Shown: positions 1 through 64,000 of the stretch, piece after piece
Position numbering within the stretch: position 1 is the first letter of the stretch
Layout of the letters: each line of letters starts with the position of its first letter
Assembly (NCBI RefSeq): GCF_030297015.1
Contig: NZ_AP028056.1
Span: 1,436,939-1,500,938, forward strand
DNA: 64,000 nucleotides
From: Brooklawnia propionicigenes
GTDB lineage: Bacteria > Actinomycetota > Actinomycetes > Propionibacteriales > Propionibacteriaceae
Direction: 5' to 3'
The notes under the pieces: generated by a model
Seen by the model: only the letters and a program-made list of their open reading frames with translations
Told to the model about the DNA's origin: nothing
Database searches by the model: none
Translations under genes and position numbers: made by a program

Positions 1-88
1 CAAGCGGTCCGCCCTTGTCCTTCTTCGCGGAGTTGCCGGATTTACCCGGCTTTGCCGCACGCTTCGGGCTTTTTGCCTTCTCAGCCAT
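1..88 (-). CDS. N-terminus of a probable penicillin-binding protein (partial)
   Basis: Only the first 29 codons are in the window. They give a Lys/Ala/Gly-rich cytoplasmic head (MAEKAKSPKRAAKPGKSGN...) of the kind that precedes the membrane anchor of actinobacterial class A PBPs (PonA-type transglycosylase/transpeptidase). The identity rests mainly on context: in Mycobacterium tuberculosis the DUF5318 gene (Rv0049) is directly followed by ponA1, and here the start codon overlaps the end of the DUF5318 gene by 8 bp (ATGGCTGA), which implies translational coupling. No catalytic domain is visible, so the family is an inference. Confidence 0.55.
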   Translation of the reverse strand, partial: MAEKAKSPKRAAKPGKSGNSAKKDKGGPL

Positions 89-515
89 AGATGTCCTCAA
101 CTGTCTGCTGTCTGCGAGGCGGACGGCGACGCTGGCCGTCGCCCAACACGAACGTCTCTATTAGATGGTTCCAGCCGCAATCAGGGCAAATCTCCACGAC
201 ACGCACCTTGAACTCACCGAATTCGTCCTGCATCTGCGCGAGCTCCTCGTCCGACTTGATGCGGCCCGAGAACTGCCCGAGTTGATCGCCGAAAACGTAG
301 TTGAGCAGCGTCAGCCGGTCGGAGACGCAAACCGGGCAGTCGCGTCCCGCCAACGAGCCATGATGCAGCGCCGATCGGACGAGGAGGGGGTCCGCGTCAC
401 ACGGGTCGAGGCCAGCCAGCAGGGCTTGTGGATGACGCATCGCTTCGAGGGTCGCCCGCCGTTGCAGGGCATGGCTCACCTGCTCACGCTGGGTGCGGAA
501 GCGCTGCGAAGCCAT
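81..515 (-). CDS. DUF5318 family zinc-ribbon-like protein
   Basis: A 144-residue protein whose overall pattern matches the actinobacterial DUF5318 family (Rv0049 type): an N-terminal helical part (REQVSHALQRR), a CPVC knuckle, the stretch LTLLNYVFGDQLG, an acidic SDEELA segment, and a second CPDC knuckle followed by WNHL. The two Cys pairs probably bind zinc. The function is unknown; the conserved position in front of a penicillin-binding protein gene suggests a role linked to cell-wall synthesis. The ATG at 515 was chosen because the family aligns from MASQRFRTQ; an upstream TTG at 542 is also open. It overlaps the following PBP start by 8 bp. Confidence 0.85.
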   Translation of the reverse strand: MASQRFRTQREQVSHALQRRATLEAMRHPQALLAGLDPCDADPLLVRSALHHGSLAGRDCPVCVSDRLTLLNYVFGDQLGQFSGRIKSDEELAQMQDEFGEFKVRVVEICPDCGWNHLIETFVLGDGQRRRPPRRQQTVEDIYG

Positions 516-622
516 GCGCACAAGCCTAAACCGGTAAGTCAACCAGGCCGGTTCGGCCGTGTTGATGCCGGGCGGCAGCGGCTAGTAGGATGAGCGAGCC
601 CGCGTGGGTTCACGCAGGTGTC

Positions 623-695
623 GGGGCATTAGCTCAGCTGGTAGAGCGACGGCTTTGCAAGCCGTAGGTCAGGGGTTCGAGCCCCCTATGCTCCA
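623..695 (+). tRNA. tRNA-Ala (TGC anticodon)
   Basis: The acceptor stem GGGGCAT pairs with ATGCTCC (one G-U). The D-arm is AGCTCAGCTGGTAGAGC, the anticodon loop CTTTGCAAG exposes TGC, and the T-arm GGGGTTCGAGCCCCC is perfect. The discriminator is A and CCA is not encoded (next bases CCC). The 73-nt cloverleaf is complete. The antisense strand of its 3' two-thirds encodes the last codons of the neighbouring serine recombinase, so the tRNA is the likely attachment site of the island to its right and was regenerated on integration. Confidence 0.95.
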
Positions 696-2319
696 CCCAA
701 TGTGTCTTACGGGAACACGCGACATCGGAAGATGTGGAGTGTTCCCGTTCGGCTTCCTTGCCTCTGGTCGCCTCGCGGACGATCGTTGCGAATGGCTCTG
801 CGAGGCGTGGACGTAGCTGCTCGTCTTCGGTGATCTCCAGCCGCGTGTAAAACGCTTGGTTCGCGAGCCTCCTGCTGCCGTCGTCAGAGCGCGCGTAGGC
901 CCGGTGCGCGTCGGTCAGCAGCCTCAGGCTGTCGTGGAGGAACGCGCGCCCACCGGTGTGTTGTTCGTCCTGCTGGGCGAGGCGCTGCTCGATGTCGGCC
1001 AGGCCGGTCCGGATGCGGTCTTGGTGCCGCTTGAGCGTCGGGAGGTCGATGGCGTCGGCGAAGTGCGCGCCCAGCAGCTTGTCGCTCTCGGCCTCCAGAC
1101 GTGCCCGGTTCGCGGTGAGGTCGGCGAACTCCTGATCCCGCCCGACACTGCGCTTGTCGAAGGCAGCGTCGACCTCGGCGGCGAGGTGCCGATAGTCGTC
1201 TTCGCTGATCGTGATCGAGGCGTATGAGTCCTCGACCAGCCGTTCCGCAACCTGCACGGGAACCGCGCGCCGAGTGCAACTCGTCTTCTTCGCGGCTCGA
1301 CCCGAGCAGACGAAGTAGGCGTAGGTCGTGCCGCGCGGGTTGGTCGCGAAGTCCAGCAGCATCCGCGACCCGCACGATCCGCAGTGCAGCAGGCCTTTCA
1401 GGTGGTGGGCGTGGGTGACGTGTCGCGTCATCCTGGCGTTGCGCGCCTTCAGCAGCGATTGCACCTGGTCAAACAGCGCGGGCTCCACCAGTGGCTTGTG
1501 CGCGCCGGGATGCAGCGCTCCCTTGTAGCGGATCACTCCGGCGTAGTACGGGTTCGTGAGTAGCTTGTAGAGGGTGTTCTTCCCCAGCGGCTTCGATGGC
1601 CGTTTCGGCGACGGCACCGTCGTCAATCCCCGGGCGGTGAGTTCACGCAACAGCCCGGTGACCGAGGTCTCGCCCCAGGCGTAGGTCTCGAACGCCCACC
1701 GGATCAACGGTGCGCGCTCGGGATCGACCTCGACCGTTCGAACCTCGCGGCCGTGCTCGTCGGTGCGACGGACGTTGAGGTAGCCGACCGGGGCGCGCAT
1801 CGGGGTTCCGCCCTGCGCGAGCTTCTGGGTGAGGCCTTTGGTGACTTCGGTGGCGAGGTTGCGGCTGTAGAACTCCGCGATGGACGACATGATTCCGTGG
1901 ACCAGCATCCCCGATGGGGTTTGGTCGATCGACTCCGTCGCCGATACCAAGGTGACGCCTGCGGCGAGAAGGGCTTCGTGAATCCTCACGTCATCAGCGC
2001 GGTTGCGGGCGAGCCGGTCGAGCTTGTGCACGATGCAGAACTCCACCCTTGTTGCCGCGATGAACGCAAGCATGTCTTGCAGCCCTGAACGGTCTGCCGA
2101 CCTGGCCGACTCGCCCGCGTCCACGAACTCGCGTACGACCCGCGCTTCCAGCTCGACGGCCTTCCTCGCGTTGGCCTCACGTTGCGCGGGGATCGAGAAA
2201 CCTTCCTCAGTTCCACCGCGTTCGGCCTGCTCCCGCGTCGAGACACGGAGGTAGGACACCGCAAGCAGCACCGGGACATCGGCCTCGACGGCGGTGTCGG
2301 TGGTGACTGTGGTGCTCAT
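634..2319 (-). CDS. Large serine recombinase / integrase of the island
   Basis: A 561-residue large serine recombinase. The resolvase catalytic domain is at about 15-165 (YLRVSTREQ with the nucleophilic Ser, later KLDRLARNRAD), followed by the recombinase domain, a zinc-ribbon (LLHCGSCGSRM ... CSGRA ... SCTRR) and a coiled-coil C-terminal region. The ATG at 2319 was chosen because GGAGG stands 5 bp upstream; longer readings run into a neighbouring reading frame. The last residues (VEHRGLEPLTYGLQSRR) are the antisense translation of tRNA-Ala, a layout typical of integrases that recombine at the tRNA next to them. It probably catalyses insertion and excision of the DNA to its right. Whether the tRNA-encoded tail is needed for activity is unknown. 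Confidence 0.9.
   Translation of the reverse strand: MSTTVTTDTAVEADVPVLLAVSYLRVSTREQAERGGTEEGFSIPAQREANARKAVELEARVVREFVDAGESARSADRSGLQDMLAFIAATRVEFCIVHKLDRLARNRADDVRIHEALLAAGVTLVSATESIDQTPSGMLVHGIMSSIAEFYSRNLATEVTKGLTQKLAQGGTPMRAPVGYLNVRRTDEHGREVRTVEVDPERAPLIRWAFETYAWGETSVTGLLRELTARGLTTVPSPKRPSKPLGKNTLYKLLTNPYYAGVIRYKGALHPGAHKPLVEPALFDQVQSLLKARNARMTRHVTHAHHLKGLLHCGSCGSRMLLDFATNPRGTTYAYFVCSGRAAKKTSCTRRAVPVQVAERLVEDSYASITISEDDYRHLAAEVDAAFDKRSVGRDQEFADLTANRARLEAESDKLLGAHFADAIDLPTLKRHQDRIRTGLADIEQRLAQQDEQHTGGRAFLHDSLRLLTDAHRAYARSDDGSRRLANQAFYTRLEITEDEQLRPRLAEPFATIVREATRGKEAEREHSTSSDVACSRKTHWVEHRGLEPLTYGLQSRRSTS
709..748. terminator. Strong hairpin behind tRNA-Ala, inside the recombinase 3' coding end
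   Basis: A 10-bp perfect stem (ACGGGAACAC / GTGTTCCCGT) encloses a second 5-bp stem ACATC/GATGT closed by a GGAA tetraloop. It lies 13 bp past the tRNA and can end tRNA transcription. It is also translated in the recombinase frame. No clear U-tract follows, so it could instead be part of the attachment site. Confidence 0.5.
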
Positions 2320-2347
2320 GGTGGCCTCCTTCGCCTCGAAAGGATCG

Positions 2348-2647
2348 TCAACAGGTTGGGGTCGTACCGGGCGACGGTGGTGGAGGATGTCCACCACCGT
2401 GATGCCGTGCGGAGCGGTCGCCTTCGGGGGCTGACGGTCCCGGAATTTTCCCGGAACCGCCAAGGCGTCCCGATGCTTCAGGTCCGATGCCGTCCGGCAG
2501 GCCCAGGCCGTAGGGGTCTGGCTCGCCGTTGACCCAGGCGCGATGCCGTGCCTCCGCGATCCCGAGCACCCACTCGATGAGCTTGCCCAGGTCAGGCGTG
2601 TCTCGTCGCGTCGACCTCAGCCGCAGATGCCGATCGTCTGTCCTCAT
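2348..2647 (-). CDS. Small hypothetical protein upstream of the recombinase
   Basis: A 99-codon reading frame starting MRTDDRHLRLRSTRRDT and continuing with DLGKLIEWVLGIAEARH, which looks like real coding sequence. The second half turns into a Pro/Gly/His-rich tail. In that part the frame one base off (ending ...VVDILHHRR...FEAKEAT just before the recombinase ATG) looks more protein-like, so a frameshift near 2463 is possible. Small genes of this sort often precede actinobacterial serine recombinases. I do not recognise a domain; an accessory role in recombination would be inference from position only. Confidence 0.4.
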   Translation of the reverse strand: MRTDDRHLRLRSTRRDTPDLGKLIEWVLGIAEARHRAWVNGEPDPYGLGLPDGIGPEASGRLGGSGKIPGPSAPEGDRSARHHGGGHPPPPSPGTTPTC

Positions 2648-2712
2648 GGCAGGTAGGTGCGCAGCACCTCCCAAAACGCGGACGACCGAACCGAATTACT
2701 GCCCGCCAGACA

Positions 2713-2778
2713 GACCCTGTTCGAGATGACACGCTTCTTGCAGATCAAGGACCGGACTAGTCCGTATGGAATTGTGAT
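2713..2778 (+). repeat. Left copy of 66-bp inverted repeat flanking the TetR gene
   Basis: Matches the reverse complement of 3431-3497 with a few mismatches and short gaps. It includes an identical 15-bp core TCTTGCAGATCAAGG (2736-2750) followed by the perfect 12-bp palindrome CGGACTAGTCCG (2753-2764). The palindrome is a good candidate for a TetR-dimer operator. Confidence 0.8.
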
Positions 2779-2788
2779 TGAGGCCAGA

Positions 2789-3394
2789 CTACCGCTCTTC
2801 GGCGACCTCGGGCAGAGCGAACTTCGGCAGGTGTAGCAGGCCGCGCCCGAGAGCCGCCGTGAACAGTTCCTCCGCGAGAGCGTCGAACTCTGGCGCCAGG
2901 AACCGTGCTGCCGCGTCCGCGATGTCAAGGTCCGTGCCCGGCTCGTCGGCGCGCAGTCGCAGGACGATGACAGCACGGATGTCATCGCACCAATCCTGGG
3001 TCGCGGTGGCCAGTGACGGGATCGCTCCAGCGACCGCGTCGGCGAGGAGCCTGGCCAGAGCCTGGCCCTCCAGGCGAGCGAACAGCCGATCCAGGGCCGC
3101 CACGATGCTGGCCCGTACTTCTTCAACCTCGGAGCCGTTGGGTGTGGGGCTGCCGTCGAGGAACGCGAGAGTGCTGGCCCGCATGTGACTAATCGCGTCC
3201 AGTGCGAGCCCTTCCTTCCCCTTGCCAGGGAAGTGGTGATACATGCTCCCGTGGCCGACCCCGGAGCGCTGCTGGAACATCTGCGGACTCGTCGCCTCGA
3301 ACCCCCGCTCTGCGAGCAGAGAGCATGCAGCAGCGACAAGCTTCTGCTTCGAGTCATACGCCGGACGACCCGGCCCACGCCGCCTCTCCATCAT
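2789..3394 (-). CDS. TetR/AcrR family transcriptional regulator
   Basis: A 201-residue protein with a TetR N-terminal HTH (about 10-60: KQKLVAAACSLLAERGFEATS ... GSMYHHFPGKGKEGL) and an all-helical ligand-binding part resembling the LmrA/YxaF-type C-terminal domain. ATG 3394 has AGGAG 8 bp upstream; GTG 3403 and ATG 3391 are alternatives. The gene is bracketed by a 66-bp inverted repeat whose palindromic centres probably serve as its own operators. The upstream copy lies between this gene and the divergent methyltransferase, so the regulator may control both its own transcription and that of the restriction-modification genes. The ligand is unknown. Confidence 0.85.
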   Translation of the reverse strand: MMERRRGPGRPAYDSKQKLVAAACSLLAERGFEATSPQMFQQRSGVGHGSMYHHFPGKGKEGLALDAISHMRASTLAFLDGSPTPNGSEVEEVRASIVAALDRLFARLEGQALARLLADAVAGAIPSLATATQDWCDDIRAVIVLRLRADEPGTDLDIADAAARFLAPEFDALAEELFTAALGRGLLHLPKFALPEVAEER

Positions 3395-3430
3395 CCCAGC
3401 CACTCCTCACTCGACGGCCCCGCCAGTCGC

Positions 3431-3497
3431 ATCAGCAATTTCGTACAGACTAGTACGGACCTTGATCTGCAAGACGCGTGATCACTCGAACGAGGTC
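3431..3497 (-). promoter_or_regulatory. Right copy of inverted repeat: probable TetR operator/promoter between divergent genes
   Basis: The second copy, in opposite orientation to 2713-2778, contains CCTTGATCTGCAAGA (3460-3474) and the ACTAGT-centred palindrome (3449-3454, flanked by GTAC on both sides). It sits 37 bp upstream of the TetR start and about 107 bp upstream of the methyltransferase start, as expected for an autoregulated divergent promoter. Confidence 0.65.
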
Positions 3498-3603
3498 AGT
3501 AGCAACAAGCGAAACTGACGAGCGTGACGACCGGGGAGGAGCGGTACTCTGCTCGCGGTCTGCGTGTTCCCGGCGGCGTGTCAGTGGGCCCAGATACGAT
3601 GGG

Positions 3604-5088
3604 ATGGTGCTGATGGCGGACCTCCTGGATGTCGCCGAGGTCGAGCGAGTTGCCGCCCTCGGTGGGCTCGATGCGCGCACGCAGAGCGAGCTTGGTCAGT
3701 TCTTCACGCCTGCAGCTGCGGCTCAGCTCATCGCTTCGATGCCCCGCTTACCCGAGGCGGGAACTCTGCGTGTGCTTGACCCTGGCGCGGGCTCAGGCGT
3801 GCTTGCCGCAGCACTCGTCAGCCGCGCGCTATCGGAGCGACCGGGCCTGTCGATTGAGATCGTTGCGGTTGAGCGCGACCCCGCTGTGTTGCCGAGTCTT
3901 CGGGCCACGCTCTCTGCGTGCGAGCACGCTGGCGGTGGCCGAGTCCACGCCGAGGCTGTCGAAGCGGACTTCATTCTCGACTCCGTCGGCTTGGGTGCGT
4001 CACTCAGCCTTGATGGCCAGTTCGATCTCGTGATCGAGAACCCTCCATACGGGAAGCTGGCGGTGTCCAGCGCACATCGCACGGCCATGCGTGCTGCCGG
4101 AGTCGATGCGCCCAACCTGTATGCGGCGTTCCTTTCTCTGTCCGTCGCGGCACTCAGGGCAGGCGGGCAGGTCGTCGCGATCACCCCCCGCTCCTTCTTC
4201 AACGGCCCATACTTCGGCGCATTCCGTGCCCACTTGCTCGACTCAATCGCGCTCGACCGAGTGCACGTCTTCGATTCCCGCTCGACAGTCTTCGCAGATA
4301 CCGGGGTCCTCCAGGAAAACGTGGTCTTCGCCGGAACACGAGGTGCGACGCCTGGGGTCGTCGAAATTTCGGTCAGCCGCAGCCATACCGATGACATCTC
4401 GTCCCGTGCCGTTGCCTACGAAGAGGTCGTCTTCCCCAACGACCCCCACCGATTCATCCGGCTGGCGACCAATGCCGACGACACGGCTGTCGCCGACGTG
4501 GTGCTCTCCCAGCCGTGCTCGCTGACCGATCTTGGTGTTCAAGTCTCCACTGGTCGGGTGGTGGACTTCCGGTCGCGTCATGCTCTGAGCGCCGTCGAAC
4601 AGCCGGACGCCGTGCCATTGGTCTATCCCGGCAATCTCCGGGACGGCAGCGTGCTCTGGCCACGAGAGATTCGTAAGCCCCAGTGGTTCCGACCCAGTGA
4701 TGACAAGGACCGCGGCATGCTCCTGCCAGAGGGCTGGTACGCGGTCGTCAAGCGTTTCAGCGCGAAGGAAGAGCGCCGTCGGATCGTTGCTTCGGTCTGG
4801 TCGCCCGCGGACAACCCCGGCGAGGTAGCGTTCGAGAACCACCTCAACGTCTTCCATATCGGAGGCCACGGCTTGGACGAAGACCTCGCCAAGGGAATCG
4901 CCGTGTGGCTCAACTCCTCCGTCATCGACAAGTTCTTCCGAACCTTCTCCGGGCACACCCAGGTCAACGCCACCGACCTACGATCCTTGCGGTTCCCCAC
5001 AGCGGCCGCACTGCGCGAACTGGGCTGCAACGGTGCCGCGTCCCAGGTCGAAGTGGACTTCTTGGTCATGGAGTTGATCGCCGCGTGA
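3604..5088 (+). CDS. Type II N6-adenine DNA methyltransferase (partner of the BsuBI/PstI-like endonuclease)
   Basis: A 494-residue methyltransferase. Motif I is LDPGAGSG (about 58-65, SAM binding) and motif IV is NPPY at 146-149 in VIENPPYGKL. A target-recognition C-terminal half contains FRTFSGHTQVNATDLRSLRFP. It is preceded by an FTPAAAAQLI segment typical of Eco57I-like gamma-class methyltransferases. It should methylate adenine to protect the site cut by the adjoining endonuclease; relatives of that endonuclease recognise CTGCAG, so this sequence is the first guess. The start is uncertain: ATG 3604 or ATG 3613, with the frame open to 3478. The stop overlaps the endonuclease GTG (GTGA). 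Confidence 0.88.
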   Translation: MVLMADLLDVAEVERVAALGGLDARTQSELGQFFTPAAAAQLIASMPRLPEAGTLRVLDPGAGSGVLAAALVSRALSERPGLSIEIVAVERDPAVLPSLRATLSACEHAGGGRVHAEAVEADFILDSVGLGASLSLDGQFDLVIENPPYGKLAVSSAHRTAMRAAGVDAPNLYAAFLSLSVAALRAGGQVVAITPRSFFNGPYFGAFRAHLLDSIALDRVHVFDSRSTVFADTGVLQENVVFAGTRGATPGVVEISVSRSHTDDISSRAVAYEEVVFPNDPHRFIRLATNADDTAVADVVLSQPCSLTDLGVQVSTGRVVDFRSRHALSAVEQPDAVPLVYPGNLRDGSVLWPREIRKPQWFRPSDDKDRGMLLPEGWYAVVKRFSAKEERRRIVASVWSPADNPGEVAFENHLNVFHIGGHGLDEDLAKGIAVWLNSSVIDKFFRTFSGHTQVNATDLRSLRFPTAAALRELGCNGAASQVEVDFLVMELIAA

Positions 5089-6044
5089 GCGAGTTGAGCG
5101 AGACCGCCTATGAGCGAGTGGAAGATGCGCGGATAGTCCTCGAAACGCTCGGCATGGACGCGGAGCGCAGCAATGAAAGATCGGCGCTTGTGCTCCTGGC
5201 GCTTCTGCGCCTCGCACCATCCGAGTCTGGGGCAGAGGCCGCCAACCCGATGCTCGGCACGCGGGCGATCATGAACTTCATCCGTGACGAGTACGGCAAA
5301 GACTACGCGCCGAACACTCGTGAGACTGTCCGTCGGTTCACGCTCCATCAGTTCGTGGAGGTCCAGCTCGTAGTGCAGAACCCCGATGAGCCGCAACGCC
5401 CGGTCAATTCTCCGAAGTGGAACTACCAGGTCACGGCCGAGGCGTTGGAAGTCCTGCGCGCATACGGTACCGACTACTGGCAGTTGGCCGTCGATCGGTA
5501 CCTCGCGGAGCTGCCGGGGCTCAAGGCCCGCTACGCGGCTGCGCGCGAGATGGATCGCATCCCGCTCACGCTTCCGGATGGCTCGACCTTCACCTTGACG
5601 CCCGGCGGGCAGAACGTACTTCTCAAGGCGATGGTCGAGGACTTCTGCCCCCGCTTCACCCCAGGCGGTCAGGTGTTCTACATCGGTGATGCGGGCGACA
5701 AGTGGGCACTTTTCGAACGCGAAGCCCTGGCGGCGCTCAACGTGAAAGTCAACGAGCACGGCAAGATGCCGGACCTCGTCATCTACATTCCAGACCGCAA
5801 CTGGTTGGTGCTCTTGGAAGCAGCAAGCTCCCACGGCCCCGTCGACTCCAAACGACATGCCGAACTCGCCGACCTGTTCGCCGAGTCAACGGCAGGTCTC
5901 GTCTACGTGTCGTGCTTCCCTGACCGGGCGGAGTTGCGCAAGTACGTCGACAAGGTCGCGTGGGAGTCCGAAGTCTGGTGCGCCGACCACCCGACCCACA
6001 TGATCCACTACAACGGCGAACGCTTCCTTGGGCCTTACGCCTGA
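5085..6044 (+). CDS. BsuBI/PstI family type II restriction endonuclease
   Basis: A 319-residue protein with the two-part layout of the BsuBI/PstI family. The N-terminal helical region (about 1-150) includes ANPMLGTRAIMNFIRDEYGKDYAPNTRE in segments. The C-terminal nuclease domain contains GDAGDKWALFE, KMPDLVIY and LLEAASSHGPVDSKRHAEL, where the Asp and Glu residues are the expected metal ligands. The GTG start at 5085 overlaps the methyltransferase stop, so the pair is co-translated as a restriction-modification operon. The length fits the family (about 315-320 aa). Specificity is not readable from sequence alone; CTGCAG is known for the founding members. Confidence 0.9.
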   Translation: MSELSETAYERVEDARIVLETLGMDAERSNERSALVLLALLRLAPSESGAEAANPMLGTRAIMNFIRDEYGKDYAPNTRETVRRFTLHQFVEVQLVVQNPDEPQRPVNSPKWNYQVTAEALEVLRAYGTDYWQLAVDRYLAELPGLKARYAAAREMDRIPLTLPDGSTFTLTPGGQNVLLKAMVEDFCPRFTPGGQVFYIGDAGDKWALFEREALAALNVKVNEHGKMPDLVIYIPDRNWLVLLEAASSHGPVDSKRHAELADLFAESTAGLVYVSCFPDRAELRKYVDKVAWESEVWCADHPTHMIHYNGERFLGPYA

Positions 6045-6062
6045 GCATCGAACGAGGAAACA

Positions 6063-7961
6063 GTGACCAACCCCGATACCAGTTTCACCGCCAGCTCTGT
6101 CCGACTACAGACCCTCCTTGAGAATGCGAAAGAGGGGCGACTTCAGCTGCCTGACTTTCAGCGCAGCTGGGTGTGGGACGAAGAGCGTATCCGGGGCCTG
6201 ATTGCTTCCATTTCTCGGGGGTTTCCAGTTGGTGCCGTCATGACCCTGCGTACAGGCGGTGCAGTGGACTTCAAGCCACGGCCGTTGGAGGGAGCACCCG
6301 CGGCTGCGGCTGATGAGACGCCCGACTCCCTCTTGCTTGACGGTCAGCAACGTCTCACATCGCTGTACCAAGTGCTGGTCCGCAAGCAGGTCGTGGCGAC
6401 CTTGACTCCGAGGCGCCAGCGGGTAAGAAGGTGGTTCTATCTCGACATTGAGAAATGCCTGGACGAAGCCGGGGATCGTGATGAGGCCGTTGTCATCCTT
6501 CCCGAAAGCCGACGGGTGACGGCAGAGTTCGGGCGGGTAGTCGAACTCGATCTCTCCACGCGTGAGTTGGAGTTCGAAAACATGATGTTCCCACTGACCT
6601 CGGTCCTCGATTACGCCGACTGGCAAACGGCGTTCGTAATGCAATACAGCGGCACTGCGGACTTCCAAGCTCGGTTCCAGCGACTGAACGAGTTCCATGA
6701 AAGGGTCATCAAGAACTTCACGGCGTACCTCGTGCCGCAGATTGAACTTTCGGCGTCTACAAGTAAAGAAGCGGTCTGCGTCGTTTTCGAGAAGGTGAAT
6801 ACCGGCGGTAAGGCGCTCGATGCATTCGAACTCATCACCGCTATGTATGCAGCCGACGGCTATGAGTTGCGAAAAGACTGGTTTGGCACAGAAGAGGGCG
6901 AAGGGCGGCATGGCAGACTGCGCGCAGCAATGCGGCTGCCGTCAGCGGCGGAGGGCGTGCTCTCCGGGGTCGGGAACACCGACTTCCTGCAAGCGATCTC
7001 GTTGTTTCACACACGAGACTTGCGTGAATCCGCGAAGGGAGAGGGCAAGACGGGCAGAGAGCTCCCTCAAGTCTCCGCGACCAGGCAGGTCCTGCTCAAT
7101 CTCCCGTTGGACGCGTATAAGCAGTACCAGCACCGCGTCGAAGAGGGCTTCCTCTCAGCCGCCAAGTTCCTGATCCAGCTCGACATCTACCGAGTGAAGG
7201 ACTTGCCCTACCAGAGCCAAGTTGTCCCACTTGCTGCGATTCTCGCCGAGCTTGGCCGAGATGCCGACTCACCGGCAGCCATCGAGAAGATTCGTCGGTG
7301 GTATTGGAATGGCGTTTTCGGTGAGTTATACGGCTCGTCCACAGAAACGCGAATCGCGAAGGACTTCATCGAGGTTGTGGACTGGGTGCGCGGTGGCTCC
7401 GAGCCCTCGACAGTGCGCGACGCAACGGTGCGAGCTGATCGTCTGGATACGATGCGCATGAGACTCTCTGCCGCCTATAAGGGAGTGAACGCACTGCTCA
7501 TGAACCGCGGGGCAGAGGACTTTCGTTCGGGACAGACATTCAGCCACACGATTTTCTTTGATGAGAACGTGGACATCCACCACATCTTCCCGCAGGACTG
7601 GTGCAAGAAGACGGGCATCTCGAAGCAGGTCTACGACTCGATCATCAACAAGACCCCACTTACGGCCCGGACCAATCGGATTATCGGAGGCGTCGCACCG
7701 AGCGAGTACCTCGCGCGTATCGAAGGCGACGGTGCTGAGCCCGAGGAAGTCAATAGCAGACTGCGGAGTCACCTCGTAGACCCGGCTCTGCTGCGCACCG
7801 ACGACTTCGAGTCGGCGTTCCGAAAGCGCCGTAATGAGCTTGTGGCTCTGATCGAGAAGGCAATTGGAAAGCCTGTAATCATCACAGAACCTCCGGAAGC
7901 CGATGGGGACTTCGATGAGGATCCCACTGAAATCGAGGACCTCGGCTCCGACGCCTTGTGA
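6063..7961 (+). CDS. GmrSD-like type IV restriction protein (DUF262 + DUF1524 HNH)
   Basis: 632 residues. The N-terminal DUF262 domain carries LPDFQRSWVWD (29-39) and the ParB/Srx-like DGQQR motif (93-97) that binds or hydrolyses nucleotide. The C-terminal DUF1524 HNH-type nuclease has DIHHIFPQDW with the histidine pair at 506-507 and later TARTNRIIGG. Both activities sit on one chain, as in fused GmrS-GmrD, which cleaves glucosylated hydroxymethylcytosine phage DNA. The GTG start follows GAGGAAACA at a spacing of 4-5 bp, only 18 bp after the restriction endonuclease, so it is probably part of the same transcript. The sensitivity to modified DNA is inferred from the family. Confidence 0.85.
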   Translation: MTNPDTSFTASSVRLQTLLENAKEGRLQLPDFQRSWVWDEERIRGLIASISRGFPVGAVMTLRTGGAVDFKPRPLEGAPAAAADETPDSLLLDGQQRLTSLYQVLVRKQVVATLTPRRQRVRRWFYLDIEKCLDEAGDRDEAVVILPESRRVTAEFGRVVELDLSTRELEFENMMFPLTSVLDYADWQTAFVMQYSGTADFQARFQRLNEFHERVIKNFTAYLVPQIELSASTSKEAVCVVFEKVNTGGKALDAFELITAMYAADGYELRKDWFGTEEGEGRHGRLRAAMRLPSAAEGVLSGVGNTDFLQAISLFHTRDLRESAKGEGKTGRELPQVSATRQVLLNLPLDAYKQYQHRVEEGFLSAAKFLIQLDIYRVKDLPYQSQVVPLAAILAELGRDADSPAAIEKIRRWYWNGVFGELYGSSTETRIAKDFIEVVDWVRGGSEPSTVRDATVRADRLDTMRMRLSAAYKGVNALLMNRGAEDFRSGQTFSHTIFFDENVDIHHIFPQDWCKKTGISKQVYDSIINKTPLTARTNRIIGGVAPSEYLARIEGDGAEPEEVNSRLRSHLVDPALLRTDDFESAFRKRRNELVALIEKAIGKPVIITEPPEADGDFDEDPTEIEDLGSDAL

Positions 7962-7982
7962 GAAGTCATCCCGCTCGACCGG

Positions 7983-8255
7983 CTAATGCTCACGAATCCT
8001 GGCCCACACCGTGCCACGGTGGATGCCGAACTGCCTCGCCAGCGCGTTCACGCTGACGCCGCTCGCTCGGGCTGTTCGCATAGCGTCCACTTCGCTGTCC
8101 GTGAGGCGTGTTCGAGGTCGTCTACTTGGTTCCGCCGCCGCGCCAATCAGCGGGTCGTCCGACTCTCCGACAGGGGCGGGATCCTCGCAAATGCCTAGAT
8201 TCCACGCGGAAACTAGCCGCTCAACCCGTGGTCGCCTGTTCCCGTAGTGCTCCAT
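7983..8255 (-). CDS. Small resolvase-type HTH protein (hypothetical)
   Basis: 90 residues. The last 45 form a helix-turn-helix like the C-terminus of resolvases/invertases (RLTDSEVDAMRTARASGVSV and ALARQFGIHRGTVW). The first half (MEHYGNRRPRVERLVSAWNLG) is not recognised. ATG 8255 has GGTGGG upstream; a TTG at 8282 is also open. It converges on the GmrSD-like gene with a 21-bp gap. It could be a small regulator or the tail of a lost recombinase, since related HTH debris occurs at 9.4 kb. Confidence 0.45.
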   Translation of the reverse strand: MEHYGNRRPRVERLVSAWNLGICEDPAPVGESDDPLIGAAAEPSRRPRTRLTDSEVDAMRTARASGVSVNALARQFGIHRGTVWARIREH

Positions 8256-8518
8256 TGCGCCCACCAGAAGATCGCTGTTCAAACCCTCGACGTTCTCGGT
8301 CTGAGTCCTGCCTTCCGCTCAGTCTTGTTCGCGACGGAGGGCAAGGGCATGAACTTCGGGGTTGAGGAACACGTCGAATGGCGGTCCGGCTTGACCGTGG
8401 AGATCGTCTTCGCTGGAGAGGGTGATCTTCTCGAAGCGGGTTCAAGCGGCGCTCGCCAAGTGTCGTTCAATGATCGGCCTTGTATCTCGAGCAGAAGGTG
8501 ACGATGGGAGCTTGATTG

Positions 8519-9262
8519 ATGAACGACGATGTGGAAGCGGGAAGCGGCGAGTATCGGCCGGGGCAGTCGGTGTTCCCGCACCATGCATTGCTGCGATCTG
8601 CCGGGGCGAGCGACATCGCAATAACAGAGAGTGACGCGCAGTACCGGGCACTTGGCAGGGTTCACTACGAGTTTTCCCGGCTGATTTGGTGGCTTCGGTT
8701 TTACGTGCGGCATCGAATCGATCTGAAGATCGGTGGAGAAGGCCCTTTCGTTGCCGAACGCAGGGTTCTCAAGTCGCTGATCTCCGATACAGCTGGAAGA
8801 TCCGTGACTAGCGTATTTGAACTGTGTGCTGAACTGTTCGCGCATAGCAACGAAGACATGGCGATTGCAGAGCGCTTGCGGGCTGAGTTCAAGTCAATCA
8901 ACCAGAGAAGGAATCACCTTACGCATGGAGACGTTTTACTGGCGTTCGGAGTTCCCGAGGAGTGGCGATCTTCACCGCAGTCGGCGACGGAGCCCCCTCT
9001 CCAGATGAGCGTTAGCCGAACCGGGGTGGATGGTGACATCAACCTCATTGAGTCACTGAGTTCAGCCGTAGGGCTTGAAGGCTTCGCAAACGAGGTGACC
9101 TTCCACCGGAAGCGGTCGACGGAGTACGTCAGAACGTGCCTCTTATTGGCACCTCTCAATTTTGGCGCTGAACGACCCTCACAAATTCTCCACATTCGCA
9201 ACGAGCGTGTCGAGCGAATCATACCGTACGCACCTGATCGTGAGGTAATGATCTTGCCGTAG
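8519..9262 (+). CDS. HEPN-motif hypothetical protein
   Basis: 247 residues, mostly helical. It contains RRNHLTHG, giving the R-x4-H signature of HEPN ribonucleases (R131 to H136) inside a helical region that includes FELCAELFAHS and AIAERLRAEFKSINQ. HEPN proteins often cut RNA as toxins or abortive-infection effectors. The base composition is visibly less GC-rich than the flanking core genes, in keeping with horizontal transfer. ATG 8519 was chosen because GGGAG lies 8 bp upstream. No antitoxin-like partner is adjacent on the same strand. The domain call is from the motif only, and other short HEPN-like folds are non-catalytic. Confidence 0.55.
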   Translation: MNDDVEAGSGEYRPGQSVFPHHALLRSAGASDIAITESDAQYRALGRVHYEFSRLIWWLRFYVRHRIDLKIGGEGPFVAERRVLKSLISDTAGRSVTSVFELCAELFAHSNEDMAIAERLRAEFKSINQRRNHLTHGDVLLAFGVPEEWRSSPQSATEPPLQMSVSRTGVDGDINLIESLSSAVGLEGFANEVTFHRKRSTEYVRTCLLLAPLNFGAERPSQILHIRNERVERIIPYAPDREVMILP

Positions 9263-10047
9263 GCGGGAGAGCCTATTTCGAACATTGCAGGTAACGCTGA
9301 TGAAGCTTTGCTGCGCGCAGCTCCGGAGACCAGATGCGGTATGCGTTGTCACTACGGTGCACGGGCACCCCAGCGGTGTAGGCGACGAGCAGCTCACGGC
9401 GATTCGAGGCGCTCAAACGGGTTTGAGACTGACGCGTTTCCTCCACGACCGGACCACGCTGATCCACCCTCCGAGCCTGCTCAGGACGCCGCCCGCGGGG
9501 CTTCGAGCCTCGGAGAACACGGGAAATCAGCGTTCCGAGCGGCCTACTCCGGTTTGAGAAGCACCTACGGAGGTCCACTGTCGTCACAAGGCTCGAACCC
9601 TTTGCCAACGGAGACGGTGGTAACGGAGACGGTGGTATAGGTGCGAACATCGGTGACCGGACCATGAGTTGGATATCGTTCACCTCCTTGAGGCAAGCCA
9701 AGCGGCTTCGTCGAGCATGTCAAGTGTGCCCCGAACCGGACGCCATTGCTCGACCGCGCCGGCGTCATCCACGGCGCGCTGGCCACACCCGAACTGGCCT
9801 TCACCTCCCCCGGGCCTCGTCGAGTTGGAGGTCTTCGACGCCGCCCACACCCTCGCCGTGAAATACCAACCCCGGCCCTGGCAGAACGCAGTGACCACCT
9901 GGCTCCGATGCAAGTCTCACACTTGATAGCGCGAGCGGAGCCTCCATCTCGTTCGGCCACGCCCGGAGAAACCCAACTCAAGCCGTACCTCCGCCGGTAA
10001 CATCGTGTGTGTTGGCCTGCCCGGGCCATTGAGCGAGGAGGACCAAC
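9263..10047. other. Gene-poor scar with recombinase debris
   Basis: No intact gene is apparent over 785 bp. On the minus strand around 9380-9480 a short stretch (RLSASNRRELLVAYTAGVPVHR) resembles the HTH tail of a resolvase. At 9591-9601 the minus strand reads GGGTTCGAGCC, identical to 11 bases of a tRNA T-arm, and the frame over it ends GKGFEPC, a form often made by antisense tRNA at integrase ends. On the plus strand at 9820-9905 a short stretch (VELEVFDAAHTLAVKY) looks protein-like but has no start. I read it as a junction between two acquired segments. Confidence 0.5.
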
Positions 10048-10248
10048 GTGGCTGAGCCTTGGCTGTCTGCCGACGACATCGCCGCCCACCTCGGGGTCAC
10101 CAAAGACACCGTCTACACGTGGATCGCCGAGAAGGCCATGCCCGCCCACAAGGTCGGACGCCTCTGGAAGTTCCAAGCCAGCGAGATCGACGACTGGGTG
10201 CGACGAGGTGACGCTGCCGCCGACTCCGAACCCTCCCCGCCCGGGTGA
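10048..10248 (+). CDS. Excisionase-family helix-turn-helix protein
   Basis: 66 residues with a MerR/Xis-type winged HTH covering nearly the whole chain: WLSADDIAAHLGVTKDTVYTW, then KVGRLWKFQASEIDDWV. The GTG start is preceded by GAGGAGG at a spacing of 7. Proteins of this size act as DNA-bending recombination directionality factors or small repressors. It lies 89 bp upstream of the helicase that begins the defence operon and in the same direction, so a role as the operon's regulator is at least as likely as one in excision of the island. Confidence 0.8.
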   Translation: MAEPWLSADDIAAHLGVTKDTVYTWIAEKAMPAHKVGRLWKFQASEIDDWVRRGDAAADSEPSPPG

Positions 10249-10337
10249 GTGCTTCGCTCTCTTCCAGGCGCCGCTGACACTTTGTCGGTGGTACCCCATA
10301 TCCTGATCCACTGCCCAAAACCGGAAGGAGGCACGTC

Positions 10338-13300
10338 GTGACAGAAGCGACGACCGACGCGACATTGACACTCGCGACGCTTCGTGCGGGCCAGCGCCTC
10401 CGTGGCCTGGTGCCCGGGCAGACGGTCACCCTGATTGCCATCGATCCCATCGACGCCGGACTATTCGAGGTCTTCTACCGCGACGACTCCGGTCGCAGCG
10501 GCGCACGCGCGATCACCGACGCCGACGCGGCACGCTTCGAGGTCGCGGGCGACCTCGACTCCGCTCCCGCCTACGATGCCGACCCGGACGAGTTCCGGCT
10601 CGCGGCTGAGGCGTTGCGGATCAAGTACGCGGCGCTGTATGACCCGATGGTCGCGGTCAACAGCTCGGACGTTGACCCCCTGCCGCACCAGATTCGCGCC
10701 GTCTACGAGGAACTGCTACCACGTATCCCGCTGCGCTTCCTGCTGGCCGACGACCCCGGCGCAGGCAAGACGATCATGGCCGGGCTCTATCTGAAGGAGC
10801 TGATCCTGCGCTCGGACTGCGAGCGAGCAATCATCGTCGCTCCCGGCGGGCTCGTGGAGCAGTGGCGCGAGGAACTCAGCCAGAAGTTCGACCTGCGCTT
10901 CGAAATCTTCAGCCGTCAGATGGTCGATGACGCCGAGGGTCGCAACGTCTTCGCTGACCACCCGCTCCTGATCGCCCGCATGGACCAGCTCTCCCGTAGT
11001 GAAGACCTGACCGAGCAGCTCGGCGAGGTCACCTGGGATGTCGCCGTCGTTGACGAGGCCCACCGCATGTCGGCCCACTACTCGTCCTGGGCGGGCGAGG
11101 TCGATGAGACCAAGCGCTTCAAGCTCGGACGCCTACTGTCGGAGACCGCGCACAACTTCCTGCTGATGACGGCGACCCCGCACGCGGGCAAGGAAGAGGA
11201 CTTCCAGCTGTTCATGTCGCTGCTGGATCGCGACCGCTTCGAGGGCCAGTACCGGCAGGGCGTGCACCGGACCGATACCCACGGGCTGATGCGCCGCATG
11301 GTGAAGGAAGACCTGCTCACCTTCGAGGGCAAGCCGCTGTTCCCCGAACGCAAGGCCTACACCGTCGAGTACGAGCTGAGCCCGGCCGAGCGGGACCTCT
11401 ACGAACAAGTCACTGACTACGTCCGCACCGAGATGGGTAGGGCCGAACGGATCGCCCAGGCCGGTGACAAGAAGCGCGGCAACAACGTCGGGTTCGCGCT
11501 CACCGTGCTGCAACGCCGTCTGGCTTCCAGCCCGGAAGCGATCCTGCGCTCTCTGGAACGACGCCAGCAGCGCCTCGACACGAAACTGCGCGACATGCAG
11601 CGCATCATCACCGACGACGCACGCTTCAGCACCTCTACCTCCTCGCACATCGACGAGTGGTCCACAGGCAAGACCCCGCTCGACTTCGGAAGCGACGCAC
11701 TACCCGCGTTGTCGGTCGATGACTTCGAGGACTTCGACGAGGAAACGACCGACGAGGAGCGCGCGCAGTTCGAGAACCAGGTTGACCAGGTCGTTGATCT
11801 CGCCACCGCGGCGCAGACCATTCCTGAGCTGCGTGCGGAGATCGCGATCCTCGAAGACCTCGTGCGCACTGCGCGGCGTGTGCGTCTTCAGGATCATGAC
11901 AAGAAGTGGGTGGAGCTGCGCACGATCCTCGATGAGCAGTTGCTGGCGAAGGACGGTTCGGGTACTCCGCGCAAGATCATCATCTTCACCGAGCACCGCG
12001 ACACTCTGGACTACCTTCAGCAGAAGATCGCCGCGCAGCTAGGCCGGGCCGACTCGGTGATCACGATCCACGGGGGGACTCGCCGTGAGGATCGTAAGGT
12101 CGCCCGCGAGCGCTTCACCCACAACCCCGACACCGTGGTGTTGCTCGCTACGGACGCAGCCGGTGAAGGGCTGAACCTTCAGCGCGCCCACCTGATGGTG
12201 AACTACGACCTGCCCTGGAACCCGAACCGCATCGAGCAGCGTTTCGGCCGCATCCACCGCATCGGCCAGCGCGAGGTCTGCCACCTGTGGAACATGGTCG
12301 CCCGAGACACTCGCGAGGGCGACGTGTTCACTCGGCTGCTGGCGAAGATCGACCAGATGTCGATCGCCTACAACGGCAACCTGTTCAACGTCCTCGGCGA
12401 TGCTGACGCCTTCCAAGAGCGCTCGCTGCGCGACCTCCTGATCGAGGCAATCCGCTACGGCGACCAACCCCAGACCAAGGCCAAGCTCGACCGCATCATC
12501 GACGCCAGCGTCTCCCACGGCCTCGACGAGATGCTCGGCGAGCGCGCACTCCACCCCGAAATGTTCTCCGCACTCAACCTCAACGAAGTCCGGGCACGAA
12601 TGGAGAAGGCCCGCGAACGCCGACTCCAGCCCGGCTACATCGCCGCATTCTTTATTCCTGCGTTCGAGCGACTTGGCGGGCGCATCCGTAAGCGCGAGAA
12701 GGGACGCTATGAGATCACCCGTGTCCCGGCCCGCGTGATCGACACCGCGCGTCGCCTCAACCGGTGGGCGCCCGTTGCTGAGCAGTACGAGCGCATCACC
12801 TTCGAACTCTCACGGATGCACCCCGACGGTCTCGCCGACGCCTCCCTCATCGCACCGGGTCACCCGCTGCTGCACGCCGTGATCGAGGCAACCATCGACG
12901 ACCTCGGCCCGACCCTCAAGCAAGGCACGGTGCTGGTCGATCGGCGCACCAAGCAGACAGATGCGCCGATGCTGATGTTCAGCGTCGAGCAGCGCATCGA
13001 GAACACCGCAGCCGACGCTGACACCGTCTCCCACCACTTCGACTACCCACTCCTTGAACAAGACGGCACCGTCACAGTCTCCGCAGCACCGCCCTACCTC
13101 GACTACGACCGACCCGACTCGACCGAGACCGAAGCCGTGGCTGAGATCGCGGGCGGCGACTGGGCACGGCAGAACCACGAGAAGCTCGTGCGTGCCTGGG
13201 CCTATCGCGAAGGGCTCCAGCCCCGCATGGACGAGATCAAGACCCGCCTCGACATCGAGTCCGCTCGGACCCGCGCGCAGGTGAAGGATCGCCTGCTCGC

Positions 13301-13943
13301 AGAGATCAACCACTGGGACCGCGAACACAACCGACTCGAAGCCCTCGAACGAGGAGGCACCGTCGGCAGGCTCCGCGCCGAGACCGCACTCGTACGTGCC
13401 CGACAGCTCGATGAACGCCTGAACCACCGGCTCGAACAGCTCGACGAGGCCACCAACCTTGTCGCTGTACCCGCCGTCATCCGCGGCGCCGCCCTCGTCA
13501 TTCCCAGTGCTCTCCTCGTAGCTGACGTCGAGCCTGAAGCGCAGACCTTCGCCCGCCAGACCGCGGAAGTCGAGCGACGAGCAGTCGAAGCCGTGCTCGC
13601 CGCCGAGCGAGCACTCGGACGCGAACCCGTCGAGATGCCGCGCAACAACCCCGGCTACGACATCCAGTCCACTGACCAGAGCGGCTTCGTCCACTACATC
13701 GAGGTCAAGGGCCGCATCGAAGGCTCCGACACCTTCACCATCACCACCAACGAGATCACGTTCGCCCAGACCCAAGGCGACCGGCACCGACTCGCCCTGG
13801 TCGAGGTCTCAACCAGCGGTGCCGCCAGCGATCAGTTGCGCTACGTGAGCAACGCCTTCACCCACCTGGAGCCATCCGCGACCACCCGTTCCTATAACGA
13901 GGTCTGGCGCGACTACTGGGAACGCGGAGGGCCACCGCGATGA
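10338..13943 (+). CDS. SNF2-like DEAD/DEAH helicase with C-terminal DUF3883
   Basis: 1201 residues. A superfamily 2 helicase core includes ADDPGAGKTIMAG (Walker A, about 137-149), IIVAPGGLVEQW, VVDEAHRMS and MTATPH, followed by a long insert. The C-terminal lobe has IIFTEHRDTLDYL, LATDAAGEGLNLQ and RFGRIHRIGQ (motif VI). After a coiled-coil region, residues about 1090-1180 form a DUF3883 domain (NNPGYDIQS ... YIEVKGR), a nuclease-like fold with conserved D and ExK. It probably translocates on DNA as the motor of the defence system. The GTG start follows GGAGG. The stop overlaps the methyltransferase ATG by 4 bp (ATGA), marking the start of a co-translated operon. Confidence 0.9.
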   Translation: MTEATTDATLTLATLRAGQRLRGLVPGQTVTLIAIDPIDAGLFEVFYRDDSGRSGARAITDADAARFEVAGDLDSAPAYDADPDEFRLAAEALRIKYAALYDPMVAVNSSDVDPLPHQIRAVYEELLPRIPLRFLLADDPGAGKTIMAGLYLKELILRSDCERAIIVAPGGLVEQWREELSQKFDLRFEIFSRQMVDDAEGRNVFADHPLLIARMDQLSRSEDLTEQLGEVTWDVAVVDEAHRMSAHYSSWAGEVDETKRFKLGRLLSETAHNFLLMTATPHAGKEEDFQLFMSLLDRDRFEGQYRQGVHRTDTHGLMRRMVKEDLLTFEGKPLFPERKAYTVEYELSPAERDLYEQVTDYVRTEMGRAERIAQAGDKKRGNNVGFALTVLQRRLASSPEAILRSLERRQQRLDTKLRDMQRIITDDARFSTSTSSHIDEWSTGKTPLDFGSDALPALSVDDFEDFDEETTDEERAQFENQVDQVVDLATAAQTIPELRAEIAILEDLVRTARRVRLQDHDKKWVELRTILDEQLLAKDGSGTPRKIIIFTEHRDTLDYLQQKIAAQLGRADSVITIHGGTRREDRKVARERFTHNPDTVVLLATDAAGEGLNLQRAHLMVNYDLPWNPNRIEQRFGRIHRIGQREVCHLWNMVARDTREGDVFTRLLAKIDQMSIAYNGNLFNVLGDADAFQERSLRDLLIEAIRYGDQPQTKAKLDRIIDASVSHGLDEMLGERALHPEMFSALNLNEVRARMEKARERRLQPGYIAAFFIPAFERLGGRIRKREKGRYEITRVPARVIDTARRLNRWAPVAEQYERITFELSRMHPDGLADASLIAPGHPLLHAVIEATIDDLGPTLKQGTVLVDRRTKQTDAPMLMFSVEQRIENTAADADTVSHHFDYPLLEQDGTVTVSAAPPYLDYDRPDSTETEAVAEIAGGDWARQNHEKLVRAWAYREGLQPRMDEIKTRLDIESARTRAQVKDRLLAEINHWDREHNRLEALERGGTVGRLRAETALVRARQLDERLNHRLEQLDEATNLVAVPAVIRGAALVIPSALLVADVEPEAQTFARQTAEVERRAVEAVLAAERALGREPVEMPRNNPGYDIQSTDQSGFVHYIEVKGRIEGSDTFTITTNEITFAQTQGDRHRLALVEVSTSGAASDQLRYVSNAFTHLEPSATTRSYNEVWRDYWERGGPPR

Positions 13944-16771
13944 CCCACCACACCGACACCAACCAGCCCATTGCCAGCGAGAGAAGCACAGTGACCGACG
14001 CACCCAAGAAGAAGCTCATCGAAGTCTCGCTGCCACTCGAAGCAATCAACGCGGAGGCATCGCGTGAGAAGTCGATCCGGCACGGGCACCCCTCGACACT
14101 GCACCTGTACTGGGCGCGTCGGCCGCTCGCAGCAGCGCGCGCAGTTCTCTTCGCTCAACTCGTCGATGACCCGTCATCACGCCCTGACGAGTTCCCGACT
14201 GTCGAGGCTCAGGATGCTGAGCGCGCACGACTCCATGCGTTGCTGGAGAAGCTCGTTGTCTGGGAGAACAGCAACGACGAGGCCCTCCTACGGCAGGCGC
14301 GCGAGGAGATTCGCAAGAGCAACAACGGTGACTTGCCCGCTGTGCTTGATCCCTTCGCCGGCGGTGGAGCAATCCCGCTCGAAGCGCAGCGCCTCGGCCT
14401 TGAGGCGCATGCCAGCGATCTCAACCCGCTGGCTGTACTAATCAACAAGGCGTTGATTGAGATTCCCCCCAAGTTCCGTGACCGAGCACCGGTCTTTCCG
14501 AAGGCCGCAGGAACCAGAAACGCTTGGCAGTTCGCAGAAGGAATGGCGGAAGATGTCCGCGCCTACGGAGAGTGGATGCGCGATGAAGCCCAAAGACGAA
14601 TCGGCGACTTGTATCCGAAGGTCGTCGCGCCCGGTGGCACCGAACACACCGTAATCGCTTGGATATGGGCGAGGACGGTGAGAAGCCCCAACCCAGCGAA
14701 TCCGATCGAAGTGCCTCTCGTCAAGTCTTGGTGGCTCAGCAAGAAGAAGGGCAAGGAGGCGTGGGTCTACGCCAGTGTCGTCAACGGAAGCGTTCAGTAT
14801 GAAGTCCGGCATGATCCTCACGGACCCCAGGGGGACGCAGATGGCACTGTGGGACGCAAGGGAGGATTCGCTGTTGGGGACGGCACCCCAATGTCGTTGA
14901 ACTACATTCGCGAAGAAGGCCGCGCGGGACGCATGGGCGCACAACTCATCGCGGTTGTTGCGGAGACACCTCGCAGTCGCCTCTACGTATCTGCTTCGCC
15001 TCTTCAGTCGGAAGCTGCGACCGTGGCGCGCCCAGAGAACGTGCCCGATGGAAAGATCGGTTACTATCCCCGCGACATCAAGACCCAGACGTACGGGATG
15101 ACCGAGTGGGCGGATTTGTTCACCAATCGCCAGTTGGTCGCGCTCACCACACTGAGTGACCTCGTCGCGGAGGCACGGGAGCGTGTGCTCCGAGACGCTG
15201 TTGTCGCGGGGCTCATGCCCGGCCCAAGTCTTGAGGACGGGGGTACCGGTGCGGAAGCGTACGCGGATGCCGTTGCCACGTATCTCGCGCTGGGAGTTAG
15301 TCGCACGACTGACTACTCCTCGAACCTCTGCAGCTGGCACAACACTGGGGAGAAGATGCGTAATGTCTTCGGTCGACAAGCAATTCCGATGGCCTGGGAC
15401 TATACGGAAAGCAACCCGTTCTCATCATCGTCAGGGAACTTCCTGGGCCAAGTCGAGTGGGTAGCAAAAGCTCTCGCTAAGTCTCCGCACTCGGGCGCCG
15501 GCATCGCCACGCAAGCCGACGCCGCAGCAAGGCAATACTCCGGATTCGTAATCTCTACCGACCCGCCGTACTACGACAACATCGGTTACTCGGATCTTTC
15601 TGACTTCTTCTACGTCTGGCTCCGTCGAACGCTTGGCACCATACAACCAAAAGCTGTCGCAACGCTTCAGACACCAAAGATGGAGGAACTGGTCGCGAAC
15701 CCATACCGCCACGATGGCAGGTCGGGAGCCGAGAGGTTCTTCATCGATGGGTTCAACGCGGTCTTCGCGAAAGTCCGCGAAGGAGCCAACTCCAGCGTGC
15801 CACTCACCGTTTATTACGCCTACAAACAGCAGGACGCGAGCGGCGAAGGCACGAGCTCTACTGGTTGGCACACGCTGCTAGGTGGGCTGATTGAGGCGGG
15901 ATGGGAGATCACCGCTACTTGGCCGATGCGCAGCGAGATGTCCAGCCGGATGATGTCCCAGGCGAAGAACGCACTCGCGTCGTCGATCGTTCTCGCTTGT
16001 CGTCCCCGACCTCTCGACGCACCCGCGACAACCCGACGAGCGTTTGTGGCGACACTCAAACAAGAGTTGCCCGTGGCGCTGCGCACGCTGATGCAAGGTG
16101 CAATCGCACCGGTCGATCTTGCGCAGGCGGCTATCGGACCAGGCATCTCTGTGTTCTCCCGCTATTCCCGGGTTCGTGAGGCCGATGGCTCGGACATGAC
16201 GGTTCGAGACGCACTACTGCTAGTGAACGCGACTCTTGATGAGGTCATCGGAGAGCAAGAGTCGGACTTCGATTCCGACACTCGGTTCGCGGTGAAGTGG
16301 TATCGGCAGTACGGCTGGGGCCAAGATACCGCCGGCATCGCGGATCAACTTGCACGCTCCTCGGACACCTCGATCGGCGCACTGGAACGAGGTGGCATCT
16401 TCGAAGCGAAGGGTGGGAAGGCCCGTCTGCTCCCGCCCGCCCAGCTTGAGGGAGCTTGGGACGCAGCAGCCGATGAGCGAGTCAGCGTCTGGGAAGCGAC
16501 AGTCCGCTTGGCCGCCGTGATGGCCAAGGATGGCGCCGACAAGGTGGCGGAGTTGCTGCCGTCGGTGCAGACGCGTGTGAACCTGGATGCGGTGAAGGAG
16601 TTGGGCTTCCTGTTGTTCCACGAGGCCGAGAAGAAGAAGGACACGAAGGACGCGATCCTCTTCAACGGTCTGGTGAGTGCATGGGGTGACGTGAACGAAC
16701 AGGCGCGCAAGTACGCCTCGACGCCGCGCTCGTCACAGCAGGCGTTCGACTTCGACGAGGACGAGGATTAG
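13940..16771 (+). CDS. DUF1156 adenine-specific DNA methyltransferase
   Basis: 943 residues. The N-terminal DUF1156 signature is KSIRHGHPSTLHLYWARRPLAAARA in pieces at about 45-70. SAM motif I is DPFAGGGAIPLEAQRLG (about 135-150), followed by SDLNPLA. Catalytic motif IV is DPPYYDN at about 541-547. This is the COG1743-type methylase repeatedly found in defence islands beside DUF499 ATPases, and it presumably marks host DNA as self. An internal GTG at 13991 could give a shorter form. The spacing of 3 bp to the next gene implies co-transcription. The methylated sequence is unknown and no separate specificity subunit is seen, so the target domain is probably built in. Confidence 0.9.
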   Translation: MTHHTDTNQPIASERSTVTDAPKKKLIEVSLPLEAINAEASREKSIRHGHPSTLHLYWARRPLAAARAVLFAQLVDDPSSRPDEFPTVEAQDAERARLHALLEKLVVWENSNDEALLRQAREEIRKSNNGDLPAVLDPFAGGGAIPLEAQRLGLEAHASDLNPLAVLINKALIEIPPKFRDRAPVFPKAAGTRNAWQFAEGMAEDVRAYGEWMRDEAQRRIGDLYPKVVAPGGTEHTVIAWIWARTVRSPNPANPIEVPLVKSWWLSKKKGKEAWVYASVVNGSVQYEVRHDPHGPQGDADGTVGRKGGFAVGDGTPMSLNYIREEGRAGRMGAQLIAVVAETPRSRLYVSASPLQSEAATVARPENVPDGKIGYYPRDIKTQTYGMTEWADLFTNRQLVALTTLSDLVAEARERVLRDAVVAGLMPGPSLEDGGTGAEAYADAVATYLALGVSRTTDYSSNLCSWHNTGEKMRNVFGRQAIPMAWDYTESNPFSSSSGNFLGQVEWVAKALAKSPHSGAGIATQADAAARQYSGFVISTDPPYYDNIGYSDLSDFFYVWLRRTLGTIQPKAVATLQTPKMEELVANPYRHDGRSGAERFFIDGFNAVFAKVREGANSSVPLTVYYAYKQQDASGEGTSSTGWHTLLGGLIEAGWEITATWPMRSEMSSRMMSQAKNALASSIVLACRPRPLDAPATTRRAFVATLKQELPVALRTLMQGAIAPVDLAQAAIGPGISVFSRYSRVREADGSDMTVRDALLLVNATLDEVIGEQESDFDSDTRFAVKWYRQYGWGQDTAGIADQLARSSDTSIGALERGGIFEAKGGKARLLPPAQLEGAWDAAADERVSVWEATVRLAAVMAKDGADKVAELLPSVQTRVNLDAVKELGFLLFHEAEKKKDTKDAILFNGLVSAWGDVNEQARKYASTPRSSQQAFDFDEDED

Positions 16772-16774
16772 GTC

Positions 16775-17893
16775 ATGCCCGGAAAGCGAGATCAAGCGCA
16801 GAGCCGCGGCGCAGCCGCGCGCCGCTCTGGCGCGGACCTGACTCCGTTCCGGGCCATCGCAGAGTCGGTCAGCACCTCGGGTGGTGAGCTCGTCGATCAG
16901 GTGTCGGCTCTGATTGAGCAGGCGCAGGCGTTCGCGGCCACTCAGGTGGACGCGACGCTCACTCTCCGGAACTGGTACATCGGGCGGATGATCGACGTGG
17001 CCGTGCTGCGTGAGGGCCGCGCGGGACACGATCAGGAACTTGTTGCCTCACTGGGGCAACAACTGACCTCCAGGTACGGACGCGGCTTTGACCGGACCAA
17101 CCTCTACCGGATGGTGCGGTTCTCTCAGCAGTTCGCCGAGCCCGAACTTGTTGCCTCACTGGGGCAACAAGTGAGCTGGACCCACTTCAAGGCGCTACTG
17201 CCGTTGGCGAACGCGGAGGCGCGAGCGTTCTACGTGAAGGAGACCATCGACCGCCGACTCAGCGTTCGTGAGCTACAGCACGCCATCGAACGCAAGGCGT
17301 TCGAGCGTCGCGAGATTGCCGACTCCCAGATTCCCGAAGGATCAGCCGTCCCGCTCGATGCCTTCCGCGACCCGATGCTGTTGGACATGCTGGGCCTGGC
17401 CGACACCTACTTGGAGCGCGACCTCGAATCAGCACTGGTCCACGACATGGAGGCGTTCCTGCTGGAGGTCGGGCGCGGGTGGGCGTTCGTCGAACGCCAG
17501 AAGCGCATGGTCTTCGATGGAGACGACTACCACCTCGACCTACTGTTCTACTCCCGCCCGCTGCGTCGCTTGATCGCCGTGGAACTCAAGGTCGGGAAGT
17601 TCAAGCCGAGCTACCAAGGGCAGATGAACTTCTACCTGAAGTGGCTGGACCGGCACGAACGCCAGGCCGACGAGAACCCTCCCATCGGCCTCATCCTGTG
17701 CACTACGGCGAGCCGTGACCAGATCGAGCTGCTCGAACTACACAAGGACGGCATCGTCGTCGCCGAGTACTGGACGACCCTCCCGCCCAAGGCGGAGCTC
17801 CAAGCCCGCATCCAGGCGGTCTACCGGGAGGCACAGGAGCGGATCGCCCGGAGGCAGCTCACCGCAGCGGCGGATGAAGACTTTGACGAGTAG
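16775..17893 (+). CDS. YhcG/DUF1016 family PD-(D/E)XK nuclease
   Basis: 372 residues. The N-terminal DUF1016 winged-helix-like region (about 35-180: TLRNWYIGRMI, YGRGFDRTNLYRMVRFSQQF, SWTHFKALL) is followed by the C-terminal nuclease domain, with D255 in YHLDLLFYS and E270-L-K272 in IAVELKVGKF as the catalytic set, then YQGQMNFYLKWLD. Two copies of ELVASLGQQ (88-96 and 124-132) are encoded by identical 27-nt palindromic DNA. The first looks inserted before TSRYG, while the second lies at the conserved position before SWTHF. The gene is third in the operon. It likely supplies DNA cleavage or degradation. Confidence 0.9.
   Translation: MPGKRDQAQSRGAAARRSGADLTPFRAIAESVSTSGGELVDQVSALIEQAQAFAATQVDATLTLRNWYIGRMIDVAVLREGRAGHDQELVASLGQQLTSRYGRGFDRTNLYRMVRFSQQFAEPELVASLGQQVSWTHFKALLPLANAEARAFYVKETIDRRLSVRELQHAIERKAFERREIADSQIPEGSAVPLDAFRDPMLLDMLGLADTYLERDLESALVHDMEAFLLEVGRGWAFVERQKRMVFDGDDYHLDLLFYSRPLRRLIAVELKVGKFKPSYQGQMNFYLKWLDRHERQADENPPIGLILCTTASRDQIELLELHKDGIVVAEYWTTLPPKAELQARIQAVYREAQERIARRQLTAAADEDFDE
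17036..17170 (+). repeat. Two 27-nt palindromic repeats inside the YhcG-type gene
   Basis: Copies at 17036-17062 and 17144-17170 are identical over 27 nt and each contains TTGTTGCC/GGCAACAA, an 8-bp perfect inverted repeat with a 7-nt loop. The spacing is 108 nt, a multiple of three, so both are read in frame as ELVASLGQQ. The unit resembles a mobile palindromic element tolerated inside a gene. Confidence 0.9.
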
Positions 17894-17953
17894 AGATTGG
17901 CCGGCGCTGGGTGCAGCCTCGTCGGCAGCGAGTAGTGAGTTCTAGGAGACACG

Positions 17954-20900
17954 ATGGCGATGAACAACCGAGATCGAGTGGGCAAGGCGTTCGACTTGCT
18001 CTCCGAAGGGCTCCTGGACGAGGTCGATGAGGTCATGACGCGGGCCTACAAGACCGCCGACTGGCCGGCCGCGTGGGCGAAGGAGGATGCCCAGCGTCGG
18101 GGCGGGCCGCTGCGCACGCTGACCAAGCATGACGTGCAGGTCCAGCTCCGCGCGATCACGGAGCAGGGCTACCACTTCAAGGACGTGCTCTCCCGCGCCC
18201 AGCAGGGCTTCGCGTCCGAGCTGCGCGAGACCCGGAACCTGTGGGCACACAACGAGCCCTTCTCCTCCGACGACGCATCACGCGCGCTGGACACGATCGA
18301 GCGTCTGCTACACGCGGTCGGCGCGGTCGATTCCGCCGAAGATGTACGGAAGCTGCGTGTCGATCTCCAGCGCACGGTGTTCGAGGATCAGACCCGCAAG
18401 CAGGTCAAGCGCACGAAGGTGTCGCTCGAACCTGGCTCCGGGCTGCGCCCGTGGCGTGAGGTGATCCGTCCCCACGATGACGTGGCGCGCGGCGCGTTCA
18501 CCGCATCGGAGTTCGCGGCCGACCTGCACCTGGTTCACACCGGTCAGGCGACGAGCCCGGAGTACGGCGATCCGGTCGAGTTCTTCACCCGCACCTACCT
18601 CACCGAGGGTTTGCGCGACCTGCTGTCGCGGGCGCTGCGGCGCCTGAACGGCGAGGCCGGGGCGAGCCCGGTGGTAAACCTTCAGACCAACTTCGGTGGC
18701 GGCAAGACCCACTCGATGCTGGCCCTGTACCACCTCTTCAGCGGCACTCCAGTCAAGGACTTCCCGCAGGAGCTTCAGGAACTCATCGCCGCGAACGGCA
18801 ACCCCGATCTCGGCGCACTCGATGTGCGACGGGTGGCGCTCGTCGGCACCTACCTGAAGGCCGGGTCGCCGCTCATCAAGGACGACGGTACCGAGGTTCG
18901 CACGCTCTGGGGTGAACTCGCCTGGCAGCTCGGCGGGCGTGAAGCCTACGACCTGATCGCCGAGGACGACCGCGCCGGCACCAACCCCGGTGAGGCGCTG
19001 CGCACCCTGATCGTGCGCTACTCGCCGTCGCTGATCCTGATCGACGAGTGGGTGGCCTACGCACGCCAGCTCGTCACGGACAAGGAACTGCCCTCGGGTT
19101 CGTTCGAGACGCAGTTCACCTTCGCGCAGTCTCTGACCGAGATCGTGCGCTCGGTGCCGGGCGTGATGCTCGTGGTCTCGATCCCGGCCTCCGACACTGG
19201 CACCGAGGGACGCGGGAGTGACATTGAGATCGGTGGCGCAAACGGCCAGCTCGCGCTCGAACGCCTCCAGAACGTGATCCGTCGCGTCGCCGATCAGTGG
19301 CGGCCGTCGAGCAAGGACGAGTCGTTCGAGATCGTCAGGCGCCGGCTGTTCCAGGCACCGAACGCCGACGGCCTTACGACCATCTCCGCCGTGGCGCGCA
19401 GCTTCACGAACCTGTACCGCAACAACACCGCACTGTTCCCGCGCGATGCAGCGTCGCCGAACGACGACTACGAGAAGCGCATCCGCGCCTCGTACCCGTT
19501 GCATCCCGAGCTGCTGGATCGTCTGTATGAGGACTGGTCGACGCTGGAGCGGTTCCAGCGCACCCGTGGCGTGCTGAAGCTCGTCTCGTCAATCGTGCAC
19601 GAGTTGTGGGCATCGAACGACGCCTCGCCGCTGATCCTGCCCGGCAACGTGCCGCTCGATGCAACGACCGTGAACACGGACCTGACGCAGTACCTCGAAG
19701 ATCAGTGGAAACCGATCATCGACTCCGACATCGACGGCCCAGGCTCGACCGCGCAGCAGATCGACCTCGACCGCCCCAACCTCGGCCAGCGGTTCGTCAC
19801 CCAGCGCATCGCCCGGACGATCTTCATGGGCGCAGCACCTCGGATCAAGAGCAGCCGTAAGGGTCTCGACAAGCAGTACCTCTGGCTCGGCACCGCAGTT
19901 CCCGGTGACACTCTCGGGAACTTCGGCAGTGCCGTCGAACTGCTCGCGCAGCGCTCGACCTACTTCTACGAGGAGCAGGGCCACTACTGGTTCGACACCC
20001 AGCCCTCGGTCACGAAGACTGCGAACGACTACGCCGAGCGTCTCCGTGAGGATGTCGAGACGGTGTGGAACGAGATCACCCGCCGCCTCCAAGGAGAGGA
20101 GCGCGTGCGCGGTGTGTTCGACCGGGTCCACATCGCGCCATCGTCGTCCGCCGACATCCCCGACCTTGAAGACACGCGCCTGGTGATCGCGCACCCGCGG
20201 CACGCCCGTCGCAAGCAGGACGGCGCCGACTCGGCCGCGCATGCGTGGGTCCGTGACGCTATCGAGAGCAAGGGTGCCAGCCAGCGCATCCATCGCAACA
20301 CGCTGATCTTCCTCCTCGCCGACAAGAGCGAGTTGGAGAGCCTCGAAGCCGCAACCCGCAGCTACCTCGGCTGGAAGCGAGTCCAGGCCACCAGCGACAG
20401 CCTCAACCTGTCTGCGCAACAGCGCAAGCAGACCGACGACTGGGTCTCCCGGCTCGATCAGACCGTCTCCGACCGCATCCGCGACACCTTCGTCTGGGCG
20501 GTTTACCCCGAGCAGTTCGACCCGACCAAGCCGTTCGAGCTGGTCGCCGACAGAGTGCCCGATTCCGGCGGACGCTCGCTGGCCGAGCGCGTCAGCGCCA
20601 AACTCGGGCGCGAGGATCAGCTCGTCACCGACTTCGGCGCACCGATCCTCGGGGCCACGCTGCATCACGAGCTCGGCGCTCTCTGGCGCGACGCTGGCGA
20701 GATCACCGTTGGAGAATTGTGGGGCTATTTCACCCGCTACACCTATCTGCCTCGCCTCGTCCGACGCGAGGTGCTCGACGGCGCCATCGAACAGTCGCTC
20801 TCGGCTGTGCTCGTTGACAACGAGCGGTTCGCCATCGCGTCAGGCAAGGATGCCGAGACTGGCCGCTACCGCGGCCTCCTCGTCGCGCCAAACCCGAACA

Positions 20901-21355
20901 CCCGGATTCAGGTCACCGACAGCACCCTGCTCATCGATACCGAGCGCGCCCAGAAGCAGGTCGATGCAGACCGGATCGCGGCCGCACGGGAAGCATCCGC
21001 AAGCGCTGCAACGGCGGATAGCGACTCGGCCAGTGTCGGTCCGGTTGACTTCGTGTGGACGGGCAGTTCGTCCGTGGAGGGAGGCGAGCAGTCAGAGGCC
21101 GAGTCCGCGCTGAAGGCAGTGCTCGCCAGGTTCTTCGGATCGGTGAAAATCGACTCCGACCGCTACGCGCGCGACATCGGCAACGTGACCCGCGAAGTGA
21201 TCGACCGCCTTGCCGGCGCGGGCGCCCGGCTCGACATCACCATCGACATCCAGGCCACCAAGCCCGAAGGCTTCGACGAGTCCGAGGTCCGCACGATCGG
21301 CGAGAACGCACGCGTCCTCAAGTTCGACCCCAGCTCCGGCTTCGAGAAGAGCTGA
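17954..21355 (+). CDS. DUF499 AAA-type ATPase with N-terminal Swt1-type HEPN domain
   Basis: 1133 residues. Positions about 1-125 form a Swt1-like HEPN domain with RNLWAHN (R94-x4-H99). Then a DUF499 ATPase: FFTRTYLTEGL, Walker A NFGGGKTHSM (246-255), Walker B LILIDEWVAYA, and a long C-terminal region with DUF499-type repeats plus an acidic linker near 1015-1060. It is the usual partner of DUF1156 methylases and is presumed to be an energy-dependent controller or nuclease-recruiting factor. ATG 17954 follows GGAGACACG. The 60-bp gap to the previous gene is the largest inside the operon. RNase activity of the HEPN part is suggested by the motif but not proven. Confidence 0.87.
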   Translation: MAMNNRDRVGKAFDLLSEGLLDEVDEVMTRAYKTADWPAAWAKEDAQRRGGPLRTLTKHDVQVQLRAITEQGYHFKDVLSRAQQGFASELRETRNLWAHNEPFSSDDASRALDTIERLLHAVGAVDSAEDVRKLRVDLQRTVFEDQTRKQVKRTKVSLEPGSGLRPWREVIRPHDDVARGAFTASEFAADLHLVHTGQATSPEYGDPVEFFTRTYLTEGLRDLLSRALRRLNGEAGASPVVNLQTNFGGGKTHSMLALYHLFSGTPVKDFPQELQELIAANGNPDLGALDVRRVALVGTYLKAGSPLIKDDGTEVRTLWGELAWQLGGREAYDLIAEDDRAGTNPGEALRTLIVRYSPSLILIDEWVAYARQLVTDKELPSGSFETQFTFAQSLTEIVRSVPGVMLVVSIPASDTGTEGRGSDIEIGGANGQLALERLQNVIRRVADQWRPSSKDESFEIVRRRLFQAPNADGLTTISAVARSFTNLYRNNTALFPRDAASPNDDYEKRIRASYPLHPELLDRLYEDWSTLERFQRTRGVLKLVSSIVHELWASNDASPLILPGNVPLDATTVNTDLTQYLEDQWKPIIDSDIDGPGSTAQQIDLDRPNLGQRFVTQRIARTIFMGAAPRIKSSRKGLDKQYLWLGTAVPGDTLGNFGSAVELLAQRSTYFYEEQGHYWFDTQPSVTKTANDYAERLREDVETVWNEITRRLQGEERVRGVFDRVHIAPSSSADIPDLEDTRLVIAHPRHARRKQDGADSAAHAWVRDAIESKGASQRIHRNTLIFLLADKSELESLEAATRSYLGWKRVQATSDSLNLSAQQRKQTDDWVSRLDQTVSDRIRDTFVWAVYPEQFDPTKPFELVADRVPDSGGRSLAERVSAKLGREDQLVTDFGAPILGATLHHELGALWRDAGEITVGELWGYFTRYTYLPRLVRREVLDGAIEQSLSAVLVDNERFAIASGKDAETGRYRGLLVAPNPNTRIQVTDSTLLIDTERAQKQVDADRIAAAREASASAATADSDSASVGPVDFVWTGSSSVEGGEQSEAESALKAVLARFFGSVKIDSDRYARDIGNVTREVIDRLAGAGARLDITIDIQATKPEGFDESEVRTIGENARVLKFDPSSGFEKS

Positions 21356-21363
21356 GGGCACCG

Positions 21364-22755
21364 GTGGCTCGATTCGGAAACGATCAGACGAACATCGGTC
21401 GCCTCGATGTCCGCACGGTGGACGAAGGCGGTCGAGTTGAGGCCTTCTTCATTCCGACCGAGCCACCACATGAAGAGTCCTCGGCACACCGGCGCTTGGC
21501 TGAAGGTGTGAAGCTCGTGGAGTTCGACGCTGCAACGGGCATCCTGCAGATTCACCCCATCAACACACTCTCAACCCACAGCGAGTACCTTGGCCCGAAG
21601 TACGAACAGGTGCAGACGCTTTCCCTGGAAACCTCTTTGCTGGATGAGTATTTCGAGGGCTCCGACTTGGAGTCAATCTTTGAGACGCTACCGCCCGGAT
21701 TCGTCAAGGACTTCGCCTACGGCCTCGGGTTACTCAAGGACTGCAACCGGCTGATTCGGTTGATCGAGACCAACACTCCCTGCACAGAGATCATCTTCAC
21801 CGACGGCAACAGTGCCGCCATCAGCGGATCAGGGTTCCACCTCGGCCTATCGCGCTTCGCTGCGATCTGGGCCGAGATCGGTCGGATCAATGACCGGGGA
21901 AATCGTGCGGCGGGTCGAGTGAAGGACGTATTCGTACACAACAACCTCGCCGCGACGCTTGGTCTCGCCAGCGCAGAGTTCTCGCTTGGGCGACACCCGG
22001 ACTCGCGCGTGATCGCGAAGGCCGCCGACGGGATCGAAGAACTCAGTAGCGTTGAACGTGATGCTCTGGTCGAAGCGGTCGCGTCCGAGTCGGCAGCGAT
22101 AGCAGCAGGATCGCCCCAGAAGTTTCAGCAGCTCAAGCGAGACATCGAGCTCGTCAGCCTTGACCGCCTCATCGAGGCGTACGTCGAGGCCTTGGAACAG
22201 GGCAAGGCCGAGCCGTACTGGCAAGCCTTCTTCGATGACAACGCCTTCGCGCTGCAACAGGTCTTCGGAGCCCCGATGGTCAGTGTGCGCTCCGGAGCGA
22301 CGGTAGGCGGTCGCGGCCTGTCGGGAAGCGGCGACAAGATCGCGGACTACCTGTTCAAGAACTCGCTCACGAACAACGTCGCCCTGGTGGAGATCAAGAA
22401 GCCGACGACGCAGTTGCTAGAGGCACGTGAGTACCGCCAGGGTGTGTTCGGTCCTTCGAAGGAGCTCAACGGTGCGGTCTCCCAGGTGCTCGATCAGGCG
22501 TACAACCTGACAAAGAACCTCACTGGCCTGAAGGAGAGCTCGCGTCAATGGGACTTGGAGTCCTACGCAGTCTCCTGCTTCGTCGTTGCCGGGCGCACAC
22601 CGTCTGCCAGCGATCCGGCAAGACAGAAGTCGTTCGAGTTGTATCGTGCGAACTCTCGCAGCGTGACCATCGTGACCTACGACGAGATTCTTGAACGACT
22701 AAGACTCCTTCGCAACTTCCTCACACCGGCGTTACCCGCAGCCGAGGATGTCTGA
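21364..22755 (+). CDS. Shedu family nuclease (SduA, DUF4263)
   Basis: 463 residues. The C-terminal DUF4263 domain (about 255-440) is well marked: WQAFFDDNAFALQQVFG, SGDKIADYLFKN, VALVEIKKPTTQLL (E-x-K of the PD-(D/E)XK fold), YRQGVFGPSKELNGAVSQVLDQ, then SCFVVAGRTP. The N-terminal part differs from one Shedu to another and probably senses the trigger. Shedu alone is a known one-gene anti-phage system; here it is embedded in a methyltransferase/ATPase operon. GTG 21364 follows GAGGGCACC and lies 8 bp after the DUF499 stop. The 3' end overlaps the start of the next gene (ATGTCTGA). Confidence 0.88.
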   Translation: MARFGNDQTNIGRLDVRTVDEGGRVEAFFIPTEPPHEESSAHRRLAEGVKLVEFDAATGILQIHPINTLSTHSEYLGPKYEQVQTLSLETSLLDEYFEGSDLESIFETLPPGFVKDFAYGLGLLKDCNRLIRLIETNTPCTEIIFTDGNSAAISGSGFHLGLSRFAAIWAEIGRINDRGNRAAGRVKDVFVHNNLAATLGLASAEFSLGRHPDSRVIAKAADGIEELSSVERDALVEAVASESAAIAAGSPQKFQQLKRDIELVSLDRLIEAYVEALEQGKAEPYWQAFFDDNAFALQQVFGAPMVSVRSGATVGGRGLSGSGDKIADYLFKNSLTNNVALVEIKKPTTQLLEAREYRQGVFGPSKELNGAVSQVLDQAYNLTKNLTGLKESSRQWDLESYAVSCFVVAGRTPSASDPARQKSFELYRANSRSVTIVTYDEILERLRLLRNFLTPALPAAEDV

Positions 22756-23813
22756 TCGAGATGGCACGTCCACCCGCGTGGAGGCACCGCTCGACGAGGC
22801 TCGGCGACAGGCGCTTGTCGCGATCGACTCCCGGTGATCGACGCAGCTTCAGCGACTTCATCGTCCACATCCATCTCGCGTGGCAGAACCTGCTTCACGC
22901 TGACCGGATGCGCCGAAAGGCTGAAATCTTCTACCGTGAGTCAGGCGGTCGGCGCCTCTTCAAGCGAAACCCCGACGGCTCGAAGAAGACCTGGGACCTG
23001 AGCCAGTGCCTCAGGCACGAGTTCAAGGACAACGACCCGATCAGGGCCAACGTCGAGTTCGTCGTTGGGCTGCGCAATCACGTCGAACACCGCTTCCAGG
23101 ACTCGGTCTTGGTTGCTACAGCCGCACAGGCACACGCCTGCATCATCAACTTCGAGGCGGAACTCGTACGCAGGTTCGGCTCCCGCGAGACGCTGGGTTC
23201 GGAACTGAAGTTCCCCGTCTTCGTGCAGTCGCTCAGCCCTTCGAGGTACGAGGAACAACACAACCTCCGACGCGGACTGCCGACCACGGTTTCTACCTTC
23301 ATCACTGAGTTCCAAGCCGGTCTTCCCGACGAGGTGCGCAGTGACGAGCGATTCGCCTACCGACTCCTGCTGCTTCGGATGAAGGGACCAAAGACGGAGG
23401 CAGACCTCGCGCTCAACTTCGTGCGACAGGAAGACCTCAGCGAGAAGGAACTTCAGGCGCTCCTCGGGCAGGAAGGCAGCGTGATCGTTGCCGAGAAGTA
23501 CCGCGAAGCAGTGCATGGCGATGAGATGTTGCCTAAGGCGGCTGCGGCTGCGGTGGAGCAGCGCATTCCGTTCAAGTTCAGAGTCAACGACTTCACCGCC
23601 ATCCGGAAGGCGTGGCAGATCGGCCCGGCCAAGAGTGGTGACAAGGAGCAGTTGCCGAAGTCGGACGGCTACTGCGTCTACTCGCCCGCGTTCAAGCAGT
23701 TCGTCTACCGGCCGAAACTCGTCGAGCGGATAGTCGGAGCGATCGATACTGCCGAGAAGTACCAAGCCATACTTGGCCGGTCACCAACGTTGAAGGGGAC
23801 GGACGGAGGCTGA
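22748..23813 (+). pseudogene. DUF3644 protein with apparent 5' frameshift
   Basis: The main reading frame (open from an ATG at 22761, 350 codons) encodes a DUF3644-type protein: SFSDFIVHIHLAWQNLLHA, then GLRNHVEHR with a HEPN-like R-x4-H (R105-H110 of that frame), later FKQFVYRPKLVERIV. Its first 28 residues are Arg-rich and look like out-of-frame DNA. Another frame begins at ATG 22748, overlaps the Shedu stop by 8 bp, and reads MSDRDGTSTRVEAPLDEARR-QALVAID, which fits the expected family N-terminus, but ends at TGA 22835. A one-base change near 22830 would join the two. Either the gene is broken, the read is wrong, or the shorter start is used. Confidence 0.7.
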
Positions 23814-24076
23814 GCGGGCACCCACAAGATCGAGTGCCCGTGCGGAGTGCAGTGGCAAGACTCCGTTGCCGAGCGCAGTGACTTGCTGGTTCTGAGTCAG
23901 GTCGCTGGCATCGGTGACCCATCCAGTCTGCAAGCCCATCAGCCACTCCACGAACGCGGTGCTGGGCGGGGGCCGTCGGCATCGTTCAGGAGGGCAGTGG
24001 CGCTGGCGCCGGGCGTCCGGTGATGTGTTCCCAGCGGGCGATGGCGTCGGCGTAGCGTCCCCAGCGCTGAACAGCC
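23781..24076 (-). pseudogene. Decayed C-terminal piece of a phage-type cytosine-C5 DNA methyltransferase
   Basis: On the minus strand one frame reads RYADAIARWEHITGRPAPAP and stops near 23990. The next frame continues with STAFVEWLMGLQTGWVTD and QVTALGNGVLPLHSARAL, where ALGNGV is the conserved motif X of C5 methylases and FVEWLMGL a typical target-recognition neighbour. The two halves are in different frames, and motifs I and IV are absent, so this is a frameshifted relic of a longer gene. It sits between the defence operon and the core genes and marks the decayed right flank of the island. Confidence 0.65.
23814..23840 (+). terminator. Possible operon terminator hairpin
   Basis: Directly at the stop of the DUF3644 gene the DNA forms a 7-bp stem CGGGCAC/GTGCCCG with a 12-nt loop. 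No T-run follows, so termination is only suggested by position at the end of the operon. Confidence 0.3.
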
Positions 24077-24301
24077 CGTCGATTAGGGACCACAGGGTCT
24101 CCGACTCGGCTCTCCTCTTCGGCGAGCCAGCCTGTCCGTGGAGGGCGAAGTCGATGATCTGGAGAGACAGTGCGATTGTCCCTCGTCTCGCTCGCAGGTG
24201 GTCGAACGTTCTCCCGCCGCGCGATGAGTCCGTCGCCAGTGCGGGGCGGAACAGTACGCCGGGCGAGGGGGAAGATGCGGAAGCGTTGGTGAGGAGCGCC
24301 G

Positions 24302-24535
24302 TCAAGGGAAGCCGGTAGGCCGATCCAGCGCGTCCAGCCGCAGGTCGGCCAGATCGCCGAGAACGGCGCCGGCCTTGTATAGGTCGAGTTGCGTTGTCGC
24401 GCAGATGCCAGCTTGCAGTCCGGGGTCCGACTCCACGCGGTAGAGGTTCTCGACTCCGTCGACGTTGTTGGGTTCGAAGAAGGCCGACGCCTTGACGGTG
24501 CCCAGGGATGTAGACAGCTCGGCGGTGGTTCGCAC
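24302..24535 (-). CDS. Hypothetical protein, probably 3'-truncated
   Basis: 77 codons from a GTG 7 bp after the D-2-hydroxyacid dehydrogenase stop: MRTTAELSTSLGTVKASAFF, EPNNVDGVENLYRVES, then QLDLYKAGAVLGDLADLRLD. The composition is natural for a real gene, but the chain is short and ends in a stretch that runs into the island border, so it may be the head of a longer protein cut by the insertion. The family is not recognised. It is likely co-transcribed with the dehydrogenase. Confidence 0.45.
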   Translation of the reverse strand: MRTTAELSTSLGTVKASAFFEPNNVDGVENLYRVESDPGLQAGICATTQLDLYKAGAVLGDLADLRLDALDRPTGFP

Positions 24536-24542
24536 GCAGGGA

Positions 24543-25505
24543 TTAGGCGCGGACTTCGTCCACTCGGTTGATCGGACGCCCTGAAGCGAATGCGCGGATG
24601 TTGTCGCCGATCATGGAGACCAGACGCTGCCGCGTCTCCAGGCCACGCCAGCCCATGTGCGGCGTGATGATGACGTTGTCCATCGTGTACAGCGGGCTCG
24701 CATCGTCCAATGGCTCCACCTCCTGCACGTCCAGACCGGCGCCGGCGATGACACCGTCGTTCAGCGCCTGAATCAGGGCCTTCTCGTCGATCAGCGCGCC
24801 CCGGGCCGTATTGATCAGGTAGGCGCTCGGCTTCATCATCGCCAGTGTCTCGCTGTTAATCATGTGCCTGGTCGACTCATTCAGCGGGCAGTTGAGCGAG
24901 ATGAAATCGCTCTTCTCGAAGACCTCGTTATTGGTCGTGAAGTGGATTCCGTCCACATCGTCCCGTGCGGTTCTGGTGGCAACGAGGATCTTCATGTCCA
25001 TGGCCTGCGCAACCTTGATGATCTGCCGGGCGATATTCCCATAGCCGATCACGCCGAGCGTCTTTGCGTTGACTTCCACGTGGTCGACCATCAGGTGCTT
25101 GTGGAAGTTGTCGTGGTTTCCCTGCGCGAGCATCCGGATCTGCTTCTGCAACGAGCTGGCCAGGCTCAGCATCAGCAGAATCGCTGTGTGTGCCACGCGT
25201 TCGCTGCTGTACGCGGGGATATTGCACACCATGATGCCTTTGTCGCGCGCCGCGTCCAGGTCAATGTTGTTGTACCCGGTGCCGGCCTCGCAGATCATCT
25301 TCACGCTGTCGGGGAACTGACGGATAATGTCGCCGGCGACCTTCATTTCCTTCGTGACGACGATGGTGAAACCGTCGACCCGCTCCAGAATCTTGTCCTC
25401 CGGTGTCTCGTCGTAAATCACCACGTCCGAGGCGATCTGGTTGTAATCGACCTTTCCGTCATAGTCCACCAGGCTGGCGTTCAGTACGACGGTCTTGTCA
25501 TCCAT
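24543..25505 (-). CDS. D-isomer-specific 2-hydroxyacid dehydrogenase, NAD-dependent
   Basis: 320 residues. The N-terminal substrate-binding half includes GFTIVVTKEMK and CEAGTGYNNIDLDAA. The NAD-binding Rossmann motif is GVIGYGNIARQI, followed by SLNCPLNESTRHMI, TARGALIDEKAL (with the catalytic Arg region) and the catalytic His in ITPHMGW. It reduces a 2-keto acid to the D-hydroxy acid, or the reverse; close relatives include glycerate and lactate dehydrogenases, and the exact substrate cannot be told. ATG 25505 has AGGGGGA at a good distance; longer frames lack this. It is the first clear core-type gene to the right of the island. Confidence 0.88.
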   Translation of the reverse strand: MDDKTVVLNASLVDYDGKVDYNQIASDVVIYDETPEDKILERVDGFTIVVTKEMKVAGDIIRQFPDSVKMICEAGTGYNNIDLDAARDKGIMVCNIPAYSSERVAHTAILLMLSLASSLQKQIRMLAQGNHDNFHKHLMVDHVEVNAKTLGVIGYGNIARQIIKVAQAMDMKILVATRTARDDVDGIHFTTNNEVFEKSDFISLNCPLNESTRHMINSETLAMMKPSAYLINTARGALIDEKALIQALNDGVIAGAGLDVQEVEPLDDASPLYTMDNVIITPHMGWRGLETRQRLVSMIGDNIRAFASGRPINRVDEVRA

Positions 25506-25670
25506 GATCAGATCCCCCTTTGGAATGTGGCTCCTTTGTCGAAACTCGCCCTTGAAGCCCCGGTTAGTCCAAGCGACTCTACTCCGCTTACCCCCTCCCG
25601 TTTCGACCTGGCTGCCTGCCGTTCCGGCTTCGCTTCGAAGGCTCCCGTGCGCAGATCGAGGCACTCGACC

Positions 25671-26561
25671 TCAGGCGGGGCTGTCGCTGCTGGCCGCCAG
25701 CAACGGCACCAGCACATCGCTGATCGGTGTCGCAATGCCGTGGGCACGTCCGCGGCGCTGCATGACGCCGTTACGGATATCCCACTCGAGCGGCCGCCCC
25801 GCCTCGCGGTCGGCGAGGATGGAGCTGCTCATGTCGGCCGGGGAGGTCTGGAAGACTTCGACGATCTGCTGCGGCACGTCGTCGCCAAGTACTGCGCCCT
25901 CGGCCCGCGCCACCGTCAGGCACTCCCGCAGATATGCCAGGGCAAGCTCGGCGATATCCGGCCTGGTGAACATCCCGGAGCGGCGGCCCGTGAGGACCAT
26001 GAACCCCGCGACCGCGTTCTGCAGCAGCTTGCGCCACGCCACCGACGTGAAGTCGCCGGCCAGTTCGACGGCGCACCAGCTGCCGCGCAGCGCATCCAGC
26101 ACCACACGGGACTCCGGCCTGTCCGGCAGTGTCACGTGTGCTTCGTCACGCAACCAGATCGAACCGTCGGGCTGCGGCTCGGAAGGAAACCAAACGACAG
26201 CCGGGATGACCCTGGCCGCACCGGCATAAGGCCGGACGATCGACTCTTGCTCCACACCGTTCTGCAGCACGCAGACGACGGTGTCAGGGCCGCACAATGC
26301 CTTCAGCCACGGCGCTGCTCCCTCGACCTGAGTCGCCTTCACCGCGAGGAAGACCAGATCAACGGTTCCACCGGCCTGCGCCGGGTCGGTCTGCACGGGT
26401 CCCGGCACCACGATGCGGCCGTGCGACGTCTGCAGCTCGAGCTGATCACGCGCAGTCCGCCCACAGATCCTCGGGCGACGGCCGGCCTCGTACAGCGCCG
26501 CAGCCACGGTCGTACCGATCGCGCCCGGACCCACAACCGCAACGGATGGACTCATCGACAT
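25671..26561 (-). CDS. Ketopantoate reductase (PanE/ApbA) family oxidoreductase
   Basis: About 296 residues. The N-terminal NADP-binding site is VAVVGPGAIGTTVAAAL, followed by LVFLAVKATQ, LQNGVEQE, then the ApbA C-terminal domain with WRKLLQNAVAGF (catalytic Lys), SSILADREAGRPLEWD and NGVMQRRGRAHGIATP. It belongs to 2-dehydropantoate 2-reductases, NADPH enzymes of pantothenate synthesis, though many relatives act on other keto acids and no other pan gene is nearby. ATG 26561 is preferred because AGGGAG lies 6 bp upstream; ATG 26567 is directly next to it. It is 165 bp from the dehydrogenase and on the same strand. Confidence 0.85.
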   Translation of the reverse strand: MSMSPSVAVVGPGAIGTTVAAALYEAGRRPRICGRTARDQLELQTSHGRIVVPGPVQTDPAQAGGTVDLVFLAVKATQVEGAAPWLKALCGPDTVVCVLQNGVEQESIVRPYAGAARVIPAVVWFPSEPQPDGSIWLRDEAHVTLPDRPESRVVLDALRGSWCAVELAGDFTSVAWRKLLQNAVAGFMVLTGRRSGMFTRPDIAELALAYLRECLTVARAEGAVLGDDVPQQIVEVFQTSPADMSSSILADREAGRPLEWDIRNGVMQRRGRAHGIATPISDVLVPLLAASSDSPA

Positions 26562-26599
26562 CGTCATCTCCCTTGATCAATCCTCGGACGCCCACAGTA

Positions 26600-26706
26600 G
26601 CCTCGACCGGCCGACCGGGGCCGTCGGGTCCGGCCGCCATGGTGAGTTTCTTTCCGCGTTCTGGCTGCTGGTTCCCGGCGCGCTCGGGTTGGTCGGCATT
26701 CGGTGA
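26600..26706 (+). pseudogene. Remnant of a ThrE-type threonine/serine exporter
   Basis: One frame reads FLSAFWLLVPGALGLVGIR followed by a stop at 26704-26706, a typical C-terminal membrane stretch of the ThrE/DUF3815 exporters. A second frame just upstream reads GRPGPSGPAAMVSF, the usual preceding loop. The switch near 26645 shows a frameshift, and the rest of the exporter is missing. It abuts the truncated antiporter frame. Confidence 0.5.
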
Positions 26707-27688
26707 CAGAACCCGAATGGCTCACCCGGGGCGACCATCACGGCTGGCGTGGCTGGCTGATCTCGCTGATCGTCGGTGTGGTCGTGGGCATCCTGCTCGC
26801 CCCATCGGCGATCACCGGGGTGTTCATCGGGATCGCTTTCACCTCCACCGCGCTGGGTACCCTGATTCCGGTGCTGCGCGACGAGGGCGATCTGCATTCA
26901 CCATTCGGGCGGGCCGTGACCGCAACCGGCGCGGCCGGCGAGTTCGGTCCGCTGCTCGCGATCTCGATCTTCCTGGGTGGACGCAGTCCGCTCGCCGGAA
27001 TGCTGGTGGTAGCCGTCTTCGCGATCATCGCAGGCGTGGCGATCTGGCTCGCCTCACGCTCGTCCCTTCCGGTCTTCAATCGGATGATGACGCTGACCCT
27101 GCACACCAGCGGCCAGTTCGCCATCCGCACCGTCATTTTCCTGCTCGCCGGTTTGTCGGTGCTGAGCATCGTGCTGGGCCTGGACATGCTGCTGGGTGCC
27201 TTCGCTGCCGGCGTCCTCAGCCGAGTGCTGTTGGCCGGTTCGGCGCCCGCCGACCGCGAGATGGTCGAGGCGAAGCTGGAAGCCGTGGGCTTCGGCTTCC
27301 TGGTGCCGGTCTTCTTCATCATGACCGGTGTCACCTTCGACCTCAACGCCCTGATCGCCGCGCCCAGGCTGATCGGCCTGCTGGGGTTTGCGGTGGTGCT
27401 GCTGTTGATCATCCGCGGCATCCCGGCGCTGCTGGCCGTACCGCAAGGCTCAACAGCTGCCGACCGCGCGGCCATGCTGCTCTTCGGGGCCACGGGGCTG
27501 CCCATCATCGTCGCGGTCACCGGCATCGGAGTCGAACGCGGTGAGCTCGACGCCGGTCTCGCCGCCGCGCTGGTCGGGGCCGGAATGCTGTCGGTACTGA
27601 TCTTCCCGGCACTCGCGCTGGCGCTGCGTCGGCGCTCCCAGGGGCGAGCTGCTCGCCGACCCGGACGATGTCCCGATCCAGGGCTAGC
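26703..27688 (+). pseudogene. N-terminally truncated cation:proton antiporter (CPA2-like)
   Basis: The frame from GTG 26703 encodes eight or nine hydrophobic segments typical of the Na+/H+ exchanger domain: GFIALTS-type TSTALGTLIPVLRDEG, FGPLLAISIFLGG, MLLGAFAAGVLSRVLL, GFLVPVFFIMTGVTFDL, GLPIIVAVTGIG. The family's first three or four helices (roughly 100 residues) are missing. Upstream there is only a relic of another transporter. The 3' end runs without a stop into the next gene's frame, while a neighbouring frame gives a protein-like tail (ELLADPDDVPIQG) ending at TAG about 27688, so a second frameshift is likely. Activity is improbable. Confidence 0.65.
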
Positions 27689-27764
27689 GTCTCCGCCTGA
27701 AAAGGCCCGCGCGGTGCGTCCGTCCGACACGACGGACGACACCCGCTCGACGAGACTGGAAGCT

Positions 27765-29162
27765 ATGGATGCTTTCGATGTGGTGGTGGTCGGTGCCGGA
27801 CCCGCCGGCGAGAATGCGGCGGACTATGCGATCAGGAGCAGCTCGCGGACGGCGGCGCTGGTCGAATCCGGGCTCGTCGGCGGCGAGTGCTCCTACTACG
27901 CGTGCATGCCGAGCAAGGCGTTGCTGCGCCCACTGGACGTCCGCGCCGCCGCGATCCACCTCGGTGGGCTGCCCGACCACCTGGACGTGGACACGGCCGC
28001 CCTACTGGCCCGCCGGGATTCGTGGGTGAGCGACTACGTCGACCAGGGCCAGGTGAGCTGGGCCGAGGAGGCGGGAATCAGCGTCGTCCGTGGTACCGGC
28101 AGGCTGGTCGGCGAACGGACGGTCGAGGTCACCGGCCCGGAGGGCACGCGCACTCTGCACGCCCGGCACGCGGTAGTGCTCGCCACCGGCTCGCGCCCGG
28201 TCGTCCCGGAGTTCTTGAGGCCGGCCCTGCCGTGGGGCTCGCGGGATGCCACCGGAATCGTCGAGGTTCCCAGCTCGGTCGCCGTCGTCGGCGGTGGCGT
28301 GGTGGCCTGCGAGGCATCCCGCTGGCTGGCCGCGCTCGGCGCCCGGGTGACGATGCTGGTCCGCGGCCGGCGACTGCTGACGCGGTTCGAGCCCTTCGTG
28401 TCCGACCTCGTCGCAGCCGGTCTGGCCGCGGAGGGGGTGGACATCCGCTTCGGCGTCCGACTCACGGCTGCCGACCGACCCGACGCCAGCGATACCGGCC
28501 TGGGACGCGTCCATGGCGGACCGGTGCGGTTGGCGGCAGCCGACGGCAGCGAATCGATCCACGCCGAGGTGCTGGTCGCGACCGGACGCACGCCGGCACG
28601 CGACGACCTCGGGCTGGACAGTGTTGGGCTGTCCCCCGCCGATCTGGACGGCCCGCTCCCGCAGTGGCTGTACCTCGCCGGCGACATCAGTGGCGCGGCA
28701 CCACTCACCCACTGGGGCAAGTACCAGGCGCGACTGGTCGGAGACCGGATCGCCGCGCGGGCCGAGGGTCGCACACCACCCGCCGAGCCCCCCGGTGTGC
28801 CGGTTCCTCAGGTCGTGTTCACCGATCCACAGGTCACCACCGTCGGGCTGACCGCTGCCCAAGCAGGCGAGGCCGGTCACCGGATCCGGACCGTGCAGGT
28901 ACCCGTCAGCTCGACCGGCGGCGTCATGCTGCTGCGCGACGACGCGACCGGGACGGCCCAGCTGGTCATTGACGACGAGACCAACACGGTGCTGGGGGCC
29001 ACCTTCGTCGGGCCGGACCTGGCCGAACTGCTGCACTCGGCAACGATCGCCATCACCGCGAAGGTGCCCATAGACGTGCTGTGGCACGCGGTGCCCTCCT
29101 ACCCGACCGCGAGCGAGCTGTGGCTGCGTCTGCTGGACAGCGACCGGGAGGCCACCCGTTAG
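27765..29162 (+). CDS. FAD-dependent pyridine nucleotide-disulfide oxidoreductase
   Basis: 465 residues. FAD-binding DVVVVGAGPAGENAA (4-18), a redox-active pair in GECSYYACMPSKAL (CxxxxC), NAD-binding VAVVGGGVVACEASRWL, the second FAD motif LYLAGDISG, and the dimerisation domain with QVVFTDPQVTTVGLT. The His-x4-Glu segment of lipoamide dehydrogenases appears near the end as HAVPSYPTASELW. It resembles the mercuric reductase / dihydrolipoamide dehydrogenase group; the substrate is unclear. The frame continues upstream into the antiporter relic, but ATG 27765 gives the normal family N-terminus, so the longer fused reading is rejected. Confidence 0.85.
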   Translation: MDAFDVVVVGAGPAGENAADYAIRSSSRTAALVESGLVGGECSYYACMPSKALLRPLDVRAAAIHLGGLPDHLDVDTAALLARRDSWVSDYVDQGQVSWAEEAGISVVRGTGRLVGERTVEVTGPEGTRTLHARHAVVLATGSRPVVPEFLRPALPWGSRDATGIVEVPSSVAVVGGGVVACEASRWLAALGARVTMLVRGRRLLTRFEPFVSDLVAAGLAAEGVDIRFGVRLTAADRPDASDTGLGRVHGGPVRLAAADGSESIHAEVLVATGRTPARDDLGLDSVGLSPADLDGPLPQWLYLAGDISGAAPLTHWGKYQARLVGDRIAARAEGRTPPAEPPGVPVPQVVFTDPQVTTVGLTAAQAGEAGHRIRTVQVPVSSTGGVMLLRDDATGTAQLVIDDETNTVLGATFVGPDLAELLHSATIAITAKVPIDVLWHAVPSYPTASELWLRLLDSDREATR

Positions 29163-29228
29163 CGCAAAGCGGGTGAGCTAACACGCGGCGGCGCGCCGAG
29201 TCCTCGTCCAGCCCGCAGAGCAGGCGGC

Positions 29229-30530
29229 CTATTCGTCCTTGGCTTTGGCGATGCTGTAATTCCGGAACGCGGGGAAGGCCAGCGCGATCGCCGCCATGCC
29301 GGCGACGACGAGCAGCCCACCGCCTCCGGTGGCCCAGGCAGGGCCGACGACATCGGACGCGGCGCCGTGCAGAACGTCGGCGAGCCTGGGACCGCCGGCG
29401 ACGACCACGATGAACACCCCCTGCATCCGACCGCGGACCGCATCGTCGGTCGCGCTGAGCAGGATCGACTGCCGGAACGCCGCCGAAACCATGTCGCTGG
29501 CGCCACCGACCACGAGCATCCCCAGCGCAACGCCGAGCGCCACCCGGGTCTGCCAGCCGGACAGGCCGACCGCAAGACCCATCAGCGCCATCGAACCGCC
29601 CCACGCAGTCACGGCCCACAGCACCGCCGCACCCTGCCGGTGGACGCGCGAGACCCAGCCTCCGAAGACTCCGCCCAGCACCGCGCCGGCCGGCATGGCG
29701 GCATAGAGCAGCGCGAACTGGACGCCACCCTCGATGGGCCCGCCGAAGGAGACGTGCGCGATTTCGGGGAACAGCGCCCGTGGCATGCCGAAGATCATCG
29801 CGATCAGATCGACCGCGAAGCTCAGCAACAAGATCTTGTGCCCGCTCAGGTAGATCAGCCCATCGATCACCGAACGCAGCCCGGGTGCACCTGTCGTCCC
29901 CTCGACAGGCATCGGCTTCAACCGCCAGACCGCATACAGCGTCGCCATCAGGGTGATCGTGTCGATCAGGTAGAGCCAGGAGTAACCGAGCACCGGAATC
30001 AACGCTCCCCCGACCAGCGGCCCGGCGATCGCCCCGGCGGACAGCACCGTCATATTCAGAGCATTGGCGGCCGGCAACTGATCGGCCGGCACGAGCTTGG
30101 GCAAGATGGCGGTGCGCGTCGGCTGGTTCACGGCGAAAAACGCCTGCTGCAGCGCGAAGATGCCCAGCAGCAGCCAGACGTTGTCGAGGCTCAGCGCGGC
30201 CTGCGCCCAGAACAGCGCGGAGGTGACGATCAGGCCACCGGTGGTGATCTCCAGCAGCCGACGCCGGTCCATGACGTCGGCCAGCGCGCCACCCCACAGC
30301 CCCATCACGATCAGCGGCACCAGTCCGAAGACGCCGGTCAGGCCGACCATTGCCGACGAGCTCGTGATCGCGTAGATCTGCGCGGGCACCGCCACCACGG
30401 TCAGCTGGGCTCCGATGACCGTGACGATATTGGCTGTCCACAGCCGCCGGAAGTCGGGAGAGGTGAGCGGACGCGTGTCAGCGAAAATGCCGCGCAGGCG
30501 GTCCACCAGTCGGGTTTGGCCATTTGACAC
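29229..30530 (-). CDS. MFS transporter (EntS-like exporter family)
   Basis: 433 residues with about 12 hydrophobic helices. The N-terminal region is PLTSPDFRRLWTANIVTVIGAQLT, with the conserved loop GGALADVMDRRR, then NQPTRTAILPKLVP, NALNMTVLSAGAIAGPLVGG and GVFGGWVSRVHRQG. This pattern is that of the enterobactin-exporter-like MFS_3 group, which export siderophores or drugs. The GTG start at 30530 was chosen for the family N-terminus; a GTG at 30563 is also open. It converges with the flavoprotein gene, with 66 bp between them. The substrate is unknown. Confidence 0.85.
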   Translation of the reverse strand: MSNGQTRLVDRLRGIFADTRPLTSPDFRRLWTANIVTVIGAQLTVVAVPAQIYAITSSSAMVGLTGVFGLVPLIVMGLWGGALADVMDRRRLLEITTGGLIVTSALFWAQAALSLDNVWLLLGIFALQQAFFAVNQPTRTAILPKLVPADQLPAANALNMTVLSAGAIAGPLVGGALIPVLGYSWLYLIDTITLMATLYAVWRLKPMPVEGTTGAPGLRSVIDGLIYLSGHKILLLSFAVDLIAMIFGMPRALFPEIAHVSFGGPIEGGVQFALLYAAMPAGAVLGGVFGGWVSRVHRQGAAVLWAVTAWGGSMALMGLAVGLSGWQTRVALGVALGMLVVGGASDMVSAAFRQSILLSATDDAVRGRMQGVFIVVVAGGPRLADVLHGAASDVVGPAWATGGGGLLVVAGMAAIALAFPAFRNYSIAKAKDE

Positions 30531-30599
30531 GCCCGCCACCGTACCCCCGCACGCCACGCCCAACTCAGTCGTCCGTGGAAACCAGCGCCCCGCCCATTC

Positions 30600-30672
30600 A
30601 GCCGCGCACGCGGCCGGGGCGCTGCATGACGCCGTTGCGGGTATCCCGAACCGGCCTATCGGCCGGGTCGGC
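30600..30672 (-). pseudogene. Short relic of a PanE/ApbA C-terminus
   Basis: On the minus strand the DNA reads DRPVRDTRNGVMQRPGRVRG and a stop, matching DIRNGVMQRRGRAHG of the ketopantoate-reductase-like gene at 25.7 kb. At DNA level 28 of 30 bases agree around GGCGCTGCATGACGCCGTT. Nothing else of the gene remains, so it is a duplication scar between the MFS and baeRF genes. Confidence 0.5.
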
Positions 30673-30674
30673 TG

Positions 30675-31814
30675 TCAGTTCGTGGCCCGCCCGGAGATGA
30701 ACGCGTACCGCAAGATACCGGCGGCCTGAACGCCGTCGGGCAGGTCTGCCCTGCGCAACGCAAGCACGCGAGCACCGGTGGCAAGCGCACGGCGGGCGAT
30801 CTCCTCGAGAGCGTCATGACCCGGCACCACCGAACTACTCGCGTCCTCGAGCACCAGCGCGCCATCGTCGGTGACGAAGCCGGGCACGACGGCGCCCATG
30901 TCCACCGCGAGGGTGTCGAGAGCGCCCATGGCGGCTGCACGCGCCAGGTCACTGAGATCGGACACCGCCCGACCGCTACCCCGCAGATCAGCGAAGACCT
31001 CGGCGAGTTCCTTGAGCTCGGCGGCGTAGATGTCGTCGAGCACCGACCGCGCGGCCTGGGCCAGTTGCGCGGGGCTCTGATCGTCCGGGTTTCCGCCGAT
31101 GACCTCGTCGGCAACCTGGGCGTAGCCGGCCACACCGCGATAGATGGACGACAGCGGCTCAGCGGCAGCAATGATCAGCGGCAACGATTCGCCGTTGAGT
31201 ACGGGCCGCAGAGCGTGATCGACAGCGCGCGCGTACTGGGTGAGCCGTACCTTGCGTCCCTCGTCGCCCTGGATGCGGCCGTACGGTGAGCGTCCTCCGA
31301 TGGAACGCGGCGACAGGAAGGCCTCGGCGTTCGGCGGGATCCCCGGTACCTCGATCTCCTGCGCGGGCGCATCGGCGCTCACCTCGATCAGGCGGGCACC
31401 GTTCTGCGACAGCGCGAGCACGAATGCCGCCTGCGGGAAGGTCACGGCGCGCAGCAACGGGGTGATAGCGAAGCGGTCGGCCACGGCCACGTACTCGGTG
31501 AGCTCATTGGCCAGCCGGAACTCGAGCACGCTGGACGGGGTCACGAAGATGGCCAGGCTGCGACCCAGATCACGCCAGAATTCGAGGTCGTCCAGCAGTG
31601 CGTAGAGATCGTCTGTCAGCGCGCGTGCAGTCTGCTTGTCGGCCAGCTGCTCCACGCGGCTGATCGCCTCGTCGAACAGTGCCCGTGCACGTAGCCGATT
31701 CTCTTCATCATTGACAGGGATGGGGCTCGTCGGAAGATAGACGGTGATGCTCAGGTCATCTCGGGCTGCGGCCAGGCGCTCAATGTCGGCGCGTGAGGGC
31801 ATATCAATATGCAC
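30675..31814 (-). CDS. baeRF-type (eRF1-family, RF11-like) protein
   Basis: 379 residues. The start MHIDMPSRADIERLAA ... ITVYLPTSP matches the actinobacterial members of the bacterial/archaeal eRF1-related families (baeRF). The middle has FVLALSQNGARLIEVS, and the C-terminal third has the Pelota/eRF1-like SGRAVSDLSDLARAAAMGALDTLAVD and TGARVLALRRADLP. These proteins are thought to act on ribosomes or in stress, but no member has a settled function that I can state. The GTG start has GGAGGA 6 bp upstream. Confidence 0.75.
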   Translation of the reverse strand: MHIDMPSRADIERLAAARDDLSITVYLPTSPIPVNDEENRLRARALFDEAISRVEQLADKQTARALTDDLYALLDDLEFWRDLGRSLAIFVTPSSVLEFRLANELTEYVAVADRFAITPLLRAVTFPQAAFVLALSQNGARLIEVSADAPAQEIEVPGIPPNAEAFLSPRSIGGRSPYGRIQGDEGRKVRLTQYARAVDHALRPVLNGESLPLIIAAAEPLSSIYRGVAGYAQVADEVIGGNPDDQSPAQLAQAARSVLDDIYAAELKELAEVFADLRGSGRAVSDLSDLARAAAMGALDTLAVDMGAVVPGFVTDDGALVLEDASSSVVPGHDALEEIARRALATGARVLALRRADLPDGVQAAGILRYAFISGRATN

Positions 31815-31905
31815 GGCATTCCTCCTGCTAGTGGTGACCTTTTCGACGATAGTCGAGGGCCCACCGACGCGGGCATCCCACGGAGAGGGTCATCCCCGCG
31901 GGGCG

Positions 31906-31996
31906 GCGTGCCTGGTCTTCTTCAGTCGGGGCCATTCAGCCCGAAATCGGCGATTTGGATCGATCCAAGGGCCCAGGTGAAGAAGACCAGGCACGC
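31906..31996. repeat. 91-bp palindromic intergenic repeat, copy 1
   Basis: Arms 31906-31924 and 31978-31996 form a 19-bp perfect inverted repeat (GCGTGCCTGGTCTTCTTCA). The 53-nt centre holds the 14-bp palindrome TTGGATCGATCCAA. A second copy is at 42914-43008. No gene lies between 31815 and 32158 besides this element. Confidence 0.9.
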
Positions 31997-32158
31997 GGCG
32001 GGGTCGTTGCCGCCCCGGCCCCGCCAGTTCGTGAGGGAAATGGGAGACGAGATGGCCTGCGCCACACGTGGTTGCTCATCGATCAACGGCTCTGGCCGCC
32101 AAGGCGACGCCGGTCGCGGCGCCCGAGCCGTGGCGGCAGCGTCCCTAGACTGCTGCGT

Positions 32159-32836
32159 ATGGTGATCGCCTTCCGGCCGGCAGCACTCGTGTTCCGTGCC
32201 CTGGCATGCGCGCTGATCGCGACGGGCCTCGTCCGGCTCGGTCGTCTGCTGTCCGGGGCACCGGACTGGAGAGTGTTCTTGTTCTAGACGGCTCAGAGCA
32301 ATGTGGTCTGCCTGGCGTGGATGCTCGTGCTGCTGGTCGTGACCGCAGCGCAGCTCGCGAGCCAGGGCGCGCGAGGGGTCTCGGCGCCGTCACCGCGGCT
32401 GAGCGCGGCGGTGATGATGACGATCACGGTCACCATGGGGGTCTATCTCGTGCTGCTGGCTCCGAACGCCTTCCAGCAGTCGGGCGGCGCATACCGGCCG
32501 TTCGGCCTGACCAGCGATCTGGTGCACATCGTCGCGCCCTGCCTGATCATCGCGGACTGGCTGGCGTTCACGCCGAAAGGCAGGCTGCGCTGGTTCGATC
32601 CGCTGATGTGGACGATCCCGCCCTACGCCTATCTGGTCTTCGCGTTCACCCGCATCGCGCTCGGCGCCGACTTCGGTGTCGGGCGGATCTACCCGTATCC
32701 CTTCATGGACATCGAGGTCAACGGGCTGGGCGGTGTCGTGCTGTGGATCGGCGCGCTGAGCATCGTCCTGGTGACGATCGGCTACGGGAATTACGCGCTC
32801 GACCGGCTTCTCGCCAAGATGGCGCAGCACCGCTGA
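32159..32836 (+). pseudogene. Pr6Pr family membrane protein interrupted by an amber codon
   Basis: From ATG 32159 the frame reads MVIAFRPAALVFRALACALI ... DWRVFLF, then TAG (32285-32287, codon 43), then continues in the same frame as TAQSNVVCLAWMLVLLVVT to 32836. The stop stands just before the FxxQSN segment typical of Pr6Pr proteins, at a place where relatives usually carry an aromatic residue, so TAG probably replaced a Tyr codon. The rest is a normal multi-helix membrane protein with HIVAPCLIIADWLAF and FGVGRIYPYPFMD. The gene could still give a 177-residue product from ATG 32303. Function of the family is unknown. Confidence 0.7.
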
Positions 32837-32848
32837 CGGTGTCGCCGG

Positions 32849-33559
32849 TCATCTGGTGATGAGACGTTCGGGGTCGAACGCGGCCACGCTCATCGCCCAT
32901 CCGGCGATGTTGAGTCCGGCGAGGATGGCGGCGAGCAGGCAGGCCACCGGCAGCGTTGCGGGAATGACGCCCATGGCCACCAGGAGGGCGACGGCGAACG
33001 AGGGCAGGCTGATCGGCATCGCGATCTGCTGTGCGCTGCGGACGTCTTTGGCCCGGGTGGAGATGATGATGCCGATCCAGATCGACCATGCTGCGACCAG
33101 CGGCGTGAAGAAGATCTGAGCGGCGATCGCTGGGCCCCGCAGCACCGCCGCTGCCGACTGTGGCTCGGCGAACACTGCGATCACGGCGACGACAAGGCCG
33201 AAGACGAGGTAGGAGACAGCCACCGAGGGGACGAGGGCAGCGAGTGCCTTGCCCAGCAGGAGTTCGTCGCGGCGCACCGGGGTGGTCAGGACGGGCTCGA
33301 GGGTGCCCTGCTGGCGTTCGCCGACGATGGCGTGGGCGGCGATCACGGTCGGCGCGACGGCCGGGATGCCGAGCATGTAGACCAGCCAGGCGCCGTGCTG
33401 GAGATCGGCCGGCGTCATGGTGAACACCTGGACCAGGGGTGTGATCAAGAACACCAACGGGATGATCGTCATCCCGGCGACCAGGGAACGGTTGCGCCGG
33501 TAGTCCCGCAGTTCCTTGCCGGCAACGGCGCGAACGCGGCGCAGGCTGATCGGGTTCAT
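32849..33559 (-). CDS. ABC-2 type transporter permease
   Basis: 236 residues with about six hydrophobic helices. The N-terminal cytoplasmic helix RVRAVAGKELRDYRRNRS is typical of NatB/ABC-2 permeases, followed by the coupling region AIVGERQQGTLEPVLTTPVRRDELLLGKALAALVPS in pieces. It forms an exporter with the ATPase encoded immediately upstream, whose stop codon overlaps its ATG by 4 bp. The exported substrate is unknown; antibiotics and Na+ are typical cargo for this family. It converges with the Pr6Pr gene, 12 bp apart. Confidence 0.88.
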   Translation of the reverse strand: MNPISLRRVRAVAGKELRDYRRNRSLVAGMTIIPLVFLITPLVQVFTMTPADLQHGAWLVYMLGIPAVAPTVIAAHAIVGERQQGTLEPVLTTPVRRDELLLGKALAALVPSVAVSYLVFGLVVAVIAVFAEPQSAAAVLRGPAIAAQIFFTPLVAAWSIWIGIIISTRAKDVRSAQQIAMPISLPSFAVALLVAMGVIPATLPVACLLAAILAGLNIAGWAMSVAAFDPERLITR

Positions 33560-34596
33560 CGGTCCTCCTGACCGTCGATGCCGGTGGTGCCGCTGGTGCC
33601 GGTGGTGCCGGGGTCGACGAGCAGGAGGTAGACGTCTTCGAGGCTGTGCGGTGCCTCACCGATCGACAGCACGTCCGCACCGGTGGCGACCACGGCCCGG
33701 GCCACCGCGGGCGCGGCGACCGCGGGATCGGTGACGGTCAGCAGGTAGTCGCCCGGGCCCTGATCATGCCAGGCCCGAACGCCGGGCAGACCGCTCAACA
33801 CCACGTCCGGACGGTCGAGGGGCAGCCGGGTCACGACCCGCAAGGTCTTGGCGAACAGCCGATCGCGCAGGTCGGCAGGGCGGCCGATCACCCGCAGGGT
33901 CGTATTGAGGATCGCGACCCGATCACACAGCCGCTCGGCCTCGTCCAGCCGGTGCGTGGTCAAGAAGATGGTCACGCCGCGGCTGCGCAGCCCATCGAGC
34001 AATTGGTGAACCTCGTGAGCGGCGACCGGATCCAGACCGGAGGTGGGCTCGTCCAGGAAAAGGACCTGTGGGTCGCTGAGTAGGGTGCGGGCCAGGCTGA
34101 CGCGCTGCCGCAGGCCCTTCGACAGCGTGCCGCACAGGTCCTTGGCCCGATCGGTCAGGCCGACCGACGCCAAGGCCTGCGCGATGCGCCGGCCGGGATC
34201 GGGCACCTCGTACAGGCCCGCGAAATAGGCCAGGTTCTCGTTGACGCTCAGCCGCTGATACAGACCCGCGGACTCGGGCATGATGGCGATCCGGCCGCGA
34301 ATGCGCGCGCCGTTGTCGGGTCGAAGCGCCAGCCCGGCGACCGTCGCCGACCCGGCCGTCGGGGTGAGAAGTGTGCCGAGGGTGCGCACCATGGTCGTCT
34401 TGCCGGCGCCGTTCGGGCCCAGAAAACCGAACACCTCACCGCGGGCGACCTCGAACGAGACATCGGAGAACGCGGTCCGGCTGCCGAATCGCTTGGTCAA
34501 CCCGTGGACCGAGATGGCGGGGTCGTCCCGGCCAGCGGCGGTATTGCCGATGCCGGACGGCACCTGGGAGTCCCCGTCGGGCAGGGCGCGCGTCAT
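33556..34596 (-). CDS. ABC transporter ATP-binding protein (NatA/CcmA-like)
   Basis: 346 residues. Walker A is GPNGAGKTT, signature LSKGLRQRVSLAR, Walker B QVLFLDEPTSGLDP, and the switch His is in FLTTHRLDEAE, followed by the C-terminal extension found in antibiotic-type exporter ATPases. The last 20 residues contain a small Gly-Thr-Thr repeat (GTTGTSGTTG) coded by a GGTGCC/GGTGGT tract. ATG 34596 was chosen over upstream frames that overlap the divergent helicase gene. It pairs with the downstream ABC-2 permease. Confidence 0.88.
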   Translation of the reverse strand: MTRALPDGDSQVPSGIGNTAAGRDDPAISVHGLTKRFGSRTAFSDVSFEVARGEVFGFLGPNGAGKTTMVRTLGTLLTPTAGSATVAGLALRPDNGARIRGRIAIMPESAGLYQRLSVNENLAYFAGLYEVPDPGRRIAQALASVGLTDRAKDLCGTLSKGLRQRVSLARTLLSDPQVLFLDEPTSGLDPVAAHEVHQLLDGLRSRGVTIFLTTHRLDEAERLCDRVAILNTTLRVIGRPADLRDRLFAKTLRVVTRLPLDRPDVVLSGLPGVRAWHDQGPGDYLLTVTDPAVAAPAVARAVVATGADVLSIGEAPHSLEDVYLLLVDPGTTGTSGTTGIDGQEDR

Positions 34597-34730
34597 AGCG
34601 GCAGCATATGCCGGGCTCGGCGGCCGTGACCGAGCCCTTCGCCACCGGCCGGCCACGCCAGAGCCCAGACCTGTCGGACTACCGGGTGATGTCGCCGTCA
34701 TGGTCACCCAGCTGATCCCGGAGTCGAGCA

Positions 34731-37700
34731 ATGTCAGTGGGCGCTCGTAACCTTGCAGATGTGACGCGACTCGACCCACCTGACGACCTGGCGACCCCCA
34801 GCACCTGGGCGCTCGGGCTCGCCTACGCGCGCGAAGGACGCGTCAACGTCTTGCATCACGATCGTCTGCGCCACGAGATCACCGCTCGCTGTCGGGGCTC
34901 GCGCAACCGCAACTACACCGTGCACGCCAGCTACGCCTGCAGTCCCGATGGTGAGCTGGTGGCGATCGACGGCTCCTGCAGCTGCCCGGTGGTCTACAAC
35001 TGCAAGCACTGCGTCGCGGTGGTGGCCACCGAACTTGATCTCGCCGGTCCCGGCACCGGCAGGTCTGCGCTGCCGGGCAGATCGGGCGGTCGCACGCAGG
35101 CCCTGCTCAGTGAGCTGCCTGCGATCGACTCGGAGATGGCTCCCGAGGATCTGCTGCCACCGCCGGCGCAGATCATCGGGCTGCCGGCCTGGCGTCGGAC
35201 GCTGGACCGCATCTTCACACCGGTCCACGACCCACACCGCCCAGATCTTCAGCCGCTCGCGCTGCTGCTGACCTTCGAGCCGGACCCGGCGCCGGGCGAC
35301 CAGTCCGGGGTGCCGTCCCGCTATGCGTCCACGGCCTTCGGACGACGGCTGACCGAACTCGGCTACGCCTTCCCCAGCAGGCCGGGGTTCGTGCATGTCA
35401 TTCCCGCCCGCGCCGGCAAACGGCAGGCCTGGGTGCGCACCGGCATCTCCTGGATGCGGCTGCGGGCCAGCGAGGTGCAGAATGCGAACCCCGCCCACCT
35501 GGATGCGCTCAACGGATTGCGGCGGCTGTATGCGGATGTGGGCCCCTACCTCGGCGCGCAGGACCCGATCGCGCTCGAGAAGATCAACCACCCTGCGCTG
35601 TGGCTGGTCCTGCAGGAGATCGTCGACGCCGGAATCGCTGTCGTCGAGGACACCTCGCTGCGCCCGGTGAGCATTGAGCCCGAGCCGGCCAAGGCCGACA
35701 TCGAGATCACCCAGACCGATGCGGGCGAGCTGACCGTGCGCGCCGCGGTCCGCCACCCGCAATTGGACGCCGGCACCGCCACGACGCGGCTGGGTGATCC
35801 GCCGCACGGCGTCGCCTGGCGCGATGACTCGGGCGTCCACCTGGCGCGCTTCGAGCTGCCGGCGGATAGGACCTGGAAGCAGCTGGCGGCAGAACGCGAC
35901 GAGATCAGCATCCCCGCGGACGACTACGAGGACTTCGTCCAGACGGTGCTGCCGCGGATCGCCCGCGTCGGATGGACGTCGCCGGACGGCAGCTTCGAGC
36001 CGCCTGCGCCGCCGGCACCGCGCCTGCACCTGGAACTCGGCATCGCCCCGACCACCGCGGACACCCTGAAGCCGAGGGCCCATCTGCGCTGGGGCTGGCA
36101 TTACCGTGACGACGAGGGCCGCGGTCGCGGACCGCTGCCGTTGGAGACGACCTCGCGGGACGCGACCCGCGATCTTGACCAGGAGCGCAGCATCGCGACT
36201 GCTGTCGCCGCCGAGTTCGCGGACCTGCCCGCGGCGCTCCGGGAGCCGTCCGAGACGGCACCCCAGACCCCGCTGCTTCGCCAGGACGCGCAACTGTCCG
36301 GCATGGACGTGGTGCGGCTCACCCAGGAGGTGCTCCCCCGGCTCGAGGAACTCGGCGTGATCGTGGAGACCGGCCAGATTCCCGCTTTCCAGGAGACCTC
36401 CGGGGCCAGGATTCAGGTCGGTCTGGACAATGAGGGCAGCGGCAATGACTGGCTCGACCTGGAGATCACGGTCGAGGTGGACGGTCACGAGCTGCCGATC
36501 GCCGCGCTCATCCGGTCACTCACGCTGGGCGATGAGGCCGTCTTCTTGCCCGACGGCAGCTATCTGCGGCTCGATGATCCCGAGCTGGATCAGCTGCGGC
36601 AACTGCTCGAGGAGGCCGCGGAACTGGGCGACCAGCGCCGCTCGGGGGTGCGGGTTCCGCGGGTGCGGATGTCGTGGTGGGAGGATCTGCTCTCGCTCAA
36701 CATCGTGCAGTCATCGACCGACGCCTGGTTCGACGCGCTGCGCAAGGCGATGACCAACCCGCCGCCGGTGGCCGAGCTGCCCGCCGGCCTGGACGCGCAG
36801 CTGCGTCCGTACCAGCTGGCCGGCTACCGCTGGCTGGCCGGGTTGCGGCGCTCAGGGCTGGGCGGCGTCCTGGCCGACGACATGGGCCTGGGCAAGACGG
36901 TGCAGGCGCTCGCGATGATTCTCGACGAACGTGAGCAGGCAGACCCAGATGATGCCGGGCCGGCGCCATGGCTGGTGGTCGCGCCTACCTCGGTGGTGCC
37001 GAACTGGGCGTCCGAGGCGAAACGGTTCACGCCGAGCCTGCGGGTCGTGATGATCGAGGCCACCGAGACCCGCCGCGGCGTCCCGCTCCGCGAATTGGCT
37101 GGTCAGGCCGACATTGTGATCACCTCGTACGCGCTGTTGCGGCTGGAGGCCGATGAGTACGCCGCCCAGTCGTGGGCGGGCATGCTGCTGGACGAGGCCC
37201 AGAACGCGAAGAACCACTCGTCCAAGGTCTTCGCTGCAGTGATGGGCGTCGGCGCGCCGATGACGTATGCGATCACCGGCACCCCGATGGAGAACAACCT
37301 GGGCGAACTGTGGGCGATGTTCTCCCTGACCGCGCCGGGTCTGCTGGGCAGCCCGAAGCAGTTCCGAGAGGCGTTCCGTCGTCCGATCGAACGCCAGGAC
37401 GATGCGGACGGGCAGCGGCTGGCGTTGCTGAGGCGCCGCATCGCCCCGTTCCTGCTGCGCCGGACGAAAGATCAGGTCGCGCTCGACCTGCCACCCAAGC
37501 AGGAGCAGATCATCCAGGTCGATCTGGCGCCGGCCCACCGGCGGATCTACGACCGGCAGCTGCAGCGGGAGCGTCAGCGGGTGCTGCAGCTGACCGATGA
37601 CATGGACCACAACCAGATCGAGGTGCTGGCTGCCTTGACCCGGCTGCGTCAGTTGGCGATCGACCCCAGCCTGGTCGATCAGGGCGAGACCGAGATCAAG

Positions 37701-38240
37701 GCGCCGTCGTCGAAACTGGACGCCTTGGTGCCCCTGCTGCAGGAGGCCGCCAACGAGGGGCACCGCGTGCTGGTCTTCAGCCAGTTCACCCGCTATCTGC
37801 GCAAGATCGCGGCCCGGCTCGACCACGAGAAGATCGGGTACTCATATCTGGACGGCACCACAGCGCACCGTCGCGATGTCATCGACGGCTTCACGCAGGG
37901 CGACGATCCGGTCTTCCTGATCAGCCTGAAGGCAGGCGGAGCCGGCATCAATCTCACCGAGGCCGACTATGCGATCCTCGCCGACCCCTGGTGGAACCCG
38001 GCGGTGGAGAACCAGGCCGTCGACCGGACGCACCGCATCGGCCAGACCCGGCCGGTGCACGTCTACCGGATGGTCTCGCGCGGCACCATCGAGGAGAAGG
38101 TGCTGGCCTTGCAGGACGCCAAGCGGGAGCTGATCTCGGGCGTGCTCGGTGCCGACACCGACGAGGCTGCCGGTGACGTGCCGGTACCCGGACGCGGTGG
38201 CCGCCTGAGCGCCGAGGACGTCCGGATGCTGCTGGGCTGA
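34731..38240 (+). CDS. SNF2-family helicase with SWIM zinc finger
   Basis: 1169 residues. A SWIM zinc finger at about 82-97 (CSCPVVYNCKHCVAV, C-x-C-xn-C-x-H), a central DUF-type region, then the SNF2 core: LADDMGLGKTVQALAM (Walker A), VVAPTSVVPNW, MLLDEAQNAKN (DEAQ box), TGTPMENNLGELW, and the C-terminal lobe with VLVFSQFTRYL, GGAGINLTEADYAILADPWWNPAVE and DRTHRIGQ. This is the common bacterial HepA-like helicase, presumed to remodel protein-DNA or transcription complexes. ATG 34731 follows GGAG; GTG 34760 is a possible alternative. It is divergent from the ABC ATPase. Confidence 0.9.
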   Translation: MSVGARNLADVTRLDPPDDLATPSTWALGLAYAREGRVNVLHHDRLRHEITARCRGSRNRNYTVHASYACSPDGELVAIDGSCSCPVVYNCKHCVAVVATELDLAGPGTGRSALPGRSGGRTQALLSELPAIDSEMAPEDLLPPPAQIIGLPAWRRTLDRIFTPVHDPHRPDLQPLALLLTFEPDPAPGDQSGVPSRYASTAFGRRLTELGYAFPSRPGFVHVIPARAGKRQAWVRTGISWMRLRASEVQNANPAHLDALNGLRRLYADVGPYLGAQDPIALEKINHPALWLVLQEIVDAGIAVVEDTSLRPVSIEPEPAKADIEITQTDAGELTVRAAVRHPQLDAGTATTRLGDPPHGVAWRDDSGVHLARFELPADRTWKQLAAERDEISIPADDYEDFVQTVLPRIARVGWTSPDGSFEPPAPPAPRLHLELGIAPTTADTLKPRAHLRWGWHYRDDEGRGRGPLPLETTSRDATRDLDQERSIATAVAAEFADLPAALREPSETAPQTPLLRQDAQLSGMDVVRLTQEVLPRLEELGVIVETGQIPAFQETSGARIQVGLDNEGSGNDWLDLEITVEVDGHELPIAALIRSLTLGDEAVFLPDGSYLRLDDPELDQLRQLLEEAAELGDQRRSGVRVPRVRMSWWEDLLSLNIVQSSTDAWFDALRKAMTNPPPVAELPAGLDAQLRPYQLAGYRWLAGLRRSGLGGVLADDMGLGKTVQALAMILDEREQADPDDAGPAPWLVVAPTSVVPNWASEAKRFTPSLRVVMIEATETRRGVPLRELAGQADIVITSYALLRLEADEYAAQSWAGMLLDEAQNAKNHSSKVFAAVMGVGAPMTYAITGTPMENNLGELWAMFSLTAPGLLGSPKQFREAFRRPIERQDDADGQRLALLRRRIAPFLLRRTKDQVALDLPPKQEQIIQVDLAPAHRRIYDRQLQRERQRVLQLTDDMDHNQIEVLAALTRLRQLAIDPSLVDQGETEIKAPSSKLDALVPLLQEAANEGHRVLVFSQFTRYLRKIAARLDHEKIGYSYLDGTTAHRRDVIDGFTQGDDPVFLISLKAGGAGINLTEADYAILADPWWNPAVENQAVDRTHRIGQTRPVHVYRMVSRGTIEEKVLALQDAKRELISGVLGADTDEAAGDVPVPGRGGRLSAEDVRMLLG

Positions 38241-38370
38241 TGGGCCTTGGTGGTCGTCGAGTGTGGCCGCCAAGGGCGCAGTTCAGGCCGAGCAGAGTGG
38301 CACCCTGGGCACAGGTGAGGCTCTGATTGTGCTCGCGGCTGCGCGCCCGCCCTCGCCCCCAAGAACGCGC

Positions 38371-38841
38371 CTACGTTCGGATCGCATCGAACGCGGTAAG
38401 GGTGGCCAGGACCGCCTCGGCTGCCTCCCGTCCCTTATTCTCTGGCGAGTCCGGCAGCCCGGCCCGAGCGAGGGCTTGCTGCTCGGTATCGCAGGTGAGC
38501 ACGCCGAAGCCGATGGGCGTCCCGGTCCGGGTCATCACGTCGATGATGCCCTGGGTTGCGCCCGCGCAGACGTAGTCGAAGTGGGGGGTGCCTCCCCGGA
38601 TGACGACTCCCAGCGCCACCAGCCCATCGAAGTGGTCGGCAAGCTGGCGACAGGCCACCGGCAGCTCGAAAGTGCCGGGCACACGAACCACCGTGGCCGC
38701 GGCGCCGGCGTCCTCCAGCGTGGAGACCGCGTTGTCGACCAGGGCAGCCATGATGACGTCATGCCACGACGATGCCACGACGGCTATGCGCCGTCCGGTG
38801 CCGTCGACAGTGAGGATCGGGGATCCGGAGCCGGCCATCAT
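38371..38841 (-). CDS. ribH: 6,7-dimethyl-8-ribityllumazine synthase
   Basis: 156 residues, the normal length. The family motifs are VASSWHDVIMAALVDNA, VRVPGTFELP, ALGVVIRGGTPHFDYVC and PIGFGVLTCDTEQQALAR. It condenses 5-amino-6-ribitylamino-uracil with 3,4-dihydroxy-2-butanone-4-phosphate in riboflavin synthesis, usually as a 60-mer or pentamer. It is the last gene of the rib operon; its ATG overlaps the ribBA stop (ATGATGA). The C-terminal part with PENKGREAAEAVL is complete. Confidence 0.95.
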   Translation of the reverse strand: MMAGSGSPILTVDGTGRRIAVVASSWHDVIMAALVDNAVSTLEDAGAAATVVRVPGTFELPVACRQLADHFDGLVALGVVIRGGTPHFDYVCAGATQGIIDVMTRTGTPIGFGVLTCDTEQQALARAGLPDSPENKGREAAEAVLATLTAFDAIRT

Positions 38842-40067
38842 GCCCCCTGACAGACGACCGGCGTGGCGGGCAGGCGGTGCCCCATGCGGTCGCGTTTGGT
38901 GGACAGGTAGTGCAGGTTGTCGGGATTCGGCGCCACGACAAGCGGACGCAGACCGGTGATGTCGATCCCCGCCGTGCGGAGTCCATCGGCCTTTGCGGGG
39001 TTGTTCGTGAGCAGTTCGACCCGCTGCACGCCTTCGGCGGCCAGAATGGCAGCGGCCGCGCCGTATTCGCGGGCGTCGACCGGAAGTCCGAGCAGGATCT
39101 GGGCGTCGACGGTGTCGGCGCCTTCATCTTGCAGAGCGTAGGCCGACAGTTTCGCGAGCAGCCCCACCCCACGGCCTTCGTGGCCGCGCAGGTAGACGAC
39201 AACCCCACCCTGATCGGCGATCAGCGCCAGCGACTGGTCGAGTTGCCGGCCACAGTCGCAGCGGCGTGAACCCAACGCATCTCCGGTGAGGCATTCGGAA
39301 TGGAGCCGGACCAAGGGCGCCTCGCCGGACGCGGCAAGGCCGCGGGGGCTGATCAGTGCGAGGTGCTCCGCGCCGGTGCGCAGGTCGCGGTAGCCGTGCA
39401 GCGCGAACACGCCATGGGCGGTCGGCAGCGTCGTCGTGGCGACCAACTCGACGCGGTCGTGCAGGTCGCGCCAGGCGACCAGCTCCGCGATGGTGATGAC
39501 CGGCAGGTTCTCGCGCTCGCCCAGAGCGAGGATGTCGGGCGTCCGCAGTACTTCACCCGAGTCGTCGACGATTTCGCCGATCGCACCGACCGGTGGCAGC
39601 CCCGCCAGCCGGCACAGGTCGACGGCTGCCTCGGTGTGTCCGACGCGCTCGAAGACTCCCCCCGCCTTGGCGCGCAGCGGCAGCACATGGCCGGGGCGGA
39701 TCAGATCGGACGCCTCGGCGTCCGGGTTGCCCAGGACGCGCAGCGTGGTGGCTCGATCCGCCGCGGAGATCCCGGTCGTGACTCCGGCCGCGGCGTCCAC
39801 GCTCACGGTGTACGCGGTCCGCAGCGGGTCGGCATTGTTCGGCACCATCAGGGGCAGCCCGAGACGGTCGGCCCACTGGTTCGGCATCGGGGCGCAGAGA
39901 TAACCCGAGGTGTGCCGCACCATCCACCCGACCCATTCCGATGAGGCGGTGGCCGCGGCCACGATGGCGTCTCCTTCGTTCTCGCGATCGGGGTTGTCGA
40001 GGACCAGGACGGGACGCCCGGCGCGCAGGGCGTCGAGCGCTGCGGGAATGCTCGCGAACTCAGCCAC
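38838..40067 (-). CDS. ribBA: Bifunctional 3,4-DHBP synthase / GTP cyclohydrolase II
   Basis: 409 residues. The N-terminal RibB domain has [38 protein letters not shown] and [28 protein letters not shown] in pieces. The C-terminal RibA domain has [25 protein letters not shown] (zinc cysteines), [12 protein letters not shown] and [11 protein letters not shown]. It supplies both riboflavin precursors. The GTG start at 40067 overlaps the end of ribE by 8 bp (GTGGCTGA). In some actinobacteria one half is inactive; here the acidic DRENEGD motif and the Cys set both look intact. Confidence 0.95.
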
Positions 40068-40683
40068 GGGTCACCTCCTGCGCTGCGCCGGGCTCGAGGT
40101 GGTCGAGGTGGGCGACGACGTACTTGCCCAGGATGTCGGCCTCAAGGTTGACCACGGTGCCCACGGCGGCGGAGCCGAGGTTCGTCGACGCGAGCGTGGT
40201 CGGGATCAGCGAGACCGTGAACCGGTCAGGCCGGATGTCGTAGACGGTGAGGGAGACACCGTCGACGGCGATCGATCCCTTCTCCACCAGATAGCGCCGC
40301 ACATGTGGTGGGCAGGAGATCTCGACGACCTCCCATTGGTCGCCCGGCGTTCGGGACAGGATCTCACCCGTGCCGTCGACATGTCCTTGGACGACGTGCC
40401 CGCCGAAGCGGCTCGAGGCTGCCATCGCTCGCTCCAGGTTGACCTGGTCGCCGGGCGTGAGCCGGCCGAGGGAGGTGCGGCTGAGTGACTCGGCCATGAC
40501 GTCAACGGCGAAGGTGTCGCCGTCGAGTGCGGTTACGGTGAGGCAGGTGCCGTTCACGGCGATCGAGCTGCCGGCGGTGGCGTCGGAGGTGACGAGCCGG
40601 CCGCGGACGGACAGCACGGCGGAATCGTCCAGATGACGGACCTCGGTGACCTCGCCGAGCTCCTCAATGATGCCGGTAAACAT
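40060..40683 (-). CDS. ribE: Riboflavin synthase alpha chain
   Basis: 207 residues. Two repeated lumazine-binding domains: the first starts MFTGIIEELGEV with SIAVNGTCLTV and FGGHVVQGHVDGTG, the second has GSIAVDGVSLTV and the end VNLEADILGKYV. It converts two 6,7-dimethyl-8-ribityllumazine molecules to riboflavin. ATG 40683 was chosen for the exact family start MFTGI with AGGAG 7 bp upstream; a GTG two codons earlier is possible. Second gene of the rib operon. Confidence 0.95.
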   Translation of the reverse strand: MFTGIIEELGEVTEVRHLDDSAVLSVRGRLVTSDATAGSSIAVNGTCLTVTALDGDTFAVDVMAESLSRTSLGRLTPGDQVNLERAMAASSRFGGHVVQGHVDGTGEILSRTPGDQWEVVEISCPPHVRRYLVEKGSIAVDGVSLTVYDIRPDRFTVSLIPTTLASTNLGSAAVGTVVNLEADILGKYVVAHLDHLEPGAAQEVTRG

Positions 40684-40685
40684 GT

Positions 40686-41762
40686 TCACTCCTTACTGGG
40701 GTTGATCTGACTGGTTCTGGATGCGTCGGAAAGCGGGCGAAGGGTCAGCCGCACGTCGTCGCCCAGCCGGGTCACGCCGGCGAGGGCGTAGCGGCGAATG
40801 CCGGCCATGGAGGTGACACCGAGGTCACCGATCATCGGCGCACCCGATCCGAGCAGGGCGGGCGCGATGTAGGCGATGATCTCGTCGATCAGGCCGGCGG
40901 TGAGGAAGGCTGCTGCCAGGGTGGCCCCGCCCTCGAGCAGGGCTCGGTGGATGCCTTGCTCGTGCAGACGCGCGAGGACGGCGTCCGGGTTTGCGTTCAG
41001 CAGCAGCGTGGCTGCCTCCGGGGAGAGGACGCGGGCGTTGGCGGGGATCGGGCGGCGTCCGATGACCACCCGCAACGGCTGCTTGGGCGCGAGTGTGGCA
41101 TCAGGGCCGCGGACGGTGAGGTGGGGATCGTCGGCGAGCGCGGTGCCGGTGCCGATCAGGATCGCCCCGCAGCGGGCGCGCAGCTGATGGACATCGGCCC
41201 GCGCTGGTGCGCCGGTGATCCAGGCCGATGTGCCGTCGGCTGCCGCGGTCCGGCCGTCCAGGGTGGCGCCGACCTTCCAGGTGACGAACGGGCGGCCATG
41301 GATCGCTGAGAACGTCCAGGTCCGGTTGAGTGCGGTCGCTTCGCCGCCGAGAATGCCGCCGATGACGTCGACGCCATTCGCGGCCAGGCTTGCCGCGCCA
41401 CCGGCCGCGCGCGGGTTCGGGTCGGCCTGCGCGTACACCACCCGCCGGACCCCGGCGCGCAGCAGCGCCTGGACGCAAGGGCCGGTGCGGCCGTGGTGGT
41501 TGCAGGGTTCCAGGGTCACATAGGCGGTCGTGCCGGCAGCATTCGAACCCGCAGCGTGGAGGGCTTCGACCTCGGCGTGTGGTGTTCCGGCGCCAGTGTG
41601 CCAGCCCTCGCCCCGGATGAGGCCGGCGTCGTCGACCAGCACGCAACCGACACGAGGATTGGGGTCTACTTCGGGGGAACGGGCGGCAAGCTCAAGCGCG
41701 CGCCGCATCCACTCCTCATGGTGCTCGCCGGACATTCCCGCCGGCTGCCGCTGCCGTTTCAT
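40686..41762 (-). CDS. ribD: Bifunctional riboflavin deaminase/reductase
   Basis: 358 residues. The N-terminal zinc deaminase has TPHAEVEAL (HAE) and TLEPCNHHGRTGPC, with NPRVGCVLV before it. The C-terminal RibD reductase has PFVTWKVGATLDGRTA, WITG, LIGTGTALADDP and LLEGGATLAAAF. It carries out the second and third steps of the pathway. ATG 41762 has GGAGG 6 bp upstream; ATG 41732 (MSGEHHEEW) is an alternative. It is the first gene after the FMN riboswitch, 2 bp ahead of ribE. Confidence 0.93.
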   Translation of the reverse strand: MKRQRQPAGMSGEHHEEWMRRALELAARSPEVDPNPRVGCVLVDDAGLIRGEGWHTGAGTPHAEVEALHAAGSNAAGTTAYVTLEPCNHHGRTGPCVQALLRAGVRRVVYAQADPNPRAAGGAASLAANGVDVIGGILGGEATALNRTWTFSAIHGRPFVTWKVGATLDGRTAAADGTSAWITGAPARADVHQLRARCGAILIGTGTALADDPHLTVRGPDATLAPKQPLRVVIGRRPIPANARVLSPEAATLLLNANPDAVLARLHEQGIHRALLEGGATLAAAFLTAGLIDEIIAYIAPALLGSGAPMIGDLGVTSMAGIRRYALAGVTRLGDDVRLTLRPLSDASRTSQINPSKE

Positions 41763-41833
41763 CTGCCCTCCGTCGTCTCTGGAGACGACTCCGGGGCAGG
41801 ACAGGCAGGGATTCGGGGACGCACTATTGGTGC

Positions 41834-41854
41834 CGGCGACAAATCCGCCGGCGC
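41834..41854 (-). terminator. Hairpin downstream of the FMN aptamer (expression platform)
   Basis: GCCGGCG and CGCCGGC form a 7-bp GC stem around a 7-nt loop between the aptamer and ribD. It lies where a riboswitch-controlled terminator or anti-structure is expected. No T-run is seen, so the mechanism is open. Confidence 0.4.
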
Positions 41855-41879
41855 GCAGCAACGCCACGAACCGCGTGCG

Positions 41880-42000
41880 CCTCCCATCCGGACTTTAACC
41901 GTCGGCGCCGGAATTCCACCGGCTCAACCATTGGCTCGCGAGGAGCCGCTGGGTCGCGGACTATCACCGCCGGTTCGGACTTTCACCGACCCCGGAGCAC
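41880..42000 (-). promoter_or_regulatory. FMN riboswitch (RFN element)
   Basis: On the minus strand the order of conserved blocks is that of the RFN aptamer: GGGGTCGGTGAAAGTCCGAA, CCGGCGGTGATAGTCCGCGA, GGTTGAGCCGGTGGAATTCC, then CGACGGTTAAAGTCCGGATG and GGGAG. It lies 118 bp upstream of ribD, and the four rib genes that follow are the classic target. Bound FMN should reduce expression of the operon. Confidence 0.95.
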
Positions 42001-42088
42001 GTTCTTTCCGTGCACCCTACCAGAGTCTGCTCAGGCGGTCCGCGCGGGGCGAGCAGAACCAACCCGGCATGGGAGACCCCGGCACACC

Positions 42089-42826
42089 CTATGTGAGAAC
42101 CTTGAGCGCGCCCACGACCAGATCGTGCGCATAAGGGGCGGCGACCTGGTTCAAGAAGACCGGGAAGTCGACGGTGGCATTGTGATCGGCGCGATCCGAG
42201 ATGGTTCTGGCCACCGCAAACGGGATTCCCGCGGCAGCGCAGACCTGGGCAACCGCGGCACCTTCCATCTCCACCGCGAGGGCATCGGGGAGTTCTGCGC
42301 GTAGCTGGGCCGAACCCTCGGCGGTGGCGACGAACAGGTCCCCCGAGATCACCAGGCCGGGATGCACCGCGGGCTCTCCGAAACCGAGCGCGGACAGCTC
42401 GGCGCGGTGCGCCGAACAGGCGCCGACCGCTGCCGCCGCGAGTGCCGCAGTGAGGTAGGCGTCCACGGGAATGCGGGCCACTCCCACGACGGGCGATACC
42501 CACCGGTCCCACAGCGGACGCGCATCCAGGTCGTGCTGCAGCAGCTCGGTGGCGATGACCACATCTCCGGGATTCACATTCGGCCCGAGGCCTCCGGCGG
42601 TGCCGACCAGGATCATGCCCGTGACCCGCTCGGCGAGAATCGCTGCGGTGGCCGCCGCGGCTACCTTGCCGACACCCGAGCGCGCCAGCAGCACCTGCCG
42701 ACCCGCGAGGGTGGCATGCATGAGCGTGATGCCCGCCACCGTCTCGGTGCGGATCTCGCCCTCGCCGCGCGCGGCCTCCACGATCGCCGACAACTCTTCG
42801 GGCAACGCTGCGATGATCGCGAGCAT
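42089..42826 (-). CDS. mtnN: 5'-methylthioadenosine/S-adenosylhomocysteine nucleosidase
   Basis: 245 residues of the PNP/UDP phosphorylase fold: MLAIIAALPEELSAI, ARSGVGKVAAAATAAIL, ILVGTAGGLG, DVVIATELLQHDLDARPL, ALAVEMEGAAVAQVCA (the ME(G) base/ribose site) and RTISDRADHNA with the catalytic Asp. It hydrolyses MTA and SAH to adenine and thio-sugars, so it recycles the products of SAM-using enzymes. The gene ends about 90 bp before the riboswitch and is probably a separate transcript. Confidence 0.92.
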   Translation of the reverse strand: MLAIIAALPEELSAIVEAARGEGEIRTETVAGITLMHATLAGRQVLLARSGVGKVAAAATAAILAERVTGMILVGTAGGLGPNVNPGDVVIATELLQHDLDARPLWDRWVSPVVGVARIPVDAYLTAALAAAAVGACSAHRAELSALGFGEPAVHPGLVISGDLFVATAEGSAQLRAELPDALAVEMEGAAVAQVCAAAGIPFAVARTISDRADHNATVDFPVFLNQVAAPYAHDLVVGALKVLT

Positions 42827-42913
42827 GTCATCAGCCTCCTTGGCTCAGCTGGCACCATCATGGCACCCCGGTCGAGCCCGGAAATCCGGCATCCCCACCG
42901 GGGCTGCGGACCC

Positions 42914-43008
42914 GAGCGTGCCTCATCTTCTTCACTTGAGCCCCAAACTGCCGAATTGGCCAGTTTGGATCGATCTAACGCCCCAGGTGAAGAAGATCAG
43001 GCACGCTC
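42914..43008. repeat. 95-bp palindromic intergenic repeat, copy 2
   Basis: Arms 42914-42935 and 42987-43008 pair over 22 bp with one mismatch (core GCGTGCCT-ATCTTCTTCAC). The centre repeats the features of copy 1 at 31906: TTTGGATCGATC, then GCCCCAGG or CCCCAGG next to the right arm. It lies between mtnN and the AlkD-like gene. Confidence 0.9.
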
Positions 43009-43028
43009 TTGCATCGAGCCGGGCCCGG

Positions 43029-43703
43029 TCAGGCCTGCTCGGCCTGTCTCCGCACCATCTCGGTGATCCAGACCGGCGCGAACGGAGAGGTACAGCCGGG
43101 CGAGGTCGGATAATCCTTCAGCACCTCCAGGCGCTCCCCGATCTCCAGTGCGCGGGCGCGATACTCGGGGTGTTCGATGCCGATCTGGGCCAGACAGGCG
43201 TTCATGGCCCACTGCAACCGCTCGGGGGCGTCGGCCATCTGCGCCTCGATCAGGTCGAGCAAACCCGCCAGGTCGAGCCCTTCCGGCTTCTTCACCACCC
43301 GGTCGGCGGTGAGCGCCCAGCCGGCGCTGGCGATCACCGGATCCGGATCGTCGAACCAGCTCACCCGCAGCGCCTCGACGTGCGGCGACTTCTTCACAAC
43401 GTAGTTCACCAGCCAGTCCTGCACCTTCGGCACCCGGGCATCACGCAGCATCGCGTCCAGCTCGTCCTGGCTGAACGATCGGGGACGGCAGATCAAGAGC
43501 GCGAGCAGGCGGGCAGCGCTGTCACCGGTGGCCCACAACTGGCCAGCGAACTCGTGGCGGGTCTTGATCCGCTTGGCCAGCGCTCTCAGCTTGGTGAGGT
43601 TCACGCCGTGATCGTCGCCATACCGCTCGTTGACCGCCCGGATCTTCGGATCTTCCAGCGAGGCCAGCTCGGCCATCACCTCGGTCAGAGTCATCTCGCT
43701 CAT
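43029..43703 (-). CDS. DNA alkylation repair protein (AlkD-like HEAT repeats)
   Basis: 224 residues, all helical, with AlkD-type HEAT repeats. VNLTKLRALAKRIKTRHEFAGQLW, FSQDELDAMLRDARVPKVQDWLVNYVVKKSP and AGWALTADRVVKK in segments match the DNA alkylation repair family. Those glycosylases flip out 3-methyladenine or 7-methylguanine without base intercalation. Many family members of this C-terminal type have unknown activity. ATG 43703 starts the conserved MTLTEVMAELASL. It is divergent from the HAD gene. Confidence 0.8.
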   Translation of the reverse strand: MSEMTLTEVMAELASLEDPKIRAVNERYGDDHGVNLTKLRALAKRIKTRHEFAGQLWATGDSAARLLALLICRPRSFSQDELDAMLRDARVPKVQDWLVNYVVKKSPHVEALRVSWFDDPDPVIASAGWALTADRVVKKPEGLDLAGLLDLIEAQMADAPERLQWAMNACLAQIGIEHPEYRARALEIGERLEVLKDYPTSPGCTSPFAPVWITEMVRRQAEQA

Positions 43704-43820
43704 GCCTCAAGCATCACGCATGCGCAAGAAACGTCCTAGACCCCGAAACTGGATTTCCCGCGCGCCGACCGGCATGCTGCCAATAGCTTTGAAGCAAACA
43801 AACCCACGGGAGCGCCGACC

Positions 43821-44630
43821 ATGGAAGACATCCGCCTGATCGCGTCCGATATGGACCACACGCTGCTCACCGAAACCAGCGAACTGCCTCCCGATTTCCA
43901 CAGCTACGTCGATCGGCTGAATCAGGCCGGCATCGTCTTCGTCGCAGCCAGCGGACGCCCGCTGTTCACGCTGCAGACCATGTTCCCGGCCGGCGGCCCC
44001 GGCCTGGGCTACATCGGCGACAACGGCGGGACCGTCAGTTACGACGGCGAGGTGCTCTTCGAGAGTCTGCTGTCCACGGCTGACTACCAGGCGATGATCG
44101 CCCTCACCCACCAGCAGACAGCCGGCGTCCCGATCATCTGCGGCATCGAAACCGCCTATGTCGCCTCCGCGCACCGGATGCACGAAGAGTTCCTACGCAC
44201 CTTCTACTCCGAGATCACCTTTGTCGACGACCTCAGCGTCATCGACGCGGACGCCGACAAGTTCACGGTCTACTTCCCGGGCGGCGGCGCGATCGAGATC
44301 TGCGACGACCTCTATCGTCCGGCCTACGACCGGGACTTCTCGGTCACCATCGGCGGGGTGGTGTGGGTCGACATCATGAACCCCGGCGTGACCAAGGGCA
44401 GCGGGCTGCGCGTGCTGGCTGATCGGCTGGGCCTGAACCCTGGGCAGATGATGGCTTTCGGCGACACCTACAACGACATCGAGATGCTGGACGAGGTCTA
44501 CTACAGCTATGCGGTCAGCAACGCCGAGCAGGCGGTCCGCGATCGCGCGCGTTTCATTACCGGGTCGAATGACGAATACGGCGTGGTGAGCGTCATCCGC
44601 GAAGTGCTGTCACAACGAGGAGGCTGCTGA
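43821..44630 (+). CDS. Cof-type HAD family hydrolase
   Basis: 269 residues. HAD motif I is ASDMDHTLL (both Asp present; His instead of the usual Gly after the second Asp), motif II AASGRP, a C2B cap with YIGDNGGTVSYDGEV, motif III Lys in VTKGSGLRVLADRLGL and motif IV AFGDTYNDIEML. It is likely a phosphatase for sugar phosphates or a cofactor. The stop overlaps the start of the next gene (TGATG), so they are co-translated. Confidence 0.88.
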   Translation: MEDIRLIASDMDHTLLTETSELPPDFHSYVDRLNQAGIVFVAASGRPLFTLQTMFPAGGPGLGYIGDNGGTVSYDGEVLFESLLSTADYQAMIALTHQQTAGVPIICGIETAYVASAHRMHEEFLRTFYSEITFVDDLSVIDADADKFTVYFPGGGAIEICDDLYRPAYDRDFSVTIGGVVWVDIMNPGVTKGSGLRVLADRLGLNPGQMMAFGDTYNDIEMLDEVYYSYAVSNAEQAVRDRARFITGSNDEYGVVSVIREVLSQRGGC

Positions 44631-45256
44631 TGGACAAGATCGACTTCAAGAAGACCCTCGACTCGTATCAGGCCAAGCGCGGGGTCTTTCGCCTCGTCGA
44701 GGTCCCACCGCTGCACTACCTGATGATCGACGGCCACGGCGACCCGAACACCTCGCCCGCCTTCGCAGAAGCCATCGAGACGCTGTATCCGATCGCCTAC
44801 AAGCTGAAGTTCGCCAGCAAGCAGGGACTCGGGCGTGACTACGTCGTCCCGCCGCTGGAGGGCTTGTGGTGGGCCGACGACATGGACGCGTTCTCGAACC
44901 GCGACAAGTCCCAGTGGGATTGGACACTGCTGCTGCTGGTTCCGGACTGGATCGACCAGGCCATGGTCGACGCCGCGGTCGAGCAGGTGGCCGCCAAGGA
45001 TCCGCCCGCGCGGCTCGGCGATGTCCGCTTCGACCTGCTGGACGAGGGGTTGTGCGTCCAGACGCTGCATATCGGCAGTTTCGACGACGAGGGGCCGGTG
45101 CTGCAGAAGCTGCACGAGGAGTTCATTCCCAGCCAGGGCCTGCGGCCGATCGGACACCACCACGAGATCTACTTCAGCGATTTCCGCCGCACCGCACCCG
45201 ACAAACTGCGGACGCTACTGCGTCAGCCGGTCGCGCAGGCCAGCAGCACCGACTGA
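44630..45256 (+). CDS. GyrI-like small-molecule-binding domain protein
   Basis: 208 residues starting MDKIDFKKTLDSYQAKRGVF, then FRLVEVPPLHYLMIDGHGDPN, a YKLKFASKQ stretch, PLEGLWWADDM, and IGHHHEIYFSDFRRT near the end. This is the single-chain GyrI/SOUL-like fold related to the ligand-binding domain of AraC-type regulators; no DNA-binding domain is present. Members are thought to bind or hydrolyse small hydrophobic or cyclic compounds. It is coupled to the HAD gene. Its last 34 bp overlap the convergent racemase gene. Confidence 0.85.
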   Translation: MDKIDFKKTLDSYQAKRGVFRLVEVPPLHYLMIDGHGDPNTSPAFAEAIETLYPIAYKLKFASKQGLGRDYVVPPLEGLWWADDMDAFSNRDKSQWDWTLLLLVPDWIDQAMVDAAVEQVAAKDPPARLGDVRFDLLDEGLCVQTLHIGSFDDEGPVLQKLHEEFIPSQGLRPIGHHHEIYFSDFRRTAPDKLRTLLRQPVAQASSTD

Positions 45257-45873
45257 TCCAGAGCCGCCGCCAACGGTACGATCACCGCGGCCGAAACCCG
45301 CTCACGCACCGCATCGGCCAGCCCGGACATCGCGCCGCAGCCGAGAACCACCGACGCCGCGCCGGCCGCGGCGATCTCGGTGACCTCGGCCACCAGGCAG
45401 CCGAGCGCGGCGTTGCTGCCGGTCTCGTAGTCGCGCCGCAGTGCGCCGCGAGCCACGATCAGGTCGCCGGTCAGTCCATAGCCGGCGGCCTGTTCGACCT
45501 TGTCCGCGACGATCTCCTCGGTGACACACAGCACGCCCCAGCCCTCACCGGCCGCGGCGAGCTGCATTGATGCCCAGCCCATTCCGACCACCGGCCGCCG
45601 GTCCTGCACCGCCCAGCCGTCCGGCAGCCCCGGATCGCCGTGGCAGGCGATCACCATCGCATCGAATCCGTCGTCGGCGAGCCGGGCGATCCGCTGCCAT
45701 ATCTGTCCGGCGACCAGCTCGTTGTCCGCCTGGGTGACGAGCAGTTCCGGAGCCTGCGGCAACGACTCGGTCACCACCTCGTTCCCGCTCGCCGCGGCCC
45801 AGTCGCCGGCCACTCGGGACAACACCCGGGTGGTCGCCCGCGACGAGTTCGGGTTGAGGACCAGGATTTTCAC
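45223..45873 (-). CDS. Asp/Glu/hydantoin racemase family protein
   Basis: 216 residues. KILVLNPNSSRATTRVL is the start of hydantoin/allantoin racemases. The first catalytic Cys is in MVIACHGDPGLPD and the second in VVLGCGAMSG. Such enzymes interconvert D- and L-5-substituted hydantoins or relatives by proton transfer between two Cys. It is the last gene of the ureide cluster, beginning with GTG 45873 that overlaps the stop of the M20 hydrolase by 4 bp, so it is co-translated. The real substrate is unknown. Confidence 0.85.
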   Translation of the reverse strand: MKILVLNPNSSRATTRVLSRVAGDWAAASGNEVVTESLPQAPELLVTQADNELVAGQIWQRIARLADDGFDAMVIACHGDPGLPDGWAVQDRRPVVGMGWASMQLAAAGEGWGVLCVTEEIVADKVEQAAGYGLTGDLIVARGALRRDYETGSNAALGCLVAEVTEIAAAGAASVVLGCGAMSGLADAVRERVSAAVIVPLAAALDQSVLLACATG

Positions 45874-47147
45874 GACCGGTTGGCGAAGCTGACCGCGCAC
45901 TGGAACAGCACGTTGATGCCGTCCGCGCAGGCCTTCGGCGTGGAGTACTCCCGCGGATTGTGGCTGATCCCGTCGTACTTGCCGGGCACGAAGACCATCC
46001 CGGTCGGGCAGATCGCGGCCATCTCGCCGGCGTCATGGCCGGCCCCCGACATGATCCGGCGGTTGCTCAGCCCGAATCGGTTCGCGGTGGCCTCCACCTC
46101 GTCCATGACCTCGTCGTAGAACTGCACCGGCGGGGTGTGCGCGGTGATCTCGGAGGCGATCGTCACCCCGGTGCGCTGTTCGACCTCGCGGCAGTAGGCC
46201 AGCAGATCGGCACTGGCGCGCTGGATCGCATCCTCCTCGGGATTGCGCAGGTCGATGGTGATGACCGCCTCGCTGGCGACGATGTTCACCAGATTGGGTG
46301 CGGTGTCGAAACGCCCGACGTTGGCCAGCAGCGCACCGTACCGCCCCGACTTCACCATCTCGTCCAGCTTGACGGTCACCAGCGCCGCGGCCAGGGTTGC
46401 GCTGTGCCGCAACGCGTCCGGGGTCGTGCCGGCATGTGCGGCGCGTCCGCGGATTGTCAGCCGGTGCCACAAGATGGCCTGCACCCCGGTGACCACACCG
46501 ATCTCGTAGCCGCCTGCTTCCAGGATCGGACCCTGTTCGATGTGGCATTCCAGGTAGTGAGCCGGCGGTGTCACGGGCACCGCGACCGGTCCGACCAGGC
46601 CGTGCCGGTCGAGTTCGGCGCCCACCGAGATGCCGCCGGCGTCGGTCAACGACCGGGCCTGCGCCTCAGTGATCCGTCCGGCCGCGACCGCGCTGCCGAG
46701 CATGTCGGTGCCGAAGCGGCAGCCTTCCTCCTCGGTCCAGATCGCCAGTTCGATCGGACGCAGGGTTCGCACCTCTTGGTCGTTGAGCGTCCGGACGACC
46801 TCCAGCCCGCCGAGCACGCCCAGGCAGCCGTCGAAGCGCCCCGCCGTCGCGACGGAGTCGACGTGTGAGCCGATCACCACCGGGGCGAGGCTGTCGTCCA
46901 GCCCCGACCGCCGGGCCCGCACGTTGCCGATCCGGTCGAGCGTGACCTCCAGCCCGGCATCACGGAACCAGGAGAGCACGAGCTTGCGTCCGGCGACATC
47001 CTCGTCGGTCAGGGCGAGCCGCCGCACCCCGATCAGGCCGGTCTCGTCGTCGAGGTAGGCGCCGATCTCACCCAGTGTGCTGAGCGAGTCCCAGAGCCGG
47101 TCCTGGTCGATGCGGACGGTGTCGGTCGCCTGCTGCTCAATAGTCAT
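45870..47147 (-). CDS. M20 family N-carbamoyl-L-amino acid hydrolase / allantoate amidohydrolase-like
   Basis: 425 residues. Metal-binding motifs of the HyuC/AllC group: VVIGSHVDSVATAGRFDGCLG (His, Asp), WTEEEGCRFGTDMLGS (Glu pair), ECHIEQGPIL (His), MSGAGHDAGEMA and DGISHNPRE (His). The dimerisation domain has RGRAAHAGTTP. It removes the carbamoyl group from N-carbamoyl-amino acids made by hydantoinase, giving amino acid, CO2 and NH3. ATG 47147 has AGGAG 8 bp upstream; the longer frame to 47504 is a shadow of the lyase gene. It is the counterpart of E. coli ygeY in gene order. Confidence 0.88.
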   Translation of the reverse strand: MTIEQQATDTVRIDQDRLWDSLSTLGEIGAYLDDETGLIGVRRLALTDEDVAGRKLVLSWFRDAGLEVTLDRIGNVRARRSGLDDSLAPVVIGSHVDSVATAGRFDGCLGVLGGLEVVRTLNDQEVRTLRPIELAIWTEEEGCRFGTDMLGSAVAAGRITEAQARSLTDAGGISVGAELDRHGLVGPVAVPVTPPAHYLECHIEQGPILEAGGYEIGVVTGVQAILWHRLTIRGRAAHAGTTPDALRHSATLAAALVTVKLDEMVKSGRYGALLANVGRFDTAPNLVNIVASEAVITIDLRNPEEDAIQRASADLLAYCREVEQRTGVTIASEITAHTPPVQFYDEVMDEVEATANRFGLSNRRIMSGAGHDAGEMAAICPTGMVFVPGKYDGISHNPREYSTPKACADGINVLFQCAVSFANRS

Positions 47148-47152
47148 CGTCG

Positions 47153-48298
47153 TCACTCCTGATTCCCGCCGACCACCCGGCGATAGTTTGCTGAGTCTGT
47201 GGGGCCTTCGGTGAGGAAGACCAGGACGGTGTCGTCGCTGGTCAGGCCGAGCTCGTCGAGATTGCCGAGCAGCCCGCCCAGCCCCGCGGCCCCGCTCTCG
47301 CCTGCGGCGATGCCGTCCCTGGCGAGCAGCCGCATGGCCTGCTCGGTGGCGGCGTCGTCGATCACGCTGAAGGCGTCGAATCCGCTGCTGACATCGGGCC
47401 AGGCCAAGTCTGATGGAGTGCCGCAGTTCAGGCCGGCCATCGCCGAATGCTGCTCGCCCTCCAAGGAGACGATGTGTCCAGCGGCAGCGGAGGCGGTCAC
47501 GCACGCCGCGTCGAGCGGTTCGGCGCCCACCATCAGGCGGTTCGGACGAGGAGCGAACCCTCGGGCCACCGCCGCGGCGAACCCGCCGACGCCGATCTGC
47601 GCCGCGATGACGTCCGGCTCGGGCAGCCCGCCGGCGTCGATCAGGTCGGTGACCTCACCGACCACGGTGGCGTAACCGTCGATGACGTCTTGCGGCGCCC
47701 GCTGATAGCCCGGCCAGGACGTGTCCGAGATCACCGCCGCCGCCGGACCGGCCAGGGCGGCGGCCAGCCGGACGGTGTCGTCATAACCGACGTCGGTGAC
47801 CGCGACCTCCGCTCCCTCACCGACGATGGCGTCGATGCGGTCCTGCGCGGTTCCGGCGGGCATCAGCACCTTGGCCGGCAGCCCCAGCAGCCGCGCGATA
47901 TGGGCGACCGCGCGGCCGTGATTGCCGTCGGTGGGTGCTACCAGCGTCAACTCCGGGTGGCGGCCGGCCGCGATCAGCAGATCGTCGAAGCTCAACTCGG
48001 CGGCTGGGCCGAGATCCCAGCGCTCGGCCAGCTCTCGGCACACCGCCCAGGCTGCACCGAGGATCTTGAACGAGGGCAGGCCCAGACGGTTCGATTCGTC
48101 CTTCACCACGACCCTGGCCACGCCGAGCGCGTTCGCCGCGGTGGGCGCCTCACGTACCGGAGTCGCCGCGAAACCGGGCAAGGAAGCATGGAAATCGCGG
48201 CAGGCCAGGACGGGGCGCTGCACCGATGCCCGATCGGCCAGCGGATTGTGCAGCAGGTAGTTCGCGGCCAGCGCTGGTGAACTAGCGGTGAGAGACAT
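47153..48298 (-). CDS. dpaL: Diaminopropionate ammonia-lyase
   Basis: 381 residues, PLP fold type II. KDESNRLGLPSFKILGAAWAV carries the Schiff-base Lys; APTDGNHGRAVAHIARLLG, SWPGYQRAPQDVIDGY, IGVGGFAAAVARGF (phosphate-binding Gly loop), LEGEQHSAMAGLNCGTPSDLAWP and FLTEGPTD follow. These are features of YgeX/DpaL, which breaks 2,3-diaminopropionate into pyruvate and two ammonia. ATG 48298 follows AGGGGA. The promoter region holds a 20-bp motif shared with the ECF transporter operon. It is 5 bp from the M20 gene. Confidence 0.88.
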   Translation of the reverse strand: MSLTASSPALAANYLLHNPLADRASVQRPVLACRDFHASLPGFAATPVREAPTAANALGVARVVVKDESNRLGLPSFKILGAAWAVCRELAERWDLGPAAELSFDDLLIAAGRHPELTLVAPTDGNHGRAVAHIARLLGLPAKVLMPAGTAQDRIDAIVGEGAEVAVTDVGYDDTVRLAAALAGPAAAVISDTSWPGYQRAPQDVIDGYATVVGEVTDLIDAGGLPEPDVIAAQIGVGGFAAAVARGFAPRPNRLMVGAEPLDAACVTASAAAGHIVSLEGEQHSAMAGLNCGTPSDLAWPDVSSGFDAFSVIDDAATEQAMRLLARDGIAAGESGAAGLGGLLGNLDELGLTSDDTVLVFLTEGPTDSANYRRVVGGNQE

Positions 48299-48310
48299 AA
48301 ACGGTCCCCT

Positions 48311-48330
48311 TTGTAGGACAACTAATAACA
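48311..48330 (+). promoter_or_regulatory. Candidate GntR/HutC operator, site 1
   Basis: TTGTAGGACAACTAATAACA lies 13 bp upstream of the dpaL start, in the divergent region with the GntR gene. It matches 16 of 20 positions of the sequence at 55593 upstream of the ECF operon, with TTGTA.GA.AACTAA.AA.A conserved. The same orientation relative to the target gene supports a shared regulatory site. Confidence 0.5.
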
Positions 48331-48428
48331 GACTGATTATGGCGAACCGTCGATTCGCTAGGTACTGTGGGGGTGCTTGCCCCCGATCCCCCGAACGCTG
48401 CGGGGACCCGCAAGCTGCGAGGAGAGTC

Positions 48429-49193
48429 ATGGACAGTCGCGAACCACACGCCGCTCGGATCCGGCAGCGCATGCTGCTGCAAACCGAGATCCGCAATGCG
48501 ATTCTCGACGATCTGATTCTGTCGGGAGAGATACCTACCGGCGAGAAGCTGCCGTCCGAAGCAGAACTGTGCGAGACCTACGCCGCGTCCCGGGTGACGG
48601 TGCGATCGGCACTGCAGTCGCTGGCCGAGCAGGGCTTCATTCAGACCCGTCGCGGCTCGGGATCGATCGTGCTGCCCCGCGCGAAGACCATCGCTTCCCA
48701 TCTGACCCGGCTGGTCTCCTTCGATACCTACGCCGACCAGGCCGGCGAATCGTTCGAGACGGTCGACCTGATCATCGAGGACTGCCCCGACGACGACGCC
48801 CGACGCGACGCGTTCCCCGCCCATCAGCGGAAGAACCTCGCCCGGGTCTCGCGAGCCAAAGCTCGCCATGGTCAGCGAGTCGCCTGGATCATCGACTACG
48901 TCCCGGACGAGGTGCTGGGACGAGAACTGCTCGTCCGCGAGTTCGGGCGCACCGGATCGGTGCTCGACATTCTCATCGAGCGTGATCTCGCACAGTTCGC
49001 CGACTGCCGGCTCGAACCCGTGCTGGTCACCGCCGCACTCGCGCAGCACGTCGACGCCGCACCCGGCAGCCCGGCCCTGCAGATGAACGAGCTGACCTGC
49101 AATCGAGACGGTGACCTGGTCGACCGCAGCGAATCGTGGATGCTGCCCGGTGCCTTCGAATTCTCCTTCCGGCGCAACCGCGATTCGCTGTGA
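48429..49193 (+). CDS. GntR family (HutC subfamily) transcriptional regulator
   Basis: 254 residues. The GntR winged HTH at about 17-85 has LQTEIRNAILDDLILSGEIPTGEKLPSEAELCETY in pieces, then SRVTVRSALQSLAEQGFIQTRRGSGSIV. The UTRA ligand-binding domain follows, with VSRAKARHGQRVAWIIDYVP and SPALQMNELTCNRDGDLVDRSESWMLP. It is divergent from dpaL and probably represses the ureide cluster until a pathway compound binds. ATG 48429 follows GGAGAG. The ligand is inferred from neighbours only. Confidence 0.88.
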   Translation: MDSREPHAARIRQRMLLQTEIRNAILDDLILSGEIPTGEKLPSEAELCETYAASRVTVRSALQSLAEQGFIQTRRGSGSIVLPRAKTIASHLTRLVSFDTYADQAGESFETVDLIIEDCPDDDARRDAFPAHQRKNLARVSRAKARHGQRVAWIIDYVPDEVLGRELLVREFGRTGSVLDILIERDLAQFADCRLEPVLVTAALAQHVDAAPGSPALQMNELTCNRDGDLVDRSESWMLPGAFEFSFRRNRDSL

Positions 49194-49216
49194 GCGGTCA
49201 CGATGGGCGATGACGC

Positions 49217-50617
49217 TCATCGGATCGCCCCATCGCTGGGGCCGCAGGCGATGAACTGCCCCGATTGATCTCCGACCACGACACCGTCGAGCACGGCGGC
49301 CGAGCCCCGGACGAAGACATCGCGGACGCGTCCGGAGATCCGCCAACCCTCGTACGGCGTGTAGTCGACGTTCTCGTCGAGATCGGTCTGGTGCACCGTG
49401 CGGGTGCCCCGCGGGTCGTAGATCACCACATCGGCGTCGGACCCAGGCGCGAGAATGCCCTTGCGCGGATGAACCCCGAAGTAGCGGGCCGCGTTGGTCG
49501 CGTTCAGTTCGACATAGCGCTCCAGGCTGATGCGTCCGGGCTCGACACCATAGGTGTAGAGCAGCTCCATCCGCAGCTGAATTCCGGGAGCGCCATTGGG
49601 AATGGAGCGGAAGTCGTCGCCGCCGGCATCTTTTTGGCCGTGCACGTTGAAGGCGCAGTGGTCGGTGCCGATGAACTGCACCGACCCGTCGGAAACCGCC
49701 TGCCACAGTACATCTTGGTCGGCGACCTCACGCAGCGGCGGACTGATGACATAGCCGGAGACCTCGTCCAGATCGTCTCCGTTGGCCATGCCATAGCGAC
49801 TGGCGTCCAGCAGCAGATACTGCGGGCAGGTCTCCGCCCTCAATGGCACCCCGCGCCGGTTCGCGCGCAGCACCTCGGTCAGCCCGTCCCTGCTGCTCAG
49901 ATGCACCACGTAGCACGGCACATTGCCGGCAAGTTCGCTGATCGCGGCGAGCCGGCTGATCGCCTCGCGCTCCACCTCAACCGGGTGGGTGTGCTGGTGG
50001 TAGTAGGCATGAGTCTGGCCGGACGCGACCCTCTCCCGGGTCAGTTCGTCGATGAGTCGGCCGTTCTCGGCGTGGAAACCGATCGTGCCACCGAAGCTAC
50101 GGGTCGCCTGCAGCGCCTGGAAGATCTCGTCGTCCTCGACCATCATGGCTGGGCGGTAGGCCATGTACATCTTGAACGACGTCACGCCCTGACGCGCGAT
50201 AGCTGCCATCTCGTCGGCACGCCCGGCGGGCCATTCCAGCATCGCCATGTGAAAGGCGTAGTCGCACCACGATTTACCGGAGGCCTTGGCCTGCCAGTTG
50301 GCGAGTCCCTGGGCCAGCGTCTCGCCCTTCTGCGCGGTCGCGAAATCCATCACCAAGGTGGTGCCGCCGAGCACCGCTGCGCGGGTGCCGGTATTGAAAT
50401 CGTCGACGGTCGTGGTGCCCTGGGTGGCCAGATCGAGATGGGTGTGAGTGTCGATGCCGCCCGGCAGCACCAGGCAGCCGCCGGCGTCGATCAGCCGGTC
50501 TCCGGGAGTCTCCGTGATTGCGCCGAGCGCGGTGATCTGCTCACCGTCGATCCGCAGATCGGTGACGGCCGACCCGTACGGACCGACGACCGTGCCTCCC
50601 CGAATGATGGTGCTCAC
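49217..50617 (-). CDS. Dihydropyrimidinase / D-hydantoinase family amidohydrolase
   Basis: 466 residues of the cyclic amidohydrolase family. GGIDTHTHLD (metal His pair), TSFKMYMAYR (carboxylated Lys), GFHAENG, CYVVHLSS and GTDHCAFN (metal Asp) are present, as is the C-terminal WRISGRVRDVFVRG. It opens hydantoin or dihydropyrimidine rings to N-carbamoyl amino acids, which the M20 hydrolase can then use. The GTG start at 50617 has GGAG 9 bp upstream and overlaps the previous gene's stop by 4 bp. It is the counterpart of E. coli hyuA. Confidence 0.9.
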   Translation of the reverse strand: MSTIIRGGTVVGPYGSAVTDLRIDGEQITALGAITETPGDRLIDAGGCLVLPGGIDTHTHLDLATQGTTTVDDFNTGTRAAVLGGTTLVMDFATAQKGETLAQGLANWQAKASGKSWCDYAFHMAMLEWPAGRADEMAAIARQGVTSFKMYMAYRPAMMVEDDEIFQALQATRSFGGTIGFHAENGRLIDELTRERVASGQTHAYYHQHTHPVEVEREAISRLAAISELAGNVPCYVVHLSSRDGLTEVLRANRRGVPLRAETCPQYLLLDASRYGMANGDDLDEVSGYVISPPLREVADQDVLWQAVSDGSVQFIGTDHCAFNVHGQKDAGGDDFRSIPNGAPGIQLRMELLYTYGVEPGRISLERYVELNATNAARYFGVHPRKGILAPGSDADVVIYDPRGTRTVHQTDLDENVDYTPYEGWRISGRVRDVFVRGSAAVLDGVVVGDQSGQFIACGPSDGAIR

Positions 50618-52200
50618 GCCAGATTCTCCTTCCCGATGCGGATGACGCGTCCTGGCCTGGCAGCTGTGGAGGACTGACCCGTCCACACCTGCTGACCGGC
50701 CACCCATACTCCGTAGACTCCCGCGGTATAGCTGCACGGATTGGTGAACGTCGCAGTGTCGATGAACTCGTGCGGATTCAGCAGCACCAGATCAGCGCGC
50801 TGACCGGGGGCGATATGGCCACGGTCGGTCAATCCCAGCAATGCAGCCGAGCGTCCGCTCATTCGCTCGATGGCATCGGTGGCCGAAGCCAACCCGCCAC
50901 GAATAGCGAAACGACCCAGGAATCGTCCGGTCGACCCGTACAACCGCGGATGCGGCGACGGGTTGAAGACCCCGTCGCTGCAGAGCAGCGATCCCGAACG
51001 CCGGTAGATCTCGTGGACGACCCGCTCGGTCGAATAGTGGTCGATCATCGCGGCGTCCAGGCTTGTCCGGGCGCAGATCTCGACGACCGCATCCGCAGGC
51101 TCGCACTTGAGCATCTCGGCGGCCTCGGCGACCGTGTGCCCGACGACCTCGTCCAGGCCGGTGGCCTGAGTGATGGTTACGTTCTCGGCACCGCAGGAAC
51201 CGTAGAGGTTCTCCCAGCCGGGCAGCCCGTGGCGCATGTCCGCGGCCAGTTCGCGGCGCGCGGCACGATCCCGGACGCGGGCCAGCGCGGCCTCGGGGCC
51301 GCCGGCCATGGCCCAGGGCGGCAGCAGCGCGGTCAGCAGAGTCGAGCCCGCACCGTACGGGTATTGGTCGACGGTCAGGTCGATCTGGGTGGCTGCCGCC
51401 TCGAGCAATCCCAGCAGCTGATCGAGCAGGTCCTCGTTGCCGATCAGCTTGAGGTGCGAGATGTGCAGCCGGGCCCCGGTCTCGCGACAGGCGTCGATGA
51501 ACTCGCTCATCGCGGCCAGCGATTCGCCGGCTTCGTTGCGCACGTGCGGCACCAACGGGACGCCGTACTTGGCGGCCACCGAGGCCAAGGCGCGCAGTTC
51601 GCGGCCCCTGCCGTACATGCCGGGTGCGTAGATCATTCCGAAGCTCACCGCCGCGCCGCCGGCAGCCAGCGACGCATCGGTCAGCGCCTGCATCTGGCGC
51701 AGCTCCTCGCCGGTGGCGTCGCGGTCGCCATCGCCCATCACGACCTGGCGGATCGCGCTGTGCGGGACGCAGCTGATCAGATCGGTGGCCGGGGCGCTGG
51801 CGTCCAGCACACTGAGGTACTGGTCGAAGCTGCGCCAACTCCACGCAACCAGTGAACTCGGCTCGAGGCCGGCGAGGTAGTCCCGGCGGGCGGCGACATG
51901 GGCGTCGTCCACCGGCGCGGGCCCCAGACCGTCAGGGCAGATCAATTGGGTGGTGAAGCCCTGGGAGACCTTCGCGGCCATCTGCGGTTCATCGAAGCTG
52001 CGCAGCGCGCTGTGCGCATGCAGATCGATGAACCCGGGAGTCAGCCAGCAGCCGTCACCGTAGACAGTCTCGGCGTCGGCCACCGTCGCGCCTCGGGAGA
52101 CCAGGCCATCGACCCGGCCGTCGATGACCACGACATCAGCGGGGATGAATCCGGAGGGAGTATGAACGTCGGCTCCGCGGATTACCAGATCAGCCGCCAT
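50614..52200 (-). CDS. N-acyl-D-amino-acid deacylase family amidohydrolase
   Basis: 528 residues. Amidohydrolase fold with GFIDLHAHSALRSF (HxH), MIYAPGMYG, VPLVPHVRNEA, LHISHLKLIG (metal His), LTVDQYPYGAGSTLLTALLPPWA and LCSDGVFNPSPHPRLYGSTGRFLG in pieces, then GQRADLVLLNP. The order matches D-aminoacylases, which split N-acyl-D-amino acids. In this cluster an N-carbamoyl or other acylated D-amino acid is a reasonable substrate. ATG 52200 lies 2 bp from the ECF ATPase gene, so transport and catabolism are co-transcribed. Confidence 0.87.
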   Translation of the reverse strand: MAADLVIRGADVHTPSGFIPADVVVIDGRVDGLVSRGATVADAETVYGDGCWLTPGFIDLHAHSALRSFDEPQMAAKVSQGFTTQLICPDGLGPAPVDDAHVAARRDYLAGLEPSSLVAWSWRSFDQYLSVLDASAPATDLISCVPHSAIRQVVMGDGDRDATGEELRQMQALTDASLAAGGAAVSFGMIYAPGMYGRGRELRALASVAAKYGVPLVPHVRNEAGESLAAMSEFIDACRETGARLHISHLKLIGNEDLLDQLLGLLEAAATQIDLTVDQYPYGAGSTLLTALLPPWAMAGGPEAALARVRDRAARRELAADMRHGLPGWENLYGSCGAENVTITQATGLDEVVGHTVAEAAEMLKCEPADAVVEICARTSLDAAMIDHYSTERVVHEIYRRSGSLLCSDGVFNPSPHPRLYGSTGRFLGRFAIRGGLASATDAIERMSGRSAALLGLTDRGHIAPGQRADLVLLNPHEFIDTATFTNPCSYTAGVYGVWVAGQQVWTGQSSTAARPGRVIRIGKENLA

Positions 52201-52202
52201 GC

Positions 52203-53060
52203 TCAGCGTCCTATCTCGGCAGCGGTCGGCATGGCGGAGCGTGCGTTCCACTCGGCCAGCAGTTCGTCGGGGAACAGCGCCTGACCGCTGAACTGCGGGC
52301 CGGCCAGCCGCTGATCCAGCCGGGTGACCAGCGGGGGCAGCAGATCGGCCTCGGCGATGACCTCGGTATTGGTCAGGACGTCGCGGGTCGGGCCGTCCAG
52401 GATCACCTTGCCGTGGGTCATGGCGATGACCCGGTCGGTGTGTTCGGCGACGATGTCCATGTCGTGAGTGATGACGATGATGGTGTGGCCCTCCCGGTTG
52501 AGCTCGCGCAAGAACTCCATGACCTCTCGCGACTGCCGGTAGTCCTGGCCGGTGGTCGGCTCGTCGACGATGATCACCTTGGGACGCAGCGACAGGATCG
52601 AGGCGATCGCGATCCGCTGCCGGATGCCCTTGGTCTGGAAGAAGGGATGCTCACCGAACAGTTCCTCGCCGATGCCGGCGATGCGGGCGGCCTCGCGCAC
52701 CCGGTGATCGACCTCATCGGCCGACAGCTTGAGGTTGCGTGGTGCGTAGGCGATTTCGTCGTAGATGTTGTTGTTGAACAGCTGATGATCGGGGTTCTGG
52801 AAGACGTATCCGATTGAGCTGATCAGCTTGGACGAGCGCAGCCCCGCGTCCACCTTGATCCGGTCGACCAGTACCGAACCTGAGGTCGCCTTGAGGATGC
52901 CGTTGAGGCATTTCGACAGGGTGGTCTTGCCGGAGCCGTTGGTGCCGATGAGCGCGACCATCTCCTGCGGCTGGATCGAGATCGAGATGTCGTCCAGTGC
53001 CTGGGTGCCGTCGGGATAGCAGTACCCGAGGTGGTCGACCCTGATGATTGGTTCGCTCAT
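52203..53060 (-). CDS. ECF transporter ATP-binding subunit
   Basis: 285 residues. Walker A is GTNGSGKTT, Q-loop YVFQNPDHQLF (the typical ECF/Cbi pattern), then a signature region read as FFQTKGIRQRIAIAS rather than the usual LSGGQ, Walker B VIIVDEPTTGQDYRQS and switch His in IVITHDMD. It is one of two ATPases powering the ECF importer. The degenerate signature is worth noting. It overlaps the second ATPase gene by 4 bp. Confidence 0.9.
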   Translation of the reverse strand: MSEPIIRVDHLGYCYPDGTQALDDISISIQPQEMVALIGTNGSGKTTLSKCLNGILKATSGSVLVDRIKVDAGLRSSKLISSIGYVFQNPDHQLFNNNIYDEIAYAPRNLKLSADEVDHRVREAARIAGIGEELFGEHPFFQTKGIRQRIAIASILSLRPKVIIVDEPTTGQDYRQSREVMEFLRELNREGHTIIVITHDMDIVAEHTDRVIAMTHGKVILDGPTRDVLTNTEVIAEADLLPPLVTRLDQRLAGPQFSGQALFPDELLAEWNARSAMPTAAEIGR

Positions 53061-53902
53061 GCTGTCTCCAGAAGTTCATTGCAGGCGGCAGTGACCTCGT
53101 CGAGGCGCACCGGGGCACGCCCGGGCGCGGACGAGATGAGGTCGAAGAAGGTGACGGTGCCGGGCACCCGGATCGAATCGCGTGCCGATGCCGGGATCTG
53201 CTGGAAGAACGTACCCAGTGGTGCGTCCACCGCGATCTTGCCGTCTTGCAGCAGGATCATCCGGTCGCAGACCTCGACCAGCTGTTCGAGGTTGTGCTCG
53301 ATGACCACGACGGTCAGGTCGAGGATCTTCTTGACCTGGGCCAGCAGGGCGAAGACCCCCGCCTTCGAGACAGGGTCGAGCATCGAGGTGGGCTCGTCCA
53401 AGATGATCACCTTGGGACGCATCGCCAGCACGCCGGCGATCGCGACCCGCTGCTTCTGACCGCCGGACAGCTCGAACGGCGACTTGGTGAGTAGCCGCTG
53501 CAACCCGGCCAGCTCGCAGGCCCATTCGAGGCGTTCACCGATGACATCGATCGGCAGGCCGATGTTCTCCAGGCCGAAGGTGATCTCCTCCTCGACGCTC
53601 ATAGTGGTGAACTGTGCGTCCGGATCGGAGAAGACCAATCCGACCAGGCTTGCGCATTCTGCCGCGTCGTAGTCGACGATCGGGCGTCCGAACAGATCGA
53701 CGCTGCCGAGGTAGACCCCGTTGAAGCTCTGCGGGATGATGCCCTTCATCGCCGCGGCCAGGGTGGTCTTGCCCGACTCGTTGGGCCCGACGATGCCGAC
53801 GAACTCGCCGCTGTTCAGGGTCAGGTTCACCCCGTCGAGGGCCCTGTGCTCGGAGTCGCCGTAGCACCAGCTGAGGTCTTTGATCGCGATCACCTCGGTC
53901 AT
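53057..53902 (-). CDS. ECF transporter ATP-binding subunit (second)
   Basis: 281 residues. Walker A reads GPNESGKTT (Glu in place of the usual Gly or Ala), Q-loop LVFSDPDAQFTTMSVEEEITFGLEN in pieces, signature ELSGGQKQRVAIAG, Walker B VIILDEPTSMLDP, switch His VVIEHNLEQL. The ECF-type C-terminal region follows. It carries a normal LSGGQ while its partner does not, so the pair is asymmetric. ATG 53902 overlaps the T-component stop by 4 bp; longer upstream readings are shadows. Confidence 0.9.
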   Translation of the reverse strand: MTEVIAIKDLSWCYGDSEHRALDGVNLTLNSGEFVGIVGPNESGKTTLAAAMKGIIPQSFNGVYLGSVDLFGRPIVDYDAAECASLVGLVFSDPDAQFTTMSVEEEITFGLENIGLPIDVIGERLEWACELAGLQRLLTKSPFELSGGQKQRVAIAGVLAMRPKVIILDEPTSMLDPVSKAGVFALLAQVKKILDLTVVVIEHNLEQLVEVCDRMILLQDGKIAVDAPLGTFFQQIPASARDSIRVPGTVTFFDLISSAPGRAPVRLDEVTAACNELLETA

Positions 53903-54825
53903 GCCCGGCCTCCCGGGATCAGTGCCTGGAAGACCGAGGCGTCCAAGCCCAACCAGGGCGTGGCGAACGAGATGACCGCGATCGCGACGAGTGCGACGAC
54001 CAGCAGCACGATGATCGTCCAGTCGAGGGCGCCCATGGTGAAGCGCTGCCGCAGCCAGTCGGGCCGCGGCTTGCCGTTCACCTTGTTGGAGATGCGCACC
54101 CCCTTGGCGAACAGACCCATCGAGATGTCCTCGCTGCGCCTGATCGACAACGAGAACAGCGGAATCAGGTTCATCGCGAAATGCTTGACCTTGCCCACCA
54201 GGCTGAGGTCGCGGGTGTCGAGGCCGCGAGCGATCTCGGCCTCCTTGATCACCGCGTAGTCCTCCAGGAAGATGCCGACCGAGCGCAGCGCCAACCCGAT
54301 GAAGTACGAGACAACGAACGGGGTGCCCAGCGTCCGCATACCGACGAGAATGTCGCTCTCGCGATTGGTGCTGAAGTAGAAGATGGACGCCAGCACCAAC
54401 GCGACGATCCGGCAGTAGGTGCAGAACGCCCACAGCAGGGATTCGGCGTGCACGGTCAGCGGCCCGACCTGCCAGGCCACCGTGGAGACGTCTTCCCGTG
54501 GGAAGACGACATAGGTGAGGTTGAGGATGATGAAGACCGTCACCAGCATCGGCAGGAACATCTTGAGCCTGCCCAACCTCACGTTGGCGAGCGAGAACAT
54601 CGCCAACGTGAAGCCGATCACCGCCAGGTTGAATTCCGGGCGCTCGATGAACAACGGAATCAGCGAACTGACCAGATAGATGACCAGCCGGGTCGCCGGA
54701 TGCACGCGGTACATCGGCGAGGCGGACGGTACATAGCCCATGATCGTCTTCTGCATGGACGGTTTGGTGCTGGCTGGGGTGGCGACCAGCCGGACGGGTG
54801 GCGCGCTGACGGCGACGGATGTCAT
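53899..54825 (-). CDS. ECF transporter transmembrane T component
   Basis: 308 residues, with about five to six membrane helices: the start has VHPATRLVIYLVSSLIPLF, then TVFIILNLTYVVF, LWAFCTYCRIVALVLASIFYF. The cytoplasmic coupling helices contain the EcfT A-rich motif region VIKEAEIARGLDTRD and a second RSEDISMGLFAKGVR. It connects the two ATPases to the substrate-binding S component. Overlapping stops and starts place it between the ATPases and the S gene. Confidence 0.88.
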   Translation of the reverse strand: MTSVAVSAPPVRLVATPASTKPSMQKTIMGYVPSASPMYRVHPATRLVIYLVSSLIPLFIERPEFNLAVIGFTLAMFSLANVRLGRLKMFLPMLVTVFIILNLTYVVFPREDVSTVAWQVGPLTVHAESLLWAFCTYCRIVALVLASIFYFSTNRESDILVGMRTLGTPFVVSYFIGLALRSVGIFLEDYAVIKEAEIARGLDTRDLSLVGKVKHFAMNLIPLFSLSIRRSEDISMGLFAKGVRISNKVNGKPRPDWLRQRFTMGALDWTIIVLLVVALVAIAVISFATPWLGLDASVFQALIPGGRA

Positions 54826-54894
54826 GTGCTCGGCTCCCTGGTGCGGTGTGGACTGGTGGATCGGATGAGCTTGCTGAGGCGTGGCCTCGGCGGA

Positions 54895-55542
54895 TCAGGC
54901 CCAGACGCGCTTCACGAAGGCCTTGCTCTTCAGCACGATCGGCGAGATGAACTTCAACATCACGGCGCCCAATACCCACGAGGCGATCGAGTTGCCGAGG
55001 AACCAGCCGATGAAGGTGACGGGGAAGGCGCCCGGGGTGATCAGGCCGAAGCCGAGAAGCACGAGGCAACCCCAGGCGGCACCGATGAGATTGGACACGA
55101 TGATGCCGAAGACGGTGAAGACCATCCAGTCACGCCCGGACTTCAGGCGAGGATCGGCCTTGAGGAGCCGGAAGGCAATGCCGCCGACCACGGCCTGGGC
55201 GAGGTTGCCGGGAATGTAGGCGAGTGAGACGGGCAGCGGAGCCGATCCGGCGATCGCATTCGACAGGATCGGGAAGACGGCGCCGGCGATGCCGCCCCAG
55301 CCGCCGTACCAGATGCCGCCGACGGTCTGGATGGCCTGACCGGGCCAGAAGGCGGTGATGTAGCCGAGCGGGATCGCCAGGCTACCGAAGGTGCCGACGA
55401 CGATACCGATGCCGGTGAACAGCGCCGTCATGACGAAATGGTGAAGGCCTGGCTTGCGGACCTCGCCGGGCCGAAGCGCCCAGACGTTCTCGCGCGGGCT
55501 AGCGTCGGTCGTCGGGGCGTTGGTGGCAGTGCTGGAGGACAT
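54895..55542 (-). CDS. ECF transporter substrate-binding S component
   Basis: 215 residues with six hydrophobic helices: FVMTALFTGIGIVVGTFGSL, GYITAFWPGQAIQTVGGIWYGGWGGIAGAVF, VSLAYIPGNLAQAVVGGIAF, FTVFGIIVSNLIGAAWGCLVLL, VTFIGWFLGNSIASWVLGAVML in pieces. The fold and gene context mark an S component; the vitamin class cannot be told from sequence. Its position in a hydantoin/ureide cluster suggests a ureide or related compound rather than a vitamin. It is the first gene of the operon, with the shared 20-bp motif 51 bp upstream. Confidence 0.82.
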   Translation of the reverse strand: MSSSTATNAPTTDASPRENVWALRPGEVRKPGLHHFVMTALFTGIGIVVGTFGSLAIPLGYITAFWPGQAIQTVGGIWYGGWGGIAGAVFPILSNAIAGSAPLPVSLAYIPGNLAQAVVGGIAFRLLKADPRLKSGRDWMVFTVFGIIVSNLIGAAWGCLVLLGFGLITPGAFPVTFIGWFLGNSIASWVLGAVMLKFISPIVLKSKAFVKRVWA

Positions 55543-55592
55543 GTCAGCCCTTTCTTGTTTGAGTTCGTGGGTCCCGGCCCGAAGACCGGAAG

Positions 55593-55612
55593 TTGTATGA
55601 GAACTAACAAGA
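55593..55612 (+). promoter_or_regulatory. Candidate GntR/HutC operator, site 2
   Basis: TTGTATGAGAACTAACAAGA is 51 bp upstream of the ECF S-component start and matches the site at 48311 in 16 of 20 positions. The local sequence is AT-rich compared with the surroundings, as expected for a promoter. Confidence 0.5.
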
Positions 55613-55726
55613 TAGAATCACGCCAGTCTGCGGCATGGGTTACGCAACTGTGACGATCCCGTAAAAGCGCCCCGGCCGATCTGCGGGCAGCGGGGGTGAG
55701 GTTTGCGGGTCGAGCGAGTGAGCGTC

Positions 55727-55758
55727 CGGACGAGCGGACGAACGGACGAGCGCACGAG
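55727..55758 (+). repeat. Octamer tandem repeat (CGGACGAG-type, four copies)
   Basis: Four consecutive 8-bp units: CGGACGAG, CGGACGAA, CGGACGAG, CGCACGAG. They lie between the ECF operator and the end of the next gene. No function is visible. Confidence 0.7.
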
Positions 55759-55780
55759 CTGCCGGCGCCGTGGGCGTGGA

Positions 55781-57067
55781 CTACGCCAGACCGCGCACAA
55801 CGGCGAGAAGCGATTCCAGGGTCCCGCGGGCGAATGGGGCCGGCATCCCGTAGTAGCGGTGAGCGTCGGTGACCTCGTAGCCGCCCAGCGGATACTGCGC
55901 GGCGTCGGGTAGATAGCCCGGGCAGTCGAGGTAGTAGCCGCTCACGATCGTCCGCGACTCGGAGCCGGCGCTCAGTTCACGGTCGGCGGCCAGAAACGGC
56001 TCGCCGGGGAGGAAGGCCAGCGAGACATCCCCGAGCTGCATCCGGGCGACCGGCAGGCGATAGTCGGCCTGGCGTCCGGCTCCCGGCTTGTCGGACCAGG
56101 CGATCCACTGCTTCAGCAGACCCCGCGCCTCGCCCTCGGCCGTGCGCAGTTCGCGTTCCCACTGCCTTCGGAGCTGAGCCGGGGCTTCCATATCGATCGG
56201 AACCAGGCAGGCGTCGACGTCGGCGCGCCTGGTCGCTACTCCGGCGGACATGTCGACCGGCTGCCAGCGTCCCGCCAGCAGCGCCTCGGCCAGGGTGGTG
56301 CCGAACAGGTCGGCGTCGCTGGGGGTGCGTCCGATGTCGTGATTGCGCTGGCTGGACGCACGCTCCGAATAGCCGGCGTTGACGTCACCCGCGCACCCGG
56401 TGAGGAAGATGACCGGGCAGCCGGTGGCCTCCTGAATCCTGGTGCGCAGATAGCCCGGATAGTCGGGCGACAGATGCGTGTTGGTCGAACCGATGATGGA
56501 TGGATGGCACGGATAGCTCACCAGGTAGCCGGTCACATATCCGCCGGACTTCCAGCGCAGCGCGCGCAGCTGAGCGTCCCAGGCCACCCGGCGGCGTCGG
56601 CGGTCATGAGCCAGACCGGGCATCGCCGGCTCCAGCCACTCCAGTGTGCAGCCGCCGGCCGAGTCGAGTGCCCGCCGGGCGGCGGTGGCGGCGGCGTTCG
56701 CGGCGAGCGTCCGGGCCTCCTCGCTGCACGCACCCAGTCGTCCGGGCAGGATTCCGGGACCGGAATGGGTATGAGTCGCGGTGAGGATCACGTCGTTCGG
56801 CAGCCGAGCGGACTCGGTGATCATGTCGGCGAGTTCCCGGTCGACCCCGATCACATCAAGAGCGACGATCACCTCGTCACCGACAGCCATCGCGATAGCT
56901 TCGGGCCCGGGTGTCAGTGCCGTCGCCGAATGATCTCTGCGCGCTGCGAAACCTGACATCGGCAGGCCTCGCCCGAAGCGCAATGGCTCATAACCCCACC
57001 CCACCGTCACCGCTGTGGGGCGGACGGTGGTCAGGATCCTGGGCTCGGGGGACCGATCGAACATCAT
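55781..57067 (-). CDS. Neutral/alkaline ceramidase-fold hydrolase
   Basis: About 428 residues. TATHTHSGPGILPGR is the zinc/active-site region of the neutral ceramidase N-terminal domain family; YLVSYPCHPSIIGSTNTHLSPDYPGYLR in pieces and IFLTGCAGDVNAGY are the other conserved blocks, with the C-terminal VSGYYLDCPGYLPDAAQYPLGGYE. Family members split amides; many bacterial members of this short type act on unknown, non-sphingolipid substrates. It lies just upstream of the ECF operon on the same strand, so it may belong to the regulon. No signal peptide is clear. The start is uncertain (ATG 57067, 57064 or the frame open to 57145). Confidence 0.78.
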   Translation of the reverse strand: MMFDRSPEPRILTTVRPTAVTVGWGYEPLRFGRGLPMSGFAARRDHSATALTPGPEAIAMAVGDEVIVALDVIGVDRELADMITESARLPNDVILTATHTHSGPGILPGRLGACSEEARTLAANAAATAARRALDSAGGCTLEWLEPAMPGLAHDRRRRRVAWDAQLRALRWKSGGYVTGYLVSYPCHPSIIGSTNTHLSPDYPGYLRTRIQEATGCPVIFLTGCAGDVNAGYSERASSQRNHDIGRTPSDADLFGTTLAEALLAGRWQPVDMSAGVATRRADVDACLVPIDMEAPAQLRRQWERELRTAEGEARGLLKQWIAWSDKPGAGRQADYRLPVARMQLGDVSLAFLPGEPFLAADRELSAGSESRTIVSGYYLDCPGYLPDAAQYPLGGYEVTDAHRYYGMPAPFARGTLESLLAVVRGLA

Positions 57068-57306
57068 TCGGTCCCCAGCTGTTGGCGCGACACGTTCGAA
57101 TCGTCCCTTGTCGCAGCGTCCCAAACAAGCCCCTGCGAGTTTCAAGGTCGTGACACTTGTGTTTCACCCCCGGGGGCCCACCCGTCCCCGCACCTCGTCC
57201 ACCGCCCCAGTTCGCTCGTCACAACTCCAAATGCTCGCGTCGATCTGCTCCACGGCGAGCAACTCCCGGGACGCGCGGGGAGTCCGCGCGGGACGCGGAC
57301 GAGGGC

Positions 57307-57756
57307 TCAGGCCAGGTCGGGGCGTCCGATCTCGACCGGCACGTTGGCGGCGTGGCCCTGGGTGCGCAGGGTTTCGCGCAGCCGCTCGGTGGCCGCGGTC
57401 AGCTCATCGGGAGTGGCGTCGCCGTTGGCGTTGGCGAAGGTCAACTCGGCCTCGCCCCAGGCCGGGATCACATGCAGATGCAGGTGCGGCACATCGAAGC
57501 CCGCGATGATCAGCGCGGCCCGCGAACCCTCGAAGGCCTGCTCCTGAGCGCGCCCGATGATCGCGGCGACCTTCATCAGATGGGCCAGCAGGGCATCATC
57601 GGCCTGGGTGAAAGCCACCACCTCTTGGCGCGGCACGACCAGCATGTGTCCGTCGCTGATCGGTTCGATGGTGGCGAAGACCACGCAGACCTCGTCCGCC
57701 CACGCGAACATCCCTGAAAACTCGCCGCTGATGATCTTGGTGAAGACTGTCGACAT
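57307..57756 (-). CDS. HIT family hydrolase
   Basis: 149 residues. The histidine triad is in VPHLHLHVIPAWG, with TVFTKIISGEF at the start, FATIEPISDGHMLVVPRQEVVAF and EGSRAALIIAGFDVP before it. HIT proteins hydrolyse or transfer nucleotide phosphoramidates and related compounds. The length is normal. It is a single gene between the ceramidase-like gene and the M28 peptidase, with about 180-240 bp on either side showing no further genes. Confidence 0.92.
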   Translation of the reverse strand: MSTVFTKIISGEFSGMFAWADEVCVVFATIEPISDGHMLVVPRQEVVAFTQADDALLAHLMKVAAIIGRAQEQAFEGSRAALIIAGFDVPHLHLHVIPAWGEAELTFANANGDATPDELTAATERLRETLRTQGHAANVPVEIGRPDLA

Positions 57757-57938
57757 GACTCAATGCTGGCACGTCGACCCCGGCCACGTCACCGGCCGGC
57801 GATGTGGACAACCGCCGAGTCCTGTGGATATGTGGAGAAGCACTGTGGACAACTCGCCTGCTCGCTGTGCGCGGCGTGGTGGATGACCGTTGGGAGAACC
57901 GCTCGCCAACAGCCGGTGAACAGGGGTCGACACGTCGG

Positions 57939-59489
57939 CTAGACCGCGGCGGCGTATCCGAAACTCGAAGCCTTGGCGGGTACCCCCGAGTTGCCGCTAC
58001 CGCTCCCGTTCACGATCGAGGTGTCCCAGGCGAGATGACCGATCGCATAGGCCGACGCCTTGCCGTTGATCCCCAAGAAATCCTGATTCACGTTCGCGAG
58101 GCCATCGGCGGCCTGATGGTAGTTCGGGTCGTACGGCTGCCCGGCCGTCCCACCGAAGACCGCCTGCTCATCGTGCGTCTTCAGGTCGCCCGCCCCGGTG
58201 AACAGGCCGCCGGTCGGCACCCCCGAGTTGATGAAAGATGCGTGATCGGACGAGCCGCCCATCCTAATCGGGACCCAGGGCTGGGACAGCGAGTCGAAGC
58301 GGCCGGTGAACAGCTGCTCCACCTCACCCGACCCGGCGGGAAGGGTCTCGTCCGGGAAGTCCGAACCGTCGCCGTCATAGACACCGATGACTCCGTTCGG
58401 AGAGGCGACCATGTCGGCATTCAGGTACGCAGCGATCTGCTGAATCGTCTGCGGGTCGGAGTCAACCATCGTGTTCACCCAATGCGCCGAACCCAGCAGC
58501 CCCAGCTCCTCACCGCTCCACCATGCGTATCGCACCTTGTTGACCGGCGGTTGCCCGGAGGCCATCTGCAATGCCGTAGTCAGCAGGATCGCCGATCCCG
58601 AACCGTTGTCGTTGATCCCCGGCCCCTCCGGGACACTGTCGAGGTGTGCGCCGGCCATCACGACGTTGGCGGCATCTCCGGACTTCGTCTCGGCGAACAG
58701 GTTGTAGGTGGGGTGCGACTCGATGTTCTGCGCGAAGGTGAAGCTCAGCTGCACCTCACCGGCGGCCATCGCGGTGCGCAGTCGGTTGCCCTCGGACGAG
58801 GTGACCCCGGTGGCCGGGATGAAACCATCCCGCAGGCCACCGAGCGTCCCGTACAGCCCGCCGGACCGGTCGTTCGTGACGATCATCATGGCTGCTCCGG
58901 CCTGGGATGCCGCCCGGTTCATGTCCGCGAAGCTGCATCCGCCACGCTCGGCGATGCCGATCTGCCCGGCCACCTCGGACGGCCAGTCCGCGGCCCGGCA
59001 GCCGTGCCCGTCGGTCGCGGCCACCAGCACACCGGTGATGCCCTCGTCCGGGGTGCCGGGCGAGAAGCCCAGCGGCGCCTGATTGATCACCCGGCCGCCG
59101 GCATCGGTCAACTGCGAGTCGCCGGGGTGCGGGATCTGGATGGTGAAGTCCTGCCGGTAGACATCATAGAAACCCGTCGCCACAAGCTGGTTCTCGATCC
59201 ACCCGGCGGTGGCCGGATAGCCGGCACTGCCAGGCCCGCGGCTTCCGCTCGCGTCGAGTGTCAGGGTTTCGATCTGGGCGAGCGCGGCGACCAGATCCTG
59301 CTGGCTCACCTTCGCGGCGAGTTCGGCACCGGCAGTCTCCCCGGACGCGGATTGCGCGGCAGTGGGCGCCGGCTGCTCCGAGCGCGGTCCGGCGTCCGAA
59401 CCAGCGTCACCGGGAACGCCGCAGGACACCAGCACGAACGCCACGCCGATGCCGAGCGCCGCCCGGCCGATCCGAAGCCAGTGAATCAT
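57939..59489 (-). CDS. M28 family peptidase, predicted lipoprotein
   Basis: 516 residues. A signal peptide with lipobox LVSC (Cys about 23), a Ser/Ala/Pro-rich linker, a protease-associated (PA) domain around DRSGGLYGTLGGL, then the M28 domain: AGAHLDSVPEGPGINDNGSGSA in pieces (His, Asp), AWWSGEELGLLGS (Glu pair), AYLNADMV, and GGSSDHASF (His). This is the aminopeptidase Y/S group, with two zinc ions. It acts outside the cell, anchored to the membrane. ATG 59489 is chosen for the signal peptide. Confidence 0.9.
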   Translation of the reverse strand: MIHWLRIGRAALGIGVAFVLVSCGVPGDAGSDAGPRSEQPAPTAAQSASGETAGAELAAKVSQQDLVAALAQIETLTLDASGSRGPGSAGYPATAGWIENQLVATGFYDVYRQDFTIQIPHPGDSQLTDAGGRVINQAPLGFSPGTPDEGITGVLVAATDGHGCRAADWPSEVAGQIGIAERGGCSFADMNRAASQAGAAMMIVTNDRSGGLYGTLGGLRDGFIPATGVTSSEGNRLRTAMAAGEVQLSFTFAQNIESHPTYNLFAETKSGDAANVVMAGAHLDSVPEGPGINDNGSGSAILLTTALQMASGQPPVNKVRYAWWSGEELGLLGSAHWVNTMVDSDPQTIQQIAAYLNADMVASPNGVIGVYDGDGSDFPDETLPAGSGEVEQLFTGRFDSLSQPWVPIRMGGSSDHASFINSGVPTGGLFTGAGDLKTHDEQAVFGGTAGQPYDPNYHQAADGLANVNQDFLGINGKASAYAIGHLAWDTSIVNGSGSGNSGVPAKASSFGYAAAV

Positions 59490-59589
59490 CGGGTCCTCCG
59501 CATCCAGCCGAGAGATTGGGCCCAGACTAGCCCGCCGGTCAGCACGGGAGTGAGAACGCGGTGCCGGCCACCGAACTACTCTGGAATCC

Positions 59590-59715
59590 ATGAAGCGACC
59601 ATTCCTCACCATCTTGGCCATCGTCGCCTTGGTCTTCGGATTCCTCAGCTGGCAGGGCCATCGACGAGCCCGCGCCGAGGCCGAGCTCTGGGCTGCCGCC
59701 ACCGACGAGCTGTAA
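59590..59715 (+). CDS. DLW-39 family small membrane protein
   Basis: 41 residues: a hydrophobic N-terminal helix (FLTILAIVALVFGFLSW), a basic QGHRRARAE stretch and the C-terminal ELWAAATDEL. This pattern is that of the actinobacterial DLW-39 family, tiny proteins of unknown function. It is too short for most gene callers and stands alone, divergent from the M28 gene. Confidence 0.8.
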   Translation: MKRPFLTILAIVALVFGFLSWQGHRRARAEAELWAAATDEL

Positions 59716-59753
59716 CGCGATCTACGACTATCTAGTAATAATCGAATAATGCG

Positions 59754-61580
59754 CTAGAGAGCGGTCGACTCCCGGACGCCACTCGCCCAATCCAGCCGCA
59801 ACCGATGCTTGGTCCCGGTCACCGTCATCTCCGACGGATTGCGCGGAACCTGGACCCCGGGCGCGTCATAGCGGGGATAATCGCAATCGATGATCTGGCC
59901 GTTGACCTTGAAATCCTTGCCCCAGGTCAGGTCGAAACGCCCGAAAGGGCTCGTCAACGTCAGACGATCACCGATCAGCCGCAGCCGGTACTGCTTCAGC
60001 TGCTCCAGGAACGCCGCGAACGAGATGTGCTCCTCCTCATCGCCGACCAGCACCGCGTATCCGGTGTGCTGGCCGCGCTGGACGATCTCGGTCTCGCTGA
60101 TCAGCTCGAAAGTGTGCGTACCGAGGATGCCGATGTAGCCGCGGCCACGGCGTCCGGCCGCCCAACCGGCGCCCAACCGGGTCTGGTCGAACTGCACGAA
60201 GGGGAAGTGAATGTGCACCAGCTCCTGGCGCGGCCCCTCGAAACGGCCCCTGCGTTCGTGCAGGTTGTACTGAGCGAGCAGGACGTTGTGGTGCTGCGCA
60301 ACATCGGGATTGATGCCATTACCCTCCCAGTTGCTCGGAGTGGCCGGCCGGTTCTCCAGGTTCAGCTGGGACGACCCGGGGTGCGTCCCGAAGACCTCGA
60401 TATCCCCGGGCAACGACGCATGCCAAATGTGCTGCTGATCACCGAAACCGCCCGGCCGGTAACGCTGAACGCTGCTCAGCTGGTAGTTGCTCGTCCTGAT
60501 GGTCTGCACGTTGGCGCGGTTCAGCGCCTTTCCGCTGGTGATCGGGTTCATCGTCCGCAGAGTCGAAATGAGCACCGGATTCGGCAGCTTGATGTAGCGG
60601 CGCATGGGCGCCAGGATCCGGGAGTTCTGCAGATCGAAGACACGCATGGCCCGCGCCGAGTCGACGATGGTCTCCGGCGTGGTGACCGCCTGCTGACCCC
60701 ACCAGAAACGAATCAGATCCAGGCTCTGGCTGCGGGGGTGGAACGGATGGCGGCGCAGTTCGTCGCGCACCTCCTCGACATCCAGCCCGTGTGAGCTGAG
60801 CACCCGGCGCTCCGGCTGGCAGGTCGCCAGCTCGCAGATCGCCGCCGGCACCTCGTAACGCTCGCGAGCGAGAAAAAGACTGGTCACCTTGTCGACGTCG
60901 ATGTCGGGGGCCTGCCCGAAGGCGCTCGCCCAGATCGGCGCGATCTCGGCGGTCTCGGGATGCATGATCTGCTCCGTGTAGGCCCGTCCCATCGACGGGA
61001 CGACCCGGCCGTTGAAGCTGTGCAGGGCCAGGTCGAGCAGCGCGATGTCCATCACCATCGTGGCCCGTTCGACCAACGCCTCGTCGGCCGCGTGATCGAC
61101 AAGCAGGGCGAGCGCCGCCAGGTCGTAGGCGTAGTAGGTACTGGACAGCCACTCGCTGAAGCCGAAGCGGAAGCGGTCCGACAGCCAGATCGTCAGCTGC
61201 GCCTGCGCGGCTCGCTGATGGCGAGCACCCGAGCGGCCGTCATTGCTGAAGATGCGCGTGGGGTACAGCTGCCCGGCCAGATATTCGGCAACCGCCGCGG
61301 TGACCTGGTGACTCTCCGTCCACAGCGTCATCGAATCGCTGCCCGACTCGAGCATCGAGTAGCGGAAGCCGAGGATCGCCTCGGCGGCCTGATCGTACAG
61401 ATGGGCCGGGAGCTCGCTGGACATCATGCATTTGAGCAACAGCAAGGCGCGATGATCGGCCGAGTAGAGCCGCGCGTTGACGACGTCGATGAGCCGCCGG
61501 ACGTGGACTGTCTCCAGGGCGCCGGAACCGAAGCGCGGCCATGGTGCCAACCGGCGTTGGTCAGCAGACGACACAGCCAT
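59754..61580 (-). CDS. Large conserved-type protein of unknown function
   Basis: 608 residues. The N-terminal half is helical (ADHRALLLLKCMMSSEL, AVAEYLAGQLYPTRIFSNDG, FGFSEWLSSTYYAYDLAALALLVDHAADEA), rather like an alpha/alpha-barrel, with GRVVPSMGRAYTEQIM. The C-terminal half is beta-rich (HIWHASLPGDIEVFGTHPG, YIGILGTHTFELIS). The two-part form recalls polysaccharide lyases and heparinase-type enzymes, but no signature allows assignment, and there is no signal peptide. It is a single gene, divergent from the histidine kinase. Confidence 0.75.
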   Translation of the reverse strand: MAVSSADQRRLAPWPRFGSGALETVHVRRLIDVVNARLYSADHRALLLLKCMMSSELPAHLYDQAAEAILGFRYSMLESGSDSMTLWTESHQVTAAVAEYLAGQLYPTRIFSNDGRSGARHQRAAQAQLTIWLSDRFRFGFSEWLSSTYYAYDLAALALLVDHAADEALVERATMVMDIALLDLALHSFNGRVVPSMGRAYTEQIMHPETAEIAPIWASAFGQAPDIDVDKVTSLFLARERYEVPAAICELATCQPERRVLSSHGLDVEEVRDELRRHPFHPRSQSLDLIRFWWGQQAVTTPETIVDSARAMRVFDLQNSRILAPMRRYIKLPNPVLISTLRTMNPITSGKALNRANVQTIRTSNYQLSSVQRYRPGGFGDQQHIWHASLPGDIEVFGTHPGSSQLNLENRPATPSNWEGNGINPDVAQHHNVLLAQYNLHERRGRFEGPRQELVHIHFPFVQFDQTRLGAGWAAGRRGRGYIGILGTHTFELISETEIVQRGQHTGYAVLVGDEEEHISFAAFLEQLKQYRLRLIGDRLTLTSPFGRFDLTWGKDFKVNGQIIDCDYPRYDAPGVQVPRNPSEMTVTGTKHRLRLDWASGVRESTAL

Positions 61581-61655
61581 GAGCAGTCCTTAACAAGGTG
61601 GAGGTGACCCGGTTCGACGGTAGCAAACCCCGCAAACATCCTCCCAATCGCCGCG

Positions 61656-61687
61656 CCTGCACCTGCACCTGCACCTGCACCTGCACC
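61656..61687 (+). repeat. Hexanucleotide repeat (CCTGCA)5
   Basis: Five perfect CCTGCA units plus CC between the unknown 608-residue gene and the histidine kinase, about 45 bp upstream of the kinase start. Such tracts can change length by slippage. Confidence 0.9.
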
Positions 61688-61732
61688 GACGCTGCCAGGG
61701 ATCCGCGAAGATCGTCGTCCTATCCTGGAGGA

Positions 61733-63070
61733 ATGCAGTCCGACCCGACCGATGACGCCGCCATGGCGCTGGAGGACGGTCCCGTCGACGCACCACGCAG
61801 CAGCATCTGGCGCATCGATTTGGCGGTGGCGATCATCCTGACCGGCTGCACGGCGTTCTGGGGAGACCTGGTGGGTACCGGCCTCAGGAGCCACTATTAC
61901 CTGGCCTCGGTGCTCACCTCGATCGCGATCGTGCTGCCGCTGGCGCTGCGCCGGACCCATCCGCTGATCATGACCGCGCTGATCTCGGCGGGCGGCCTTG
62001 CGCAGCTGTTCCTCGTCCCTGCCCCGACCTGGGCGCTGATCGCGGTACCCATCGCGAGCTACTCGGTGGCACGCTGGGTGGACGGCCACGAATCCCGGCT
62101 GATCGTGCTGGCCGGAGGCCTCGGATCGATCCTGGGACCGGTGCGCTGGTCGGTGGATGATCCGATCGGGTCGATGAGCCCCGAGTTGCTGCCGATCCTG
62201 GCGCCATTGATCGCACTGTGCCTGGCCTGGACGATCACTCCCTATCTGCTCGGACGACGCGATCGTGAGACAGCGGTCGCCCGCCAGGAACGCGAACTCG
62301 CAGCCCGAGAACGTTATGAATCCGAGCTCGTCAAACGCGATCAGCAGACCCGCATGATCGAGGCGAGGGTGCGCACCGACATCGCCCGCGAACTGCACGA
62401 CGTGGTGGCGCATTCGCTGTCGGTGATGATCGTGCAGGCCGACGGCGGCAAGGCGCTGGCGCGCAAGCGCCCGGAGGCGGCGATCGAGGCGCTCGAAACC
62501 ATCTCCGAGACCGGGCGCGAGGCTCTGGGCGAGATGCGCCGCATCGTCGGAGTGCTGCGCGCCGATCCCGACGATCCGCGGCCCGCGGACTTCCAGCCGG
62601 CACCCGGGCTGTCGGACATTCCCGCGATGGTGGCGAAGGCCGGCGAGCGCGTCCAGTTCTCCGTGACCGGGACGCAGCCGACGGTCAGCGCAGCTCTCGG
62701 CGTGACCGCCTATCGGATCGTGCAGGAAGGATTGACTAATTTCCTCAAGCACGCGGGCCCTGCTTCGCAGGCCACCGTGGCACTGATCTATCAGCCGACC
62801 ACCATCAGCATCGAGGTGGCCAATGATGCACCTGGACCGGACACTCCCGTCAATGGGGACCCGCCGATCTCGGTGCAGGGATCGGGCTTCGGGCTGCAGG
62901 GCATGCAGGAGCGGGTGACCGCGATGGGCGGCAAGCTGACCGCCAAGCCGACCCGATCCGGAGGCTGGGTGGTGCGAGCGATCCTGCCACTGACCCGCAG
63001 GGCAGGCGCGAAGGCTCCTCGCGATGGGGAAGAATGGACCAAGCATCAACAGAACGGTGAGCCAACATGA
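61733..63070 (+). CDS. Sensor histidine kinase (NarL-type two-component system)
   Basis: 445 residues. Four to five N-terminal membrane helices without a large sensor loop, a coiled-coil linker (RQERELAARERYESELVKR), the HisKA_3 dimerisation and phosphoacceptor region ARELHDVVAHSLSVMIVQ, then HATPase_c with YRIVQEGLTNFLKHAG (N-box) and GFGLQGMQERVTAMGG (G-box). It probably senses a membrane or cell-envelope signal. ATG 61733 follows GGAGGA. Its stop overlaps the regulator start by 4 bp. Confidence 0.92.
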   Translation: MQSDPTDDAAMALEDGPVDAPRSSIWRIDLAVAIILTGCTAFWGDLVGTGLRSHYYLASVLTSIAIVLPLALRRTHPLIMTALISAGGLAQLFLVPAPTWALIAVPIASYSVARWVDGHESRLIVLAGGLGSILGPVRWSVDDPIGSMSPELLPILAPLIALCLAWTITPYLLGRRDRETAVARQERELAARERYESELVKRDQQTRMIEARVRTDIARELHDVVAHSLSVMIVQADGGKALARKRPEAAIEALETISETGREALGEMRRIVGVLRADPDDPRPADFQPAPGLSDIPAMVAKAGERVQFSVTGTQPTVSAALGVTAYRIVQEGLTNFLKHAGPASQATVALIYQPTTISIEVANDAPGPDTPVNGDPPISVQGSGFGLQGMQERVTAMGGKLTAKPTRSGGWVVRAILPLTRRAGAKAPRDGEEWTKHQQNGEPT

Positions 63071-63726
63071 CCCAACCCCTGACAGTCTTCCTCGCAGACG
63101 ACCAGTCCCTGGTCCGCAGCGGATTCCGGATGCTGATCGACGCCGAGGACGACATGACCGTGGTCGGTGAGGCCACCAACGGGTTGGGGGCCCTCACCGC
63201 ACTGACCAACAGCCCGGCCGATGTCGTGCTGATGGACATCCGGATGCCCGAGATGGACGGCGTCGAGGCCACCCGCCGAATCGTCGCGGCCGGGCTGCCG
63301 ACCAAGGTGCTGGTGCTGACCACCTTCGATCTGGACGAATACGTCTTCGCAGCCTTGAAGGCCGGCGCATCCGGCTTCATGCTCAAAGATGCCCGCCCGG
63401 ACGACCTGCTGAATGCCATCCGTTCGGTGGCCGCGGGCGAGGCCGTCGTCGCGCCGAGCGCCACCCGCAGGCTGCTCGAACATGTGGTGGCTCGGCTGCC
63501 CGATTCACCCGGACGCGAAGACCCCCGGCTGGATGTGCTCACCGATCGTGAACGCGAGGTGCTCGTCGAGATCGCCAAGGGTGCCACCAACGCGGAGATC
63601 GCGTCCAACCTGTTCATGGCCGAGGGCACGGTGAAGACCCATGTCGGGCGCCTGCTGTCGAAGCTGGGCGCCCGTGACCGGGTCAACCTCGTGCTGATCG
63701 CCTTCGAGACCGGGCTGGTCGGCTAG
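63067..63726 (+). CDS. LuxR/NarL-type response regulator
   Basis: 219 residues. The receiver domain has the phospho-Asp in [13 protein letters not shown], the acidic pair in FLADDQSLV and Lys in [11 protein letters not shown]. The C-terminal HTH has [48 protein letters not shown] in pieces. It is the partner of the kinase just upstream. The targets are not known from this window. Its stop shares 2 bp with that of the convergent SDR gene (CTAG). Confidence 0.94.
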
Positions 63727-64000
63727 CGCGCGAGCCAACCGCCGTCGACGGGGACGATCTGACCGTGAATGTAGTCGGAGGCCGGCGATGCCAGGAAGAC
63801 AGCGACGTTGCCGATGTCTTCGCCATTGCCCCAGCGCCCGGCCGGAATGCGCACCATGATCTGTTCGCTGCGCACCGGATCGGCGATCAGCGCGGTGTTC
63901 ATCTCGGTGTCCATGTACCCGGGGGCGATCGCGTTCACGTTGACCCCCCGCGACGCCCATTCGTTGCACAGCGCCTTGGTCAACTGGGCGACACCGCCCT
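63723..64000 (-). CDS. SDR family oxidoreductase, KduD-like (partial)
   Basis: The C-terminal 92 residues are in the window; the start lies beyond the right edge. [33 protein letters not shown] is the classical SDR segment after the active-site Tyr-x3-Lys, then [21 protein letters not shown] and [15 protein letters not shown]. The closest match in pattern is 2-deoxy-D-gluconate 3-dehydrogenase (KduD), but gluconate 5-dehydrogenases and FabG-like enzymes are similar. Confidence 0.85.

Follow-up and report, generated by a model that had tools for sequence, protein, structure and literature searches.

Exchange of the HmaB methylase on a Hma / Type-1 BREX-Related core with two accessory slots in Brooklawnia propionicigenes

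Gene content and surroundings of the locus

The window, a 64,000-nucleotide stretch of the Brooklawnia propionicigenes genome, carries six genes that are all on the + strand, in the order hmaA-hmaB-yhcG-hmaC-sduA-DUF3644, as established by open reading frames and family annotation. The first gene, hmaA (10338-13943, + strand), encodes an SNF2-type helicase with a C-terminal PD-(D/E)XK (DUF3883/NOV_C) nuclease domain and matches the PADLOC HmaA model with E=0 and the Pfam domains Helicase_C, SNF2 and NOV_C (2e-19). Its Walker A GAGKT, DEAH and D..ExK motifs are kept across 14 aligned HmaA sequences. The NOV_C/DUF3883 domain, placed by Pfam and motif alignment at residues 1078-1160 (13569..13817, + strand), is predicted to be the main DNA-cutting domain. 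Overlapping hmaA by 4 bp, hmaB (13940-16771, + strand; PADLOC HmaB, E=0; Pfam DUF1156, 5.9e-30) encodes a DUF1156 DNA methyltransferase with a DPPY motif, which we take to point to N6-adenine methylation. Both DPFxGGG and DPPY are invariant among 33 aligned HmaB sequences. A 3-bp gap separates hmaB from yhcG (16775-17893, + strand), the accessory gene of slot 1, which encodes a PD-(D/E)XK nuclease with DUF1016_N and YhcG_C domains (Pfam; PADLOC PDC-S02/YhcG, 2e-109) and an intact D..ExK in the motif alignment.

After another 60 bp follows hmaC (17954-21355, + strand; PADLOC HmaC, 2e-263; Pfam HEPN_Swt1 and DUF499), whose product joins an N-terminal HEPN (Swt1-like) domain to a DUF499 AAA+ ATPase. 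The HEPN_Swt1 domain (residues 11-123; 17984..18322, + strand; Pfam 6.2e-31) is a predicted RNase, and R94 and H99 of its RxxxxH motif are invariant among 10 aligned HmaC sequences. The first accessory gene of slot 2, sduA (21364-22755, + strand; PADLOC SduA, 1.9e-152), encodes a Shedu nuclease that resembles known Shedu in its SduA_C domain (Pfam), its intact D..ExK and its match to the solved SduA 8ti8 (E=5e-32), but it stands 8 bp after hmaC and is not solitary. Its start was fixed by the paralogue in a second copy of the operon, as the mechanical open reading frame from 21055 would overlap hmaC. The last gene, a HEPN-type DUF3644 gene (22761-23813, + strand; PADLOC PDC-S19/DUF3644, 4e-77; Pfam DUF3644), is also a slot-2 accessory and begins after a gap of 5 bp; its RxxxxH is intact, and two small deletions alter part of the N-terminus.

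With PADLOC and Pfam matches far beyond chance, these identities and the operon layout bear out the first-pass annotation of the locus. It had let the helicase start at 10048, which in fact begins a separate 66-aa HTH_17 gene (10048..10248, + strand; Pfam HTH_17, 1.8e-14) just upstream of hmaA. An HTH_17 gene also precedes hmaA in the related loci L038, L039, L041, L043 and L044, and in plasmids L123-L125 an HTH gene is annotated at its place; the protein is probably a regulator of the operon. The same annotation counted two DNA nucleases, a number that rises to three predicted ones since DUF3883/NOV_C is termed an REase domain in the accessible text of PMC3710099.

The operon lies in an island next to tRNA-Ala (701..24532, no strand assigned), with its right edge near 24532; position 701 is the limit of the query and not a left boundary. 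The island also contains a BsuBI/PstI-type restriction-modification (R-M) system and a GmrSD_N gene, and at the same tRNA-Ala site a genome of the same species has other defence genes, BREX among them. At the downstream edge there is a 3' remnant of a C5-cytosine methylase gene (approximately 23981..24410, - strand) with DNA homology to L043; the open reading frame 23781-24305 that overlaps it had no Pfam match. A search for an exact direct repeat of 9-14 bases shared by the tRNA-Ala region and the right edge found none.

Comparison with known defence systems

The helicase-nuclease, the DUF1156 methylase and the HEPN-DUF499 ATPase are the known Hma / Type-1 BREX-Related (BR) core. By PADLOC, an HmaA helicase, an HmaB methylase and an HmaC ATPase are present in one operon, and the three proteins match their models almost full length on one strand; the window differs from Hma, as presented in the accessible part of PMC8565338, in having YhcG within the core and Shedu and DUF3644 after it. 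In common with Type-1 DUF499-centred BR, as far as it is described in the accessible text of PMC12839542, Pfam finds a HEPN-fused DUF499 ATPase, a DUF1156 methylase and an SNF2 helicase with C-terminal PD-(D/E)XK, the D..ExK of which is conserved and its activity predicted. DUF3780, the mark of Type-2, has no Pfam match among the six proteins, and the same method, the only one applied to these marks, gave neither the N-terminal TUDOR on the helicase nor the C-terminal RRM on the ATPase that mark Type-1 BR. Shedu is among the auxiliary nucleases reported within or next to Type-1 BR systems in the accessible part of PMC12839542, whereas YhcG/DUF1016 is absent from the main text of that paper. 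HmaB is described as an m5C methylase in the accessible part of PMC8565338 (Payne 2021), unlike in that of PMC12839542, which points to N6-adenine for the DUF1156 methylase.

DISARM, BREX and Dpd were rejected as identities of the locus: HmaA, being a related helicase, scores against the DrmD, BrxH and DpdE models but stays under the listed NCBIfam cut-offs (353 versus 610 for DrmD). The absence of DISARM and BREX marker genes, claimed earlier, holds, with no drmB/DUF1998 match by Pfam or among the PADLOC matches listed, and no PglZ match among the six proteins by Pfam and NCBIfam or among the PADLOC matches listed. In BREX type 1, PglX is the specificity factor, a methylase whose reading of the motif serves marking as well as defence, according to the accessible part of PMC11341690. 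We propose this as a likeness to HmaB; the difference is that PglZ, BrxA, BrxB and BrxL have no match in the window operon.

A second copy in the same genome

A second complete six-gene operon in the same order is found 486 kb away in the same genome. The block common to both copies (9808..24162, no strand assigned; second copy at G000:C1, about 1932615-1946970) is 86% identical by blastn over 14.4 kb. An assembly artefact was excluded by the single 3.2-Mb contig, the 86% DNA identity, the different flanks and a match of the second copy to Tessaracoccus sp. SD287, at 99.6% identity over 16.2 kb. The complete block also occurs in L043 (Tessaracoccus), whose proteins are those of the second copy, and in L038 (Actinomyces), and the six genes move as a block. 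To this extent the six-gene composite of the first-pass annotation stands, although its core, published as Hma / Type-1 BR, had gone unrecognised.

Protein identity between the copies is 95% for HmaA, 91% for YhcG, 97% for HmaC, 97% for Shedu and 90-91% for DUF3644, and 75% for HmaB. The synonymous difference pS is 0.19-0.37 per gene in five genes and, near saturation, 0.52-0.87 in every 50-codon window of hmaB codons 51-852; in hmaA and hmaC, too, pS comes to 0.51 in individual 100-codon windows.

Exchange of hmaB among related operons

Identities were compared for 67 systems (2211 pairs), kept only if HmaA, HmaB and HmaC were long enough, with nine repeated loci and L043 left out and the plasmid systems L124 and L125 added. 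At HmaC identities of at least 90% (34 overlapping pairs), the means are 93.8% for HmaC, 92.3% for HmaA and 71.3% for HmaB, and HmaB lies at least 10 points below both others in 30 of the 34. HmaB is clearly lowest in 17 of 20 non-overlapping closest pairs (HmaC at least 75%), the exceptions being L048/L054, L124/L125 and L092/L110. At HmaC identities of 40-50% (1350 pairs), however, the order is reversed (HmaB 51.3%, HmaA 48.8%, HmaC 45.5%), which argues that HmaB is not simply fast-evolving; the near-saturated synonymous sites were a further reason to reject that explanation. Among the most remote pairs (HmaC 30-40%, 98 pairs) it is HmaA that is best conserved, at 43.2% versus 41.2% for HmaB.

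Among the core genes, hmaB shows the highest pS in 19 of 22 pairs, and in all 14 pairs with HmaC of at least 86% except the mirror case L060/L071, which has a common hmaB allele (about 91% DNA identity up to codon ~660) within more divergent operons. In quick trees, HmaB rejects three clades seen with both HmaA and HmaC: {both copies, L041, L038} (p-AU 1e-11), {L039, L040} (p-AU 0.002) and {L060, L085} (p-AU 1e-5). Together, as a comparison of sequences, identities, pS and trees demonstrate that hmaB alleles have been exchanged by recombination on constant hmaA and hmaC. This suggests that the bacteria keep the machinery and swap the component that is likely to determine which DNA carries the self-mark.

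The predicted target-recognition insert of HmaB, placed by motif positions and the published description, spans residues 280-545 (14777..15574, + strand), and pairs, trees and pS all indicate an exchange that includes or centres on this segment. In the L042/L146 pair the differences fall chiefly at HmaB residues ~290-575, most of which the insert makes up: identity is 62.5% within window residues 280-545 and 98.6% and 97.5% in the flanks, with HmaA and HmaC at 98%. This pair is the sole one of 14 close pairs that keeps most of HmaB; nearly the whole HmaB interior, and not the insert alone, is exchanged in most of the others. Identity within HmaB is lowest at residues 280-540 in 13 of the 14. 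Across 33 HmaB sequences, mean variability at the C-terminal end (851-943) is 0.43 and equals that of the insert (0.43-0.45). Searched by profile against solved structures, HmaB had weak matches only (best E=0.03).

Two other accounts of the exchange were weighed. In the first, hmaB merely recombines with remote donors more easily, to no effect; the highest average conservation of the three proteins, which HmaB has at HmaC 40-50%, would favour such recombination. We consider neutral exchange of this kind unlikely, since synonymous divergence jumps in hmaB of close pairs despite the flanking hmaA and hmaC, and the one close pair that retained most of HmaB changed only the insert region. Alternatively, HmaB alleles may differ to escape phage proteins that bind and block HmaB, with the DNA motif unchanged. 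The accessible part of PMC11341690 offers a precedent in the phage inhibitor Ocr, which binds the BREX methylase PglX, and an exchange that often spans the whole catalytic interior, beyond the insert, would fit. This account appears improbable as well, given the insert as the least identical part of nearly all close pairs and a change in L042/L146 that is nearly confined to it.

Turnover of the accessory slots

Comparison of related loci shows YhcG, Shedu and DUF3644 to be add-ons in two slots, the hmaB-hmaC gap and the place after hmaC, as far as gene order can tell. Among loci drawn from the best 80 of at least 592 related stretches (582 confirmed), 62 have sequence that extends 2.6 kb or more beyond hmaC; Shedu follows hmaC in 2 of 62 and DUF3644 does so in 4 of 62, and YhcG is present in 6 of 63. 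Of the 135 slot proteins 87 were scanned, the remaining 48 being mostly short or later genes, plus the frameshifted L041 yhcG. A further search found 45 genomes, of which 37 were taken (own genome and seven weak or partial matches dropped) and nine were repeats; the resulting 28 loci, some scanned proteins apart, were screened with the window proteins as the sole tblastn queries, an approach that may miss a remote Shedu.

The six genes had earlier been read as one system, and the count of this gene set had been set beforehand as the test; with Shedu and DUF3644 rare in related operons, it came out against that reading. An integrated system, in which YhcG, Shedu and DUF3644 would be obligate and act with the core, draws on the tight gaps of 3-60 bp, on the complete block in both copies, L043 and L038, and on pairings with hmaC that recur: L040 and, at 25% identity, Wirthbacteria L102 likewise have DUF3644 behind hmaC, where L155 has two Shedu genes. 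Its chances are nonetheless slim in view of the low counts and of close relatives that lack these genes: L041 (HmaC 97-99% identical) has an OLD-like ATPase at the Shedu place and a frameshifted yhcG, the draft genome of L037 (HmaC 96%) has no Shedu match, and in L159 the match stops after 117 bp. Shedu relatives are also found on a Rhodococcus plasmid (58% identical), with no defence gene listed alongside in an incomplete gene table, and inside a type I R-M operon (40% identical). The window Shedu had no match in 8 of 10 near-relative genomes, and a plasmid search turned up no record with 80% of the operon at a single location.

The occurrence of such relatives without Hma, together with the R-M system and GmrSD_N gene of the island, would also fit accessory genes that are independent defence genes sharing only island and transcription with the core, a reading compatible with HmaB exchange. 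This is a real if less probable possibility; against it, accessory genes recur at the same two places across lineages, on the strand of the core and in many cases only a few bases from their neighbours. In close relatives the slot after hmaC holds OLD-like ATPases, KAP, TIR-SLATT or ABC-3C genes. The ever-different look of such "composite systems" is explained by a core that stays constant and effector places that can be refilled.

Proposed mechanism

In type I R-M systems the motor and nuclease are constant and the specificity subunit, HsdS, can be exchanged. We propose that HmaB is likewise an exchangeable, HsdS-like specificity subunit on constant machinery with interchangeable back-up effectors, with a probability of roughly 0.7. 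In contrast to type I R-M, there is no HsdS in the window operon (no match among the six proteins in PADLOC, NCBIfam and Pfam), and recognition probably lies inside the methylase itself. HmaB would methylate host DNA at sites picked by the insert between its SAM-binding and DPPY motifs, and HmaC, the HEPN-DUF499 ATPase, would probably build a scanning complex with it; HmaA might then translocate and cut DNA without the mark. YhcG, Shedu and DUF3644 could serve as back-up effectors, two DNA nucleases and one RNase, when the core is blocked. Recombination replaces HmaB interiors, or chiefly the recognition insert in one pair, and leaves hmaA, hmaC and the neighbours in place; each exchange would presumably alter the recognised motif, so that a lineage could alter both self-mark and phage target on unchanged machinery.

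The Hma/BR core has been published before, and the pattern of HmaB exchange is the unexpected result. The accessible part of PMC12839542 states fast divergence of recognition domains in general terms and holds no report of an exchange of the BR methylase that we found. On how Hma/BR discriminates self from foreign DNA, the proposal in the same part of that paper gives variable, fast-evolving domains of the HmaC ATPase a share in recognition. The natural pairs, L042/L146 with mainly one HmaB segment and the two copies here with the strongest difference in HmaB, point to HmaB, and they make the question directly testable through methylomes.

With HmaA, HmaC and the effectors 90-97% identical between the two copies, either set could serve either HmaB. 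It is conceivable, and we put it forward tentatively, that the two operons form one combinatorial system, one machinery with two self-marks, and that Hma is more widely a platform in which the HmaB insert serves as a tradable cassette and the contents of two effector slots change independently. The inserts of the two alleles are 66% identical, the highest value among the 14 close pairs, and the identity minimum (64%) falls at HmaB 131-279, just before the insert; the two alleles of this genome may therefore recognise one common motif.

Gene content of the Hma operon

The window operon comprises six genes, all on the forward strand at 10338-23813; the spacing between them ranges from -4 to 60 bp. 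The first-pass annotation had placed a same-strand set of six genes at 10048..23813; genes and strand are confirmed, but position 10048 is the start of a separate 66-aa HTH_17 gene that precedes the operon. The gene identities it proposed are upheld by PADLOC and Pfam, which agree. PADLOC assigns the core to HmaA (SNF2 helicase with NOV_C nuclease, E=0), HmaB (DUF1156 methylase, E=0) and HmaC (HEPN-DUF499 ATPase, 2e-263), and the other three genes to YhcG/PDC-S02, SduA (Shedu) and DUF3644/PDC-S19. What we take to be the catalytic motifs look intact: Walker A, DEAH and the D..ExK of the NOV_C domain in HmaA, DPFxGGG and DPPY in HmaB, RxxxxH in the HEPN domain of HmaC and in DUF3644, and D..ExK in YhcG and Shedu. 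Because DUF3883/NOV_C is termed an REase domain in PMC3710099, HmaA is predicted to carry its own DNA cutter, which raises the number of predicted DNA nucleases from the two proposed earlier to three.

The window DUF3644 gene (22761-23813) has 1-bp and 11-bp deletions relative to its relatives that jointly keep the frame, and 14 N-terminal residues replace 18 different ones. The protein may be impaired through these two deletions. Elsewhere in the genome (L036, 7499-11210, reverse strand), a DUF3644 protein of 189 aa, which shares 74% identity with that of the window across its first 149 residues, adjoins a Res-type subunit with a RE_endonuc domain.

Accessory genes in slots on a three-gene core

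The six genes had been read as one integrated defence system. This reading is not supported by related loci, fetched for the best 80 of at least 582 confirmed HmaC relatives from species genomes. Within this set, 62 loci have at least 2.6 kb after hmaC, and there Shedu (2/62; L038, L043) and DUF3644 (4/62; L038, L040, L043, L102) were seldom found. The hmaB-hmaC gap holds YhcG in six of the 63 loci with hmaB sequence upstream (L037, L038, L041, L042, L043, L046) and exceeds 300 bp in 24 of these 63. Judged from these arrangements, YhcG, Shedu and DUF3644 are best described as occupants of slots on an Hma core.

The occupants of the slots turn over. GmrSD_N was found in 13 of 87 slot proteins scanned, and other occupants are a KAP ATPase (L042), TIR-like and SLATT proteins (L039), ABC-3C (L044), OLD-like ATPases (L041, L164, L151), an OLD-like ATPase with a UvrD helicase (L141) and an Abi_2-like protein scoring slightly below the cut-off (L158); Septu PtuA lies between hmaA and hmaB in L099. 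The cleanest comparison is L041 of Brevibacterium sp. CS2, with an HmaC 97-99% identical to the window's and DNA alike from ~9810 and again past the operon, in which an OLD-like ATPase occupies the place of Shedu and DUF3644. In L159 the match to Shedu stops after 117 bp, and the frames adjoining this stub read by eye as a putative IS3-type transposase. Independent pairings with Hma are seen for DUF3644 (L102) and for two Shedu genes (L155). On an Arthrobacter plasmid (L124), a plain HTH-Hma operon has an SduA-domain gene (327-1256, reverse strand) on its upstream side in divergent orientation.

HmaC was matched in 38 of 396 genomes of a phylum sample; apart from the window's own, none of these, many of them fragmented assemblies, carries a gene of the Shedu, DUF3644 or YhcG families on the HmaC contig. 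The window's Shedu was matched in 2 of 10 near relatives.

The HEPN-DUF499 ATPase was seen in an operon with SNF2-DUF3883 in 2013 (PMC3710099). Payne et al. 2021 (PMC8565338) described Hma, and a 2026 paper presents it again as the Type-1 BREX-Related system (PMC12839542). The latter gives the same HEPN-DUF499 fusion and C-terminal nuclease on the helicase, reports many auxiliary nucleases including Shedu, and credits the antiphage activity of the helicase-nuclease to a 2024 study.

Exchange of HmaB between operons

Comparison of 67 systems (2211 pairs) indicates that HmaB is exchanged between Hma operons. Mean HmaB identity is 68-71% in every HmaC class from 70 to 100%; of the three proteins, the one with the highest mean conservation is HmaB in the 40-50% class and HmaA in the 30-40% class. 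HmaB is clearly the lowest in 17 of 20 non-overlapping closest pairs, the others being L048/L054, L124/L125 and, by rounding, L092/L110. hmaB shows the highest synonymous difference in 19 of 22 pairs. Among the other three, it shares the top value in L063/L166, is exceeded in L048/L054 and has the smallest value in L060/L071, a mirror case with a common hmaB in diverged operons. In quick trees, groupings from HmaA and HmaC are rejected by the HmaB data. A search of an open-access library turned up no account of such an exchange for hmaB or for DUF1156 methylases.

The clearest case is L042/L146, with HmaA and HmaC each 98% identical. In 90-base windows, DNA identity is 91-100% in the surroundings of hmaB and over its two ends, and 44-88% at codons ~295-565; the HmaB proteins are 62.5% identical over window residues 280-545, with 98.6% and 97.5% on the flanks. 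In 13 of 14 close pairs, identity is lowest in region 280-540; the remaining pair is that of the window itself, with 64% at 131-279 and 66% at 280-540. When 33 HmaB proteins of every distance are compared, variability at the C-terminal end equals that of this predicted target-recognition insert. The differing segment sits between the SAM and DPPY motifs, in the position following core strand 2 that PMC12839542 gives for the target-recognition insert.

Two operon copies in one genome

The genome, a single 3.21-Mb contig, contains the complete set of six genes a second time at a distance of 486 kb, and the block common to both extends over window ~9808 to 24162. Since the second copy is 99.6% identical to Tessaracoccus sp. 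SD287 (L043) over 16.2 kb and has IS21-type genes as well as a TrwC relaxase gene downstream, it looks mobile. Five proteins are 90-97% identical between the copies, and HmaB 75%. The synonymous difference is 0.19-0.37 per gene in the five genes, with values up to 0.51 in individual 100-codon stretches of hmaA and of hmaC, and 0.52-0.87 in every 50-codon window of hmaB codons 51 to 852. The hmaB interior therefore has a separate, older history. The first 300 codons of sduA (window 21364-22263) differ by 0.07-0.11 at synonymous sites versus about 0.35 in the last part, which may point to recent gene conversion. Two Hma loci also occur in Bifidobacterium colobi LC6 (L048, L054), where HmaB (83%) does not stand out from HmaA (82%) and HmaC (85%).

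Proposed working of the system

We propose that HmaB would mark self DNA and set the target, that HmaC and HmaA, acting in a complex, would scan and cut DNA, and that the slot-borne accessory nucleases would serve as back-ups. Exchange of HmaB would then change the motif, in analogy to HsdS exchange in type I restriction-modification. A further analogy is PglX, the specificity factor of BREX (PMC11341690). The sequence comparisons establish the gene content, the exchange of HmaB and the turnover of the slots; a changed motif, a complex and the back-up function are proposed on top of these.

The tRNA-Ala site

A same-species genome (50 contigs), in which no HmaC match was found, has beside the same tRNA-Ala a region of ~26 kb that matches BrxA, BrxB, BrxC, PglX, BrxL and, from model position 153, PglZ, together with a CBASS cyclase and AbiEii. 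Because of these BREX type 1, CBASS and AbiEii genes, the tRNA-Ala site (window 623-24532) is a defence hotspot. A serine recombinase gene (634-2463), whose frame ends within the tRNA-Ala gene, probably encodes the island's integrase. The stretch 3478-7961, which precedes the Hma operon, holds a methylase (Eco57I/N6_Mtase match) and a BsuBI/PstI-type restriction endonuclease, with a GmrSD_N gene after them.
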